NCBI GenBank assembly: GCA_009829735.1
Contig: CM020618.1
Span: 10,755,119 to 10,819,118 of the forward strand
DNA: 64,000 bases
Direction of reading: 5' to 3'
From: Pyropia yezoensis
Lineage: Eukaryota > Rhodophyta > Bangiophyceae > Bangiales > Bangiaceae
The position numbers and the translations under genes are program-made. Positions 1 through 64,000 of this stretch are shown piece after piece. Under the pieces are notes generated by a model. The model was not told the origin of the DNA, ran no database searches, and saw only the letters and a program-made list of their open reading frames with translations. Each line of letters opens with the position of its first letter. Position 1 is the first letter of the stretch.

Positions 1-1668
1 ACAGGCACCCACGCGGGCAGCTTCGGGGCGGCGCGCCCGCCCGCCCGCCCGCCCGCCACATGCCTGCCTGCCCGTCCGCCTGCCCGCACACCCGCTCACC
101 CACACGCCCACCCAGCCAACCACCCGCGGTCCTCGACCGCCGCGACCGCCGCACGGTACGAATAGGAAAGTACCGGGCCGGCCGAAACGTGATATTACTA
201 CGTTATGATATTAATATTGAGTCTACGAGGACCGCCCAGTTGAAAAGTTGAAAAGTATAGAGCAGAACGGGGGTTGTGGTGAGTCGGTGCAAATCCTCGG
301 CGCGCGTAGTGTCGTAGGTGCACTTGTCACTGGGCGTGGGGTGTGCCTCAGCCGGGAGATTGTTGAATGTGAGATTCATCCAACGACAAGGTAACAAGGC
401 CCACGGACAGCATCTGCTTCTGCGGTAAAGCCTGCTTTTGCGGTAAAGCCCAGTCTTTTAACGTACACCATCCTGACAGACCGTCCCACAAACCACAACT
501 TTTGGGTCGACAACGTACGACGTGCGTGTCCATACCCACAATGTAAGCCCCGGTCCTGCCCCATACCCACAATTTAAGGCCCGGTCATGCATGCCCCATA
601 CTCACAAGTTAAGGCGCGGTCCTGCTGCGCTGGGTCGTTCATTGTCCCGAGACCTGCTTCTGGCGACACCCCGAGCCCCCAACCCCCCCCCCCCCCCCCC
701 CCCGCCCCCCCCCCTTCCCCTCTCACCCCCCCCCCCCCCCTCTCTCCTCTCTCCCCCTGGGTCACCTTCCCAGTATCTTCTCCTGGGTTTCGCCGCCGAA
801 TGCGGTAAGCGCCAATGTTGCACATTTGTCAGCAAGAGACCTGCATGGTGGGGGACGAAATCGCTTGCGCCGCACCACACCTGCCCCACACCGACAGACG
901 GGCTGCTACAAGTGCAGAGGCGCTGGCCTCCCCTGTATCATGTGACCCAGCATCACTCTGTCGCGCCCGCGCCCTGCATCATTCTGTCGCGGCCCGTGGT
1001 CACATACTACCATGTCCGCCCCTTCGCTCTCGTCACCGGCGACCCGTTCCCAAATTCATGGCATGGCTTACGCCCCTTGCAAGGGCCCCGTGCGTGTGTG
1101 GACCACGGTGCCCGGTGCCCGGGTGGCCTGCTGCTGCGGGTTTGTAATGATCACGGCGCAACAGGGTGAGTCACGTACGAAGCCGCGGCTGTCCCTCTTC
1201 TTCCGTCCACGGGACTGTCATGCGGCTCCGGTCGGCAAGATGGCGCGGACGGATTAGGCGACGGAGCGACCAGTTCACAATTCAGACCACAGAATAAATC
1301 GTGCAATTTGGGCGACGACACCGTCTGACACAGGCGGAGCACAGGCGGAGGCGGGGGTGGGGGGGTGGGGACGAAGAAGGCCCCGACTAGAGCCCCTCTG
1401 CTGTCCTTCCTTTGCTTTGGGGGAGACCACGCGCCCACCAAATAGCACAGACGCGAGAGCAGAGGCCGACCTGCCGGGGACTGGCGGCGAGGCAACACGA
1501 CTTCCGCGGCTACACCACGACTTCCGCGGCTGGCTGGCAGGTCGGGCAGTGACCGCTGGTACACCGCGGCTCCCCGCCCACCCTTTCCACATCGCCCTCA
1601 GCTCACCTCGCGTCTACGCACTTCCCTCAATCACCAAGGAGACCGGCTCGTGTCGTCTTCTCTGCACC
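1..1668. other. Noncoding region with short repeats
   Basis: I see no supportable gene here. The region holds a 17-18 bp doublet at about 415-450 (core TGCGGTAAAGCC), three imperfect copies of a roughly 31-35 bp unit starting near 531, 562 and 597 (each beginning CATACCCACA or CATACTCACA and leading into a GGTCCTG-like end), and C-rich tracts between 675 and 745. Open frames are compositional, caused by scarcity of stop codons in GC-rich DNA. The last ~100 bases are the likely 5' leader of the HIRAN gene. Confidence 0.5.
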
Positions 1669-2269
1669 ATGTCTGGGTCAGGCCTTGGGCTGGTGGATTC
1701 CTGCACTGTGACCCTGGTGGGTCGCTACTACTATCCCGACAGCTGGAATCTGCGTATGGTACGTGGTACACGCGTGAAACTGGTGCGGAATCCAAAGAAC
1801 AAGGTGGACCCATGTGCTGTGGAAGTATATGTCAACAGTACTATGGTAAGTGGGCGAGGCGACGTGTTTCACATGCTGCCTGTCACGAGGGGTGGAAGAA
1901 CGGACCCGTTCTCATCGGCCGAGCTCAGGTCACAACTCCTACCGCCCTACCGCCCCTTGTGTGATGACCACCCTGGGGTACTGACTGCAATGCCAATACA
2001 CTCCCCATTCTCCCCTACTGAGACCCACTCGGCGGTCCGACGCTTGTCACTGTGCTTGTCCGTCAATGCGTCTTGGAAACCTCACTAATATTTACGGTGT
2101 ATATGTCATACAGGTCGGCCATGTGGCTCGTGTACACGCTGGGAGCCTGTCTTCCCGTATGGACAACATGCCATCCGACATACACATGACAGCTGAGCTT
2201 GGTGGCGTGAGTGGTGACCCGGGGCGGATGCATCCCGACATGGACGTTATTGTTTCGCTGTGGGGCTAG
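1669..2269 (+). CDS. Small HIRAN-domain protein (two exons)
   Basis: Predicted as join(1669..1845, 2114..2269), 110 residues. The ATG at 1669 follows CACC, a good eukaryotic context. Exon 1 encodes a beta-strand-rich segment (TVTLVGRYYYP, then VKLVRNPKNKVDPCAVEVY) that matches the HIRAN fold, including the conserved N-x-x-D-P-x-A-V turn. The intron (268 nt) starts GTAAGT, has a CTCACTAAT branch-like sequence about 35 nt before its end, and ends CATACAG. Exon 2 resumes in phase 0 with VGHVAR, the expected HIRAN continuation (typically VGH[IL]xR), which strongly supports the splice. HIRAN domains bind 3' ends of single-stranded DNA and usually sit at the N-terminus of HLTF/Rad5-type remodellers; here no helicase part is attached. 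A GTGAGT near 2212 could be another donor, so an extra downstream exon is possible. Family assignment is from motif recognition. Confidence 0.72.
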
Positions 2270-2890
2270 ATGGACACTGTCTTGGTTCTCTGAAGTGAGC
2301 GCGCTCGTACAGGGGGGGGTGGCCAACAGCCGTGCACCCTTGCTCGGCTGGGTAGCTGGGCACACCTTTGCCTCTATAGACAAGAGGCAACGGAACAGAC
2401 AGGGGAACAGGCAACAAGGGAACCCTCTGAGGTAACGTACAGTTTCGAGCGCCCACCGGTGCGGCGTGGCCGCTGTCTCGGCCGCTGTCTCGGCCGCTCT
2501 CTCGGCCGCTCTCTCGGCCGCCCGTGCGACCACCAACCGGCTCGGCCACAGGCGCCCCGACCGGCGCACCTACCGGCACACCCACTGGTGCGGCGCGACC
2601 GCTTTCTCGGCTGCTTTTTCGGCAGCCTGTGCGGCCACCGAAGCCGGCACACCCACCGGTGCTGCGCCACCGGCTCGGCCGCCTAAGCGGCCCTAGGCAT
2701 GGCCGCCGAGCGTGTCGCGCTCACCATCCCCCCCCCCTCCTCCCCGTCCCGGGACAAAGACAGACGAGGGGCCAACGGGCTACGCGCAGGACGACACCTC
2801 TGGTAGGCCCACTCTGGTCTGCCTCCCCCCGCGAACTCCGGGATCGGAGGGGAGGGGGGGTGGGGGGAGGGGGGGGGTGGGGTGGGACAG
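2270..2890. other. 3' flank of HIRAN gene, GC-rich repeats
   Basis: No gene is supported. A 12-bp unit with core CTCGGCCGCT is repeated about four times at 2470-2521, followed by ACCGGCGCACC-type repeats to about 2690. A short G-rich stretch at 2840-2885 leads into the R repeat. Confidence 0.4.
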
Positions 2891-3521
2891 AGATGCAAAG
2901 AAGCCCGGTGGGGGAGGGGGGGAAGGGTGGGCAAGCGCGGTGGGCGGGTGGGAAGGGGCAGACGAGGGGCAACCGGGCTACGCACAGGGCGTCACCGGCG
3001 AAACGCCCGCGCGCTCGTCCGCCCCTCCCCACACACACACCGCCCTGTACCCACCTTCCCACCCTCCCCTACCACCTCCTCACCCCCGCCCCCCCACCCC
3101 CCCCCCCACTCTTCGTACCTTGACCGGGATGTGGCAACAGGGGGCGGGCGCGTGCACGACCAAGGCGGGTGGCGGGCTTTATCGGCCGGGGAAAGGGTGG
3201 GGGACGGGGTGGGGAAGAGATGCAAAGAAGCCCGGTGGGGGAGGGGGGGAAGGGTGGGCAAGCGCGGTGGGCGGGTGGGAAGGGGCAGACGAGGGGCAAC
3301 CGGGCTACGCACAAGGCGTCACCGGCGAAACGCCCGCGCGCTCGTCCGCCCCTCCCCACCCACACACCGCCCTGTACCCACCTTCCCACCCTCCCCCACC
3401 CCCTCCTTACCCCCCCCCCCCCCCCCCCCCCCCCCTCTTCGTACCTTGGCCGGGATGTGGCAACAGGGGGCGGGCGCGTGCACGACCAAGGCGGGTGGCG
3501 GGCTTTATCGGCCGGGGAAAG
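2891..3521 (+). repeat. Dispersed repeat R, two tandem copies
   Basis: Two copies in direct tandem with a period of 327 bp (2891-3217 and 3218-3521). Each begins AGATGCAAAGAAGCCCGG, passes through a G-rich segment, a conserved block around GGCGTCACCGGCGAAACGCC, a pyrimidine-rich block with a long C run (26 C at 3410-3435 in copy 2), and ends GGCTTTATCGGCCGGGGAAA. Related copies lie at 9955-10440, inverted at 16150-16510, and diverged at 62195-62480 and 62545-62810. No convincing protein is encoded. Confidence 0.85.
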
Positions 3522-3635
3522 CGGGTGCGCTGCCACCAGCGGCGGCGTTGACAGTGCGGAGGCGACGGCGGAGGCCGCGTTGGCGGCGGAGGCAACGAGA
3601 GTGTCCGTCAGAAGTTCTTTCACATGTCACACATC

Positions 3636-3686
3636 GTCACGTGTGACGACGGCCCCTTTCGCATGGCCCACGCCGTCACATGTGAC
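3636..3686. promoter_or_regulatory. Paired palindromes with CACGTG/CACATG cores
   Basis: Two 12-bp (near-)palindromes, GTCACGTGTGAC at 3636-3647 and GTCACATGTGAC at 3675-3686, 39 bp apart and each followed by GACGGC. The second is a perfect palindrome; the first contains a G-box/E-box core CACGTG. They could bind a dimeric bHLH or bZIP factor, but no transcript start is known nearby. The role is inferred. Confidence 0.3.
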
Positions 3687-4240
3687 GACGGCACCTACAA
3701 AAACAGCTCAGCCGTACATACCGTCACGACAGAAAATGGAGTACATATTGTTTAGGCGATATTTCCCGATAACCGGATGGCGCGACAGTGCAAGCTGCAG
3801 CCAGGCTGATCCACACCCCATCTGGCCTGCGCGACCAAAGACGGAACGGTCGGCGAGGAGAGCTCTCCTAGCGTCAACTGTATGGGGATTGAGGCAGCCG
3901 GCGTGGGGGGCGTGGGGGGTGTGGGGGGCATGGATGACGCCGCACCGGGCGGCGGCCGCCCGCCGGCCATGACGCCGCACCGGCCGGCGGCCGCCCGCCG
4001 GCCACGAGCGGCCCCAGTGCCACAAGCAACCCGACTGCCACGGCTTCCGGGGGGATCAGCGCCCATTTCCTCCTCTGGCGAGTAGGCCGTGACGGGACTC
4101 CCCGTGGCGCCACTGGGCCACTGCCTGGCGCGCGCTGGTGCACCACCGGCGGACGCGAGTGACGGCGCCCGGGTAGCCACGGGAGCCAACGCCGTGGCGA
4201 CACCGGGCAGAGCCATCAAGTTGACCCCGTCAGGGCGCCT

Positions 4241-4350
4241 GCGCCGAGGCTGCGCCGCGGCGCGCGCTGCGGCCTGCCGCAGCACCGTTCGGGGGCGACG
4301 GCCGAGGCGGCGCGGCCCACGGCGGCCAGTACAAGACCGCCTGCGGTGGG
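4241..4350 (+). repeat. 110-bp repeat, inverted copy at 14453-14564
   Basis: This segment is nearly identical to the reverse complement of 14453-14564, including the block GCGGCCCACGGCGGCCAGTA. It contains no gene. The two copies bracket helicase gene 1 and the RGG-protein gene. Probably a small dispersed element. Confidence 0.7.
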
Positions 4351-4649
4351 AAAAACACGGATGCTCCAACAACCCACCTGAAGACGACAGATGTGCGGAG
4401 CGTAGTCGCGCAGGGAGGTGGGCGGGAGGCGCGAAGACGACGGACGTGCCGGGCCGGCGAGAGAGTGAGAGCGGCGAGAAGCGGCGGGGGTTTTACATCG
4501 TCAGCCAATCGATCGGAGTCGGCCGGCGAAGAGGGCAAGTAACAAAGCAGAAGAAACCAGCTCGTGGACCCTCCCAGCTCTCCCCTTCCCCCAATGCAGT
4601 GAACACAGTGGCCACCAAGTCACAAGCACCCCAGCGACAGGCGCCGCTG

Positions 4650-7600
4650 CTAGTGGGCCCTCCCCCCAGCCGGTACATTGCCCACATGCACGAGATCCGC
4701 TCCGCCCCACCGACCGCTCAAGACTCCCGCCCACCACGCATCCCACGGAGTGTCAGACTGTGCCACATAGTCCATGTCCCCAACAACGTGGAGGTGTGCC
4801 TCTGCGCGCGACAACATGACGTTCATGCGGCGCCTATCCCCGGTAAAGCGCATCATGCGTGCCCGTGTCCGTCGGTCGTCTCCGGGGATTGAGCGGGCGA
4901 GTGATAAGAACACACAGTCCACGGAAGCTCCCTGGGAGCCGTCCACGGTTGACACGTCCACAGTGTACTTGTAGGGCGACTGCTGTGGGTGACGGATGGC
5001 CGCACGCACTCGCCGCACAGCCTCGACGAGCAACCGCCGCTGTGCCGTGTACGGGCTCAGCACGAGTACGCGTAGGTCACCCGTAGGATGGCACGCCCAG
5101 CCACGCAGAATGTTCCGCAGCTCGGCTTCCACCACGCGCACCTCCACCTCATTCGAAACAGCCTTGGTGTTTGGATTGAAGTGCTCTTGTCGATCTTGCG
5201 GTGGTAGCTGGGAGGTGCTGGTAATCTCAAGCGGCCTCCGAGACGCGCGTGCCAGCCAGTCGGGCCGTAGGGATGCAGCATTGTCCCATGACGCCTTGTT
5301 CCCCATCATACCGACGCCAACAGGGATTAAAGGGTAAAACAGGCCTCCCACTATGGTCCAAAAGATCGGTCGCAATCGATGCTGGTGAGTGAGGGTGAGG
5401 TGCGGGTGGTCTCGTTGGAGGCGCTCAAATACGCTGTCGCCCATTGCGAGGAGGTCGCCGGTGTACCGGATCCCACTGCTCGGCGGCAACTGTGCGGGGT
5501 CGCCCATAAAAACCACACAGCGCGTCATGCCCGCGGCGTCGTCGCCCCCCTCCCCGGCAGCCCGGACGACAGCAGACACAGCCGCAGGGATGCTTGTCGA
5601 AGCCGCCTCGTCCACGATGATGGCGTGGTAGCCGAGCTTACCGATGGCGCTCCCCGTTGAGGTGGCGGTAGTAGTCACGACGACGGGAGCACCCCGAGCG
5701 ACTTGCGAACGCAGTTGCCGCACCGATCTCTTGACGGCCGCATTTGCCTCCAAGAGCTCGTCCCCTGCCGCTTGTGCGTCACGGACGCTGGTTGGGGAAT
5801 TCGAGTCGGAGGCCGCCAATCTCTGGAGCAAGGCCTCATGGGCCGCCGCTGCCGCCTCCTGTCGCCTGACCACGTCGGGGTAGACGCGCGGTAGAAGGTC
5901 CTTGACAACAGCGTCAATGTGCGTGGCGGCGATCGGATCGCCCTTTGGTGGTGCCAGCCCGACTCGCAACAGCACGGGCATCCGGGCCCCCGACACGGGA
6001 CCAAACGCCTGGGACAGGCTTTCCAGGTAACGCCGACCCCAGTCATGAACTTCCAGTAGCGTGTGTAGAGACAGCAGCGCCGACACAATCTGGTCACATG
6101 CGGCATTGGTCCTCGACACCAGCAGGAGCCTCGTCGTGATCGGTCCCCCGCCGCACCCACCGCCGCGCCGAATCAGCTCCATGGCCACCCCAAGAATGGT
6201 CCGCGTCTTGCCCGTGCCTGGTGGACCCGTCACGAGTACACAGCCGACACGGGGCCCGCCAAAAGCATCTGCGACAGCCCGCACGACTCCCAACTGGGAC
6301 TCGTCCAGCTCGACCGATACGTCCAGAGGGGGGGGGGGCGGCGGAGGTTGTGCGTTCGGCCACGGCTCTGGCATGACCGGCGACGACGTGCCTGGGACAA
6401 TGACAGACGACGCTCCCGTCGGAGCCGGAGGCTCAAGGCTTTCCCGTACGGCACGTGGCAAGCGCATCCATTCTCCAAGACCACTGTACTCGCGCCAGTC
6501 AGACACGATGCTCATCGACAGGGTCACGACCACAAGCCCGGCCATTCTGGTGGCGCAGGATACTAGGTCGGCATCCGTCCGGCGTACGGAAAGCCAGAGC
6601 GGCGTCGAGTTTCTGGTGCCAGCGTCACGGCCCTGCAGGGTGGTGCTCGTCGTCACTGCCTCACGACACACACACACCGCATCAATGGCGGTGCTGTAGG
6701 TGCAGCGACTCCCCTTCCCGTCCTTGTTCCCGCCGTCATCGGTGTCTGGGACTGGGACCCAGATATTGCAGAGATCGCCTGGGGAGGCATTCGCCGCATA
6801 CGTAGGTTGCCGTAAACGACGGTCATTGTCATCGCCATCATCGTCGGTTAAGTCATCCGCTCGTGTCTGGAGGGGGTGCTCTTCGACAAGGATGAGCTTG
6901 TCCACCGTCTCTGCTTGTTCGGCCTCGGTGTGGGTAGCCGCCACCACGAGTGAGCTGCCATAGTGAGCTCGCAGTTGCGCCGTGGGTGCGTGGACCGAGA
7001 CAGGGTGGTCGGGGCGACGACGATCACTGCCATTCTCCCGGTACACCTCGTCGGCGACTGTGGAGACTGTCAAATGGGCCTTGGCGGTCACCAGCCGCAG
7101 TACGCGGCACCGCCACTCGGCCGCCGATCCGGTCGCGACATCCCTGTCCTCCCCGTCATCCAGGTGAATGACAGAGGCCGGTATCCATGGTGACGTGGAG
7201 TTCACCAGGGCGCAGACGCCCATCGCTCTGCGCTGTGCCAGGTGCCCATGTAGTTCTGGGAGGTCACCGACGTCTATCAATTCTTGTGGTGTACAGGAAC
7301 CTCCTCCTCCGACTGCTCCCAGGGGCTGCACACCAGCCACTGGGACGGTACCACCGCGCACTGGGTGCGCCGTGGGACCTTGTGCAGCGTCAAGACCGCG
7401 TACGTGGACGGTTGCCACCGACGATGACTCTTGAGGTAGAGCCACAAGCCCCTCTTCCTCGTCGTCATCGATAATCTCGATGGGGTCTTCCATTGTGCCT
7501 GACCCGCTTGTGCGTACACGTACAGGCTCGCACGCGTGCTCACGTACATGCCGCGCGGCGGCGGGGCCGCTCCTGTCGCGATGACGAGCTCCAGGCCCCC

Positions 7601-9827
7601 CCTCGACGGTGCCGATAATCTCATCGACAGCGGAGCTCAATTCTCGCAAGTCCCGGCTGATCTTGCCGTAAAACAGGGTGCGCTGCACGTTGGTCAGCAC
7701 ATTCAACAGCGCCGCGCCACCGGCCAGTAGCTGCCCACGGTCGTGCGTCTGTAGCAGGCGGCTGGTAGTGATGGCCATCGTAGTTCTTGACACTGACAAC
7801 GTGTTTGGTGTTTCACGACGGCCGCGTCGCCCGACCGCTGTCCAGTACAACTCGGCGGCGGTTGGGACTTCCCGGGCCACGATACCGGGGTCACCAAAGG
7901 CTAGGCACCACACCCACGACAGGGATTCGAACCAGGCGTCTGCCACAGGCCTCTTGAACGCCCTGTAGTCGGGCCGTTCCCACGCTTCGGACGCCAGGAA
8001 GCGAACGCAGCTCAGTACCAGGCGCCGCAGGTTCCCGATGACCGACGCCGGGGTTCGTGCTGGTACTCTACCACGACCTTCGTCGAGTAAGCGTGCCAGG
8101 ATTGCAGCCAAGCGGGCTCGCGCGTCACGGCTACCAGCGGAAGGCAAGATGGCCGCGTCGCCCATGGGCAGGGCGGCCACGAATGCGTCACAGGACCGAA
8201 CGAACGCCGTGCAGACTGCAAGCGATTGCAGGGGCGCAGGCTCCTCGAGTGGTACGTCACGAGCGGCCGCAACGTGTACCAGGCGGAGGGCAGCGTCCAG
8301 GGCCAAGGCAAATATGAGGACGTCTTGATCACCTTGTACTGTGGCCTTATCCGCAGCCGACATCCTGACAACGCTCTTACACAGTCGAAGGAGAACGTCT
8401 GGGGACCACGACCGTCGCTCGTCATCCGCCTTGTTCGAATTCTCCTGCACTATGTCCATGTCAATCGAAGAAGACGCTTCTGCGTCGCACCACCGCGTCA
8501 GCAGGCACAACAGGCGCCATGTGTCCTTCCGCAAGGACTTGTCCGCTGACAACAGTAGACCGAGCCCGGTGCAGGTAAGCGTATACACAGCGGCCAACAA
8601 GCGTGTAGCGGCTTCGTCGTTCCCCTCGGGGGAGGGGTTGCAGAGAGCGGCATTAACAACCACAGTAACACCACGGAGAAGCTCGGAAACGTACGCAGTG
8701 ACAGCTGCGCTCCACGACCCAAACCCGGGGATCTCCGTGTGGGTAACAGTCGGCGCACACGCGAGGACCCCAGGTAAGGACAGCATCATGTGCATGGACG
8801 GAACCATGGCAAGTGCTCGGGCGGCCGAGCCACGGGCGGCTTGTTCCTGTGCGCCGAGCATGGATGTCGACATGGCCTGGCCTACCTCACGCCAAACGTC
8901 CGTGCACAACCCGTTGCGAGAATGTGGTAGACGAGAATCGCCGACGGAGTCGCCCGTCCGTGCCACAATGAGGTCGGTCACTCTCGACGCGTCCTCGGCC
9001 AAAAACGCAGCCAGAGCGTCTGTCGCCGCGGATGACCAACAGCCCCAGTACCATGTCAACGACAGAAACCGCAGGATATCGCCCGCTCGTACGTAGTCCT
9101 TAACAAGCGCCCCGTTCCTCAAGCCGGACAGGAGCAAGAGACATACGGCCTCCACTACAGACTCGCCCACAATACAGGGCGCGGTCGGTAGGGGCTGCCG
9201 CTCCTGGTCGCCCGCACCGCTCGCACGGGGCAGCAGGGGGAGTCCGGGCTGCTGGTCCACGCGCTGTCCCCGGGTCCCGGTCAGTAGCCCGCTCTTGGTG
9301 GCGGTGGTGGTGGCGGCACAGACAGTCAACACCGACAGCTGGGCCCCTGTCGCCCAGGAGTCCGGGTGGGTGACAGGTAGGACCATGGCAGACAGCAGCG
9401 AGGCCACAACATTGGCCGGCAGGGTCAGGGCGGATGCACCCCCGTCGCTGTGCAGAGCCGTGCACAGGGCACGCGAAAAGATGTTCATCACATCTGGCCG
9501 ATCCGCAGCCGGCCACACAAGTGCGCGCAGCTTGAGAACCGTCGCCGACGCCACGACGGGGTCGACCGGGATGTCCTTGCGTGGCGCGATAAGGCGCAAG
9601 GCCACCGCTGTCGCCCGCTCAACGGCTACCAACAGCGACGCCGCGGGGGGGCTTGGCCCCCCTAAAAAAAATGTCGTGCAAGTATCAGCAACGAGCGAGT
9701 CCAGCTGCTGTGCGTCGGCGTCGCGGGTGCCCGGAACGCCCCCAGCCCCCACAAGTGAAGGGGTAGAGGTGGCACGCCGGACACTTTCCCGAGAACCATC
9801 GTGCTCCTTGTCGCCTTGGAACTCCAT
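4650..9827 (-). CDS. Sen1/UPF1-type superfamily 1 RNA/DNA helicase (gene 1)
   Basis: 1,725 residues, intronless and intact. I place the start at the ATG at 9827 (MEFQGDKE), because the same MEFQ start is conserved in the second paralog (62055) and the longer frame would need a GTG start. The first ~830 residues have no motif I recognise but look alpha-helical, as in Sen1/senataxin. The C-terminal ~570 residues carry the SF1B core: Walker A GPPGTGKT (~1200), Ia LLVSRTNAACDQI, a charged helical insert, motif II DEAAS (~1404), motif III GDPAQLPPSS (~1440), QHRLRP (~1479), motif IV near YTAQRRLL (~1587), motif V VDGSQGASVD (~1625) and motif VI NVMLSRA (~1670). Such enzymes use ATP to unwind RNA or RNA:DNA hybrids, for example in transcription termination or RNA surveillance. 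Acidic and proline tracts link the halves. R repeats lie on both sides. Confidence 0.9.
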   Translation of the reverse strand: MEFQGDKEHDGSRESVRRATSTPSLVGAGGVPGTRDADAQQLDSLVADTCTTFFLGGPSPPAASLLVAVERATAVALRLIAPRKDIPVDPVVASATVLKLRALVWPAADRPDVMNIFSRALCTALHSDGGASALTLPANVVASLLSAMVLPVTHPDSWATGAQLSVLTVCAATTTATKSGLLTGTRGQRVDQQPGLPLLPRASGAGDQERQPLPTAPCIVGESVVEAVCLLLLSGLRNGALVKDYVRAGDILRFLSLTWYWGCWSSAATDALAAFLAEDASRVTDLIVARTGDSVGDSRLPHSRNGLCTDVWREVGQAMSTSMLGAQEQAARGSAARALAMVPSMHMMLSLPGVLACAPTVTHTEIPGFGSWSAAVTAYVSELLRGVTVVVNAALCNPSPEGNDEAATRLLAAVYTLTCTGLGLLLSADKSLRKDTWRLLCLLTRWCDAEASSSIDMDIVQENSNKADDERRSWSPDVLLRLCKSVVRMSAADKATVQGDQDVLIFALALDAALRLVHVAAARDVPLEEPAPLQSLAVCTAFVRSCDAFVAALPMGDAAILPSAGSRDARARLAAILARLLDEGRGRVPARTPASVIGNLRRLVLSCVRFLASEAWERPDYRAFKRPVADAWFESLSWVWCLAFGDPGIVAREVPTAAELYWTAVGRRGRRETPNTLSVSRTTMAITTSRLLQTHDRGQLLAGGAALLNVLTNVQRTLFYGKISRDLRELSSAVDEIIGTVEGGPGARHRDRSGPAAARHVREHACEPVRVRTSGSGTMEDPIEIIDDDEEEGLVALPQESSSVATVHVRGLDAAQGPTAHPVRGGTVPVAGVQPLGAVGGGGSCTPQELIDVGDLPELHGHLAQRRAMGVCALVNSTSPWIPASVIHLDDGEDRDVATGSAAEWRCRVLRLVTAKAHLTVSTVADEVYRENGSDRRRPDHPVSVHAPTAQLRAHYGSSLVVAATHTEAEQAETVDKLILVEEHPLQTRADDLTDDDGDDNDRRLRQPTYAANASPGDLCNIWVPVPDTDDGGNKDGKGSRCTYSTAIDAVCVCREAVTTSTTLQGRDAGTRNSTPLWLSVRRTDADLVSCATRMAGLVVVTLSMSIVSDWREYSGLGEWMRLPRAVRESLEPPAPTGASSVIVPGTSSPVMPEPWPNAQPPPPPPPLDVSVELDESQLGVVRAVADAFGGPRVGCVLVTGPPGTGKTRTILGVAMELIRRGGGCGGGPITTRLLLVSRTNAACDQIVSALLSLHTLLEVHDWGRRYLESLSQAFGPVSGARMPVLLRVGLAPPKGDPIAATHIDAVVKDLLPRVYPDVVRRQEAAAAAHEALLQRLAASDSNSPTSVRDAQAAGDELLEANAAVKRSVRQLRSQVARGAPVVVTTTATSTGSAIGKLGYHAIIVDEAASTSIPAAVSAVVRAAGEGGDDAAGMTRCVVFMGDPAQLPPSSGIRYTGDLLAMGDSVFERLQRDHPHLTLTHQHRLRPIFWTIVGGLFYPLIPVGVGMMGNKASWDNAASLRPDWLARASRRPLEITSTSQLPPQDRQEHFNPNTKAVSNEVEVRVVEAELRNILRGWACHPTGDLRVLVLSPYTAQRRLLVEAVRRVRAAIRHPQQSPYKYTVDVSTVDGSQGASVDCVFLSLARSIPGDDRRTRARMMRFTGDRRRMNVMLSRAEAHLHVVGDMDYVAQSDTPWDAWWAGVLSGRWGGADLVHVGNVPAGGRAH

Positions 9828-9954
9828 TGAAGATCCAGGTGTGCAGGTACCCGGCGCAGCGGGTAACACGGACCGCGACGTACCGACGACCGACGACCAG
9901 GCGCACAGGGGCACACGCGCCCACCGAAAAAGGGCAAGAGAAGTGTGCGGGGGG

Positions 9955-10440
9955 AAGGAGGGGGCAAGCGCGGTGGGCGGGTGGGAAGGGGCAGACGAGG
10001 GGCAACCGGGCTACGCACAAGGCGTCACCGGCGAAACGCCCGCGCGCTCGTCCGCCCCTCCCCACACACACACCGCCCTGTACCCACCTTCCCACCCTCC
10101 CCTACCACCTCCTCACCCCCCCCCCCACCCCCCCCCCACTCTTCTTACCTTGACCGGGATGTGGCAACAGGGGGCGGGCGCGTGCACGACCAAGGCGGGT
10201 GGCGGGCTTTATCGGCCGGGGAAAGGGTGGGGGACGGGGTGGGGAAGAGAGGCAAAGAAGCCCGGTGGGGGAGGGGGGGAAGGGTGGGCAAGCGGGAAAG
10301 GGCGTGACGACTCGATGGGGGGGGAGGGGGCGGGAGGGGAGGGGGGGCGGGCGTCACACGCATGCGCGCACGCGCGTCACGGTACTCGCCCGCACGGGCC
10401 GTTGCGAGGAGGACGCGCCTCCAGAACGCGAGCGTGTTTA
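9955..10440 (+). repeat. Repeat R copy upstream of helicase gene 1
   Basis: Bases 9955-10297 are almost identical to the R units at 2891-3521, in the same orientation, and end in a partial second unit. Bases 10300-10440 add a module (CGACTCGATGGGG, then GTTGCGAGGAGGACGCGCCT) that is found inverted at 16205-16270. The repeat begins only ~130 bp upstream of the helicase ATG, so it may include the 5' leader or promoter. The equivalent flank of helicase gene 2 has diverged copies. Confidence 0.8.
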
Positions 10441-10917
10441 CGAACGCGTTGCCGCCCCTAAATTGCGGGTTCGTAGAAACGACGGCTTCAGCGTGTCCTT
10501 AGCTTCGGTTGCTAGGTTCTTTCCTGTGTTTGGGTCTGGGGCTGATTCCATCCTATCTACATACTGCATGCTTGCGTCCGCGGCTATGGATTGCCAGGTG
10601 CTGGCCAATTATTGCACGAGATTGCAGGACACCTGTGATTGCGTATCACATGGGTTGTTGATTGGCGCCTTCGGGGGCGAGATTCTCCGCGTTGCCTGCG
10701 TGCTGGTTCCAAAACGCGTTTTGTTTGCGTTTTGGTTGAGATATGCAAATACTACATACCTCCGGCGCCCCTGCCCGCGGCGGCGGCGATCGCGGAGGCG
10801 TCGGCGGCGCCACCACGGCGGGGGTGAATCACTCACGCTCAACCCACCGCGGCCAACCGCACCCCCGCCGCCCTCACCCCATCCTCTATCATCGGCACAC
10901 CCACTTTAAGCGCCACC

Positions 10918-10950
<33 letters not shown>

Positions 10951-11071
10951 TGGCGGCCCGGCGGCGACGGCGCCAGCGCAATACCGCCGCCACCCTCCTC
11001 CCCACCGCAGAGGCTATGCTTGCGCCGCCCGCCTGCCAACGAGTCTCTTCCTCCCAGCCCCCACTCGCCCC
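10441..11071. other. Intergenic, with a 30-C homopolymer
   Basis: No gene is supported. Bases 10450-10770 are less GC-rich than the surroundings and may be regulatory. A pure C run of 30 nt lies at 10920-10949. The final stretch is the 3' flank of the RGG-protein gene, whose last codons read AGCAG|GTAG, so a splice donor in place of the stop is conceivable. Confidence 0.4.
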
Positions 11072-12445
11072 CTACCTGCTGCCGCCGCCACCGCCCCCGC
11101 CAACCTCGACAGCCTCAGCGTCCCCGTCGACCGGCTCACCAGCTTCGATAGGTGACTCTGCGATGTTACTGGCGAGGCGGTCTGGCGTCGCCGCCGCCGC
11201 CACCGTGAGCTCCCGCGATTGTTGCACCCCAAAGTCCACAGGCGTAGTAGAAGTACTGGACTGGGAGCTTGCCGCCGCCTGCGTCCGCTCGGCCAAGCCA
11301 CACGCCGTGCCAGTGTAAGTGGTGACAAGACTGGAGATGTGTTCAACGGCTGCGTGCAGTCGGTCGATCTTACCGTCCAGTGCCCTGAAGCCCGTCGTAA
11401 TCACTCGTACCAGGGCCTTCAGATCGGCCCCGTGTCCTTGAGGTAGCTGGTCGGCTGCCGCGTTGAGTGCTGCGCCCGCTGCAGCGACGCTGGTTGCACC
11501 TGACACACTCCCCGCCCGCCGCTTTGGCGATGGCGAACGAGATCCCCGGGGGCGCCTGCTGGGCGGTGGGAGATCGTTCGAGGGTACTGACCCGCCCCCG
11601 GTAGAAGGGGAGGAGTCCTCTGAGGACGACGCCAGCGCGGACGTAGGTGTGTCCGACGGTGGAGGTGCGTACATCATGGGCAGTGCCCATCGACCGCCAC
11701 GACCACCACAACCGCCACGACCGCCACGACCGCCACGACCGCCACGACCGCCACGACCGCCACGACCGCCTTGACCACCACGACCACCAGATCCGCGGCT
11801 GCGTGCAGGACGCGGCTCAACAGACTGTGTAGAAGGGGTTGAGGGAGTTGGTGAGAGTCCGTGCAAAGCCCCGAGGCACCCGTGACGACCACAGCCGCGA
11901 CCACACGGCGGCGGCAGCGCAGATGAACCACCACTGGCACCGCTGGCACGTGGGCTAGCTGCTGGGAAGCTCGGAGTAGCCTGACAAGGCTCAGGAGCCA
12001 TGGAGCCAGCCGGTGGTGGCAGCTCGGGGCCCCTTGGAGGAGCAAGAGGGGGTAGGGAGTGCGCAGCAGAGTGCAGACCAGCAGCCGGCCGGACAGGGAA
12101 GTGTCCACCACTGTCCGCCGACCCCGAGTCTGGTGTGTGGGCGGGTACACGGCGACTTCTAAAGCGGTGAAGCGAGTCGTCGCGTGGCTGCTCCCACGCG
12201 GCCGCCAAGCGCGGCGGGGGGCAGCTCCAGGCCGGGGCAAGGGCGACCTCTCCCGCAAAGCCCGGTAGAGGAGGGGGGCCGCGACCAAGTACCGGCGCTC
12301 GGGGGCCAGCAGCGCTGTCTGACCGAGGCAGAGGACCGCCCGCCCAAGGAAGGGAGTCGGTGCTCGTTTCCGCACGGGAAGAGAACCCCACCGACGCGCG
12401 TGGGGACGGAGTGCCGCTCCCATGTCTATAGCCACTGGAAGCCAT
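11072..12445 (-). CDS. RGG-box protein with C-terminal coiled-coil-like segment
   Basis: 457 residues from the ATG at 12445 (MASSGYRHG, context CAACCATGG). The N-terminal ~210 residues are Ser/Pro/Gly-rich and probably disordered. Residues ~218-248 form an (RGG)n array encoded by a 9-bp tandem repeat at about 11711-11790. A Ser/Arg segment follows (RRPRGSRSPSPKRR, ~310), then a more ordered region (~340-420: ADLKALVRVITTGFRALDGK, with heptad-like spacing). RGG boxes bind RNA or G-quadruplexes and are methylated on arginine; SR-like segments suggest a nuclear RNA role. The combination also resembles some retroelement ORF1 proteins, but I see no reverse transcriptase nearby. No family recognised; the reading frame is supported mainly by composition and the coherent C-terminal half. 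Confidence 0.5.
   Translation of the reverse strand: MASSGYRHGSGTPSPRASVGFSSRAETSTDSLPWAGGPLPRSDSAAGPRAPVLGRGPPPLPGFAGEVALAPAWSCPPPRLAAAWEQPRDDSLHRFRSRRVPAHTPDSGSADSGGHFPVRPAAGLHSAAHSLPPLAPPRGPELPPPAGSMAPEPCQATPSFPAASPRASGASGGSSALPPPCGRGCGRHGCLGALHGLSPTPSTPSTQSVEPRPARSRGSGGRGGQGGRGGRGGRGGRGGRGGRGGCGGRGGRWALPMMYAPPPSDTPTSALASSSEDSSPSTGGGSVPSNDLPPPSRRPRGSRSPSPKRRAGSVSGATSVAAAGAALNAAADQLPQGHGADLKALVRVITTGFRALDGKIDRLHAAVEHISSLVTTYTGTACGLAERTQAAASSQSSTSTTPVDFGVQQSRELTVAAAATPDRLASNIAESPIEAGEPVDGDAEAVEVGGGGGGGSR
11711..11775. repeat. 9-bp tandem repeat encoding RGG array
   Basis: About seven copies of CCACGACCG in direct tandem, with slightly diverged flanking units. On the minus strand it reads (CGGTCGTGG)n, giving Gly-Gly-Arg repeats. 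Length polymorphism would stay in frame because the unit is three codons. Confidence 0.85.
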
Positions 12446-14452
12446 GGTTGGAGGCGTTGGTTGGGTCGTTGAGAGGTTGGAGGTGTTGGGTCGTGGAGAG
12501 GTTGGAGGTGTTGGGTCGTTGAGATCACAGAGGCCAGATGAAGGGCAGGCGTGGGAGCAAGGCAATGGTCAAGAGCACGGAGAAACTCGGACTCTGAGGG
12601 TGACTGCTGTGGGGCGGGGCAAGGAAGAGAGAACAGACAAGACGGGAAGCCAGGGGACATGATAAACAGAAAAGAACCGACTGTGACCGACCCACAACAC
12701 CGACGCCATCGGCCTTCCGCGACCCTGTGCTGGTCGAGCCCACGACCCCGCCCGCTTGCCATCCGCCACCCACCACGCCCACTGAGCAGCCCCCCGCTCC
12801 ACACACCAGAGGACCACCTGCACGAACGTACATGAACACGGGGATTGCGTGGCATCGCTATCACCGCGAAGCCAGTAGCTTCTTGGTGACAAAAGAGGCG
12901 TCCATGCAACATAGTATGGGTTGATGCTGCACCAACAGCAGGCACGACAAAAAGCGCAGCCAGACTGCGTGCTCCAGCACCACGAAAAACGGCCCAAGGC
13001 GGTACCGGCATCGTCGTCCCACCACACACCACGGGCGGCCATGGACGCCGGTTGCCCCTTGTCAAGGTCATTGACCGCGGACGTTGGTTGCCCCTGGTCG
13101 GAGTCATTGGCCGCGGAAAGTCATTGGCCGCGGAAAGTCACCGGCCCGGTCGTCGTCCCGGAAGATGGACAGTGCTGGTAGGGTGGCGACGGCAACGCCA
13201 GGGCCTTTGTGGCCCCAGTTCCTGGTACTTGGCAGTGTGACACTGTGACATGCAATCACACATGAGCGACGCCCATCTCTGTGAGCGTGCACGGGTGGGT
13301 GAGGTGGGCGAGTCTTGGCCGCGAGGCGACGGAGAGGCGTGCGAGGCGTGTGGTCGACGTGCGTTGCAACTGCAACCACCTTTTGATTTCATCTGAAATC
13401 CCCTACGATAGGCAAGTGTTGTCCAGGCCAGCCAATCATACGTACAGAACCACACCAGGGCCTTGGACTTGGATGAATGCGTCGAAGAGTTTGGTGAGCT
13501 GCGGAGAACAAATAATGTCGAGCGAGCGAACGCCACGCCGAGTCGCAACCTCGTGGGGGGCGCCGTCGTTCGTAATGGTCGGCCGGCCGTCCCTGTCCCG
13601 CGCATGTCGTTTTTGTTCGCTCCTGCGATGGCCTTCACGCGCTACTGTGCTGTGTGCAGCTCGCTTCGGGTGGTATGACTTACTCTGGCGCTTCCTCTCA
13701 GTCAACGCAATAGCGCTACAGGATCCACTCCCCCCGTTGCTCTCCACGGTAGCAGAACGAAGCAAGAACTGCGCGGAAGCACGCTGTCTATCTCTGTTGG
13801 GTCTGCTAGGTGGCTTCTTGAGGGTGGGAGTCCTCGCGAGATTGCTTGTGTGGCAGCAAAGCAGCGACACACTGGTAGCAAGCTCGCGGCGAGTGCGGTG
13901 ACGACACGCCTCTTTGAGCAACTGAGCCACGAAGACGAGGCTGCTGGGGCCCCCGCCGCTATCCACACGGCCACAGCCGCCCCCTACCTCAAACTAACCC
14001 GCACCTCACCGTAACCAGAGGTAGAGGGACAGAGACGCCAGGAACGTGACATTTTTAATCCCAAAGCAGGCTAGACTAGTACCCCCATAGCTACTAGTTG
14101 ACCGGCGGGCCGGCCCTGCGGGAACAGAGAGAAAAAGGTACAAGAGACGGGGAGACGAGACGTGATGCTGGAGAGCCCGCGCCTTCGTAGCGACAAAACT
14201 CCATGCAGCGTCGACGGGCGGCGTTAGTTGCCGCCGCCAGCAGAGGCGTAGGTGTTGGCGCGGGGAAGATGCGGTGGAGCAAACGCAACCGACAGGCGGC
14301 GCGCCGCGGGGAGGGCCAGATCAGTCTCGTCTCGGAAGAAGAAGAAGGGCGCTGTGTCCCTCGGTGTGATGTACAGACGAGCACGTAGGGTGGGCGGGTT
14401 GGGCGCGCGAGAAGAACTGGACGCGGCCGGCCTTGCGTCGGCGGCGGCCAGC
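12446..14452. other. Intergenic region, no supportable gene
   Basis: The 5' flank of the RGG gene carries 25-bp tandem units (core GAGAGGTTGGAGGTGTTGGG) at about 12455-12520. Bases 13240-14100 have lower GC and several open frames on both strands, none with a good ATG start, a recognisable motif or clear codon bias. Two short repeats of the form GGTCATTGACCGCGGA / AGTCATTGGCCGCGGA occur at about 13060-13140. Confidence 0.35.
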
Positions 14453-14564
14453 CCCCACCGCAGGCGGTCTTGTACTGGCCGCCGTGGGCCGCGCCGCCTC
14501 GGCCGTCGCCCCCGAACGGTGCTGCGGCAGGCCGCAGCGCGCGCCGCGGCGCAGCCGCGGCGCA
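14453..14564 (-). repeat. Inverted copy of the 110-bp repeat at 4241-4350
   Basis: Reverse complement of 4241-4350 with only a few differences. It continues into a GC-rich repeat (CGCAGCCGCGG, about 14560-14600). No gene is supported. Confidence 0.7.
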
Positions 14565-15283
14565 GCCGCGGGAGCGGGCGCGCAGCCGCGCAGCCGCTGT
14601 GCAGCGGCGCTGCGACGAAGAAGTGAAAGCAGCAGCCACCCCCCGCCGCGGGGGCAAGGAGAGCGGCCGCGCCGAGTGGGCGCGGGCGGGGCAAACGCAC
14701 GGCATGGCGCCGCGCGCGCGCGGGCACCGACAGGCGGTGCGTCGGTCCCGACCGACAGGATGGGGCGGCGGCGAGCGGGGGAGGAAGCAAGGAGCGGGCG
14801 TGGCACCCATGGAGACGGGCCGCTCCCCCCCAGCCTGCCATACGGGTCGCGGGCGACCGACTTGGCGCCCGCCGGGGGAAATAATCACACAGCCGGTTAC
14901 AGGAAGAATCGACATTCAGGTCACTACTGTGCCCCCAGCCGCCGTCCGAGGCAGCGGCCAACCGCCCCCCGACAGCAGGTAAGCCCCCGCCGCGACTGAT
15001 GCCGACACCCCCCCCCCCCCCCCCCCCCCCCCCCGGCCCCCGGCGGCACCCGCCCCCCCCCCCACCCCCCCCCCCCTCCCCCGCCCCCCTCGGGCCGCAG
15101 CCACCTGCGGGGTTGCGCGGGGCAGCGGCCGCCAACGCCCCGCACCCGAACGCCAGCGGCCTCCCGGCCCCAAGCAGCAGCTACCCCCCAACCAGCACTC
15201 GTCGCCCACCGCATGCCCCTAGCTGCCCACAGCCCTAGCCCTCCTTCAGGCAGCAAATAACCGACCCCCTCCCCCAGCCGCCA
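14565..15283. other. GC-rich noncoding stretch with C27 tract
   Basis: No supportable gene. It contains a pure C run of 27 nt at 15008-15034 and neighbouring C-rich runs to 15085. A CAG|GTAAGC donor-like site lies near 14980 on the plus strand without an identifiable exon. Confidence 0.35.
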
Positions 15284-15507
15284 GCGGCCGCCCCACCCAC
15301 GGGCAGCAGCCGCCCCGCACTCACCTGCCGCCGCCCAACCCACCCTGCGGCGGCCGCCCCCTGCCCAGCCGCGGCCACCCCATCCTTAGCTTCAAGCGGC
15401 CGCCCCACCCACGGGCAGCAGCCGCCCCGCACTCACCTGCCGCCGCCCAACCCACCCTGCGGCGGCCGCCCCCTGCCCAGCCGCGGCCACCCCATCCTTA
15501 GCTTCAC
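15284..15507. repeat. Perfect 112-bp tandem duplication
   Basis: Units 15284-15395 and 15396-15507 are identical apart from the last base. Each unit contains CACTCACCTGCC, whose complement GGCAGGTGAGTG is a consensus splice donor on the minus strand. Identity indicates a recent duplication or an assembly effect. Confidence 0.9.
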
Positions 15508-16149
15508 CGCGCCCCGACCTCGGCCGAAGCCGCCAGTCGCCGCCTTCTCCCCGGCAGCGGCCGCCCGCTCCCACCGCTAGCCGCCTGCGGAAGCCCCCTC
15601 CCCGGAAGAGGCCGCCCCGCACCCGGCCTCAGCCGCCGCACTCGCGGCCGCGGCCGCCCCCCCCTGCCCGGCAGTGGCCACATCCCGCAACAAAGCAGCC
15701 CCAAAGCAGCCGCCCGACGCCAGCCAGCCGCCGCCGCCCCCCCCCCCCCCCCCCCCGCAGCAGCCGCCCCTACTCTGGCCGTTTACAGCGCACCCCCCAG
15801 GCACAGCGGGTGACTCCCCGCCCGAGTCCCCCTTCCCCTCCCCGACCAGGCCCTTCACCCTCCCGAAGCGAGTGGGCACCACTGCGCAACCCCCACGATG
15901 GCAACCCCCTCGAAGGCCGCTGGCAGCTGGCTATTTAAGACCGACGGCTCGCCGCATCGTGCCATGCGAACCCAACGTGTGGCTGGGAGCAATTGGATAT
16001 CGCAAATATGTGGACCAAGCAGTTTGGCGTTAGTGCGACAAGAAGCGTGGCTGCTTCACTTACGAGCTTCGCTAATGAGGCCGTAGTAGGGAGTGGTTCA
16101 TTTTCTCCGAGGTGATCAACCTAATTATCTAGTCGTGTCGTATGTACAT
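15508..16149. other. Noncoding; GC-rich then AT-richer segment
   Basis: Up to about 15760 it is CCG/CCGCC-rich and repetitive. Bases 15900-16140 are markedly less GC-rich, with a TATTTAAG motif near 15931 that could be a TATA-like element on the plus strand. No coding region is evident. Confidence 0.3.
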
Positions 16150-16510
16150 ACGCCGTGCGCGCGCGCGAAGCATGCACGCACGCACGCGCACCGCGCCCAC
16201 CTCTGGAGGCGCGTCCTCCTCGCAACGGCCCCTCCCCTCCCGTCCCCTCCCCCCCCATCGAGTCGTCGGCGCCCTTTTCCCGGTACCGGCAATCGATCCT
16301 CGGCGCGCTTGTGTCCTACGCGCCCGGTGCCTGCACACCTGTTGCTCCCGCTGGGTACAGGGCGGTGTGTGTGTGGGGAGGGGCGGACGAGCGCGCGGGC
16401 GTTTCGCCGGTGACGCCCTGTGCGTAGCCCGGTTGCCCCTCGTCTGCCCCTTCCCACTCGCCCACCGCGCTTGCCCACCCTTCCCGCCCTCTCCCACACC
16501 CTCTCCCGCC
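16150..16510 (-). repeat. Inverted copy of repeat R
   Basis: Read on the minus strand, 16510 to 16345 matches the conserved block of R (GGCGTCACCGGCGAAACGCC and flanks), 16340-16260 matches the module at 62690-62790 (CGAGG-TCGATTG-CGGTA), and 16270-16205 matches 10305-10433. It therefore joins modules seen separately in the other copies. A 25-nt C run follows at 16521-16545. Confidence 0.8.
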
Positions 16511-16770
16511 CCCTCACCCGCCCCCCCCCCCCCCCCCCCCCCCCCACCCGCTCGTCTCCTACGTCTCTCCGCTTCGCACCGCCCCCCTCCTTCTCCCCCA
16601 TTCCCGCCGATCCCGGCCAAGAACGGGGGGGGTGGGGGGGGAGGGAAGGACCTGTTCCTGTGGCGTATATGTTTGAGCCGTCCACGCCCATACCCCCTCC
16701 ACCCACCCCCCTCTGATCCCGACCAAGTCGCACAGCGCATGCTGTTCTGTCCTGCCACTGGCGTCTCACC

Positions 16771-18932
16771 ATGGCCGATCAAGAGCATGATGGACAGGGC
16801 AGTGGTGGCGGTAATACTGGCGAGGGTGCGGACCCACCTCCACATCTTTCCCTAGCGGTGCGCCGACGACGCGCGCTTCTACGCGCCGCCGCGGACAGCC
16901 TTGTCGCACCTACTATCGTCGACCGCGCACTCTTTCGGGCTGGTACTTCATCCACCAGCTCTGCCGTAGCGGAGGACATTGGCGGTGGTGGTGGCGGTGG
17001 TGGATCAGGTTTATTGGCGTCGTCAACGCCTCACCCCTCCGGCCCTCAGGTGTTCCTTGCTGCGGAAAGCGCTCCCGACGGCGAAACGGGCACGCCTGTC
17101 GTTGGCGAAGGCGACGACGCGGCCGTCGAAGTGAAGCGGGAGGACGTGCTGACGGCTCGAGTACGCGGCGTCGACGGCGTTACAGTCGGGATCGGAGACC
17201 GTGTGGTCGCGACCGGCATGCTATCCTCGGCACGTCGCCGGGAGGACGTGGAAGCGCGCTCGCCAACGCCGTCACCGCGTCGGGCACCACGACAGGCACT
17301 GGCGGACGTCGTAGCTGCCGGGATGAGCGTCCTGGCGTCGGCGCACCGCCAAGGGCGTGCTGAACAGGGTATGTCGCCGCCGCCACCTGCGCGACCGGTG
17401 CCGCCGCGGGGGCCGCTTCCGCCGTTGGCGTCGTTTGGTGCATCCCAGGGCGCACCGCCGCCGCCATCTCCGCAGCAGGTGCCGCCGCCGGGGCCGCTTC
17501 CCCCGTTGGCGTCGTTTGGCATGGCGTCGAGGCCAGCAGTGCCGCCAGGTGGTGGGTTGCGCGAACGGCACCGCCAAGAGGATGGGAGTGCGTGTGCCGA
17601 GGAGCCCCCTGTAACCCGCCCAACCGCTACGACGGCACAAGTAGGCGGCGTGCCTTGTCCTAATGGGACGCCCTCCACGGCGTGTAGGCGATGTCTTGAG
17701 GCCCCCAGGTGGTCGGGAAGGCCCCCGCCGTACGAGTACACGAGCGTGCAGAGATCGGCCCCAAATAAGAGCATATCCCTCAAGAAAAAGGTCGCATCGT
17801 GGGAGCGCGGATGCCCCCCCAAGAAGAACGAGTGTGACTGTTGCGGGATGCGGTTTTGGAAACCCCTGGACTGGGCGAGGCACGGAGTGGCATGCAGGGA
17901 GTTCAAGGAATCGCTTGCGTTAGCAAAACGGGCCACGCTGCAGTCGCAGGACAGGGCGCCGGTTGTTGGGCACGTGCCTGGCCCGTCGGAGGGGCGTATC
18001 GTCCGCCCAGTTCACCGACAGGTGAGCGTCTTGCGCGACGGTGCTCCCCGCCACGGCGATTCTCTCCGTTACGGCCACGGTGGTGCTCCCAGTCGTGACC
18101 ACGGCGATTCTCCCCGTTACGGCCACGGTAGTGCTCCTCCCCATCGTGACCACGGCGGTCCTCCCCGTTACGACCGCGGCGGCGGTCCTCCCCCCTACGA
18201 CCGCGGCGGCGNNNNNNNNNNNNNNNNNNNNNNNNNNNNNNNNNNNNNNNNNNNNNNNNNNNNNNNNNNNNNNNNNNNNNNNNNNNNNNNNNNNNNNNNN
18301 NNNNNNNNNNNNNNNNNNNNNNNNNNNNNNNNNNNNNNNNNNNNNNNNNNNNNNNNNNNNNNNNNNNNNNNNNNNNNNNNNNNNNNNNNNNNNNNNNNNN
18401 NNNNNNNNNNNNNNNNNNNNNNNNNNNNNNNNNNNNNNNNNNNNNNNNNNNNNNNNNNNNNNNNNNNNNNNNNNNNNNNNNNNNNNNNNNNNNNNNNNNN
18501 NNNNNNNNNNNNNNNNNNNNNNNNNNNNNNNNNNNNNNNNNNNNNNNNNNNNNNNNNNNNNNNNNNNNNNNNNNNNNNNNNNNNNNNNNNNNNNNNNNNN
18601 NNNNNNNNNNNNNNNNNNNNNNNNNNNNNNNNNNNNNNNNNNNNNNNNNNNNNNNNNNNNNNNNNNNNNNNNNNNNNNNNNNNNNCCCCTACGACCGCGG
18701 CGGCGGTCCTCCCCCCTACGACCGCGGCGGCGGTCCTCCCCCCTACGACCGCGGCGGCGGTGCTGCCCCCTACGGCCGCGGCGGCGGTGCTGCCCCCTAC
18801 GACCGCGGCGATTCTTCCCCCCACGGCAACTGCGATTCTCTCCGCCACGAGCACAGCCCTGCGTGTGAACCGCCTAGTCCGGAGAGTCTTCCGGGGCCGC
18901 GTTGCTGGGGTGCGGGGGATCGGGGTGTTTGA
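16771..18932 (+). CDS. C2HC zinc-finger protein with repetitive YDRGGGPPP tail (contains gap)
   Basis: The ATG at 16771 lies in context CACCATGG. The first ~330 residues are low-complexity, with an 81-bp doublet giving two copies of GPLPPLASFG (~215 and ~242). A single zinc-finger-like motif, C-x2-C-x12-H-x3-C, lies at about 352-373 (CDCCGMRF...WARHGVAC). It is followed by degenerate RYGHG/RDHG repeats that become a 27-bp unit encoding YDRGGGPPP. A 474-N gap falls in that array. After the gap the same units continue two nucleotides out of register; read in the repeat's own frame the protein ends at TGA 18930-18932 (tail ...GAGDRGV). So the gap length is not exact. A nucleic-acid or protein-binding role is likely from the finger and the Tyr/Arg/Gly-rich tail; no family recognised. 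Confidence 0.6.
18212..18685. other. Assembly gap (474 N)
   Basis: Lies within the 27-bp coding repeat array of the zinc-finger protein. TAC codons opening the unit are at 18196 before and 18690 after; the distance of 494 is not a multiple of 27 or 3, so the estimated gap size is wrong if the array is uniform. Confidence 0.98.
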
Positions 18933-19053
18933 GTAACGATGCGGTCTTTCTCCATTCCTATCACATCCTTTCTTGGCCTCGGCCTGCACGTGAACCGCCT
19001 AGTCCGGAGAGTCCTCCGGGGTCGTGTAGCTGGGGGCCGGGGGATCGGGGTGT
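18865..19053. repeat. Direct repeat across the zinc-finger gene stop codon
   Basis: Two ~64-bp copies, offset by 125 bp (from 18865 and from 18990), both running from GTGAACCGCCTAGTCCGGAG to GGGGGATCGGGGTGT. The first encodes the C-terminal ~21 codons and the second lies after the stop, so the end of the gene was duplicated into its 3' flank. Confidence 0.85.
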
Positions 19054-19349
19054 GGTCTTCACCATGCCTGTTTGAATGACGTTCTGAGTACCTCCCCAGG
19101 ACCTCTTTGCATCATCTCCGAGGGACCATTTTGTCATGACCTATTGCCACAGGCATCGCAGTGTACATTGATCGCTTTATTGATTGTATCAACTTCGCCT
19201 AAACCCCACTGTTATATACTGCCCACTACCGCTGAGGGTATATGGGATCGGTACATAAGTTGCTAGACGCTGAGCCATAGGCGAACAGAAAAGACAGTCG
19301 TGCGCATCGCACAACGACAACAGAGACAGCAATGGGGATTGACAGCATG
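19054..19349. other. Intergenic, relatively AT-rich
   Basis: About 300 bases of lower GC between the zinc-finger gene and the candidate below; no coding sequence or clear signal recognised. Confidence 0.35.
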
Positions 19350-19878
19350 TCAGCTCCCATCACGGGCGCGACCCTGCTCCCCTCCCAACGCCCACCCATA
19401 CACACTTCCATCATAGGCGCAACCCTTCTCCCCTTCCACCGTCCACTCATACACACCCTCTAGGAAACCTCGTGACACCACCCACCAGCACTCCCGCCAT
19501 CGCTGGTAAGCCCGCCCCCCCACCACGCACCTTCCGGCACCCCCGCACACCTTCAGGCACCCCCCCACACCCACAAGCTTGCCCCCCCCCCCCGAGCAAC
19601 ATACCTGGGCGCGCGAGGAGGGTGATCCGGCGTATCTGTTCATGAAGAGGTCTTGACCTATAAAAGGGAGATGAGGGGTGTGGGGAGCGAAAGGAAGTGA
19701 ACACAGGGGGAGCCCCACCCCCACACACGGCCTTTGGCAAAAGAGCGCGAGAGACACGCCCGTCCCCCCTGCTCTTGCGTGGCCGCGAGCGCACATCCCC
19801 CAACCCCCCCCCCCCCCCCCCCCCCCCTCCGCCGCCGCCCAGGCGCTCTCCTCATACGCAGAAGTGAGCTCGGGGTTG

Positions 19879-19913
<35 letters not shown>

Positions 19914-19982
19914 CGCCGCTGCGAGACAGGCGCCGACGGTGAGGAGGGCGGTGAGCCGCCGCCCGGTGGTGGGACGCGTCAT
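19350..19982 (-). CDS. Possible secreted Gly/Ala-rich protein
   Basis: 210 residues from the ATG at 19982. The N-terminus is a plausible signal peptide: basic MTRPTTGRR, then a hydrophobic Leu/Ala core ending in a poly-Ala run encoded by (GCC)n. A Gly run follows, from the C24 tract at 19804-19827, then a Cys-containing segment, and the C-terminus has two in-frame 17-residue repeats from a 51-bp tandem unit (starting 19357 and 19408; VYEWTVEGEKG / VYGWALGGEQG). A 110-bp piece (19711-19820) recurs at 20811-20920 with the minus-strand frame largely preserved. Against it: the homopolymer makes the frame uncertain, and a TATAAAAG on the plus strand (19659) could mean that the real transcript runs the other way. 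Confidence 0.3.
19659..19666 (+). promoter_or_regulatory. TATA-box-like element
   Basis: TATAAAAG preceded by a GC-poor stretch. If functional, transcription would start near 19690 on the plus strand, though no convincing plus-strand coding region follows. Confidence 0.3.
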
Positions 19983-20920
19983 GTTTGGGGGAGACGTTGA
20001 CGGGGCGGAGACTGGCAAGGGGGGCTGGGAGCAAACAGAGGGGATGAGAACAGGGCGGGGGAGGGGGGGCGAGCGGGTCGTGGGGACGGGGAATGGGGGG
20101 GAGGGTATGCGGGGTGGGAGTGGGCAGAGGCGGGCCCACCAGTGGAGGCCTGCGCAGCGGTGGGAGTGCGGTGGGGAGGGGTGGAGAGCGGGACGGGCGG
20201 CTGGTTGTGTTGCCGGGGCTGCCCACGGTCGGCAGCTCCCGGGACGGGGGCGGGCTCTCAAAAAGCCATCCGCACCCCCACCGCCAGTGGGGCGGCGGGG
20301 CGGCGGCAGACTGCTGGGCGCCGCGGCAGAGAGGCCGCGGCCGGGGTGCGCCCGCGGCAGACTGTGGGGGCGGGACGGGCGGGACTGTATCCCATGGCCG
20401 GCCGGCCGGTGGGCGGGCGGGCGGGCGGGCGGGCGGGCGGGCGGGCGGGCGGGCGGGCGGGCGGGCTGACGGCACCGCGGCCAGCAGTGGCAGCCAGCAG
20501 TGGCGGCCAGCAGTGGCGGCCAGCAGTGGCGGCCGCGTCGGCCGCGGCGTGGCCGGCGTCCACTGCACCGCACCTCCCGTCCGCCCGCCGCTCACCTCCC
20601 ACCACCACAAGGGGCATGCCAGCCAGCCGGTACGCCCCACCCATTCCTCTTCCCCCTCCCCTGGTGCTCCCAAGCGTCCCCCCTCACGGCCAGCCCATCG
20701 ATAGGCCATCATCACCCCCACCACCCCCGCCACGAACCGCTTATCGCCCCTCCCTCGCTCATCCCCCCCCCCTTCCCCCCGCCCCCCTCCCCCCCCCCGC
20801 CAATACCGACAGCCCCACCACCACACACGGCTTTCGGGAAAAGAGCGCGAGAGACACGCCCGTCCCCCCTGCTCTTGCGTGGCCGCGAGCGCACATCCCC
20901 CAACCCCCCCCCCCCCCACC
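19711..20920. repeat. 110-bp direct repeat pair 1,100 bp apart
   Basis: 19711-19820 and 20811-20920 share AAGAGCGCGAGAGACACGCC, GCGTGGCCGCGAGCGCACAT and the following C run, with few mismatches (for example GGCCTTTGGCAA against GGCTTTCGGGAA). Between them lie a tetranucleotide array (GGCG)n at 20405-20465 and GCCAGCAGTGGCG-type 15-bp units at 20480-20535. Confidence 0.8.
20405..20465. repeat. (GGCG)n microsatellite
   Basis: About 14 uninterrupted GGCG tetranucleotides. On either strand this yields long artificial open frames. Confidence 0.9.
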
Positions 20921-22858
20921 CCCCCCCCCCCCCTGCGCTGGCCTCCCCCGCCTCCTTCGCGGCGGCCACGCACCACCCCCTCCGTGGGCACTGCCACCGC
21001 ATTCATCGACACCCCACCCGTCGTCACGCCGCTGTCGCCACCGCACCCGCCCGTCTGCCAGACGGCAGCGTCAGGCGTGCGCAGCGGGGGGCGGGGAGGG
21101 GGGGGGACGGGAGGGGGGGGGAGGGGCAAGGGGGGCGCCAGAGAACCTGCCGCCACCGACTGGGGCGGCGGATGCACGGGGCACGGCGCACCCGCGCGTG
21201 GACGGCGCCGTACCTATGGCCGGCAGCTGCAGCGGTCACCACAGGACGGTGGGGGGCGGCCGGGCGGCCGCGGTGGTGGCAGACGGCCGCCGGGGTGCGC
21301 CAGTCACGGGCAGGCGGCAGTGGGCAGGCACAGGCAGGCAGGCAAGGCACACAGCGGACAAACGGCGGTCGGTCGGGGCTCTCGCGGCCGCGGGGGGGGG
21401 TGGGGGGAGGGGGAAGAGCAGATGGGCAACGGCAGAGGGCGGGGGGGGGGGGGGGGAGAGACAGACTGGCTGGCCGGCTGTGCCTACACTGTCGACCCGG
21501 CTGGTGGATCTCGCGCGAGGTGGTCCGTGCCTCGGTGCTGTACCAAAGCCGTTACGCGGCGTCCCGGCGGTCTCCCATCCGCCCAAAGAGAGAGCAGCCA
21601 ACGGCAATGGCACAACAACAAAAAGAAGAGTACGCACCGCGGACCGTCCCACGGCAGCCAATGGCCGCGGTCAGGCCAGCCCTTCACGATAAACGCTACT
21701 GTATGTACATACAGTCCATACAGTACAGCTCAGCCCCCACGCGAGGGCCTCTTGTTTCTCAATCACACACGCGTGCAGCGTGGTCGGGGGGGGTACGTCC
21801 GCGGCGGCCCGTCGCGGCGCAGGTTAGGCCGCCACAGTGGCGCCTTGCCCCCCCCCCCCCGCTCATCCCGGCCCCCCCCACCGCCCCCCCCCCTCCACAC
21901 CCTATCCCCCTTCCCCCCCACCCCTGCCGCCGCCGCCGTCCACGCGCCGGGTCGGTGGGTCACACCCGAGGCGGCCCGCCCAGCCCCACTCGCGTCGCCG
22001 CGACGGCGGGCGGGCGGGCGGGGGGGCGGCGGCGGCCGCGTGTCTGCCAGGCCGCCAGCCCCACGGCCGCGCCACCCCGCCCGCGGCGCGGTCGCCCACC
22101 CCCCCCCCCCCGCGGCTACAATGGCACACGCCCACCCCCCTTCCGCCGTCCCGCGGGGCGGGCGGGCAAGCGTGCGCGGGGAGGGGGAAGGGGGGGGGGG
22201 GGGGGGGCAGGGGGACAGCGCGCCGGGGGGGACGGCGGCGGCGGCGGCCATTGGCGTACCCCCCACCCGCCACCACACACCGCCGCGGCGGTGCTGCCAG
22301 TCGCCCTGCGGGACGGGGGGTGGGGGAGGGGGGGGGGGGGGGCGGTGGAAGGAGTGGGTGTGTGGGAGAGACACGCGGGGAGCGGGGAGAGGGGACAGCA
22401 ACCGTCGGGCGGGGCGGGCGGGGGCGTCGGCGTTGCGGCGGCGGCGTCGTGGACCCCGCGTCGTGGCGCGCCGCCGCCGGTGGGGGTGCAACGGGCAGCC
22501 GCGGCCGCGGCCATCATGGGAAGAGGCGGGGCGGGGGGGGGGGGGGGCTGGAAGCGCCGCGGTGGGGCCCCGCCAGCGGGCCTGGCACCGCGGCCAGCGG
22601 GATACGGCGGCGGCGCTCTGGGTGTGCGTGTGGGTTGTTCATTGGCAGGGCTTGTCCGTTGCGGGCTGCGGTCGCTCGTGCTGGGTGCTGCGTCCGCTTT
22701 CTCCACTGCCCACTGCCCCACCGCCCCCCCCCCACCCCCACCCCCACCCCCCCCGGCCGCCCCCCTCCCGCCCCTGCCTCCACTTTAGTCACCGCCTTGT
22801 TCCCCGCTTGTCCACCACACTGAGGATGCGACGCGCCTCCGAGGGCGGGCGCCCCGCT
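20921..22858. other. Very G/C-rich region without a supportable gene
   Basis: Dominated by C and G runs and CCG/GGC repeats. Long open frames exist on both strands (for example across 20500-22788) but encode only Pro/Gly/Arg/Ala low complexity with alternative frames equally open. Bases 21560-21800 are less biased and include TGTATGTACATACAGTCCATACA near 21702-21724, which can form a short hairpin. No gene recognised. Confidence 0.4.
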
Positions 22859-24688
22859 TCACAGGCCGACGGCTGGGGCTGACGGCTGCGGTGCCGGCGG
22901 CAGCGGCGCGAGCGGCAGCCCGTCGTCCCCATTGTCGCCACCGTCGTCGCCGCCGTCGTCGGTGCCCCTTGCCGCAACTGGCAAAGTTGAAACGGTGGTG
23001 CACGGCCCGGGCTCCCCCCCCACGCCGGACGGGCGGGCGGGCGCCCCTCTGCCGCGCGCGCCACCCCCGCTGCTCCTCCTCTGGGGAGAGACGCCGGGGA
23101 AGAGGGGGGAGGGGGGGGGGGGGGGGTGTTGGTTGTTGCTGAGCGCCCGCGCTGCCACCCCCCGGCTGGTGGCGTCCCTGCCCGTTGCCCACGTCTCGGC
23201 CGGGGAGTCCGTCGTGGCGACTGAGAAAAAATGTCAGAGCGGGGCCCCCCGCCGCCGCCGGCCACACCATCACCCCGCCGCGGTGGGGCCGCAGGTGGGT
23301 CGCCGGCGGGCGGCGCCACCGCCTGCGCGCGCATGTCCTTGGCGGCGGCCCAGGTCACGGCCGGGGAGCAGATCGTGGCCACGGAGAAGTGCTCCGAGGG
23401 GGGGGCGGGGCTGCCGGTGGCCGCGAGACCACCTCGCGGCGGGGCCGCAGACGTGCCGGCGGCGGGCGTGGCCGCCGCGTCCGCCTGGCGCCCTTTATGG
23501 GCTCCCTCATCTGAATCACCGTCGCCGCTGCCGCCGTCCGGCTTGGGCGCGCCCCCCGCGTCAGGCTGGCGAGCGTTGCGCGCCCGCCGCCGCTGCGCCG
23601 CCCGCAGCGCCCGCACCCCCCCCCCAATCACTGCACCCACCAGCGCCACGACGACGACGCCCACGGACGCGGCGGCGGCCGTCGACAAGGCGGGACCACT
23701 GTCGGCGGGGGCGGCAGCCACCGTGCACGCTGCCCACGAAGGGGTGGGGGGTGAGCGAACGGCGACCCAGTACCTGACGTTTGGGTCTTCCCACGCCGGC
23801 GACACGGCCGCCAAGTGCGCCGCCCCCGCCGGCGCCGTGTGCTTGGCCCCGTCGCCCACCGACGGGCCAACGTTGACGACGGGCGCCCACGCGCCCGGCG
23901 GCGGAGGGTCGTCTGAAAAGGTGGCCGCAAATGCCTCCGACACCCGCGCCACCTCCCAAATCGATAGAGGACAGGAGCGGCTCGCCGGGGAGGCGGCCCG
24001 CGGAAGGGGCGCCCGCCCAGTCCACCCGCAGGACCATGGCGTGCGGGTCGGGGGCGGTGTCCCGGTGGCCGGTAAGGCCGATGCGGATGCCTGCTGGAAT
24101 TTCCGTCGGACGGTGTGGGTGACCCGGGTGTTGGTGCTGGGCTTTTCCCAGTGCAGGGTGGTACCCTGCAAGGGGGGGTGTCGGGTGGGGGGGGAGGGGG
24201 TTAGACAGGCGAGACGAGGAGGAAACGTGGAAGGAGGGTGAACTGGAGAGCGGCTCGGCAGGTCCCCAATGGACGAGAGCGTCAGCAGATGGCTACCCAG
24301 CGTGCGGCCGCCCAGCACCCCATCTCCTCGGGCAGCGACTCGTCCTTCGACACCTCTCGCTCCAAAATCCAGACGCCCCCTTGTCTAGGTCCACCCTTGC
24401 GCTCCCCACTGCCCAGACGGCGGTCGCCTACCGAGAAGACCCGTAGGTTAGGTTGGTGTAGTAAAACTGCAGCTTCATTTTCGACACGTTGCACGGACGC
24501 CCGACGGATGGCACGAGCGCCGCTGCGCCTGGCGTGGTCGTCGCCGCCACCACCGCCGCCACCCCCACCGCCGCCACCACCGTCGCCGCCGCCGCCGCTG
24601 CCACCGCCGCCGCGGCGGCGCCCACGACCGTCCCTCGCCCCGTGGACGGGCGCACGGGCATCCGCCCACACCGCCGTCGTCTCGTCAT
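22859..24688 (-). CDS. Single-pass membrane protein, paralog 1 (frame-disrupted)
   Basis: Paralog of the gene at 25451-27356. Exon 1 starts at ATG 24688 (MTRRRRCGR), encodes a hydrophobic signal/anchor and ends near 24440 after GRPCNVSKMKLQFYY. Exon 2 starts at 24165 after a clear acceptor (CTTGCAG) with GTTLHWEKP. It includes an ectodomain (RIGLTGHRDTAPDPHAM, WEVARVSEAFAATF), a transmembrane helix (~VGVVVVALVGAVIGGGV), a basic stop-transfer, and a long tail ending DDGLPLAPLPP...AVGL at TGA 22859. Relative to paralog 2 the frame shifts twice in compensating fashion (before RPTEIPAG and at SSIDL/SIWEV) and once near the A6 run at 23225-23230, and exon 1/exon 2 phases do not match. Given the indel errors visible elsewhere, these may be sequencing errors rather than decay. 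Function unknown. Confidence 0.5.
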
Positions 24689-25450
24689 GCCGTATGGCGC
24701 GACGGGAGTGCATGGGGCGGTGAGAAAGCGCCGCCGACGGCAAGCGGGGTCGTGACGGATCGCGGCGGTCGTGCGGCGAGAGCGGGGGGAGAGCGATGGG
24801 GGGGAAGGGGGGGTTTGGAGGGGGGAAGATGGAGAAAGGAACGAGTGTGGCTAGTGGTTGCAATCACTGCATGTCATCTGCCTCGTGGGTGGAGGAAGCA
24901 CACGCGGGACCAAGGGAGCGCTGGATCAGATCATGAGCGGGGAGAGGGATGCGCTTGTGCACCGGTCTGCGCTGGGCGGAGTGAAGTGAGTGGGCCGTAC
25001 AAGTATAAGGGCGCACGAAAGCCCGCGGCGGCAAGCTGTACTGTACAATACAGTTCTGAAAAAATGCCCGTGCTTCGCCCAGCTGTTAGCAGACGCCCCG
25101 TGGGCCGCGCCCGAGGGAGAGGTGGGCGATGCGCTGCCCCGCTCTTCTCCAGCTACATAGCAGGCAGGTAGGTGGAAATGAGGTCCGTCTGCCACGGTCA
25201 AGGTTAAGAACACAGCGGAGTAGTATAGGGAACGGCTGTATGTAGTAGAAGGTCCGACAGGATGAGCAAAGTAGAGAAATGCCACCTGTCGGCCATGTAT
25301 CAGCAGCGGCGCTGCGCTGGAGAACGGGCAGCCTCCCCAGAAGGAGCACCTACACCTCAGCTGCTGCCGTCACGCGCGGGTCTATGCCCTGCCGCGACGT
25401 GCCCTCCCCCCCCTTCCCCCCCCCAAGCCGCCGAGACTGTTCGCTTCTCG
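24689..25450. other. Spacer between the tandem paralogs
   Basis: Contains the probable 5' region of paralog 1 and the 3' flank of paralog 2. Bases 24840-25300 are less GC-rich, with TATAAGGG near 25006. No gene is supported. Confidence 0.35.
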
Positions 25451-26191
25451 TCAGACTCCCGGGGATGGGAGGGGCGTCCAGAGCGACGGCGGCAGCGGCG
25501 GGGGGGACAGTCCGTCATCGTCGTCGTCGGGCAGCGCCACCCCCCTCTTGACGCGCGGCGGACCCTCCGACGTTCGGGGGAGCCCCACCGGAGATTCGAG
25601 GCTGTCCGTCACGGCTGACCCCGTGCCGAGCGTGCCCGTGCCCCCAGAAGATGTCGTCAAGGTGGGTAAGTGCATCGCAAGTGCGTCGGGGAGCTCGCCA
25701 CCACCGCCGCTGCGGCCGCCCCTGCCGCCGACGCCGCCGCTGCTAATGCTCACCACCCCGCCGGCCGTTGCGGGAGCGCCCCCGCCATCGCGGCCACCCA
25801 ACCTCCCACCAGCCACCACCGTATCCTCATAGAGAGCTTGGGCGGCGGCGGCCACGTCCGCTTCGAGCGCCTGCGCAGCCACCGCTTGCGCGCGGATGTC
25901 CTCGCACGTCACCCAAGAGTCCACGGCCGGGGAGCCCGCCGTGGACACTGAAAAATGATCAGACGGGGGGGCGACGCCGCCGCCATCCAAGCGACCATCC
26001 CGCCGCGGGCTGCCGCCGCCCGCAGCCGGAAAGGCGCCGCCGCCATCGCCGCCCCCGCCGGCGGCACCATCCGAGCGGCCGCCGCGCGCAGCGTACGCTG
26101 GCGAGCCAGCCGCGGGTGTCGCCACCGGCTCACCGTGGCGCCCTCCAGGGCCGCCCCGCCGGTCGGCATCATCGCCGTCGTCGTCGTCTTC

Positions 26192-26222
<31 letters not shown>

Positions 26223-27356
26223 CCACTGGCCGGCTTGGCCGGCCACTCCGCATCAGACACATCGGCAATGCCCGTACGCCGTCGCTGCCTCCCACGCAGC
26301 GCCCACACCACTCCCCCAATTACGGCACCCAACAGCACCACCGCGACGATCCCAATGACGGCCATCACGCCCGCCGATAGGGAGGAGCCGTCATCAGCCG
26401 CAGCGAACGACGAGCACGCCCCACCAGCTGGGGTAGGCGGGGAGCGAAAGGCGACCCAGTATTTAGCGTCTGCGTCCTCCGCCCCTGCAGCGGCCGCCGC
26501 CACGTGCGCCGCCCCCACCGGCGCGTACAACTTGTCCGTCTCGTTTACCGACGCGCTCACGTCGACAGCGCGCGACCATGCGCTTGCCGGGGGGGCATCG
26601 TTGACAAAGGTTTCCGCAAACGCTTTCGACACCCGCGCCACCTCCCAGGCGGTTGACGACAGGAGTGGCTCGCCTGGGACGCCGCCGGCCGACTCGGGCG
26701 CCCAGTCCACCCGCATGGCCATGGCGTGCAAGTCCGGGGCAGTGTCACGGTGGCCGGTCAAGCCGATGCGGGTGCCCGCCGGGATATCCGTCGGGTCAGG
26801 GAAGTGCGTGACATTTGGGGTGGTGTCGGGCTGTTCCCAGTGCGGGGTGGTACCCTGTTGGGATCGTCGAGTGGAGGGAAAGGGTCAAACAGGAGGAGCG
26901 CAGAGGTCAGGGACGGCGAGGGGGAGGCGTGGAATATACTGGGACACTCATCCAATGGAGGAGAGCGTAAGTAGATGGCTCCCCAGCGCGCGGCCGCTCT
27001 CACCAAAGACCGACACACAATCTAATTCTCCACGAGCGCAGCTACCCCTCCCTCGACCCCTCTCCCGCCAAAATTCGGCTCGACGTCCCAGACGGCGGGC
27101 GCTTACGTACCAAGAACACCCGCAGGGTTTTGTAGTAAAACTGCACCTCCATTTTCGTCGCGTTGCACGGGCGCCCGCCGGCCGCCGCCTGCGCCGCCGC
27201 GCCAGGCGCGGTCGCCGCCGAAACCACCATCGCCACCACCACCGCCGCCGTCGCTGCTACCACCACAGCGGCGTCACCCACCAACGCTCCTCCCCCCCTT
27301 GCAAAGCGCCGCGGGGGGGCCCGTCGACCCCCCTGCGGCAGCCGTCGTCGCGCCAT
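25451..27356 (-). CDS. Single-pass membrane protein, paralog 2 (two exons)
   Basis: Exon 1: 27356 to about 27111 (ATG in GGCATGGCG context, MARRRLPQGG), encoding a hydrophobic signal/anchor (~25-50) and GRPCNATKMEVQFYYKTL. A donor GTACGTAAG at 27110 (or GTGTTC at 27119) and acceptor CAACAG give phase-0 joining to exon 2 (26854-25451), which opens GTTPHWEQP. The ectodomain (~80-225) has RIGLTGHRDTAPDLHAM and WEVARVSKAFAETF, both conserved in the neighbouring paralog. A transmembrane helix (~VMAVIGIVAVVLLGAVIGGV) is followed by a basic stop-transfer GRQRRR and a ~280-residue acidic/Gly-rich cytoplasmic tail containing SDHFSVST, an internal repeat theme also present in paralog 1, and a DDDDDGLSPPPLPP C-terminus. 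Topology suggests a type I surface receptor-like protein. No known domain recognised; both the family and function remain unknown. Confidence 0.62.
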
Positions 27357-28847
27357 GCCGTACGGCGCGGCAGGTGCGCGGGTCCAGCGGGCGACCACCA
27401 CAGGGGGTAGCGGGGAAAGGGTGGATCGCAGGGGCTGCGCGGCAAGAAGGGGTCCAAGAAAAAAGATGGGGGGTGGAGGGGGGGTGGGGGTGGAGCGCTC
27501 GAGGGGGGGGAGAGATTCTGGGGAGGCCAGAGGGTGGCGCGGGGTGGTGGCAATCCCCGAGTGTCAGCCGCCTTTGCAGTGGCCAGGCCGCACGCTGGAC
27601 AGCGGGCGACCCGTCCAACGGATGAGTGGGGGGGTAGATGGGGGGAAGCGTGAGCGCCCCGGCTTCCATGCGGATGCGGCGGGAGGGAGCGGGCCGTGCG
27701 GACGTTGGCAGGGCCCCCGAGGCCCTATGGCTGGAAACGTCCAACGACAGGCGGGGCGCAGCCACGTTGTCCGCACCACTCTTGGCGAGCGTCGCCAGCG
27801 CGTGCATCGTTGTTGCCTCGCCGTCGTCGGACACCTGCGGGGCCCCGCCGGTGGAAGCGCGGCCAGCGACGCTCATTCCCTCCCGATCACCGCATCATTC
27901 TAACCCGCTCGAAATCAATCGCCAGGCCAACACCGTTACGTTGACAAGGCACCGCCCCCTCTCGCAGGGACAACATTGGCCCAGGTGGGCCCACCGGGCC
28001 GTACTCGTCGCTCATTGGTGGTCCCCTCCCAGAGGGACACAAACAAGGGGGGATGGAGTCCCGTTGTTAAAGCGGTGACGTTGGTGATGGTAGAAAAGCC
28101 ATGCAGACTTTTTCTATCCCCTGACAGGAGGGGCGTGTCTGGAGATGTGGCGGGATGGTGGGTAGACTGGCACACCCGGCCGCGGCCTAAAATTAGCCCC
28201 TACGATTCCCCAGACACGCCCAATACATCGTCACCTTTGGACGTTTTTGACAACGAGGCCTGATCGAGGCCTTCGATCGGGTAATCGAGCAACGAAGCGA
28301 GCCCTCGATCAGACCTCGATAGGGTGCTCGAAGACCCCCTCGAACCACAACGAACGGGACAGCGGGCTGGTCATGTGCTGCAGGCCGAAATGCGCGACCC
28401 TGCAAACAGGCGCTTTTCTCGTGAAAAGGGGCCTGCAACAGCCTACAAAAAAGAGGCGATCTCGGCCGCTGCAGAACGAATATGACCGTTCTCTACATGA
28501 GAAGGTACGCCTCGTCGACGTGATGACGGATGTCGAGGAGAAAAAAATATAACGAGTAGGAAGCATGGTCATAACGCCGCCGTGCGCGCTCTTGCACGCG
28601 GAAATCGGGCTTTACGGGGCCCCTGGGCGCCCCTCAGCAATCCCGTGCACGCCTGTTCGGGCCCGATGCACGGAAAATAAGATACAAAGGTCTTAGATCC
28701 GCTGCGCCGGGGCGGCGTGGGTGGGGGGATGGCAGGGGGGTGTGGGGGAGGGGACTGCTGGCACCCCCCCCGCCACCGCCGCCGCTGCCGCTGCCGCCGC
28801 AGCCGCGGCGGAACCGGCGCCCCCCCGGCGCGGCTAGGAGCGGCACG

Positions 28848-28878
<31 letters not shown>

Positions 28879-28906
28879 CCGGCCTGTGTGGCCCTTCCCT
28901 GCACCC
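27357..28906. other. Intergenic; includes AT-richer block and C30 tract
   Basis: No gene is supported. Bases 27880-28570 have clearly lower GC and contain near-palindromic GATCGAGG/CCTCGATC repeats at 28260-28335, which could form hairpins. A 30-nt C run sits at 28848-28877, just 30 bp from the stop of the next gene. Confidence 0.35.
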
Positions 28907-29572
28907 TCACTTCTCCTTGCCGCCGCCGTCACCCCCCACCGGCGGGTCCCCCACGTATGGCTCCTCTGTCACAAGGTGGCCGGCCAGGAGCTTGAGCGCC
29001 AGCGTGGGCACGAACCAGCCCATCCCCCGGGGCAGCCGCACCACGCCGCCACCATCCGTCGCCGCTGCAACCACCGCCGCCACCACCGCTGTCACAGCGA
29101 CGGGACGCTGCAGCCGTCGCGGCACCCCCATCGCCACCGCCGCGCCGGCCACCAGCAGCGCCGCGAAAACGCCCGCCGCGTGGGCCGGCGGAAACGCGCC
29201 GCCCGCCACCCCCCCCCGCCGCCACACCGCCGCCACCGCTGCAATGTGTACCCCGTGGGTGGCCACGAATGCCAAGCGGGCGGTCGGTGACGTGCCCCGC
29301 CGGTGGTACCACCGCTTGGCGGGGGTGGTCGCGTTGGCCACCGCCCCGCCCACGACGTCAAATGCGAGCGCGCCGCCAAACACGGCCTGCGCGCGGCTCC
29401 ACCCGCAGCTGCGCAGCCCCGCAGCAGCGATGGTGATGGCAGCGGCCGCGGCGGGGAAGAGCACGACGGCCGTCTCGGCGGCGTTCGCGCCGGGGCCAAT
29501 CAACCAGTCGGGGACGCCGGCCAGGCCGCTACGGCGGGGCGGGGGGGCCCAGTCGGTGGGCACCGTGGCCAT
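28907..29572 (-). CDS. Small polytopic membrane protein
   Basis: 221 residues from the ATG at 29572 (MATVPTDWAPPP, context CACCATGG). Five or six hydrophobic segments are visible: ANAAETAVVLFPAAAAAITI, VFGGALAFDVVGGAVANAT, LAFVATHGVHIAAVAAV, HAAGVFAALLVAGAAVAMG, VAVTAVVAAVVAAAT and MGWFVPTLALKLLAGHLV. Polar residues conserved-looking in or next to helices (FDVVGG, KRWYHRR, THGVHI, LKLLAGH-x4-EPY) suggest a specific fold rather than random Ala-rich sequence. The compact layout resembles bacterial integral membrane proteins of unknown function; I cannot name a family. Codon use is strongly GC3-biased. Confidence 0.55.
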   Translation of the reverse strand: MATVPTDWAPPPRRSGLAGVPDWLIGPGANAAETAVVLFPAAAAAITIAAAGLRSCGWSRAQAVFGGALAFDVVGGAVANATTPAKRWYHRRGTSPTARLAFVATHGVHIAAVAAVWRRGGVAGGAFPPAHAAGVFAALLVAGAAVAMGVPRRLQRPVAVTAVVAAVVAAATDGGGVVRLPRGMGWFVPTLALKLLAGHLVTEEPYVGDPPVGGDGGGKEK

Positions 29573-30541
29573 GGTGCACACGATGCCGCCCCGCCACCTC
29601 CCCACTCCTATAGTGGCCCAAAGGTGGGAAACGCGCCGGAAACGGCACAGGAGGGGGAAAAGCAGGGAAAGGAGAACGCCAGGGGTGGCGAGCGAGTTGG
29701 GATGGTGGTGTAGGATATGGTGGTGGCGCGCAGTACAAACTCTGCGCATCTCACCCACCGACTGGGGCAGCTTTCATCTGCATGATATAGCATGGGCCCC
29801 CCTGCCCGCCCACCCCTCAAAAGCCGTGGAACGGCCACGGTGCGTGGGCGCGCCATCGCGCCATCCCGCCGCTGCAAGAGCACTGGGGATGTCAGGGCGC
29901 TGCGCACGTTTTTTTCTTTTCCTTGCCTTTTCCCCCGTATCCCACAGTAATTTTTTTTCTTGTTTTTTTTTCGGCTGCGACGCGCCTCCTTATCCTGCCC
30001 CCCTTCCCACTTCCCCCTTCCTCTCTTCCGCTTCCCCGTATTGCCCCCAGAAGATGGGGGTGCGTCGTCGACGACGCGCACGCGAGGGGCGCGCGGCACG
30101 ACGTCAGGCACATGGCCAGCCCGACAGACCGCGCCGCGCACGTCCCGCTCCGCCGTGGCGACCGGCTGAGCATGAAGGGCAATGAGCACACCACAGAGCA
30201 CAATTTTGAGTGAGGGGGGGTGGGAGTTGCAGGGAAACGGGAGCTGCATCCGCGCAGCCGCGGCGGCGGCAGTCGCCTGCTGCTGCCAAGGCCTCCCCGC
30301 CCCCGCGTCGTCCATGTAACCCTCGCAGCAGAGGGCAGGCGGGGGTGGCCAGACACCGCCCGCAGCGGTCCCTGTCGCCGCAGGTCAAGGGAACGAGAAA
30401 CATAAAAGGGAAAAGAGCGTGCTCCTACCTATGCACTGGGGCCTCCGAATCAGGCCTCCCCTCGGCGCTGGCCCCGCGCGCGCGACGCCGCGCCCCCTCC
30501 ACTCCCCACCCCCCCATCTGCCCCCCAAGCAACGATCCCAC
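29573..30541. other. Intergenic spacer
   Basis: Upstream of the small membrane protein and downstream of the malectin gene, both on the minus strand. It holds a T-rich patch at 29910-29970 and GC-rich flanks; no gene or RNA recognised. Confidence 0.4.
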
Positions 30542-33500
30542 CTAGACCGCCATGTACCAGTAATCCCCATTGCCCGGGGTCGCGCCGCTGGGCACCCCGT
30601 CCCCCCCCCGGGTGACGACCGCCTGCACGAGCCCGCCGGGCGTGCCAGCGGGGGCGGTGCAGCGGAAGCTGGTGCCGTCGGCCGACACGTCCTTGACGCC
30701 CGTGCACGGCTTGCCGCCGAGAGTGGCGGCGGGGGCGGTGCCAAACCCGGTGCCCCCAAACGTGACCGTGTTGCCCCCCCCGACGGGCCCCCGGTGGGGA
30801 ACCACCCCCGTCACTGCCGGCGCCGCGCCCGCGGGCGGCGTCGGGTGGACGGGCGCGTAGATGATGAGCTTGTTCTTTTGGGGCTGCGGCGCGAGGATGG
30901 CGCCTGACGCGGTGGGCACCATGAGGAGCCCACTAAATTGCGTCAGCGTCGTCAGCGACGTGACGGTGGTGCCGCCGCCGCCCAGCTGGACGCGCTTGGT
31001 CTCCCCCGCCTGCAACTGGCCGGTGAACTTGGAAACCAGGAGGTCGTGCTTGAGGGCGCCGCACCAAAGGTTGCCCATGTACTCCATGACCCCATTCATG
31101 GAAGACTGCTTCAGCTCCGCCAAGGTGGGAGTGTAGCCCGGTGATGGCGGCGCGTTGGGGGCTTTGTAGTCACACTGCCGCGCATCGTTGCGCGCGCGGT
31201 TCCGGTTGGGGTGGCCGTGGTAGCTGCCCGGCGAGAGGAGCAGCAGCTCATCCTTGGCAGTCACGCTCGGTTTGGTAGCAAAACAGCCGTCGGGAAGGTC
31301 CCCAAAGCCCTTGTTCGGCCCGTTATCGGTGGCGTACAGCTTCCCGTTGGTGTGCAAGGCAGACCCGTAGCTGTTGCGGACTCCGAAAGCAAATGGGGCC
31401 ACGTCAAAGCCCGCCGTCTGCACCGAGTACCTCTCTTCCAACGTGCTGTTGTACTTGACGGCGCCGTCAAAGCCCGCCTTGCGGACATCCGCGATCAGAT
31501 AGGCGGCAGAGAGGGGCGTCTCGTCGAGGCCGCCCAGCTGAACTCCATTGACGTTGGCGCCGAGGTTCGTCATGCCCCCGACGCTGATGAGGAGCTTGCC
31601 GTCCTGCGTCCATTCCAGCGCTTGTACCCCATGGTCGTGATTGCCCACGGGCAGTCCCGTGATTGGCGTTCCCGCAACGCCGAGGCAAAAGCCGTTGGTG
31701 TCGGGCGTCAACACCGTCACCTGGCCGCTGTCCCAGTCTTGAAGGGGCAGCCCCACTCGCTGCTCATGGTAGAGGATGCCAGTGGCCGCGTACAAAACGA
31801 GCCCATCCCCAGGCGCCAGCGGGTCAAAGGCCAGGGACATCACGCTCCGTGTCGCACCCAGCGACTGGCTTGTGCACACATCTGTGACCACATAGTTGGC
31901 GTCGAAGGTATACGCCTGTACAAAGGAGCTGTACAGGCCAATGTAGACACGACCGTCCGGACCAAGCGCAATGCTCGTTGGTGCCTTGATGAACTGATCC
32001 GCGGTGCCGCTCGAGGCGGCCAGCGTCTTCGACGTGAACTGGATGGGCGGGCAGGAGCCAGAGAAGGAGAAGGGAAGCCCGTTGGAGACACCACCCTCGT
32101 TGGGCACCGTCCCGCCTGTGGCCACCGTCACGGCCACCGTCTGTTCTGTGGCCGACGCAGGCGTCGTAACCGTCAGCAGGGTAGATCCTGTCTTGGTCAC
32201 TGCCGTCGCGGGCGTTGTACCAAACAGCACCTCAGTTGAGGTGGTGTAGAAGCCAATGCCCGACACCGTCACTTGGTCCCCCCCCGAAGTACCGCCGGTG
32301 GCCGGTGAAAGCGACAGGATAACGGGGTGAACCGTCGCGCTGTCCCACTCAAGTGCCCCCGCGGGAATGGCAGACCCGTTGACCGCAAGGTTCACCCCCG
32401 CCGGGCTGCCCGCCTTGTACTGCAGCTGGCCCTCATGAAGGCCCTCAGCCAGCTCCACCACCCCTGCCGCCGTCGACGGCGCCCCGCTAGAGGCATCAAA
32501 CACCGTCTCGGCATCCATTGTCATGGCCACCGCGCCCGAGTAGGTAGCAGAGAAAGAATAGTTGCCCGCTGCCGGCGCCTTGTACAAAAACACGCACCGC
32601 TGCACAAACTGACCCCCCCCGTGAGGGCCAGACGGAAAATCTGCCGCAACCGGGAAGGCCAAGTCGTCCGCTACTGCGGCAAAAACTGGCTTAGGGCCCG
32701 CTCCCACAACCTGTTGGAGCGGAAAGGCCGACGCCGGTACATCAGCTGCCTTGTAGTAGTAACAGTAGGCACCGGGCGCGAGGGACCCCGCCACGGTGAC
32801 GGCGGCAAAGGCGGCGCTCACATCGCCGCCCGAATCCTCCACCTCAAACCGTACGTTGGTGGTACCCAGCGGCAGTACCGCCAGGATGGACAGCCCCTGC
32901 CCGAGCACCACCTCCGTGTCGTTGTTCACCCACGTGTACCGCACAAGAGAGGCGGCTATACCGTCGACAAAGCGGTGCGTGTGGCTGCCAAAACCAGTAA
33001 GCGACACGGCTACGACGCCGTCGCCGTCAGCGTCAATCGCCGTTGGGATGTCGTCAATAACAGCGTGCGCAAAGTGGTCAGCTGGCCCAGGGGGAGGTGG
33101 CGTCACGGCAGGCGTCGGCACTGGCGTCGGCGCTGGGCGGGTGCCAGCGGCGTACACCTCGATGGCCTGCACCGCCACGTTCTGCACCGACGCAGTCATG
33201 CTCACGACGAGACCACCAGTTGTCACTTCCACAGCAAACTCCTTTCGCACCGCGGTCGCCGCGCCTACCGACGAGAAGATGTCAAAGTTCGCAAGCGCAG
33301 GCGACACACCCGCACCGTCACCAATGGCAATGGAGAAGACGCGCAGCCCCGGCCCTGATGTCGGGGCGTACACCTCGGCAAAAAGGAGCGACACATCGTA
33401 CGAACCTGCCGGCACCGGCAGCGTGTACTCCACCGTCTTACCGTAACGGAAGGTGTGGAAGAGGCCATCGGCGTCCGTGCCGGCCACGGGTACTACAATT

Positions 33501-35680
33501 GTGCCGGTTGTTGTGCTGCCAGATAAACCAGACACGTAGGGAGTGTCGGCTTCGTAGTCCCCAAAAGATGTACCGCCGGCGTTGATGAGCAGGGGTAGCC
33601 CCACGGGAGTGGGGGAGGGCCCGGGGCTTGCCGCAGACACCACCTCAATGCCCTGCAGCGCCACATTCTGCACCGACGCCACCAGGTTGATCACCAGCGG
33701 CGACGTGACCACCGTCACCTCATACGACTTGGCCACCGCCACCGCCTCCCCAGCGTCGGCAAATATGTCATAGTCGGCTGCCACCACCGGCGCCCCAGTC
33801 GCGTCGCCGATCGCAATGTCAAACACCCGCTTCCCCACCGCCGCCACGGGTGTGTACACCTCGGCCAGCAACAAACTGACCGTGTAGGTGCCGGGCGCCA
33901 ACGGGAGGGCATAGGACACCGTCTTGCCGTAGCGGAAGGTGTGGTAGAGCACATCGTTGGTCGTCCCCGCCACCGGCTTGGCAATTGTGCCCATCGACGT
34001 GGCCCCAGCGTTGGTCACGTAGGGGGCGTCGGGGGAGTAGTCGCCCAGCGCCGCGCCGCCCACGTTAAGTTTCACGGGAACCACGAGCTCGACAGGCGCT
34101 GGGGACGGCGACGGGGTGACGGTGGGGACGGGCGACGGCGTTGGTGCCACCGCAGACACGACCTCAATGCCCTGCAGCGCCACGTTCTGCACCGACGCCA
34201 CCAGGTTGATCACCAGCGGCGACGTGACCACCGTCACCTCATACGACTTGGCCACCGCCACCGCCTCCCCAGCGTCGGCAAATATGTCATAGTCGGCTGC
34301 CACCACCGGCGCCCCAGTCGCGTCGCCGATCGCAATGTCAAACACCCGCTTCCCCACCGCCGCCACGGGTGTGTACACCTCGGCCAGCAACAAACTGACC
34401 GTGTAGGTGCCGGGCGCCAACGGGAGGGCATAGGACACCGTCTTGCCGTAGCGGAAGGTGTGGTAGAGCACATCGTTGGTCGTCCCCGCCACCGGCTTGG
34501 CAATTGTGCCCGTCGACGTGGCCCCAGCGTTGGTCACGTAGGGGGCGTCGGGGGAGTAGTCGCCCAGCGCCGCGCCGCCCACGTTAAGTTTCACGGGAAC
34601 CACGAGCTCGACAGGCGCTGGGGACGGCGACGGGGTGACGGTGGGGACGGGCGACGGCGTTGGTGCCACCGCAGACACGACCTCAATGCCCTGCAGCGCC
34701 ACGTTCTGCACCGACGCCACCAGGTTGATCACCAGCGGCGACGTGACCACCGTCACCTCATACGACTTGGCCACCGCCACCGCCTCCCCAGCGTCGGCAA
34801 ATATGTCATAGTCGGCTGCCACCACCGGCGCCCCAGTCGCGTCGCCGATCGCAATGTCAAACACCCGCTTCCCCACCGCCGCCACGGGTGTGTACACCTC
34901 GGCCAGCAACAAACTGACCGTGTAGGTGCCGGGCGCCAACGGGAGGGCATAGGACACCGTCTTGCCGTAGCGGAAGGTGTGGTAGAGCACATCGTTGGTC
35001 GTCCCCGCCACCGGCTTGGCAATTGTGCCCGTCGACGTGGCCCCAGCGTTGGTCACGTAGGGGGCGTCGGGGGAGTAGTCGCCCAGCGCCGCGCCGCCCA
35101 CGTTAAGTTTCACGGGAACCACGAGCTCAGGCGCTGGGGACGGCGATGGGACCGCCGATGGCGCCACCTCGATTGCCATTACCACCGCATTTTGCACGAC
35201 ACTTGAAAATACAATGTTTAATGCCCCGTCGGTAACCGATGAGGTAAAAGTCTTGACGGTAGCCACATTGGCGCCTACATCCGCGAAGATATCGTAGTCA
35301 GTGAGCGCGGGGACGCCCTCGAGGGCAACGGAAAATACCCGCTTCCCGGTCTCCTGGGCACCCGACCACACCTCTGCAAAGTGGAGCTTCACGGTGTAGT
35401 CGCCTGCTGATGCCACGGGGATGGCGTAGGAGAATGTCCCCGAGGCCTGGACGAAGCGGAAAGAGTTGTACAGGGCTGCGGGCGAGCCCGCAACGGGCCC
35501 ATTGAAGGTCTTGGCGATGGTGGGGCCAGTCACCAGGTCCGCGTCGTCGGCCGACCAGCCGGGGAGCACCCCGCCGCCGACATTCAGCTTGATCGTCTGG
35601 CCTGCGGCGGCGGCAGCGGTGGTGACGACCACCACCACGGCAGACACGGCGGCGAGCAGGGTGCTGCGAGTGGGGCCCAT
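30542..35680 (-). CDS. Secreted multi-malectin / IPT-TIG / sugar-dehydrogenase-like propeller protein
   Basis: 1,712 residues, intronless. Start chosen at ATG 35680 (GCCATGGGC), giving a signal peptide MGPTRSTLL...AAAAAGQ. Domains in order: malectin 1 (~27-170, IKLNVGG...YDIFADVG); three almost identical malectins (~183-330, 356-503, 529-676) joined by Pro/Ser/Thr linkers; malectin 5 (~697-843, diverged); PKD-like Ig fold (~860-960); a PA14-like region (~963-1110, YYYKAADVP); IPT/TIG (~1117-1207); a beta-propeller resembling soluble PQQ-type sugar dehydrogenase/HHIP (~1212-1600), with PTSIALGPDGRVYIG, GNHDHGVQALEW, GVRNSYGSALHTNGKLYATD and ELLLLSPGSYHGHPN; and a C-terminal IPT (~1615-1712). 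Malectin folds bind carbohydrate, so a wall- or matrix-sugar binding and possibly oxidising role is inferred. No membrane anchor is seen. Catalysis is unproven; cofactor ligands were not checked. Confidence 0.88.
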   Translation of the reverse strand: MGPTRSTLLAAVSAVVVVVTTAAAAAGQTIKLNVGGGVLPGWSADDADLVTGPTIAKTFNGPVAGSPAALYNSFRFVQASGTFSYAIPVASAGDYTVKLHFAEVWSGAQETGKRVFSVALEGVPALTDYDIFADVGANVATVKTFTSSVTDGALNIVFSSVVQNAVVMAIEVAPSAVPSPSPAPELVVPVKLNVGGAALGDYSPDAPYVTNAGATSTGTIAKPVAGTTNDVLYHTFRYGKTVSYALPLAPGTYTVSLLLAEVYTPVAAVGKRVFDIAIGDATGAPVVAADYDIFADAGEAVAVAKSYEVTVVTSPLVINLVASVQNVALQGIEVVSAVAPTPSPVPTVTPSPSPAPVELVVPVKLNVGGAALGDYSPDAPYVTNAGATSTGTIAKPVAGTTNDVLYHTFRYGKTVSYALPLAPGTYTVSLLLAEVYTPVAAVGKRVFDIAIGDATGAPVVAADYDIFADAGEAVAVAKSYEVTVVTSPLVINLVASVQNVALQGIEVVSAVAPTPSPVPTVTPSPSPAPVELVVPVKLNVGGAALGDYSPDAPYVTNAGATSMGTIAKPVAGTTNDVLYHTFRYGKTVSYALPLAPGTYTVSLLLAEVYTPVAAVGKRVFDIAIGDATGAPVVAADYDIFADAGEAVAVAKSYEVTVVTSPLVINLVASVQNVALQGIEVVSAASPGPSPTPVGLPLLINAGGTSFGDYEADTPYVSGLSGSTTTGTIVVPVAGTDADGLFHTFRYGKTVEYTLPVPAGSYDVSLLFAEVYAPTSGPGLRVFSIAIGDGAGVSPALANFDIFSSVGAATAVRKEFAVEVTTGGLVVSMTASVQNVAVQAIEVYAAGTRPAPTPVPTPAVTPPPPGPADHFAHAVIDDIPTAIDADGDGVVAVSLTGFGSHTHRFVDGIAASLVRYTWVNNDTEVVLGQGLSILAVLPLGTTNVRFEVEDSGGDVSAAFAAVTVAGSLAPGAYCYYYKAADVPASAFPLQQVVGAGPKPVFAAVADDLAFPVAADFPSGPHGGGQFVQRCVFLYKAPAAGNYSFSATYSGAVAMTMDAETVFDASSGAPSTAAGVVELAEGLHEGQLQYKAGSPAGVNLAVNGSAIPAGALEWDSATVHPVILSLSPATGGTSGGDQVTVSGIGFYTTSTEVLFGTTPATAVTKTGSTLLTVTTPASATEQTVAVTVATGGTVPNEGGVSNGLPFSFSGSCPPIQFTSKTLAASSGTADQFIKAPTSIALGPDGRVYIGLYSSFVQAYTFDANYVVTDVCTSQSLGATRSVMSLAFDPLAPGDGLVLYAATGILYHEQRVGLPLQDWDSGQVTVLTPDTNGFCLGVAGTPITGLPVGNHDHGVQALEWTQDGKLLISVGGMTNLGANVNGVQLGGLDETPLSAAYLIADVRKAGFDGAVKYNSTLEERYSVQTAGFDVAPFAFGVRNSYGSALHTNGKLYATDNGPNKGFGDLPDGCFATKPSVTAKDELLLLSPGSYHGHPNRNRARNDARQCDYKAPNAPPSPGYTPTLAELKQSSMNGVMEYMGNLWCGALKHDLLVSKFTGQLQAGETKRVQLGGGGTTVTSLTTLTQFSGLLMVPTASGAILAPQPQKNKLIIYAPVHPTPPAGAAPAVTGVVPHRGPVGGGNTVTFGGTGFGTAPAATLGGKPCTGVKDVSADGTSFRCTAPAGTPGGLVQAVVTRGGDGVPSGATPGNGDYWYMAV
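33640..35130. repeat. 519-bp coding tandem repeat, three near-identical copies
   Basis: The landmark CCCTGCAGCG recurs at 33651, 34170 and 34689, exactly 519 bp (173 codons) apart. Each unit encodes one malectin domain plus linker. Between copies only isolated substitutions are visible in the domain (for example one giving Met in place of Thr before GTIAKP); the linkers at the outer edges differ. Such identity at synonymous sites implies recent amplification or gene conversion. Confidence 0.95.
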
Positions 35681-36834
35681 GGCGGTGACTCCCAGTCTAC
35701 AGAGCACCCTGCCTCTGTACCTGCAGAGGCGACCTCAGCCGACTGCGTCTTGTGGGGCGTCGCACGCACCGCTGAGCAGCAGGCAGCGCCGAGCACCGAC
35801 GCCCGGAGAGGACGACCGTCGACGACTCCTCCCAAGGGGAGCGCTTGGCCACCCCTGGACCGCGCGCAGGACTGCGCCCTGTCTCCGGGGATGTGGCGTG
35901 CTACCCACCTCGAGACGTGTGGGCCGTGTCCCACATTCGCACCCACACCTGCATGGCGGATTCACCGCGCGAAGGGCTTCCTGCACGGCACTGCAGCACG
36001 GGCCCCATCGCCTCCCGACCAGCTGCGTACAGTACAGTGGAATGTCCGACAGAGCAGCAGCAGTGGGAACGCACCGCCCTGGAGCAAGCACGGCCGCCCT
36101 CGTTCGGGCAAAGGTGCAACGTTGGTGACCCGCGCGGCGGCCAGTTGACAGCCGCGAGCCCAGTCACCAATCTGAACACATTCTGCAGCGCCAGCCAGCA
36201 GCGCAGGCTGATGGGGAGGTTCCAAACGAGCCCTGGAACAGAGGGGGTTGGCGCACACGTGCGGCACGATCGCACGGACCACTCCTGCGTGCCGTCGCGT
36301 GCTCCCGCGACGTCAGGATTTTCGCGCGCCGGCCCAAGAATAGCGGCGTCGTGTTCGCGGAGGCACCGCTGCAGCCCAGCCAGGAGGTGCAGCCGACTGG
36401 TGAGGGTCGTTGCCGCCAATAGCGCTCGTCTGACAGCTGTGTGGGCAGGACGTTCCCGAGGCCTGACAGCCGCCCTCCACGCGTACTTCTCGCCACGTAC
36501 GTAGGTGCCCTTTCTGGCGAGCGCGGTTCGTGGCGCGCTACGGCGACATCCAGCAGTATGTAGTAGAGAGTTTTTGCAACCCGTTCGTGGGATCAAATGG
36601 GGCAACGTGGCGCGACACGTATGCCACGTAGTGCCAAGTGGCGTCAAGATCCCACGATTGCGTTACCATTTACAGGCAGAGGAGCAGACAAGTTGTTTTG
36701 TATCCCTTGCATTTAGTACAACACTCTCCGGAGAGTACTGCAATGTATTCGAGTCGTAGTCGTAGAACACGCCTCGCCCTGCACAGTCAGGGTGGGTCGA
36801 GTGCATCTTGCGCGTGACACCTTGGGCAGCGACC
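35681..36834. other. Divergent intergenic region between malectin and TMEM62-like genes
   Basis: Upstream of both genes, which are transcribed away from each other, so it should contain both promoters. GC falls toward 36550-36850. Open frames on both strands (for example across 35901-36647) show no recognisable motif. Confidence 0.4.
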
Positions 36835-36849
36835 ATGCCTCGAATGTAA
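36835..36849 (+). promoter_or_regulatory. Four-codon upstream ORF
   Basis: ATGCCTCGAATGTAA, in context GACC, ends 7 nt before the main ATG at 36857, whose context (GACCATGCCTC) is nearly the same. If transcribed, ribosomes would need to leak past or reinitiate, so it could dampen translation. Inferred from position only. Confidence 0.35.
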
Positions 36850-36856
36850 CGAGACC

Positions 36857-39151
36857 ATGCCTCCTCCCTCGCGCTCCCCCTGGTCCTTCGCCCCTGTTTC
36901 CTCTTTCTTTGGTTCCATACTCTTCCTGACCATTATCTACGCGGCGGCATGGTTGCCTCCGTTGGTGGTTTTTGGCGGCCTACGCCATGCGGCGGTGGTA
37001 GGCGGTGCGGCGGACGCCTCCCGCCGCACATCCCCAGCCGCACCCGTCGGGGGCGTTACCACCTTTGTGCACGTCACAGACATCCATGCGTCCGCTTTGG
37101 ATGGGTGGGCGTCTGTGGCATCCCTGTCTGCTCTGGTCCGCGAGGGCCTTCCCGCGGTCATGCCCGCTGCTCTGGTCGTGAGCGGCGACGAGGTGAACTC
37201 AGTGTCCGCTGCTCCGCTGGGTTACCCCCCCCCGCCCTCTCCACCGCCACCACGGTCCATTGCTGAGGAGAGGACATATGGCAGGGGCTCGGAGACTCTG
37301 GCAGTCCGCCTCGGCCGCCGGCTTCTGCGGCGTGCGTCGGACATAGACCCGGCCGAAGCGGCGGCCGTCCATGACGCACTCGCGGCGGCGGCAGTGACGG
37401 GAACCTCGGTAAAGCGGACGGCCGGCAACCACGACACCTTTGGGATGCCACCGGGGGCGCCCGTCCCCGCCTCTGGCGGCGTCCATGGCGCCCAGCCGGG
37501 GGTGGCGGTGACGACCGTGTCAGGGGGTGGCGGTGGCGGGCCACCGCTGCGGCTTGTGCTGCTCGACGCGACGCAACGGCCGTCGGCAGCCCGGCGGCCG
37601 CTCAACTTTTTTGGCACCCTTGCGGCTGACGACGTGGCTGCGCTCGCGGCTGTACTGGACGATGGCCGCGGCGGTGGCAGCGATGGCGACGCGCCACCGC
37701 CAACGGTGGTCCTGTCGCACTACCCCCTGGGCACAGTGGCCACAGAGCCAGCGTGGAGTGCCGGGCCCCGCTCTTGGGCGCGCGGGCGCGGCAGCCACGG
37801 GGCGCTGGTGGCGGCCTTGCAAGCCGCCCCTTCCACCGTTGCCTACCTCTGTGGCCACCTTCATGACCTTCACGGCTCGGCGCGGGTGGGGCTAACCACT
37901 TCCCTAGCGCCGTCGGGGGTTGCCCATCTACAACTTCCGGCGGTGCTGCTCGGTCGCTCAGCGCCGGCGGTGCGGATCTTTGGGGTGTGGGCGGCGAGCG
38001 GTCCGGGGGGGCGGCCGGGCCTTGCCTGGACCACCACCTCTATTGCTACCTTGACGGCCGCTGCAAAGCCGGTGCCGGCGGCGGCGGCGGCGGCGGCAAG
38101 AGGGAAAACACCAGCCCCCGAGGTGGTGCTCTTGTTGTCGCCCCGGGGAGCGGGCGGGGTGGCGGTGGTGGCCCTCCCTGCCGGTGTCCGCTTCATGGTT
38201 TTTGTAGGCGACGGCCGTGGGGTAGTGGACGGTGTGCAGGCCGCTCCGCCGCCGCCCCGCCGCTATGGGGTGTGGCTGGGAGGACAGCGCCTAGGCGTGG
38301 TCGCGGGGCCACCCAGGTCGGTGTTGGTCGTGGGCGTGCCGCCTCTGCCTCAGGGGGTGCCCCGCTCTTGGGGCACAGCGGGGGTGCGCTTGCGCGTGTG
38401 CCGCCTAGCAGATGGTGACGAGGGCGACAATGGCTGCGGGCTGCCCCTCTTGGATGAGACCGTACTAATTGGTTTGGTGGGCGATGTCGGCTGGTCAGCC
38501 ACCCCCGTGCCCGCCGCCGACCTCGCACGGACGTTGGCCCGCCGCGCAGCGGCGGCTACCTCAGCCGCGTCGCACGCCATTGTTGGCACCTCGGACGTGG
38601 CCACCCTCTTTCCCCTCCTCGCGGCAGAGGCGGTGGCGGTGCTGGTGGCCCTCGCGTGGACGGCGCGGCAGCCGGGCGTGCCGATGGCGGTGGTGGCGGG
38701 CGCGGCTCTCGCCGCCACCGCTGCCGCCATTCTGGTCGCCCCGGGACTCCCGCTCGTGCGTGCCGCAACGCTGCATATCCCCGCGGGCGGCACCCTCACC
38801 GCCACCCGCTTTGTTCCGTCCCCCGCCAGTGGGGACCCGCCGATAGGCCCCACCGCCGACGGCCAGTTCCTCCTTCTTGGCATCCTTTGGCGGGTACTGG
38901 TGCCTCTTGCCTGGGTAGTGACGCGTCGCCCGTCGACGCCCCTACTGCTGCGCGCGGCGGTGGTGGCGGTGGCGTGGCGGTGGGTGTGGGGCTGGACCAC
39001 GTCGGTGGCGGGTTGCTACGGGTGGGCCGCGGTGGGCGCGTCGCCGGCGGTTGGGGGGGTGGTGGTCGTGGCGGTGGTGCTGGGAGTGGTTGCCCTGGGT
39101 GGGGGTGGGGTGGGGGTCGGCCAACGCCAGGGCCACCTCAAGTGCACGTAG
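36857..39151 (+). CDS. TMEM62-like metallophosphoesterase, membrane-bound
   Basis: 764 residues, intronless. An N-terminal hydrophobic segment (SILFLTIIYAAAWLPPLVV, ~20-40) is a signal anchor. The calcineurin-like phosphoesterase core follows with its metal-binding motifs: DIH (~74-76, in VHVTDIHAS), GDEVN (~109; the family usually has a similar GD box), GNHD (~190-193), SHYPL (~287) and GHLHD (~332). A beta-rich middle (~390-520) is followed by about five membrane helices (from ~585: LLAAEAVAVLVALAW; MAVVAGAALAATAAAILV; LLLGILWRVLVPLAWVV; LLLRAAVVAVAWRWVWGW; GGVVVVAVVLGVVAL). This order, one anchor, phosphoesterase, Ig-like segment and C-terminal helices, is that of TMEM62 and its relatives, whose substrate is not well defined. 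Low-complexity Pro/Gly inserts (~125-140, 215-225) are typical of this genome. Confidence 0.85.
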   Translation: MPPPSRSPWSFAPVSSFFGSILFLTIIYAAAWLPPLVVFGGLRHAAVVGGAADASRRTSPAAPVGGVTTFVHVTDIHASALDGWASVASLSALVREGLPAVMPAALVVSGDEVNSVSAAPLGYPPPPSPPPPRSIAEERTYGRGSETLAVRLGRRLLRRASDIDPAEAAAVHDALAAAAVTGTSVKRTAGNHDTFGMPPGAPVPASGGVHGAQPGVAVTTVSGGGGGGPPLRLVLLDATQRPSAARRPLNFFGTLAADDVAALAAVLDDGRGGGSDGDAPPPTVVLSHYPLGTVATEPAWSAGPRSWARGRGSHGALVAALQAAPSTVAYLCGHLHDLHGSARVGLTTSLAPSGVAHLQLPAVLLGRSAPAVRIFGVWAASGPGGRPGLAWTTTSIATLTAAAKPVPAAAAAAARGKTPAPEVVLLLSPRGAGGVAVVALPAGVRFMVFVGDGRGVVDGVQAAPPPPRRYGVWLGGQRLGVVAGPPRSVLVVGVPPLPQGVPRSWGTAGVRLRVCRLADGDEGDNGCGLPLLDETVLIGLVGDVGWSATPVPAADLARTLARRAAAATSAASHAIVGTSDVATLFPLLAAEAVAVLVALAWTARQPGVPMAVVAGAALAATAAAILVAPGLPLVRAATLHIPAGGTLTATRFVPSPASGDPPIGPTADGQFLLLGILWRVLVPLAWVVTRRPSTPLLLRAAVVAVAWRWVWGWTTSVAGCYGWAAVGASPAVGGVVVVAVVLGVVALGGGGVGVGQRQGHLKCT

Positions 39152-42100
39152 GGCGGCGAGCTTTTCTTTTTGGGGGAGGCCGGGTGGGGCTGGGGAGGAC
39201 GGGCTGCCGTTCATCGGAACGTGGGAAGCCACATGTCTCCCGAGCATAGCATGTGCCTTGTATGTACAGTACATTGTTGAGCCACCTCTTGGGGGGAGGA
39301 GTGGGGGCGCGGGCGGAGTCCCTCGTCCCCATCTTTGGGAGGCGAGCGGGGTGCGCCTCACGTTGGGACTCCCCAGACGGGCGGCTGCTGTGGCGAGGCC
39401 GCGGCGGGGTCAGGGGCGGCCATAGCGCCACAGTCTCTGCCCAGCCTCCGCCACCGGCGCTCGAGGGGGCGGACGCAGCGCGCGGAACTCCCATCCCGCC
39501 GAGCCGGAGCGGCCGGGCCACCCCCTACACCGGCGGCCCTTCTGGCATGCAAGAGCCACACGGTCGTGACCCCCAAAGAAGGTGGGGTGGGCGGCATGGC
39601 TCATTCGGAGGTCGCGGCTGCTTTGGACGGCCCCTCCCCAGCAGTACTCCCTCCCCATCCCCGCCACCCATCCTCCGCCGCCCCTGAGGAATAAATCTTA
39701 TGCCCGCGCCCCCCTCGGCGGTGGGAGGGGCGTGCAGTACGAGCGAGGGGCTGTGCCCTGCCAGCACAGTACCGGTCCGGGTGCCACGGTCGCGCGCGCA
39801 CGAATCAGAATAGAAAGGGGCCGGTGCGCCCGCCGCCACGAGCCATTGGGGTTGGCGCTACACCACCGCCCCCCCCACCTGCGGATGGGCTGCCAGAGCC
39901 CCCGGCTCGCAAGCACAGGAGCCGGCGGCGCCGAGGACTCTGGGCAGCCAATATCCCGCCACCGTCCCGCGGTCACATCGCCAACGAGGGGGCGTGGCTG
40001 CGAAGGTGGCCCAACGGGGAGGGGCGGCAGCGCCCGTGCGGGGACCACACTGTCGGCAGTTTGGGAAAGAAGGCGGGCACCACCAGCCTACGGCTCCTGA
40101 AGAAGGGCCCGGCGCACGCCACCAGCGCATCGCGTGAGCGAGGCGGTCCTCTGCCGACGGGCGACTGCAACACGCAGGAGTGGGGGGGGGGACGGAACCC
40201 CCTGCTACACCACGCCCAGGGAGGTGCGAGGGGCCTGGCACGGGGCGCGCGGGGGTGCTGTGGCGGAAGCTTGGTCTTTCTGGTCCCCCCCCCGCCCGCG
40301 CCGCCGCGCGCCGATCTCTGGCCCGTCGCGTGTCGTCCCTGTCCGTGTGGCCACGCTATGTACCCCGACTGCCGGCAAAGTCCAGGGCGGAGAGCGGCTG
40401 ACCCGTCGCTAGAGTAGCATTGCACTGTACACGCAAGTGGGCTGGCGGCCTGTTTGTCCTGCGGTGGGCGTTTCTTACTTTCGTTGGGCGGCAGCCGTCG
40501 GAGCGCCCGCCCCCCTCTCAACTCGTCGCAGGACGAGGTGTACAGTACATACGTAGCAAAAGGCGGGAGTAAGATCACCACGATGAGCAAGAGTGGAGGG
40601 GGGAGTACCATGCGCGGGAGGTGGGCGCGAAATGGACCGTGGGGACGGCGGGTAGCCACAGGAAAAAAAGTACTTTCATGCACGCCTGCCAGAACCACTC
40701 CCCCCCACGACCCCCTCAGCGACAGCTGTTGCAAGCGGGTTGACGCTCCAGATTCGGTCGATCCTCTCGCCGCTCCCAATAATGTCAATCCCGACAATCC
40801 GGACCTCCGCGGTCCCGACGGACCCCGCGGAGCGGGCCGGGCCCTCCGCGAACATGCACAGGGGGGCAGGACCGTGTGCTGGCTGCCGCGGTCCCGGCGG
40901 TCATCGGTCCGACGGCGCGGCTCGATCTCAGCACCGCGGCCTCCCGACTTGTTTTTCCATGACCCCGCCCCCACTGCTGATTGGCGGTCGCTGCGCAGGC
41001 GCCCGCGCCGTGGCAGCGGGGCGGCTGGCGCACACGGTCTCTTGGATAGAGCTGGGGCCGGGAGGGGGGGGAGGGGGGGCCCACGCTCCTCCCCCACCGG
41101 GGGAGAGCGCGTTGCAAACTCCGCGCCCCATTCGACCACGAGGGTAGGACGGGGGTGGTGCGCGACCTGCCCCGCATGGGGGGCGCGGCTGGGGGGGCAA
41201 CAAGGCGCCTCCCGCGCGCGCCAAGCGCCCAGCGCAGCGAGAATGCATCGGCAGCCGGCCAGTCAAACGCATGCGTGTGACCGGGTGGACCCGGGTCCCG
41301 TTCCCGGAAGGGGTGGACTGCCCCCGGGAGCCTTGGTCCACCACCTCACCGGGAGGTGGACCATGATATATTCCATCACCGGGAGGTGGACCATGATATA
41401 TTCCATCTCCCCCCCTTTCCCCCTCCTGGGAGAGCCTGGTCATAGGTACCTGGCCACCACTACAACCGACATGCCGTGCTGCGAGGAGCCTTTTGTGTAC
41501 CGGGGGGTGGGGGGGTATTTGCATGGCTCCTTCGGCTGCCCGCCGCCACCAACTGCCGCGTCGCACGGTGCAACACGCCCTCTGAGCCCCCCCCGCCCCC
41601 CCCCCCCGCTCCTCCCACCCGTGAGCCGCCCCCCCCTCTCTCCCCCCAGGGGGCACTCGTGAAGGGAGCCGTGCGCTGTTGCCGTATGTACTACCCCCAC
41701 CCGCCCGTGTCGTGCCGCTCTGGGGGGGTGAATGCCAGCGAGTCCCCGCACTGCTTGGCTGGAGCGTCATCTCGCGCGCCGCCCCCCCCCCCCCTCCCCT
41801 CTTTGGAAGAGAGAGCACTTGAGGGCGCTGCGTTGCGGTTTCCGCTGCGCCCCGCAGCGGCCACGTTTGTGTGTGTGGTTTCAAACACCCCTCTGCGTTC
41901 CCTGCTGTTTGGCCGCCGAGGGTGGCCACGCTGGTCGCCTGGGCGGGACGGTGGGGCCCCCACCGCGTGTACATAAGTGGGACGCTGCGGGACGTCCGAC
42001 GGGTCGGTGGGACACCCAGGGTGGCGTGTCCTCCCCTTCCTCCTCTCCCGTTCCCACCCCCACCTCCTGCTGCACACCTGCTGTTGTGACCATCCGCGCT

Positions 42101-42234
42101 CCGCTCTCGTCGCTCCTTTCCCTTCCGCTCCGCCCCTCTCCCCGCGGCTCCCCCTCACCATCCTCCCCTTGTGCGGTGGCGGGGGACACGCCCCGCCGGG
42201 GCCTGCGCACTCTGTGTGGTCGTCGTCCCGGCAG
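39152..42234. other. 3-kb intergenic region
   Basis: No supportable gene. Overlapping open frames on both strands (40454-41662 plus; 39973-41139 minus) have no motif, and each is open partly because the other strand is GC-rich. C-rich runs occur at 41590-41660 and 41780-41800. The end, 42000-42230, is the probable 5' region of the RING gene; a pyrimidine-rich stretch ending CCCGGCAG immediately before ATG 42235 could be a splice acceptor of an upstream exon. Confidence 0.4.
41347..41406. repeat. Perfect 30-bp tandem duplication
   Basis: Two identical units from 41347 and 41377, each running CACCGGGAGGTGGACC to ATGATATATTCCAT. The flanks repeat GGTCCACC/GGTGGACC, so short inverted repeats overlap the duplication. 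Confidence 0.95.
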
Positions 42235-44622
42235 ATGGGCCCGCCCGCCATGTTTGCCCGCTTCCGGTCAGGCCACTCGGAGCCGCGGTCAACGTGGACG
42301 GCATCACACGACAAGGAGCATATGGCACGGCGGACGTCGGCGGTGGTCGCCGCGGCGGCGGCACCGCCGCCTCCGCCACCGTCCCGCCACGGCCTTGCCG
42401 GCTGGCCGTCGGTGCGGTCGACGGGACGGACGGCGGCCGACGCGGGGGGTGGCGGCGCCGACGGGCGCACCGGCCACCGGGTGCCGCGGGTGGGCCGTCC
42501 CGCCTCCTCTGCGTCCACGCCCCGCGGGCGTGTCCGGTCGCTGTCCTCACGGGGGCGCCTGGAGGAGGAGGACGACGACGACGACCGGCGGTCGGTGCAC
42601 AGGGGCGCCGCCACTGACAGTGACGACATCGACGACGCCACGCGGCGCCCGCGGTCGCGGCGCCCGTCTTCGGCGCGTGCGGTGGCGGCGGCCGAGCCGG
42701 CTCGCCGACACAGCCGCTCCTACGATCGCCGCCACTCCTCCCACCGGTCGGCAGGGCGGGATCCGCCACAGCGGTGGGAGCGACAAGGCCAGGACCACAA
42801 CGACCACCGCGGGCGGTACCCCTTTACACCGTCCCTGCGCGATGAGTCGTGCACGCCACCGCCAAGCCACGGGTGTCCGCCCGAGCACCTGGCAAGCCGG
42901 GTGGCGGCCGACGCGGGGGTCGGCGGCGCCACTGAACGCGCCATCCACCGCCTTCCGCGGGTGGGCCGCACCGCCTCTCCCGCGACGACACCCCGCAGCC
43001 GCACCCGCTCGCTGTCTTCGCGAACGGCCTCCCGTCACGGCCACGACGAGGACCTCTCCGACCGACGGTCGGTGCACGGGCATGACGGTGGCGACAGCTA
43101 CCGGCGGTCTCGACACAGGGACGCCCGCGACCGTGTCGCGGCACGCCCGCCGGCGCTGCGACCACTATCAGAGCGTGGGGTGGAGGTCACGGACCAGACG
43201 TCGGCTCACGGGCCAGAACCCTTCGACCAAGACGGGGCGTCAGCGGCAGAGGGCGCCATCCGTCAGCACGGTCGCCTCCACAACCGCCCGTCGGCCGGGA
43301 ACGGGGAGCGCGGGTGGGCCGCGCCGCGCCACGGCCAGGCCGGACGGTTCCCCTTTATGCCGACCCTACGGGAGCGGGCGAGTGGGCGGGGGGCGGCGCA
43401 CCCGCCACCCCTGCTACCTCCTCATGTGCCAGACGTGGTGGACCGCCCCGGCGGCGGGTCCTTCCCGTTTGCTCCCCGAGGCGCGCGTCCCGCGCCAGAG
43501 CAGCGGGGGTGGTGTGAGCACCCGTCCCCCGCCGTCGTTATCGACCTCTACCCAGACGCGCTGCCCGGGTCACCCGCCGGGGGGTCCCCGCCGCCGGCGG
43601 TGCTGACAGATCGGCCGGTGCCGCAGCCGGCGCCACAGCCGGCGCCCATCCCTACGGCCACCGCATCACAGGCGGTCCCGCCCCCGCCGTCGGTCGGGGC
43701 CGGGTCGGGGGCGGTCCCGGCGCGGAGCACCACCCCGCCCGACCTGTCGGCTGCAGCGGCGTCTGCGCCGCTGCCGCCGCTGCCCCACCTCGTGGGTGGC
43801 GCCGCAGGTACTCACAGCATCCCTCCGCTGTCGTTGCCGCTCCCCCCTCCCCCACCCCCGCTTCGGCCGCTCGACACCTCTGCGATGGAGGCGATTGAGC
43901 GCGCGGCGGCGGCCGCCCCTTGGGTGCGCCGCGCCAATTCCCCTCGGTGGGAGGCCGGCGGCGTGGCGGCGCGCCGCGGCGGCAGCCCGCTGGGCGCCGC
44001 CGACCTCGCCGCCGACTTTCGGGAGGCCCTCTACGAGACCTACCCCCGCATCCGCACGCAGGCGGCGGCGGACGAGGCGTCGCTCAGCCGACGGCTGCGG
44101 CGGCACGACGTAGAGCTGGCCGCGGAGAAGCGGGCCATCGAGATGCATGTGCGGGCCTTTTGGGACGTTCTGGACGCCCGCCACGAGGTGCTGCTGCGCG
44201 GCGCCGAGCACCGCGCCGCCCGCCAGGCCGAGGTGGACAACGTGGCCGCCTACCTGGCGCGGCTGCTGGAGCTGAGCATCAGCCTCTCCGCCACGGAGCG
44301 CCGCCTCCGCTCGGCGGCCGCCGCCGAGCGCCGTGGCGCCACGCCCGCCGACCACGAAGCGCGGGTGCGGGCCGACGCGGCGGCGCTGGTGGGGCTGGTC
44401 AGCGAGCAGGAGCGCCTCGCTGACACGTGCCCCATCTGCTACGACCTCCTGGGGGGGGACTCGCCGGCGGCGGAGGTGCGGCCGCGCATCCGCTGTGGCC
44501 ACCGCTTCCACGCCCACTGCCTGGCAGGGTGGAAGGAGAGCTGCCACGCCGGGGGGCGGACGCCCAGCTGCCCGCTCTGCCGGGGGCCGCTGACGTCCCC
44601 GACGGCCACGGCGAGGGCGTGA
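42235..44622 (+). CDS. RING-H2 zinc-finger protein, probable E3 ubiquitin ligase
   Basis: 795 residues from the ATG at 42235; the next in-frame ATG at 42250 is also possible. Residues ~1-520 are Arg/Ser/Asp/Pro-rich and likely disordered. They contain two diverged copies of a ~70-residue module (VPRVGRPASSASTPRGR / LPRVGRTASPATTPRSR, each leading to RSLSSR and DRRSVH) and three copies of a short motif (RYPFTPSLR, RFPFMPTLR, SFPFAPRG). A helical, coiled-coil-like stretch (~600-725: SRRLRRHDVELAAEKRAIEM, LARLLELSISLSATERRL) precedes a canonical RING-H2 at ~731-786: C-x2-C (CPIC), C-x-H-x2-H-x2-C (CGHRFHAHC), C-x2-C (CPLC). All eight zinc ligands are present. RING-H2 domains recruit ubiquitin-loaded E2 enzymes; substrate unknown. 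Confidence 0.85.
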   Translation: MGPPAMFARFRSGHSEPRSTWTASHDKEHMARRTSAVVAAAAAPPPPPPSRHGLAGWPSVRSTGRTAADAGGGGADGRTGHRVPRVGRPASSASTPRGRVRSLSSRGRLEEEDDDDDRRSVHRGAATDSDDIDDATRRPRSRRPSSARAVAAAEPARRHSRSYDRRHSSHRSAGRDPPQRWERQGQDHNDHRGRYPFTPSLRDESCTPPPSHGCPPEHLASRVAADAGVGGATERAIHRLPRVGRTASPATTPRSRTRSLSSRTASRHGHDEDLSDRRSVHGHDGGDSYRRSRHRDARDRVAARPPALRPLSERGVEVTDQTSAHGPEPFDQDGASAAEGAIRQHGRLHNRPSAGNGERGWAAPRHGQAGRFPFMPTLRERASGRGAAHPPPLLPPHVPDVVDRPGGGSFPFAPRGARPAPEQRGWCEHPSPAVVIDLYPDALPGSPAGGSPPPAVLTDRPVPQPAPQPAPIPTATASQAVPPPPSVGAGSGAVPARSTTPPDLSAAAASAPLPPLPHLVGGAAGTHSIPPLSLPLPPPPPPLRPLDTSAMEAIERAAAAAPWVRRANSPRWEAGGVAARRGGSPLGAADLAADFREALYETYPRIRTQAAADEASLSRRLRRHDVELAAEKRAIEMHVRAFWDVLDARHEVLLRGAEHRAARQAEVDNVAAYLARLLELSISLSATERRLRSAAAAERRGATPADHEARVRADAAALVGLVSEQERLADTCPICYDLLGGDSPAAEVRPRIRCGHRFHAHCLAGWKESCHAGGRTPSCPLCRGPLTSPTATARA

Positions 44623-46128
44623 GTGGCGGGAGCGCCCCCTGTGGGCTGGGGGAACGGCGCGGGGCTTGGGGGGAGGGTGAGGGCGGGGGCGGGAGTGTCG
44701 GTCCATGGGAGGGAGGTCACCGGGGATTGCCACTGCGTGAACGCCGCGGACGCCGTGGGCGGGGGACCCGGGGAGTTGCTGGCGTGGACGTCCGACCGAC
44801 GAACCGCCGCCCTGCGGCGGCTGGGCGTGAGGGCCTAGGCCACAGCTGTCGTTGTGCGCATTGGTATTACACGTACGCGCTTGGGGGTGGGACGAGTTGC
44901 CCCTCCGCCGCGGTGACGCTGTGGGGAGCGACAGGGCACGCCATTTTTCCACCATGAGGCAGTAACGAGAAGTCACAAATTGTCTCTAGAAATCACTTTC
45001 GTTCTTCGCAGCCGCGGCCCCCCCATCGAAGACTGTGGACACCAACGGTCAAGGAACAGTTCATCGTCGAGTATCGGGAGGCACACCGTTGTTGTACACC
45101 CCAACGTGCATCTGGGGAAGCCTCGGCACGTTGACCAGGTAGCCCCCCCATGCCCACGAGTGGCCCCGACCCGAGTCTAACCTCGTCAGGTGGGGGGCCA
45201 CAATCACTACTAATTTTATTCCCACTCACTAATCTCACACTCACTCAATCACTCTGCAATCAAGCCCCTCACAAATATGCAAAAACCCATCAATAATCCC
45301 TCTCTTCCGTGTGGGTAGCGTAGTCCACCGCATCCCAGTGCCGGGCACGGGCCACGGCCGCCAACCATCACCACACGGCGGGCGTGTTCTGGCACCTGGT
45401 GCCCCCTGGTTGCAGTCCCGGGTCGGCGCCAAGTCGGGGCCAGGGATGCTACAGTGCCGAGGGTGTGGCGAAGGTACTGTATGGTGCGTGACGGAAGGCA
45501 CTGAGGGGCCGGCGGCACTGGAGGGTTGAACCAACTGGCGTGCGGGTGGGTATATACTTTGGACTGGGGACAAAACACCATCTATCTAGAATGTATGGAA
45601 GAGTATCTGAACGCTTTGAAGTATAAACATCTAGGTACTGCGAATGGCTTGTCATGTTCCAGTGGAAGCTGTCGCCCAGACTTGACCACATATGTACATA
45701 TTTAGAGATATTTTTAGTCTAGCGCCGCGGGTATGTAAATGACAGAGTTCAGAACAGACTGTTTATCGACAGAACGGAACGAGAGGTATACATGCTAAAT
45801 ACCTGGCCTGTCCATCGTGGCGGGGACGACCGTTCCTCCTCCCCCCACCACCGGCGACCTCTGCTCTCTAGTCTCTCCGGCACCCCCCCCCCCCCCCCCC
45901 CCCCCCCCCGTCTTCCGTTCCCCAGTCCCCCCCTCCGCCACCCCCCTTCCCGCCCCCTGACCGACACCTGGCCACCTGTGTCTGAGTCGCTCTTCCAGCG
46001 GGTTCTGCGTCCCCGTCGGAACGGATATTGTTCGCCTCGCCCCTGGGGGTGCCCGTGGGGGCTGCCGCTGTGTCGGGGCTACTAATTCGGGTTGTACGGC
46101 TTGCCACGGCTACTGTTTTCTGTCTGCT
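44623..46128. other. Intergenic region with lower GC and a C27 tract
   Basis: The RING gene's 3' flank, then about 1 kb of lower GC (44950-45840) containing TATATAC near 45550 and TATGTACATATTTAGAG near 45690-45708. A 27-nt C run lies at 45883-45909. No gene recognised; the last part is presumably the promoter of the orphan ORF. Confidence 0.4.
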
Positions 46129-47268
46129 ATGGACGGAGAGATTCCTGGTCACCGTCGTCGGATCCAGGTGGTCTCCATTGCGACCGGGGATTCGGCAGAT
46201 GTGCGATCATATGTGCCGCCCGCGCACCACCGTGGCCCTGGTGAGTTTCTACATGCTGCTTCGCGGATACTAGGCACCGTTGCGGACCCCTCGATTCACG
46301 GGCACGACAATGCACAGCGCTTCTTTGTATGTGTGCATCCCGACTCGACGGACCAGACAGATTCGACAGAGGAGACAGTTTTTGTGCTGGCACAGCCTCG
46401 CCCCCGCTTCGACCAGGCTACATCTTCCACATTGGCGGCAACCGAACCTGCGAGGAGGGCGCCTGTCACAAGAGCATCCGGGACGACCACCGCAGCAGGT
46501 GCAGGTGCAGCCGGGCAGACCGGCGCTACAGTACGCCAACAGGATGTTCGAGGCGCCGATACAGTCTTCGGTGATGTGTTGCACGCGTCTGTTCCCGGTC
46601 AACCGGACCACGGCCATCCTGTACAGATGGAAGGCATTCCGGGGCCCACGGGACATACACCCTCCACCGACCGCGTGCGTACACTTGTTTGCCTCGACCC
46701 AGACGAACCGGCTGGCGTGGTTGCTACCGATACCCCTTCCGCAACTCTCTTCGATCTCGACGAAGATCCGGTGCCCCACCTGCAAGCGCTTGCCCACCGG
46801 CAGTTGCATGTTCAGGCCGACGACCCGGGGCGGGACCTGACAGAGCCCCGTTTGCAGCCGACCACCGGCCTGGCGCCCGAAGTCAAAACTACGATACGCG
46901 ACGTCTCTGCGCCGATGGTGCAGTGCTTCTTGCAGGCAGGTCGGGTGTCGTCCATGGGCCAAGTCAGCCAGAGAGGGGTCCGGGCGTTTTTCACGTGGCT
47001 ACGACCTAAGCTAGGAACCAGTTTGAGGTTTCTCGAGCTGGCACCCACGGAGCTGAGAACAGCGTCGTGGCGCTGGCGATGTGCACTCCCAGGCGAGACC
47101 CGCCGGCCAATCGTTGTAATGCAGAACGATCTGCGCTTCGACGCCAGCCTGTCGTCTATTCGCGTGGCGCTGACTGTGTCCGTCAGCTACTCTGCGCTCT
47201 GGAGGGCGGCATGGGTCCGCTACAACCTGGAGCATGGAAAAGAAAGAAACAAGGTCACCAGCGTGTGA
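46129..47268 (+). CDS. Orphan protein of unknown function
   Basis: 379 residues, uninterrupted from ATG 46129 (CTGCTATGGAC). GC is lower here than in most of the window, so an open frame this long is unlikely by chance. No known domain is visible. The middle (~105-150) is Thr/Ala/Gly-rich; the C-terminal ~130 residues look ordered (VRAFFTWLRPKLGTSLRFLE, VVMQNDLRFDASLSSIRVAL, ALWRAAWVRYNLEHGKE). Two cautions: GC3 is higher in another plus frame over 46540-46840, and a 230-residue Cys-rich frame is open on the minus strand over 46270-46962, so splicing or an indel could change the model. A GTGAGT at about 46241 is a possible donor. Confidence 0.48.
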   Translation: MDGEIPGHRRRIQVVSIATGDSADVRSYVPPAHHRGPGEFLHAASRILGTVADPSIHGHDNAQRFFVCVHPDSTDQTDSTEETVFVLAQPRPRFDQATSSTLAATEPARRAPVTRASGTTTAAGAGAAGQTGATVRQQDVRGADTVFGDVLHASVPGQPDHGHPVQMEGIPGPTGHTPSTDRVRTLVCLDPDEPAGVVATDTPSATLFDLDEDPVPHLQALAHRQLHVQADDPGRDLTEPRLQPTTGLAPEVKTTIRDVSAPMVQCFLQAGRVSSMGQVSQRGVRAFFTWLRPKLGTSLRFLELAPTELRTASWRWRCALPGETRRPIVVMQNDLRFDASLSSIRVALTVSVSYSALWRAAWVRYNLEHGKERNKVTSV

Positions 47269-47389
47269 GAACGAATAAACCGCGTCTATCGGTGTGAACG
47301 ACCCAACAACAGATGGAGACAACACTTTCCCGCCCCCCCCCCTCTTCCCCTCTCAGACGGCCCCGCCCCCCCCCCCCCCCCCCTCTCAC

Positions 47390-48262
47390 GCCCCCCCTGG
47401 GGTCGTCCAGTGATCGTACCACCCCGAATTCACAGTTTCCATTTCACACCCACCCCCTCTCACGCCTCCCCTGGTGTCGTCCAGTGATCGTGCCACCCCA
47501 AATTCGCAGTTTCCATTTCACATACCACCCCTCTCACACTCCCCCCTGGTGTCGTCCAGTGATCGTGCCACCCCAAATTCGCAGTTTCCATTTCACCCCC
47601 ACCCCCCTCTGACGCCCCCCCTGGTGTCGTCCAGTGGTCGTGGACGACCAAATTCACAGTTTACACTTCACACCCACCCCTTCTCACGCCTCCCCTGGTT
47701 TCGTCCAGTGATCGTGCCACACCAAATTCGCAGTTTCCATTTCACCCCCACCCCCCTCTGACGCCCCCCCTGGTGTCGTCCAGTGGTCGTGGACGACCAA
47801 ATTCACAGTTTACACTTCACACCCACCCCCTCTCACGCCTCCCCTGGTGTCGTCCAGTGATCGTGCCACCCCAAATTCACAGTTTCCATTTCACCCCCAC
47901 CCCCCTCTGACGCCCCCCCTGGTGTCGTCCAGTGGTCGTGCCACCCCAAATTCACAGTTTCCATTGCACCCCCACCCCCCTCTGACGCCCCCCCTTGTGT
48001 CGTCCAGTGGTCGTGGACGACCAAATTCACAGTTTACACTTCACACCCACCCCTTCTCACGCCTCCTCTGGTGTCGTCCAGTGATCGTGCCACCCCAAAT
48101 TCGCAGTTTCCATTTCACCCCCACCCCCCTCTGACGCCCCCCCTTGTGTCGTCCAGTGGTCGTGGACGACCAAATTCACAGTTTCCATTTCACACCCACC
48201 CCCTCTCACGCCTCCCCTGGTGTCGTCCAGTGATCGTGCCACCCCAAATTCACAGTTTACAT
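47390..48262. repeat. 74/75-bp minisatellite, 12 units, partly dimeric
   Basis: Units begin GTCGTCCAGTG at 47402, 47476, 47551, 47626, 47700, 47775, 47849, 47924, 47999, 48073, 48148 and 48222. Two types alternate over much of the array: A (ATCGTGCCACCCCAAATTC) and B (GTCGTGGACGACCAAATTC), giving a ~149-bp higher-order unit. B units (47626, 47775, 47999, 48148) contain arms GTCGTCCA and TGGACGAC separated by 7 nt, a possible hairpin. Not a CRISPR: units are contiguous without unique spacers. It ends where the 5.77-kb duplicated block begins. Confidence 0.95.
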
Positions 48263-48369
48263 TTCAACCCTCTCGGCGTACTCGTCAAACGCCCGCTTCC
48301 AGGAGATCCCCACATGCATTTTGAGGAGGGGGACGCCCTCTCCATTGGCGTCCAGGATGCGCGCGCCAT

Positions 48370-50145
48370 TCAGCTCTGCTGCTGCAAGCGCAGCGCGCAG
48401 ACGCTCTCTCGGTCGCGCTCCCGGGAGGCGGACACACGGCCCGTGGCGGCGCCATCACCACGGGGAGGGGCGCCTGGAACAGGCCCGGACCCGCCCTCAG
48501 GGACACTTCCCACAAAGCCCGGCACGGGGGACTGGCACTCGCCGACTGCCCCCACGCTGGGGGCGCCGGCTGCTCGGCCAGCAGCCAGGGGCAGACGGGC
48601 TGCTGGCGTGGCAGGCGCCACGAGCGGGGGGGCGGGCCGGCCAGAGCTGAGGGCGTCCACCTTCCGCTCCGGTCGGGTGATCACCGTCGTCAGCTGGTAG
48701 ATCCTTTCTGCGTGATCGGCCTTGACGTCGTCGAGCCACGCGTTGGCGAACCCCGCCAGTGCATCAGCAGCAATGCCTGACGAGCATGGATTGGCACACC
48801 CTGCTGCCGGATGCCGTTTGTGGATTGGTGAGAGGTATGCCCGCACGCTGGAGGGCTGCGCGGCACCCTTCAGCCATTGGAAGGCCACACATTCTTCGAC
48901 CATTATTGCGGTAGCCGGCCGGCGCCATAACCGGCGGCGGGTACAGCTCTAAACGACAAAACGCGCAGCTCAGCTTGAGGGATGCTGCTGGACGGTGGTC
49001 GTGGGCAGCAGCGGCAATGAAATCGGCCTGGTCGCGCCGCCATCCCGAGGCCACTGGAGCCCACCACTCCGGAAGCGGAAGATTGCGACGCGCCAATACA
49101 CGGGCTGCGGTAGCCAAACCGCAACACAGGCAGCACCCACGGCGACGCGCCGATCTGAGCCCCTCGGTCCAGCGAGGCTCACACGCGCGCGGACAGGGAG
49201 TCGGGGGGCGTCTGGGAGCTTTCGCTGCCATACACCTTCCCCGCGGCTTGCCGCTTCGCCCGGGATGGTCGGCCACGGCGGTTGCCTGCCGCGTTGGGTG
49301 CCCTCCCACCCGGCAGGCGAGGTGGGGGGCCCGACCGCAGCTGTCGCTCAGACGGGGGCACGCTCGGTCGCCCTGCGCGAGGATTCGGCGAGCACCACGG
49401 GGCCTTTGGCCCCTGAGCCGCCTCGGGCTGCTCCGCCGCCCCCATCCGTCGTGACGGCCACCGCCGCCGTCGTCGCCGCCCCTGCCCCCGGCATCTCCGT
49501 TGCCGCTGCCACCGCCGCCGCCGCCGCCGCCGCCGCCACCGCCACCGCCGCCGCCACCGCCACCGCAACCGCCGCCGCCGCCACCGTCACAGCCGCCACC
49601 GCCGCCACCGCCGCCACCACCGCCACCGCCACCGCCGGCGCAGCCGCCACCGGCGCGGCCTTGAGCCCCTCCGCCGCCTCGACCATCTTCTCCATCGGGG
49701 GCACCCGCCGCCGGTCCGTTGTCGTCTCGGCCACCGCGAGCCTCTTGAGCACCGGAGTTAGCACGAGGCTGCCCGTTCTGGCGCCGACGAGCGCTGGATG
49801 AAAGAGGGGCGGCGGGGGTCGACGGAACGCGCGGCGAGCGGCGCGGGCATAGGCGAGCTTGGACTAGCTGCCCCTCCTCTCTTGAGATGGCAAACGTATG
49901 GTAGGCGAGCACCGACGCCTCAAAGAAAGAGGTTGCGGTGCGGTAGATGGAGTCGCGGTCGTCGTGCGCCAGTAAGAGGTCCTGTGTGTTGGCGGCCAGC
50001 GTCGGGTAGGTCTGCTGCTGCGTCAATACGGTGTAGCGAGTGACCAAGATGTGGAAGTGCTGGTGCAATGCCGTGCGTGTGTAGAGATCAACGCGTGGTG
50101 ACGCTCGTGCACAGTGACCTCGCCGTGCAGGCGGTCCACCTCGGC
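48370..50145 (-). pseudogene. Tyrosine-recombinase-like N-terminal domain fragment and upstream ORF (copy 1)
   Basis: The open minus-strand sequence begins near 50145 just beyond the 3' end of helicase gene 2. The first part (TRTALHQHFHILVTRY, TYPTLAANTQDLLLAHDDRD, FFEASVLAYHTFA) is not recognised. A long Gly run encoded by (GCC)n at 49490-49660 follows, then SLKLSCAFCRLELYP, and after a 1-nt frame difference MVEECVAFQWLKG and PSSVRAYLSPIHKRHPAAG, ending at 48370. The pattern V-E-x-V-A-F...G-x-x-P-S-S-V-R-x-Y-L-S-x-I...H-x-x-A-G is that of the SAM-like core-binding domain of tyrosine recombinases. No catalytic R...HxxR...Y domain follows; the minisatellite lies downstream. The equivalent in copy 2 is 54641-56410, where different indels break the frame. 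Likely a truncated mobile-element gene; could be a coincidence of a short motif. Confidence 0.4.
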
Positions 50146-50284
50146 GAATCGATCGGAGGCACCCGACGAAGAAGGCAAGAAACAAAGCAGAAAAAACGAG
50201 CTCGTGGACCAGCAGAAAAAACAAGCTCGTGGACCCCCCCCGGCCTCCCCTTCCCCCAATGCAGCGACCACAGTGGCCTCCATG

Positions 50285-53200
50285 TCACAAGCACCCTGGC
50301 GCCGGGCGCCCCTGCTGGTGCCCCCCCCGCCCAGTGGGTACATAGCTCACACGCACGAGATTCGCTCCGCCCCACCGACCGCTCAAGACTCCCGCCCACC
50401 ACGCATCCCACGGAGTGTTTGACTGTGCCACATAGTCCATGTCCCCAACAACGTGGAGATGTGCCTCTGCGCGCGACAGCATAACGTTCATGCGGCGCCT
50501 ATCTCCGGTAAAGCGCATCATGCGACTCCGTGTCTGTTGGTCGTCTCTGGGGATTGAGCGGGCAAGTGACAAGAACACACAATCCACGGAAGCTCCCTGG
50601 GAGCCGTCCACGGTTGCCACGTCCACAGTGTACTTGTAGTGCGTCTGCGGTGGGCGACGGATGGTCGCACGCACTCGCCGCGCAGCCGCGTCAAGCAACC
50701 GCCGCTGTGCCGTGTACGGGCTCAGCACGAGTACGCGTAGGTCACCCATAGGACGGGACGCCCAGCCACGCAGAATGTTCCGTAGCTCGTCTTCCACTAC
50801 GCGCACCTCCACCAGGTTCGAAACACCCTTGGTATCTGGATTGAAGTCCTCTTGCCGATCTTGGGGCGGTAGCTGGGAGGTGCTGGTAATCTCAAGCGGC
50901 CTCCGAGACGCGCGTACCAGCCAGTCGGGCCATAGGGGTACTGCATTGTCCCATGACGCCTTGTTCCCCATCATACCAGCGCCAACAGGGATTGAGGAGT
51001 AAAACAGGCCCCTCACTATCGTCCAAAAAATCGGTCGCAGTCGATGCTGGTGAGTGAGGGTGAGCTGCGGGTGGTCCCGCTGGAGCCACTCAAACACGCT
51101 ATCGCCCATTGCGATGAGGTCGCCGGTGTACCGCATCCCACTGCTCGGCGGCAACTGTGCGGGGTCGCCCATAAACACCACACAGCGCGTCATCCTCGCG
51201 GCCTCATCGCCACCCTCCCCGGCAGCCCGGACGACAGCAGACACGGCCGCAGGGACGCTTGTCGAAGCCGCCTCGTCCACGATGATGACATGGTAGCCAA
51301 GGTCACCGATGGCGTTCCCCGTCGAGGTGGCGGTAGTAGTCACCACAATAGGAGCACCCTGAGCGACTTGCGAATGCAGTCGCCGCACCGACTTCTTGAC
51401 GGCCGCATTCGCCTCCACGAGTTCATCCCCTGCCGCTTGTGCGTCACGGACGCTGGTTGGGTCATTCGAGCCGGAAGCTCCCAAGCTCTGGAGCAAGGCC
51501 TCATGGGCTGCCGCTGCCGCCTCCTGTCGCCGGACCACGTCGGGGTAGACGCGAGGTAGTAGGTCCTTGACAACAGCGTCAATGTGCGTGGCGGCGATCG
51601 GATCGCCCTTTGGTGGTGCCAGCCCGACTCGCAACAGTACTGGCATCCGGGCCCCCGCCACAGAACCAAACGCCTGTGACAGGCTTTTCAGGTAACGCCG
51701 ACCCCAGTCATGACGCTCCAGTAGCGCGTGTAGGGACAGCAGCGCCGACACAATCTGGTCACATGCGGCATTGGTCCTCGACACCAGCAGCAGCCTTGTC
51801 ATGATCGGCCCCCCGTCTCCACACCCACAGCCGCGCCGAATCAGCTCCATGGCAACCCCCAGAATGGTCCGCGTCTTGCCCGTGCCTGGTGGACCCGTCA
51901 CGAGTACACAGGAGACACGGGGCCCGCCAAAAGCATCTGCGACAGTTCGCACGACTCCCAGCTGGGACTCGTCCAGGTCGACCGCTATGTCCAGAGGGGG
52001 GGGGGGCGGCGGAGGTCGCGGCGGAGGTGGCGGCGGAGGTTGGGCGTTCGGCCACGGCTCCAGTATGACCGGCGACGACGTGCCTGGGACAACAACAGAC
52101 GACGCTCCCGTCGGTACCGGTGGCTCAAGGCTTTTCCGTATGGTGCGTGGCAATCGCATCCATTCACCGAGGCCACTGTACTCGCGCCAGTCAGAGACGA
52201 TGCTCATCGACAGGGTCACGACCACAAGCCCTGCCATTTTGGTGGCACAGGGTAGTAGGTGGGCGTCCGTTCGCCGTACAAAAAACCAGAGCGGCGTCGC
52301 CTTTGTGCTGCCAGAGCCACGGCCCTGCAGGGCGGTGCCCCTCGTCACTGCCTCGCGGCTCACACACACCGCATCAATGGAGGTGCTGTAGGTACCGCGG
52401 GTCTCCTTCCCGCCCTTGTTCCCGTCGACACTGGCGTCTGGGACCGGGACCCAGATATTGCAAAGATCCCCCGGGGAGGCATTCGCCGCGTACGTTGGTT
52501 GCCGTACGCGACGGTCATTGTCATCGCCGTCATCGTCGGTTGACTCGTCCGCGCGTATCTGGAGGGGGTGCTCTTGTACGAGGATGAGCACGTCCACCGT
52601 CCCTGCTTGTTCGGCCTCGGTGTGGGTAGCCGCCAACGCGAGCGAGCGGCCATAGAGAGCGTACAGATGCGCCGTGGGTGCCTGGACCGGGACAGGGCGG
52701 CCGCGGGGACCGCGATCACCACCGTCCTTCCAGAACATCTCATCGGCGACTGTGGAGACTGTCAAACTGGCCTTGGTGGTCACCAGCCGCAGCACGCGGC
52801 GCCGCCACTCGGCCGCCGATCCGGTCGCGTCCTCCGCGTCCTCGCCATCATCCAGGAGACTGGCAGAGACCGTTTTCCATGACGACGTTGAGGTCAACAG
52901 GGCGCAGACGCCCATTGCTTTGCGTTGTGCCAGGCGTCCTGACAGTTCCGGGAGGTCGCCGACGTCTGTCATTTCGCGTGGTGTGCTCGACCGTCCTCCG
53001 TCTGCTGCCCGGGCTGCACACCAGCCACTGGCACGGTACCACAGCGCATTGGGTGCGCCTTCAAACCATGTGTAAGGTCAACACCCCGTACGTTGAAGGC
53101 TTGCGCCGACGCTGACTCTGGAGGTAGAGCCACAAGCCCCACTTCCTCGTCGTCATCAATAATCTCAATGGGGTCTTCCATTGTACCTGACCCGCTTGTC

Positions 53201-54026
53201 CGCACACGTCCAGGCTCGCGCGTGTGCGTATGCACATGCCGCGCGGCATTGGTGCCGCTACCGCCGCGATGACGAGCTCCTTGACCCCCCTCGAGGTTGC
53301 CTATAATCTCATGGACGGTGGAGCGCAGTTCTCGCAAGTCCCGGCCGACCTTGCCGACAAACAGGGTGCGCTGCACGTTGGTCAGGCACATTCAACAGCG
53401 TCGCGCCACCGACCAGCAGCTGCCCACGGTCGTGCGCCTGTAGCAGGCGGCTGGTAGTGCTGGCCATCGTAGTTCTTGACACTGACAATGTGGCTGGTAC
53501 GCCACGCTGGCCGCGTCGCCCGACCGCGGTCCAATAAAACTCGGCGGCGGTTGCGGCTTCCCGGGCCACGGTACCGGGGCCACCAAAGGCTAGGCACCAC
53601 ACCCACGGCAGGGAGTCGAACCAGGCGTCCGCCACAGCCCTTTTGAACGCCCCTGTGCTCGGGGCGTTCCCACGCTTCGGACGCCAGAAGCAAACTCAAG
53701 CGCAGTAGCAGGCGCCGCAGGTTTCCCGATGACAGACTCCAGGGTCCTTGCAGGTATTCTACCACGACCTTCGTCGAGAAGACGTGCGAGGATTCAAACC
53801 AGGCGGGTTCGCGCGCCACGGCCACCAGTGGAAGCCAAGGTGGTGGCGTCACCCATCGGTAGGGCGGCCACGAATGCGTCACAGCCCGAACAAACGCTGT
53901 ACAGACTGCAAGCGATTGTAGGGGCGTTGACTCCTCGGATGATAGGTCACGTGCGGCCTGCAACGTGCACCAGGCGAAGGGCAGCGTCCAGGGCCAAGGC
54001 AAAGATAAAGAGCGGGCCGTTTGTCG
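50285..54026 (-). CDS. Sen1/UPF1-type helicase gene 2, copy 1 (partial, indel-disrupted)
   Basis: Paralog of the gene at 4650-9827. The C-terminal 895 residues (52972-50285) are open and contain every helicase motif: GPPGTGKT, SRTNAACDQI, DEAAS, GDPAQLPPSS, QHRLRP, VDGSQGASVD, NVMLSRA. Upstream of that the frame is broken by single-base differences from copy 2 at about 53010, 53385, 53651, 53723, 53884 and 53957; in each case the other copy or gene 1 keeps the frame. An additional in-frame TGA at 53794-53796 is also present in copy 2. The sequence stops at the gap, about 600 residues from the N-terminus. The 3' end differs from gene 1 (tail GRGGHQQGRPAPGCL). Confidence 0.8.
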
Positions 54027-54526
54027 NNNNNNNNNNNNNNNNNNNNNNNNNNNNNNNNNNNNNNNNNNNNNNNNNNNNNNNNNNNNNNNNNNNNNNNNNN
54101 NNNNNNNNNNNNNNNNNNNNNNNNNNNNNNNNNNNNNNNNNNNNNNNNNNNNNNNNNNNNNNNNNNNNNNNNNNNNNNNNNNNNNNNNNNNNNNNNNNNN
54201 NNNNNNNNNNNNNNNNNNNNNNNNNNNNNNNNNNNNNNNNNNNNNNNNNNNNNNNNNNNNNNNNNNNNNNNNNNNNNNNNNNNNNNNNNNNNNNNNNNNN
54301 NNNNNNNNNNNNNNNNNNNNNNNNNNNNNNNNNNNNNNNNNNNNNNNNNNNNNNNNNNNNNNNNNNNNNNNNNNNNNNNNNNNNNNNNNNNNNNNNNNNN
54401 NNNNNNNNNNNNNNNNNNNNNNNNNNNNNNNNNNNNNNNNNNNNNNNNNNNNNNNNNNNNNNNNNNNNNNNNNNNNNNNNNNNNNNNNNNNNNNNNNNNN
54501 NNNNNNNNNNNNNNNNNNNNNNNNNN
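54027..54526. other. Assembly gap (500 N, nominal size)
   Basis: A round 500-N gap lying exactly between the two copies of the duplicated block. The flanking sequences behave as two overlapping contig ends. Confidence 0.98.
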
Positions 54527-57500
54527 TTTACATTTCAACCCTCTCGGCGTACTCGTCAAACGCCCGCTTCCAGGAGATCCCCACATGCATTTTGAGGAGG
54601 GGGACGCCCTCTCCATTGGCGTCCAGGATGCGCACGCCATTCAGCTCTGCTGCTGCAAGCGCAGCGCGCAGACGCTCTCTCGGTCGCGCTCCCGGGAGGC
54701 GGACACACGGCCCGTGGCGGCGCCATCACCACGGGGAGGGGCGCCTGGAACAGGCCCGGACCCGCCCTCAGGGACACTTCCCACAAAGCCCGGCACGGGG
54801 GACTGGCACTCGCCGACTGCCCCCACGCTGGGGGCGCCGGCTGCTCGGCCAGCAGCCAGGGGCAGACGGGCTGCTGGCGTGGCAGGCGCCACCAGCGGGG
54901 GGGCGGGCCGGCCAGAGCTGAGGGCGTCCACCTTCCGCTCCGGTCGGGTGATCACCGTCGTCAGCTGGTAGATCCTTTCTGCGTGATCGGCCTTGACGTC
55001 GTCGAGCCACGCGTTGGCGAACCCCGCCAGTGCATCAGCAGCAATGCCTGACGAGCATGGATTGGCACACCCTGCTGCCGGATGCCGTTTGTGGATTGGT
55101 GAGAGGTATGCCCGCACGCTGGAGGGCTGCGCGGCACCCCTTCAGCCATTGGAAGGCCACACATTCTTCGACCATTATTGCGGTAGCCCGGCCGGCGCCA
55201 TAACCGGCGGCGGGTACAGCTCTAAACGACAAAACGCGCAGCTCAGCTTGAGGGATGCTGCTGGACGGTGGTCGTGGGCAGCAGCGGCAATGAAATCGGC
55301 CTGGTCGCGCCGCCATCCCGAGGCCACTGGAGCCCACCACTCCGGAAGCGGAAGATTGCGACGCGCCAATACACGGGCTGCGGTAGCCAAACCGCAACAC
55401 AGGCAGCACCCACGGCGACGCGCCGATCTGAGCCCCTCGGTCCAGCGAGGCTCACACGCGCGCGGACAGGGAGTCGGGGGCGTCTGGGAGCTTTCGCTGC
55501 CATACACCTTCCCCGCGGCTTGCCGCTTCGCCCGGGATGGTCGGCCACGGCGGTTGCCTGCCGCGTTGGGTGCCCTCCCACCGGCAGGCGAGGGTGGGGG
55601 GCCGACCGCAGCTGTCGCTCAGACGGGGGCACGCTCGGTCGCCCTGCGCGAGGATTCGGCGAGCACCACGGGGCCTTTGGCCCCTGAGCCGCCTCGGGCT
55701 GCTCCGCCGCCCCCATCCGTCGTGACGGCCACCGCCGCCGTCGTCGCCGCCCTGCCCCCGGCATCTCCGTTGCCGCTGCCACCGGCCGCCGCCGCCGCCG
55801 CCGCCGCCACCGCCACCGCCGCCGCCACCGCCACCGCAACCGGCGCCGCCGCCACGTCACAGCCGCCACGCCGCCACCGCCGCCACCACCGCCACCGCCA
55901 CCGCCGCGCAGCCGCCACCGGCGCGGCCTTGAGCCCTCCGCGCCTCGACCATCTTCTCCATCGGGGGCACCCGCCGCCGGTCCGTTGTCGTCTCGGCCAC
56001 CGCGAGCCTCTTGAGCACCGGAGTTAGCAGAGGCTGCCCGTTCTGGCGCCGACGAGCGCTGGATGAAAGAGGGGCGGCGGGGGTCGACGGAACGCGCGGC
56101 GAGCGGCGCGGGCATAGGCGAGCTTGGACTAGCTGCCCTCCTCTCTTGAGATGGCAAACGTATGGTAGGCGAGCACCGACGCCTCAAAGAAAGAGGTTGC
56201 GGTGCGGTAGATGGAGTCGCGGTCGTCGTGCGCCAGTAAGAGGTCCTGTGTGTTGGCGGCCAGCGTCGGGTAGGTCTGCTGCTGCGTCAATACGGTGTAG
56301 CGAGTGACCAAGATGTGGAAGTGCTGGTGCAATGCCGTGCGTGTGTAGAGATCAACGCGTGGTGACGCTCGTGCACAGTGACCTCGCCGTGCAGGCGGTC
56401 CACCTCGGCGAATCGATCGGAGGCACCCGACGAAGAAGGCAAGAAACAAAGCAGAAAAAACGAGCTCGTGGACCAGCAGAAAAAACAAGCTCGTGGACCC
56501 CCCCGGCCTCCCCTTCCCCCAATGCAGCGACCACAGTGGCCTCCATGTCACAAGCACCCTGGCGCCGGGCGCCCCTGCTGGTGCCCCCCCCGCCCAGTGG
56601 GTACATAGCTCACACGCACGAGATTCGCTCCGCCCACCGACCGCTCAAGACTCCGCCACCACGCATCCCACGGAGTGTTTGACTGTGCCACATAGTCCAT
56701 GTCCCCAACAACGTGGAGATGTGCCTCTGCGCGCGACAGCATAACGTTCATGCGGCGCCTATCTCCGGTAAAGCGCATCATGCGACTCCGTGTCTGTTGG
56801 TCGTCTCTGGGGATTGAGCGGGCAAGTGACAAGAACACACAATCCACGGAAGCTCCCTGGGAGCCGTCCACGGTTGCCACGTCCACAGTGTACTTGTAGT
56901 GCGTCTGCGGTGGGCGACGGATGGTCGCACGCACTCGCCGCGCAGCCGCGTCAAGCAACCGCCGCTGTGCCGTGTACGGGCTCAGCACGAGTACGCGTAG
57001 GTCACCCATAGGACGGGACGCCCAGCCACGCAGAATGTTCCGTAGCTCGTCTTCCACTACGCGCACCTCCACCAGGTTCGAAACACCCTTGGTATCTGGA
57101 TTGAAGTCCTCTTGCCGATCTTGGGGCGGTAGCTGGGAGGTGCTGGTAATCTCAAGCGGCCTCCGAGACGCGCGTACCAGCCAGTCGGGCCATAGGGGTA
57201 CTGCATTGTCCCATGACGCCTTGTTCCCCATCATACCAGCGCCAACAGGGATTGAGGAGTAAAACAGGCCCCTCACTATCGTCCAAAAATCGGTCGCAGT
57301 CGATGCTGGTGAGTGAGGGTGAGCTGCGGGTGGTCCCGCTGGAGCCGCTCAAACACGCTATCGCCCATTGCGATGAGGTCGCCGGTGTACCGCATCCCAC
57401 TGCTCGGCGGCAACTGTGCGGGGTCGCCCATAAACACCACACAGCGCGTCATCCTCGCGGCCTCATCGCCACCCTCCCCGGCAGCCCGGACGACAGCAGA

Positions 57501-60283
57501 CACGGCCGCAGGGACGCTTGTCGAAGCCGCCTCGTCCACGATGATGACATGGTAGCCAAGGTCACCGATGGCGTTCCCCGTCGAGGTGGCGGTAGTAGTC
57601 ACCACAATAGGAGCACCCTGAGCGACTTGCGAATGCAGTCGCCGCACCGACTTCTTGACGGCCGCATTCGCCTCCACGAGTTCATCCCCTGCCGCTTGTG
57701 CGTCACGGACGCTGGTTGGGTCATTCGAGCCGGAAGCTCCCAAGCTCTGGAGCAAGGCCTCATGGGCTGCCGCTGCCGCCTCCTGTCGCCGGACCACGTC
57801 GGGGTAGACGCGAGGTAGTAGGTCCTTGACAACAGCGTCAATGTGCGTGGCGGCGATCGGATCGCCCTTTGGTGGTGCCAGCCCGACTCGCAACAGTACT
57901 GGCATCCGGGCCCCCGCCACAGAACCAAACGCCTGTGACAGGCTTTTCAGGTAACGCCGACCCCAGTCATGACGCTCCAGTAGCGCGTGTAGGGACAGCA
58001 GCGCCGACACAATCTGGTCACATGCGGCATTGGTCCTCGACACCAGCAGCAGCCTTGTCATGATCGGCCCCCCGTCTCCACACCCACAGCCGCGCCGAAT
58101 CAGCTCCATGGCAACCCCCAGAATGGTCCGCGTCTTGCCCGTGCCTGGTGGACCCGTCACGAGTACACAGGAGACACGGGGCCCGCCAAAAGCATCTGCG
58201 ACAGTTCGCACGACTCCCAGCTGGGACTCGTCCAGGTCGACCGCTATGTCCAGAGGGGGGGGGGGCGGCGGAGGTCGCGGCGGAGGTGGCGGCGGAGGTT
58301 GGGCGTTCGGCCACGGCTCCAGTATGACCGGCGACGACGTGCCTGGGACAACAACAGACGACGCTCCCGTCGGTACCGGTGGCTCAAGGCTTTTCCGTAT
58401 GGTGCGTGGCAATCGCATCCATTCACCGAGGCCACTGTACTCGCGCCAGTCAGAGACGATGCTCATCGACAGGGTCACGACCACAAGCCCTGCCATTTTG
58501 GTGGCACAGGGTAGTAGGTGGGCGTCCGTTCGCCGTACAAAAAACCAGAGCGGCGTCGCCTTTGTGCTGCCAGAGCCACGGCCCTGCAGGGCGGTGCCCC
58601 TCGTCACTGCCTCGCGGCTCACACACACCGCATCAATGGAGGTGCTGTAGGTACCGCGGGTCTCCTTCCCGCCCTTGTTCCCGTCGACACTGGCGTCTGG
58701 GACCGGGACCCAGATATTGCAAAGATCCCCCGGGGAGGCATTCGCCGCGTACGTTGGTTGCCGTACGCGACGGTCATTGTCATCGCCGTCATCGTCGGTT
58801 GACTCGTCCGCGCGTATCTGGAGGGGGTGCTCTTGTACGAGGATGAGCACGTCCACCGTCCCTGCTTGTTCGGCCTCGGTGTGGGTAGCCGCCAACGCGA
58901 GCGAGCGGCCATAGAGAGCGTACAGATGCGCCGTGGGTGCCTGGACCGGGACAGGGCGGCCGCGGGGACCGCGATCACCACCGTCCTTCCAGAACATCTC
59001 ATCGGCGACTGTGGAGACTGTCAAACTGGCCTTGGTGGTCACCAGCCGCAGCACGCGGCGCCGCCACTCGGCCGCCGATCCGGTCGCGTCCTCCGCGTCC
59101 TCGCCATCATCCAGGAGACTGGCAGAGACCGTTTTCCATGACGACGTTGAGGTCAACAGGGCGCAGACGCCCATTGCTTTGCGTTGTGCCAGGCGTCCTG
59201 ACAGTTCCGGGAGGTCGCCGACGTCTGTCATTTCGCGTGGTGTGCTCGACCGTCCTCCGTCTGCTGCCCCGGGCTGCACACCAGCCACTGGCACGGTACC
59301 ACAGCGCATTGGGTGCGCCTTCAAACCATGTGTAAGGTCAACACCCCGTACGTTGAAGGCTTGCGCCGACGCTGACTCTGGAGGTAGAGCCACAAGCCCC
59401 ACTTCCTCGTCGTCATCAATAATCTCAATGGGGTCTTCCATTGTACCTGACCCGCTTGTCCGCACACGTCCAGGCTCGCGCGTGTGCGTATGCACATGCC
59501 GCGCGGCATTGGTGCCGCTACCGCCGCGATGACGAGCTCCTTGACCCCCCTCGAGGTTGCCTATAATCTCATGGACGGTGGAGCGCAGTTCTCGCAAGTC
59601 CCGGCCGACCTTGCCGACAAACAGGGTGCGCTGCACGTTGGTCAGCACATTCAACAGCGTCGCGCCACCGACCAGCAGCTGCCCACGGTCGTGCGCCTGT
59701 AGCAGGCGGCTGGTAGTGCTGGCCATCGTAGTTCTTGACACTGACAATGTGGCTGGTACGCCACGCTGGCCGCGTCGCCCGACCGCGGTCCAATAAAACT
59801 CGGCGGCGGTTGCGGCTTCCCGGGCCACGGTACCGGGGCCACCAAAGGCTAGGCACCACACCCACGGCAGGGAGTCGAACCAGGCGTCCGCCACAGCCCT
59901 TTTGAACGCCCTGTGCTCGGGGCGTTCCCACGCTTCGGACGCCAAGAAGCAAACTCAGCGCAGTAGCAGGCGCCGCAGGTTCCCGATGACAGACTCCAGG
60001 GTCCTTGCAGGTATTCTACCACGACCTTCGTCGAGAAGACGTGCGAGGATTCAAACCAGGCGGGTTCGCGCGCCACGGCCACCAGTGGAAGCCAAGGTGG
60101 TGGCGTCACCCATCGGTAGGGCGGCCACGAATGCGTCACAGGCCCGAACAAACGCTGTACAGACTGCAAGCGATTGTAGGGGCGTTGACTCCTCGGATGA
60201 TAGGTCACGTGCGGCTGCAACGTGCACCAGGCGAAGGGCAGCGTCCAGGGCCAAGGCAAAGATAAAGAGCGGGCCGTTTGTCG
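54527..60283. repeat. 5.77-kb duplicated block, copy 2 (starts at gap)
   Basis: Begins TTTACATTTCAACCC, the same bases that end the minisatellite at 48256, and continues past 60283 into unique sequence. Offset to copy 1 drifts from 6271 to 6257 through small indels. Many indels fall near its start (55137, 55188, 55475, 55580-55600, 55750-55870, 56635-56655). Confidence 0.95.
54641..56410 (-). pseudogene. Recombinase-like fragment, copy 2
   Basis: Same sequence as 48370-50145. Here MVEECVAFQWLKG is in frame with the preceding RAVPAAGYGAGRATAI segment, but an extra C near 55138 separates it from RAYLSPIHKRH, the reverse of copy 1. The poly-Gly region has further small deletions. Both copies thus carry different frame breaks over the same underlying sequence. 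Confidence 0.38.
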
Positions 60284-62055
60284 GGTAGAGCTCCTGATCA
60301 CCTTGTACTGTGGCCTCATTCACGGCCGTCATCCTGGCAACGCTCTTGCACAGTCGAAGCAGAACGTCTGGGGACCACGACCGTCGCTCGTCATCCGCCC
60401 TCTTCGAATCCTCCGGTACCACGTCAATCGAAGAATTATCTGGGTCGTACCAATTCGTCAGCTGGCACATCAAGTGCCTTGCGGCCTTCCGCAATGACTT
60501 TTCCGATGACAATAGTAGACCGAGCCCGGTGCCGGCAAGGGTATACACAGCGGCCGACAAGTGAGTAACGACTTCGTCGTTCTCCTCGAGGGAGGGGTTG
60601 CAAAAAACGGCGGTAACACCACGGAGAAGCTGCGAAACATACGCAACGACAGCTGCGCTCCACGAACCAAACCCGGGGATCTGCGTAGGGGTAGCAGCCG
60701 GCAGAAACGCGAGGATCCCTGGTAAGGAAACCATCTCACACATGGACGGACGAACAACCATGGCAAGTGCACGGGCGGCCGGGCCATGGGCGTCTTGTTC
60801 CGTTGCACCGTGCATGGATGTCGACATGGCCTGGGACATCTCACGCCAAACGCCCGTGCACAACTTGACGCGAGAACTTGGGTGATGAGACTCGCCGACG
60901 GAGTCGCCCGCGAGAGCGAGGTGGACCACTCTCGATGAGTCTTCGGTCACAAGCGCAGCCAGAGCGTTCGTCGCCGCCGCCGACGACCAGCAGCCCGAGC
61001 ACCATGCCATCGACAGAAAGCGGAGGATATCACCCGCACCTACGTAGCCCTCAACAAGCGTCCCATTTCTCAAGCCGGACAAGAGGAGGAGACACACAGC
61101 CTCCACTACAGACTCGCCCAGAAAACCGGGCGCGGTCGGTAGGGGCTGGCGCGCCTGGTCACCCGCACCGCTCGCACGGGGCAGCAGCGGGACGTCGCGC
61201 TGGTCCACGCGCCGCCTCCGGGCCCCAGTCGGTAGCCCGCTCGTGGTGGTGGTGGTGGTAGTGGTGGTGGCACAGACAGCCAACACCGACAGTTGGGCCC
61301 CCGTTACCCAGGCGTCTGGGTGGGTGACGGGCAGGACCATGGCGGACAGCAGCGGGGCGACAACATTGGCCGGCAGGGTCAGGACGGGCGCACCCCCAGC
61401 GCTGCGCAGGGCCGTGCACAGGGCACGGGAAAAGATGCTCATCACATCTGGCCGATCCGCAACCGGCCACACGAGTGCGCGCAGCTTGAGAACCGTTGCC
61501 GACGCCACGACGGGGTCGACCGGGAGGTCCTTGTGCGGTGCGATTAGGCGCACAGCCACCGCTGTCGCCCGCTCAACGGCCCCCAACAGCGACGCCCTTG
61601 GGGGGGCTTGCCCCCCCCCAAAAAAACGTCTTACACGTATCGGCAACGAGCGAGTCCAGCAGCTGTGCGTCGGCGTCACGGGTCCTGTTTGCAGCGGGGA
61701 GGGAAGCTTCGCCGGTTGCTGCCGCTGCTTCTGCTACAGGTACAGCGACAGGTGCGGGGAAGGAAGCTTCGCCGGTTGCCTCCGCTGCTTCTGCTACAGG
61801 TACAGCGACAGGTGCGGGGAGGGAAGCTTCGCCAGTTGCTGCCGCTGCTTCTGCTACATGTACAGCGACAGGTGCTGTTGCCACCATACGACCGGGAACA
61901 TTCCCGTGGGAGGCGGACGGGGCTCGGAGGGTGGCTGGCACGGGTGGGGCATCGGCACCCGTAATGCCCCCAGCGCCCGCAGTTGTTGGGGTGGAGGTGG
62001 TACGCCGGACACCGTCCCGGGTACCCGCGTCCTCGTTGTCGTCCTGGAACTCCAT
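56548..62055 (-). CDS. Sen1/UPF1-type helicase gene 2, copy 2 (full length, disrupted)
   Basis: The start is the ATG at 62055 (MEFQDDNE), matching gene 1. The N-terminus has a 20-residue repeat (VAVPVAEAAAATGEASLPAP) in three copies, absent from gene 1. Frame breaks: a C9 run at 61611-61619 between ASPPK and QAPPRASLL; an in-frame TGA at 60051-60053 (gene 1 has Ala there; copy 1 shares the TGA); an indel pair at 59945-59962; and A5 instead of A6 at 57285-57289 within the QHRLRPIFWT motif. Three bases lost in total at 56635-56655 change a few residues but keep frame. All helicase motifs are otherwise present. Copy 1 corrects the indels but not the TGA, so the gene may be a pseudogene, or may be translated from a downstream start. 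Confidence 0.8.
61691..61875. repeat. 60-bp coding tandem repeat, three copies
   Basis: Period exactly 60 bp (61691, 61751, 61811), core AAGCTTCGCCGGTTGCTGCC, with few differences. It encodes the 20-residue Ala/Val/Glu repeat in the N-terminus of helicase gene 2. Confidence 0.95.
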
Positions 62056-62194
62056 CAAAGATCCAGGTGTGCAGGTTTCAGGCGCACAGGGCCACACGGG
62101 CCGCCCCGCACCCCCGGCCCTACCAGCAACAAAGACGACGACCAGGTGCACAGGGGGCACACACGCCCACCGGAAAAGGGACAAGAGCAGTGGG

Positions 62195-62810
62195 AGAGTG
62201 GGGGAAGGAGAGGGCAAGAGCGGTGGGCGGGCGGGAAGAGGCACACGAGGGGCAACCGGTCCCCGCACTGGGCGTCGCCAGTTGAGGGCCACCTCTAGCC
62301 TGCCTCTCCCCACGCACGCACCGCCCTATACCCACCTTCCCACCCTCCCCCACCACCTCCTCAACCCACCCCCCCCCACCCGCCGCCTCCTCCCCCCCCC
62401 CCACTCTTCTTACCTTGGCCGGGACGGGGCAACAGGAGCGGGCGCGTGCACGGGGAAGGCGAACGTGCTAAACCGGCCTGGGAAAGGAAAGGGGGGAGAG
62501 AACGGCGTGGAGAGGGGAGAGGCGGAGGAGGCGGGTGGGCGAGGGGGGTAAGGAGAGGGCAAGAGCGGTGGGCGGGCGGGAAGAGGCAGACGAGGGGCAA
62601 CCGGTCCCCGCACAGGGCGTCGCCAGTTGAGGGCCACCTCTAGCCTGCCTCTCCCCACGCACGCACCGCTCTATACCCAGCGGTAGCAGCATGAGTGCAA
62701 GTAAGAAGCGCGCAGGGCACAGGTGCGCCGAGGGCCGATTGTCGGTAGTGGAAATGCACAGGCGCGCCGAGGGTCGATTGTCGGTAGTGGAAAGGGTGCG
62801 ACGAGTCGTC
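62195..62810 (+). repeat. Diverged repeat R copies upstream of helicase gene 2
   Basis: Two copies of a shared block (GGAGAGGGCAAGAGCGGTGG ... GTCGCCAGTTGAGGGCCACC ... CCCCACGCACGCACCG), at 62205-62345 and 62553-62680. The first continues into the pyrimidine-rich part and a GGCCGGGA-CGGGGCAACAGGAGCGGGCGCGTGCACG match to R; the second continues into a module also at 16260-16340, where a 39-bp unit (GCGCCGAGGG-CGATTGTCGG) is doubled at 62725 and 62764. Position relative to the helicase ATG is the same as for gene 1. Confidence 0.75.
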
Positions 62811-63117
62811 GAGAGATGTCCTCCTTTTCCTGGAAAGATTGCGTTGCAACGATTGCTACGCCGTTCAGCCCATTGACTGTCCACAGACATCAGCGAGGGA
62901 GTCGGTCTGACTGTCAGACACTCGGCAAGCCAAGCGATAGCAAGGCGATTTGGGCACGCTCGTCTCTGGCGGGTCGCGGGCGCCGTCACCACCCGAATGA
63001 CCCTGTGGAAGGCGGCTGCAGCGCAAGCAAGGCGCGATGATGATGATACGAACCAGCCACTGGGCCCTTTGAGGAGGTGGGTCCCACGCGAGGGAACCAC
63101 AACCCCCTTGCGGCCGT

Positions 63118-63160
<43 letters not shown>

Positions 63161-63587
63161 CTAGTCACGACCGCATGGGAGAACCGTCCCCTACACTCTC
63201 CCCTACAGAGCCGGCGGACGACCCGGGCCTCCCCCCTCCGGCCGCGGGGGCGGTGGCCTGCTCACCCGCGCGTGGCACCCGCACCCCCCCCCCCGACGAG
63301 CGACTTGGCCACCCCGCACGGCCGTGGGCCGGGGGCGGGGGGGGGGCGCTAGTCACCCCCGTGAGGTAGAATCGTCCCCAGCGGGGGCGTGGCGTGAGAC
63401 TGGGTCCCCTGGCTCGCCGCCCACAGCCCCGCCCTGGCCGCCGCAACCTCCGCGTGCTCCCCGGCACTCAGCTAGACGCGTTGTGGGCGACACCCTCCCG
63501 CGGGACCCGGGGCTGCCGCCCCTCGTCCTGGCGTTCATTTGTGCGGCGGCGGGGGACGCATGGCTCCATGCGCCTCTCATGCGCCAA
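62811..63587. other. Noncoding region with a 43-nt G run
   Basis: No gene is supported. Pure G run at 63118-63160. Two related segments follow it: CTAGTCACGACCG...GAACCGTCCCC from 63161 and CTAGTCACCCCCG...GAATCGTCCCC from 63350, each preceded by a G run. Confidence 0.4.
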
Positions 63588-63805
63588 GACTTCCTTGGAA
63601 AAGAACACGCCAGTCTGTTTCCACTCACACCAGCAAGCGGCGACGAAGGGGCGGCCGTCCCCCCCCCCGACCAACCCCCCCCCCCCCCCCCCCCCCCCCC
63701 CCGCTCACACCCACCACAAGGCTTCCATGGAGAATAAGACGCCACTCTGCTTTCGCTCACACAAACAAGTGGCGACGACAGCGCGGGCATCCCCCCCCAC
63801 CTAGC
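63588..63805. repeat. ~132-bp tandem repeat, two diverged copies
   Basis: Segments beginning CTTCCTTGGAAAAGAACACG (63590) and CTTCCATGGAGAATAAGACG (63722) share CTCTGTTT/CTCTGCTT-CACTCACAC and AGCGGCGACGA/AGTGGCGACGA, then a C-rich end. A 28-nt C run lies at 63675-63702. No gene is supported in the rest of the window to 64000. Confidence 0.7.
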
Positions 63806-64000
63806 ACGCACACCCCCACACCCCCCCCCACGAAGCGCGCCCCGAAGGCCGCCCGTCCGCCGCCCATGCTGCCAACAGGTGCCCCACACCCGCCACCGCA
63901 CACGCCACCACCCACGACGACGAGACCGCCGCCGCGACCAGTTACCGCCTCGCTGCGGCGCGTCGCCGTCGTCGTCGCCCGCCCGTCGCCGATGACAGCC

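What the first reader, a model, noticed from the sequence alone, without database searches (positions are those of the whole stretch)
48256..60283. Probable false tandem duplication: two overlapping contig ends left unmerged around a 500-N gap
The sequence shows a 5.77-kb block twice. Copy 1 ends exactly at the gap's left edge and copy 2 begins exactly at its right edge, the geometry of a dovetail overlap between contigs. Differences are nearly all 1-nt indels, often in homopolymers, with only a few substitutions. Indels cluster near the gap in copy 1 and in the first ~2 kb of copy 2. A true tandem duplication would have no reason to share its boundaries with an assembly gap. Gene counts taken from this region (helicases, recombinase fragments) would be inflated.
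Basis: partly seen in the sequence, partly recalled or inferred. Interest (0 to 1): 0.75.

Follow-up and report, generated by a model that had tools for sequence, protein, structure and literature searches.

The report
False duplication at an assembly gap
The 5.8-kb "tandem duplication" in this seaweed chromosome is most likely one stretch of DNA written twice, because two overlapping contig ends were placed side by side around a filler gap; it is an ordinary assembly error that makes one helicase gene copy look like two.

Summary
Window 48256-54026 (A) and 54527-60283 (B) flank a 500-N gap and differ by 28 one-base indels and 4 substitutions. The genome is the 2020 Pyropia yezoensis assembly, identified by scaffold sizes. 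The block belongs to a dispersed family coding for a Sen1/Upf1-like helicase, matched at 22 places. Family copies polarise the differences: by the closest one, all 20 indels at 48866-51025 are B's deviations and all 8 at 53008-53957 are A's, each near that contig's gap-facing end. Between them lie 1,919 identical bases. The closest paralog shows the opposite spectrum, 54 substitutions to 1 gap. A and B share 34 alleles found in no sampled paralog. Two of these sites create in-frame stops, so this helicase copy was already decayed. The extra frame breaks fall in each copy's error zone. None of 21 other family places shows a comparable tandem overlap. A and B are most likely one locus, left unmerged because the contigs end inside a repeat. 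Gap geometry alone would not prove this. A very young true duplication is not excluded without reads.

The parts
48256..54026 (+). Copy A: gap-facing right end of the left contig. No A-specific indel up to 53007, then 8 one-base indel deviations in the last 1.02 kb.
54027..54526 (.). 500-N gap between the two contig ends
54527..60283 (+). Copy B: gap-facing left end of the right contig. 20 one-base indel deviations and all 4 A/B substitutions lie in its first 2.82 kb; beyond that no B-specific change was found.
50285..53008 (-). C-terminal half of the Sen1/Upf1-like helicase frame in A (aa 867-1754 of the 1,754-aa relative; AAA_11 and AAA_12), open without stops
57255..61625 (-). N-terminal part of the same helicase frame in B (aa 82-1528), in one register but with two in-frame stops (60051-60053, 59955-59957) that rest on alleles shared with A; register lost at about 57285 in B's error zone
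47372..48270 (+). Minisatellite of about 75-bp units at the left edge of A; also present in the C3:5.42 Mb copy
4650..9914 (-). Older in-window relative (86% DNA identity) with one uninterrupted 1,754-aa ORF; used as yardstick

Best explanation
The locus exists once. Two contigs that overlap by about 5.77 kb inside a multi-copy helicase-coding repeat were not merged by the assembler, and scaffolding then placed them next to each other with a 500-N spacer. Each contig's gap-facing end is poorly corrected, so it carries single-base indels, mostly in homopolymers. The result is a false tandem duplication (homotype type) that shows one helicase copy, itself already carrying two in-frame stops, as two copies with further frame breaks. 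Shown here: the overlap, the error polarity, the common private alleles, the frames, and the single layout elsewhere. Inferred: that low read depth at the contig ends caused the errors, that repeat content hindered merging, and that the spacer comes from the Hi-C step.
For: (1) Polarity: the closest paralog (C3:5.42 Mb) sides with A at all 20 indels of 48866-51025 and with B at all 8 of 53008-53957; 26 of 28 have no dissent among the 3-9 family places compared per site. If positions were independent of polarity, that split has probability 3e-7. (2) Spectrum: A/B 4 substitutions to 28 indels; closest paralog against B 54 to 1 over 4,501 columns; Fisher P 2e-17. Against A, all 10 compared places have 5.4-39.5 substitutions per gap opening, A's own errors included. 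(3) Same copy: 34 alleles shared by A and B and absent from the 3 or more paralogs sampled per site; 53 sites where A=B differ from C3:5.42; two of the private alleles make in-frame stops, absent from all 18 family rows aligned at each stop; 1,919 identical bases where about 23 substitutions would be expected at the paralog's divergence. (4) Frame: A is in register for aa 867-1754 and B for aa 82-1528; register is lost from 53008 in A and at about 57285 in B. (5) Layout: the C3:5.42 copy has left flank, one block and right flank, contiguously; 0 of 21 other places has a comparable overlap (898 aa here, at most 48 aa elsewhere). (6) Pipeline: PacBio RSII, HGAP3, SSPACE, PBJelly2, Quiver, BioNano, Hi-C, from homozygous thalli.
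Against: Four substitutions separate A and B. At 48363 and 48622, A is the odd one out and B has the family base (4 of 4 places); at 51088 B has the commoner family base (7 of 9 places) while A agrees with the closest paralog and one other. These could be real copy differences. All four lie in B's error-rich first 2.82 kb, so reads of other family members leaking into B's end could explain them, but that was not tested. In B's first 440 bp there is no A=B private site that would tie it to this locus. Three other 500-N gaps abutting this family show no dovetail, so the pipeline does not make dovetails routinely. Read depth could not be checked.
Confidence: 0.93

Rival explanations
1. A real, very young tandem duplication: two almost identical units exist, the assembler broke inside them, and part of the unit is hidden in the gap.
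For: The gap geometry fits equally well (A ends and B begins at gap edges whenever contigs break inside tandem units). Three of the four substitutions are compatible with real copy differences.
Against: 0 of 21 other family places found shows a comparable tandem overlap. There are no A/B substitutions in the 2.94 kb beyond 51088. The indels are explained as end errors. It needs an event younger than the 34 shared private alleles, including two nonsense changes.
Confidence: 0.05
2. Two allelic haplotigs (heterotype false duplication) placed in series.
For: It would give the same layout, and there are a few substitutions.
Against: DNA came from thalli described as homozygous. Divergence is nearly all indels located at contig ends, not spread as allelic variation would be.
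Confidence: 0.01
3. Misjoin: A and B come from different genomic copies of the repeat and were put together because of their similarity.
For: The block is multi-copy, and contigs do end inside this family at three other gaps.
Against: A and B share 34 alleles absent from the sampled paralogs and differ together from the closest one at 53 sites; two shared alleles are nonsense changes. The closest fetched copy is about 98.8% identical over the comparable stretch.
Confidence: 0.01

Closest known systems
Homotype false duplication at contig boundaries (Rhie et al. 2021, PMC8081667; Ko et al. 2022, PMC9516828)
   Same: Duplicate pair on one scaffold separated by a gap, at contig boundaries, caused by sequencing error rather than heterozygosity (passages seen).
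   Different: Here it lies inside a dispersed multi-copy repeat, which gave internal outgroups. Read-depth and k-mer criteria used by those papers could not be applied.
Heterotype false duplication (haplotigs in series)
   Same: Same geometry around a gap.
   Different: Needs heterozygosity; the source here is described as homozygous and the differences are end-clustered indels.
SF1 helicases of the Sen1/Upf1 group (content of the block)
   Same: AAA_11 and AAA_12 above Pfam cut-offs; best PDB match Helicase SEN1, chain 5mzn_A, 4.4e-13.
   Different: About 1,750 aa with an N-terminal half without a Pfam match, in a family dispersed over all three large scaffolds.

Membership tests
Homotype false duplication | Gap between the two copies on one scaffold, both copies ending at it | tested here: met
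Homotype false duplication | Differences are sequencing errors of differing consensus quality, not alleles | tested here: met
   28 of 28 indels assigned by the closest paralog to the copy whose gap-facing end is near (26 of 28 without dissent among all places); 4:28 against 54:1 in a true paralog. Three of the 4 substitutions are not explained as simple errors.
Homotype false duplication | Low or sub-haploid read depth and abnormal k-mer copy number | not testable with these tools
   No reads held. Run accessions are given in PMC7423979.
Homotype false duplication | Length close to that of the reads | tested here: inconclusive
   Overlap 5.77 kb; the read lengths of this project were not seen.
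Heterotype false duplication | Heterozygous source and haplotype-specific variants along the block | tested here: not met
   Thalli described as homozygous; no difference over 1,919 bases, indels only at ends. Not tested on reads.
True tandem duplication | Substitutions phased to each copy along the whole unit | tested here: inconclusive
   4 substitutions, all in B's error-rich first 2.82 kb, none in the other 2.94 kb.
True tandem duplication | Junction of the two units visible in sequence | not testable with these tools
   Any junction would lie in the 500-N gap.
Sen1/Upf1-like SF1 helicase (content of the block) | AAA_11 and AAA_12 helicase domains | tested here: met
   6e-19 and 4.9e-24, both above the curated cut-off; best PDB chain is SEN1
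Sen1/Upf1-like SF1 helicase (content of the block) | Sen1-type N-terminal domain recognised by Pfam | tested here: not met
   No N-terminal match in the 1,754-aa ORF at E up to 0.01. That Pfam holds such a model is recalled.

The most novel reading that the evidence does not exclude
The falsely doubled block is one (decayed) member of a large dispersed, probably mobile unit of this red alga that I did not find described (paper searches only). The unit carries its own long Sen1/Upf1-like helicase, still open in seven other nearly full-length copies, so the helicase may help the unit spread or be maintained.
Probability: 0.2. Interest if true: 0.45.

Novelty: not a real feature. Interest (0 to 1): 0.12.

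Why it matters
Anyone counting helicase genes, pseudogenes or tandem duplications in this nori reference would score one locus as two tandem ones, with frame breaks that are mostly assembly errors; the two shared in-frame stops look real. The method carries over: in a multi-copy repeat, other copies act as outgroups that show which copy of a suspected false duplication carries the errors, without any reads. It also shows that gap-edge geometry alone is not proof of a dovetail.

Tried and rejected
Geometry as proof: rejected, because a broken true tandem array looks the same. Misjoin of two different repeat copies: rejected on shared private alleles. Haplotigs: rejected on the source described as homozygous and on the differences being end-clustered indels.

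A statement corrected on rechecking: in a draft I took the helicase of this locus to be intact. ORF ends and the stop check show two in-frame stops in B's clean part. The changed bases are A=B private sites, so this copy was decayed before the assembly error.

Generality: I looked for overlaps at the three other 500-N gaps that turned up next to family copies, C3:23925151-23925650, C3:26217697-26218196 and C1:15617986-15618485. 0 of 3 has a dovetail: no hit at E 1e-10 at the first two, and at the third only 72-81% hits of up to 269 columns in the minisatellite-like part. The 474-N gap at 18212-18685 has related tandem units of about 27 bp on both sides and is not a dovetail of this kind.

Rows left out of counts: the polarisation and allele counts used alignments of at least 300 columns and left out the loci that are A and B themselves (L001, L002, L009, L011, L017). 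Not all 22 places were sampled (11 groups, 10 with alignments). The C3 copy against A also shows gaps: 8 over 3,530 columns, and 12 over 4,198 columns reaching into the minisatellite; against B's left end it shows 20 over 3,389 columns.

Element identity: Pfam gave nothing for neighbouring ORFs except a sub-threshold ribbon-helix-helix hit at 61243-62298. The high-copy sequence that starts at 45103 turned out, in the 4 copies fetched, to be a roughly 350-bp piece of another repeat, not a shared terminus of the helicase unit. A paper search for Sen1, helicase, transposon and 'red alga' together found 0 papers. A search for at least 3 of Pyropia yezoensis, transposable, helicase and recombinase gave 395 papers, of which I saw the 10 listed, none on this alga.

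Full report
What is there. The window holds a 500-N gap at 54027-54526 and a 474-N gap at 18212-18685. Around the 500-N gap, 48256-54026 (A) and 54527-60283 (B) align from first to last base, with 28 one-base indels and 4 substitutions; 27 of the 28 indels are in runs of two or more equal bases.

Where it comes from. The window is C1:10755119-10819118 of a 107,475,971-base genome in 11 contigs. Its three large contigs are 43.59, 34.33 and 29.39 Mb, matching scaffolds S3, S2 and S1 (43.6, 34.3 and 29.4 Mb) of Pyropia yezoensis in PMC7423979 (passages seen). The assembly section of that paper (read whole) names homozygous thalli, PacBio RSII, HGAP3, SSPACE with 5-kb mate pairs, PBJelly2, Quiver, BioNano and Hi-C. 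That indel-dominated error is typical of uncorrected PacBio CLR sequence, and that some Hi-C scaffolders insert 500-N spacers, is recalled and comes from no call.

The block is repeated DNA. A 1.5-kb probe found 21 matches in the genome, itself and short ones included, and a 1,754-aa protein probe gave 39 matches at 22 places, this locus counted once; the tool calls such counts lower bounds. The closest relative, on C3 at about 5.42 Mb, is 97.7-100% identical in the pieces compared over window 45276-65415 outside the minisatellite, where the aligned piece falls to 93.7%. This matters in two ways. It may explain why contigs end here: three further 500-N gaps abut family copies. And it supplies outgroups.

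Polarity test. For each A/B difference I asked which copy the 3-9 alignable family places resemble. The closest paralog sides with A at all 20 indels between 48866 and 51025 and with B at all 8 between 53008 and 53957. 26 of 28 have no dissenting place; 49637 is split 1:1 with 3 ties and 50234 is 5:1. So B deviates near B's gap-facing end (20 in 2.76 kb) and A deviates near A's (8 in 1.02 kb). The two rates, about 0.7% and 0.8%, are alike. Between them A and B are identical for 1,919 bases.

Spectrum control. Against the C3 paralog, B shows 54 substitutions and 1 gap over 4,501 columns and 57 and 1 over 3,551 (overlapping stretches, mostly outside B's error zone). A against B shows 4 and 28. 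Fisher P is 2e-17 and 6e-18. In the error zones themselves the C3 paralog shows the expected excess of gaps: 20 against B's left end and 8 against A from 50500 to 54026. Against A, all 10 compared places have 5.4 to 39.5 substitutions per gap opening. Real divergence in this family is mostly substitutional; A/B divergence is not.

Same locus test. A and B share 34 alleles seen in none of the paralogs sampled at those sites, and at 53 sites they agree with each other against C3:5.42. Two of the private sites (53696 and 53796) create in-frame stops in the helicase frame, at B 59955-59957 and 60051-60053. None of the 18 family rows aligned at either stop has a stop there (rows overlap in place). 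A and B are the same copy, or split after these changes arose. No such private site lies in the first 440 bp of the block.

Frame test. The in-window relative at 4650-9914 is a single 1,754-aa ORF. Aligned to it, A keeps one register for aa 867-1754, without stops, and loses it from 53008 outwards. B keeps one register for aa 82-1528, with the two shared stops, and loses it at about 57285. Seven other places cover aa 59-1754 or more without a stop. So the register shifts fall in each copy's error zone, while the two stops appear to be real decay of this copy.

Layout test. Of 22 places, only this one has two pieces overlapping substantially on the protein (898 aa); the largest overlap among the other 21 is 48 aa.

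What speaks against. Four substitutions remain. One (49572) is a B deviation. At 48363 and 48622 A is alone against four places and B; at 51088 B agrees with seven places, A with two, including the closest. A true recent duplication would show such differences. All four lie in B's error-rich first 2.82 kb, so admixture of reads from other copies at B's end is the more economical reading, but it is inference.

Comparison with the known. Rhie et al. 2021 (PMC8081667) and Ko et al. 2022 (PMC9516828) describe homotype false duplications: near contig boundaries, separated by gaps, from read errors (passages seen). This case meets the two features that could be decided here; read length is inconclusive, and depth and k-mer criteria are untested. 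It is an ordinary artefact of a known kind.

The helicase unit. The frame carries AAA_11 and AAA_12 domains, with Helicase SEN1 as the nearest solved chain. Its N-terminal half has no Pfam match. No transposase or recombinase was found in the ORFs scanned, so 'mobile element' is a guess from dispersal and copy number.

Noticed in passing
window 45276-64000 (to about C1:10820533) and C3:5413112-5426563: A dispersed unit of roughly 14 kb (false duplicate discounted) with a Sen1/Upf1-like helicase; helicase matches at 22 places, 7 of them nearly full length without stops. Possibly a mobile element of red algae; its ends were not determined.
   Followed up: partly
window 59955-59957 and 60051-60053: Two in-frame stops in this locus's helicase frame, resting on alleles shared by A and B and absent from the family rows aligned there: this copy is decayed.
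   Followed up: yes
window 2862-3521, 9949-10294, 16352-16497, 62190-62679: Repeats of about 145-350 bp near the helicase units in direct and inverted orientation; elsewhere they form tandem arrays (for example C1:8759252-8763501).
   Followed up: no
window 44149-45104: Two adjoining pieces (472 and 489 bp) occur at 99-100% identity at C1:10843314-10843785 and C1:10860578-10861066, about 24-42 kb to the right of the window; unexplained local duplication or rearrangement.
   Followed up: no
window 18212-18685: 474-N gap with related tandem units of about 27 bp on both sides; the uneven size suggests an estimated gap rather than a fixed spacer.
   Followed up: partly
L024:1501-2400 (C3:26218197 onward): Another helicase copy that begins at a 500-N gap and shows frame breaks within about 0.85 kb of it, a similar contig-end pattern without a dovetail.
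   Followed up: partly
window 30542-35707: 1,721-aa ORF with malectin and IPT/TIG domains.
   Followed up: no
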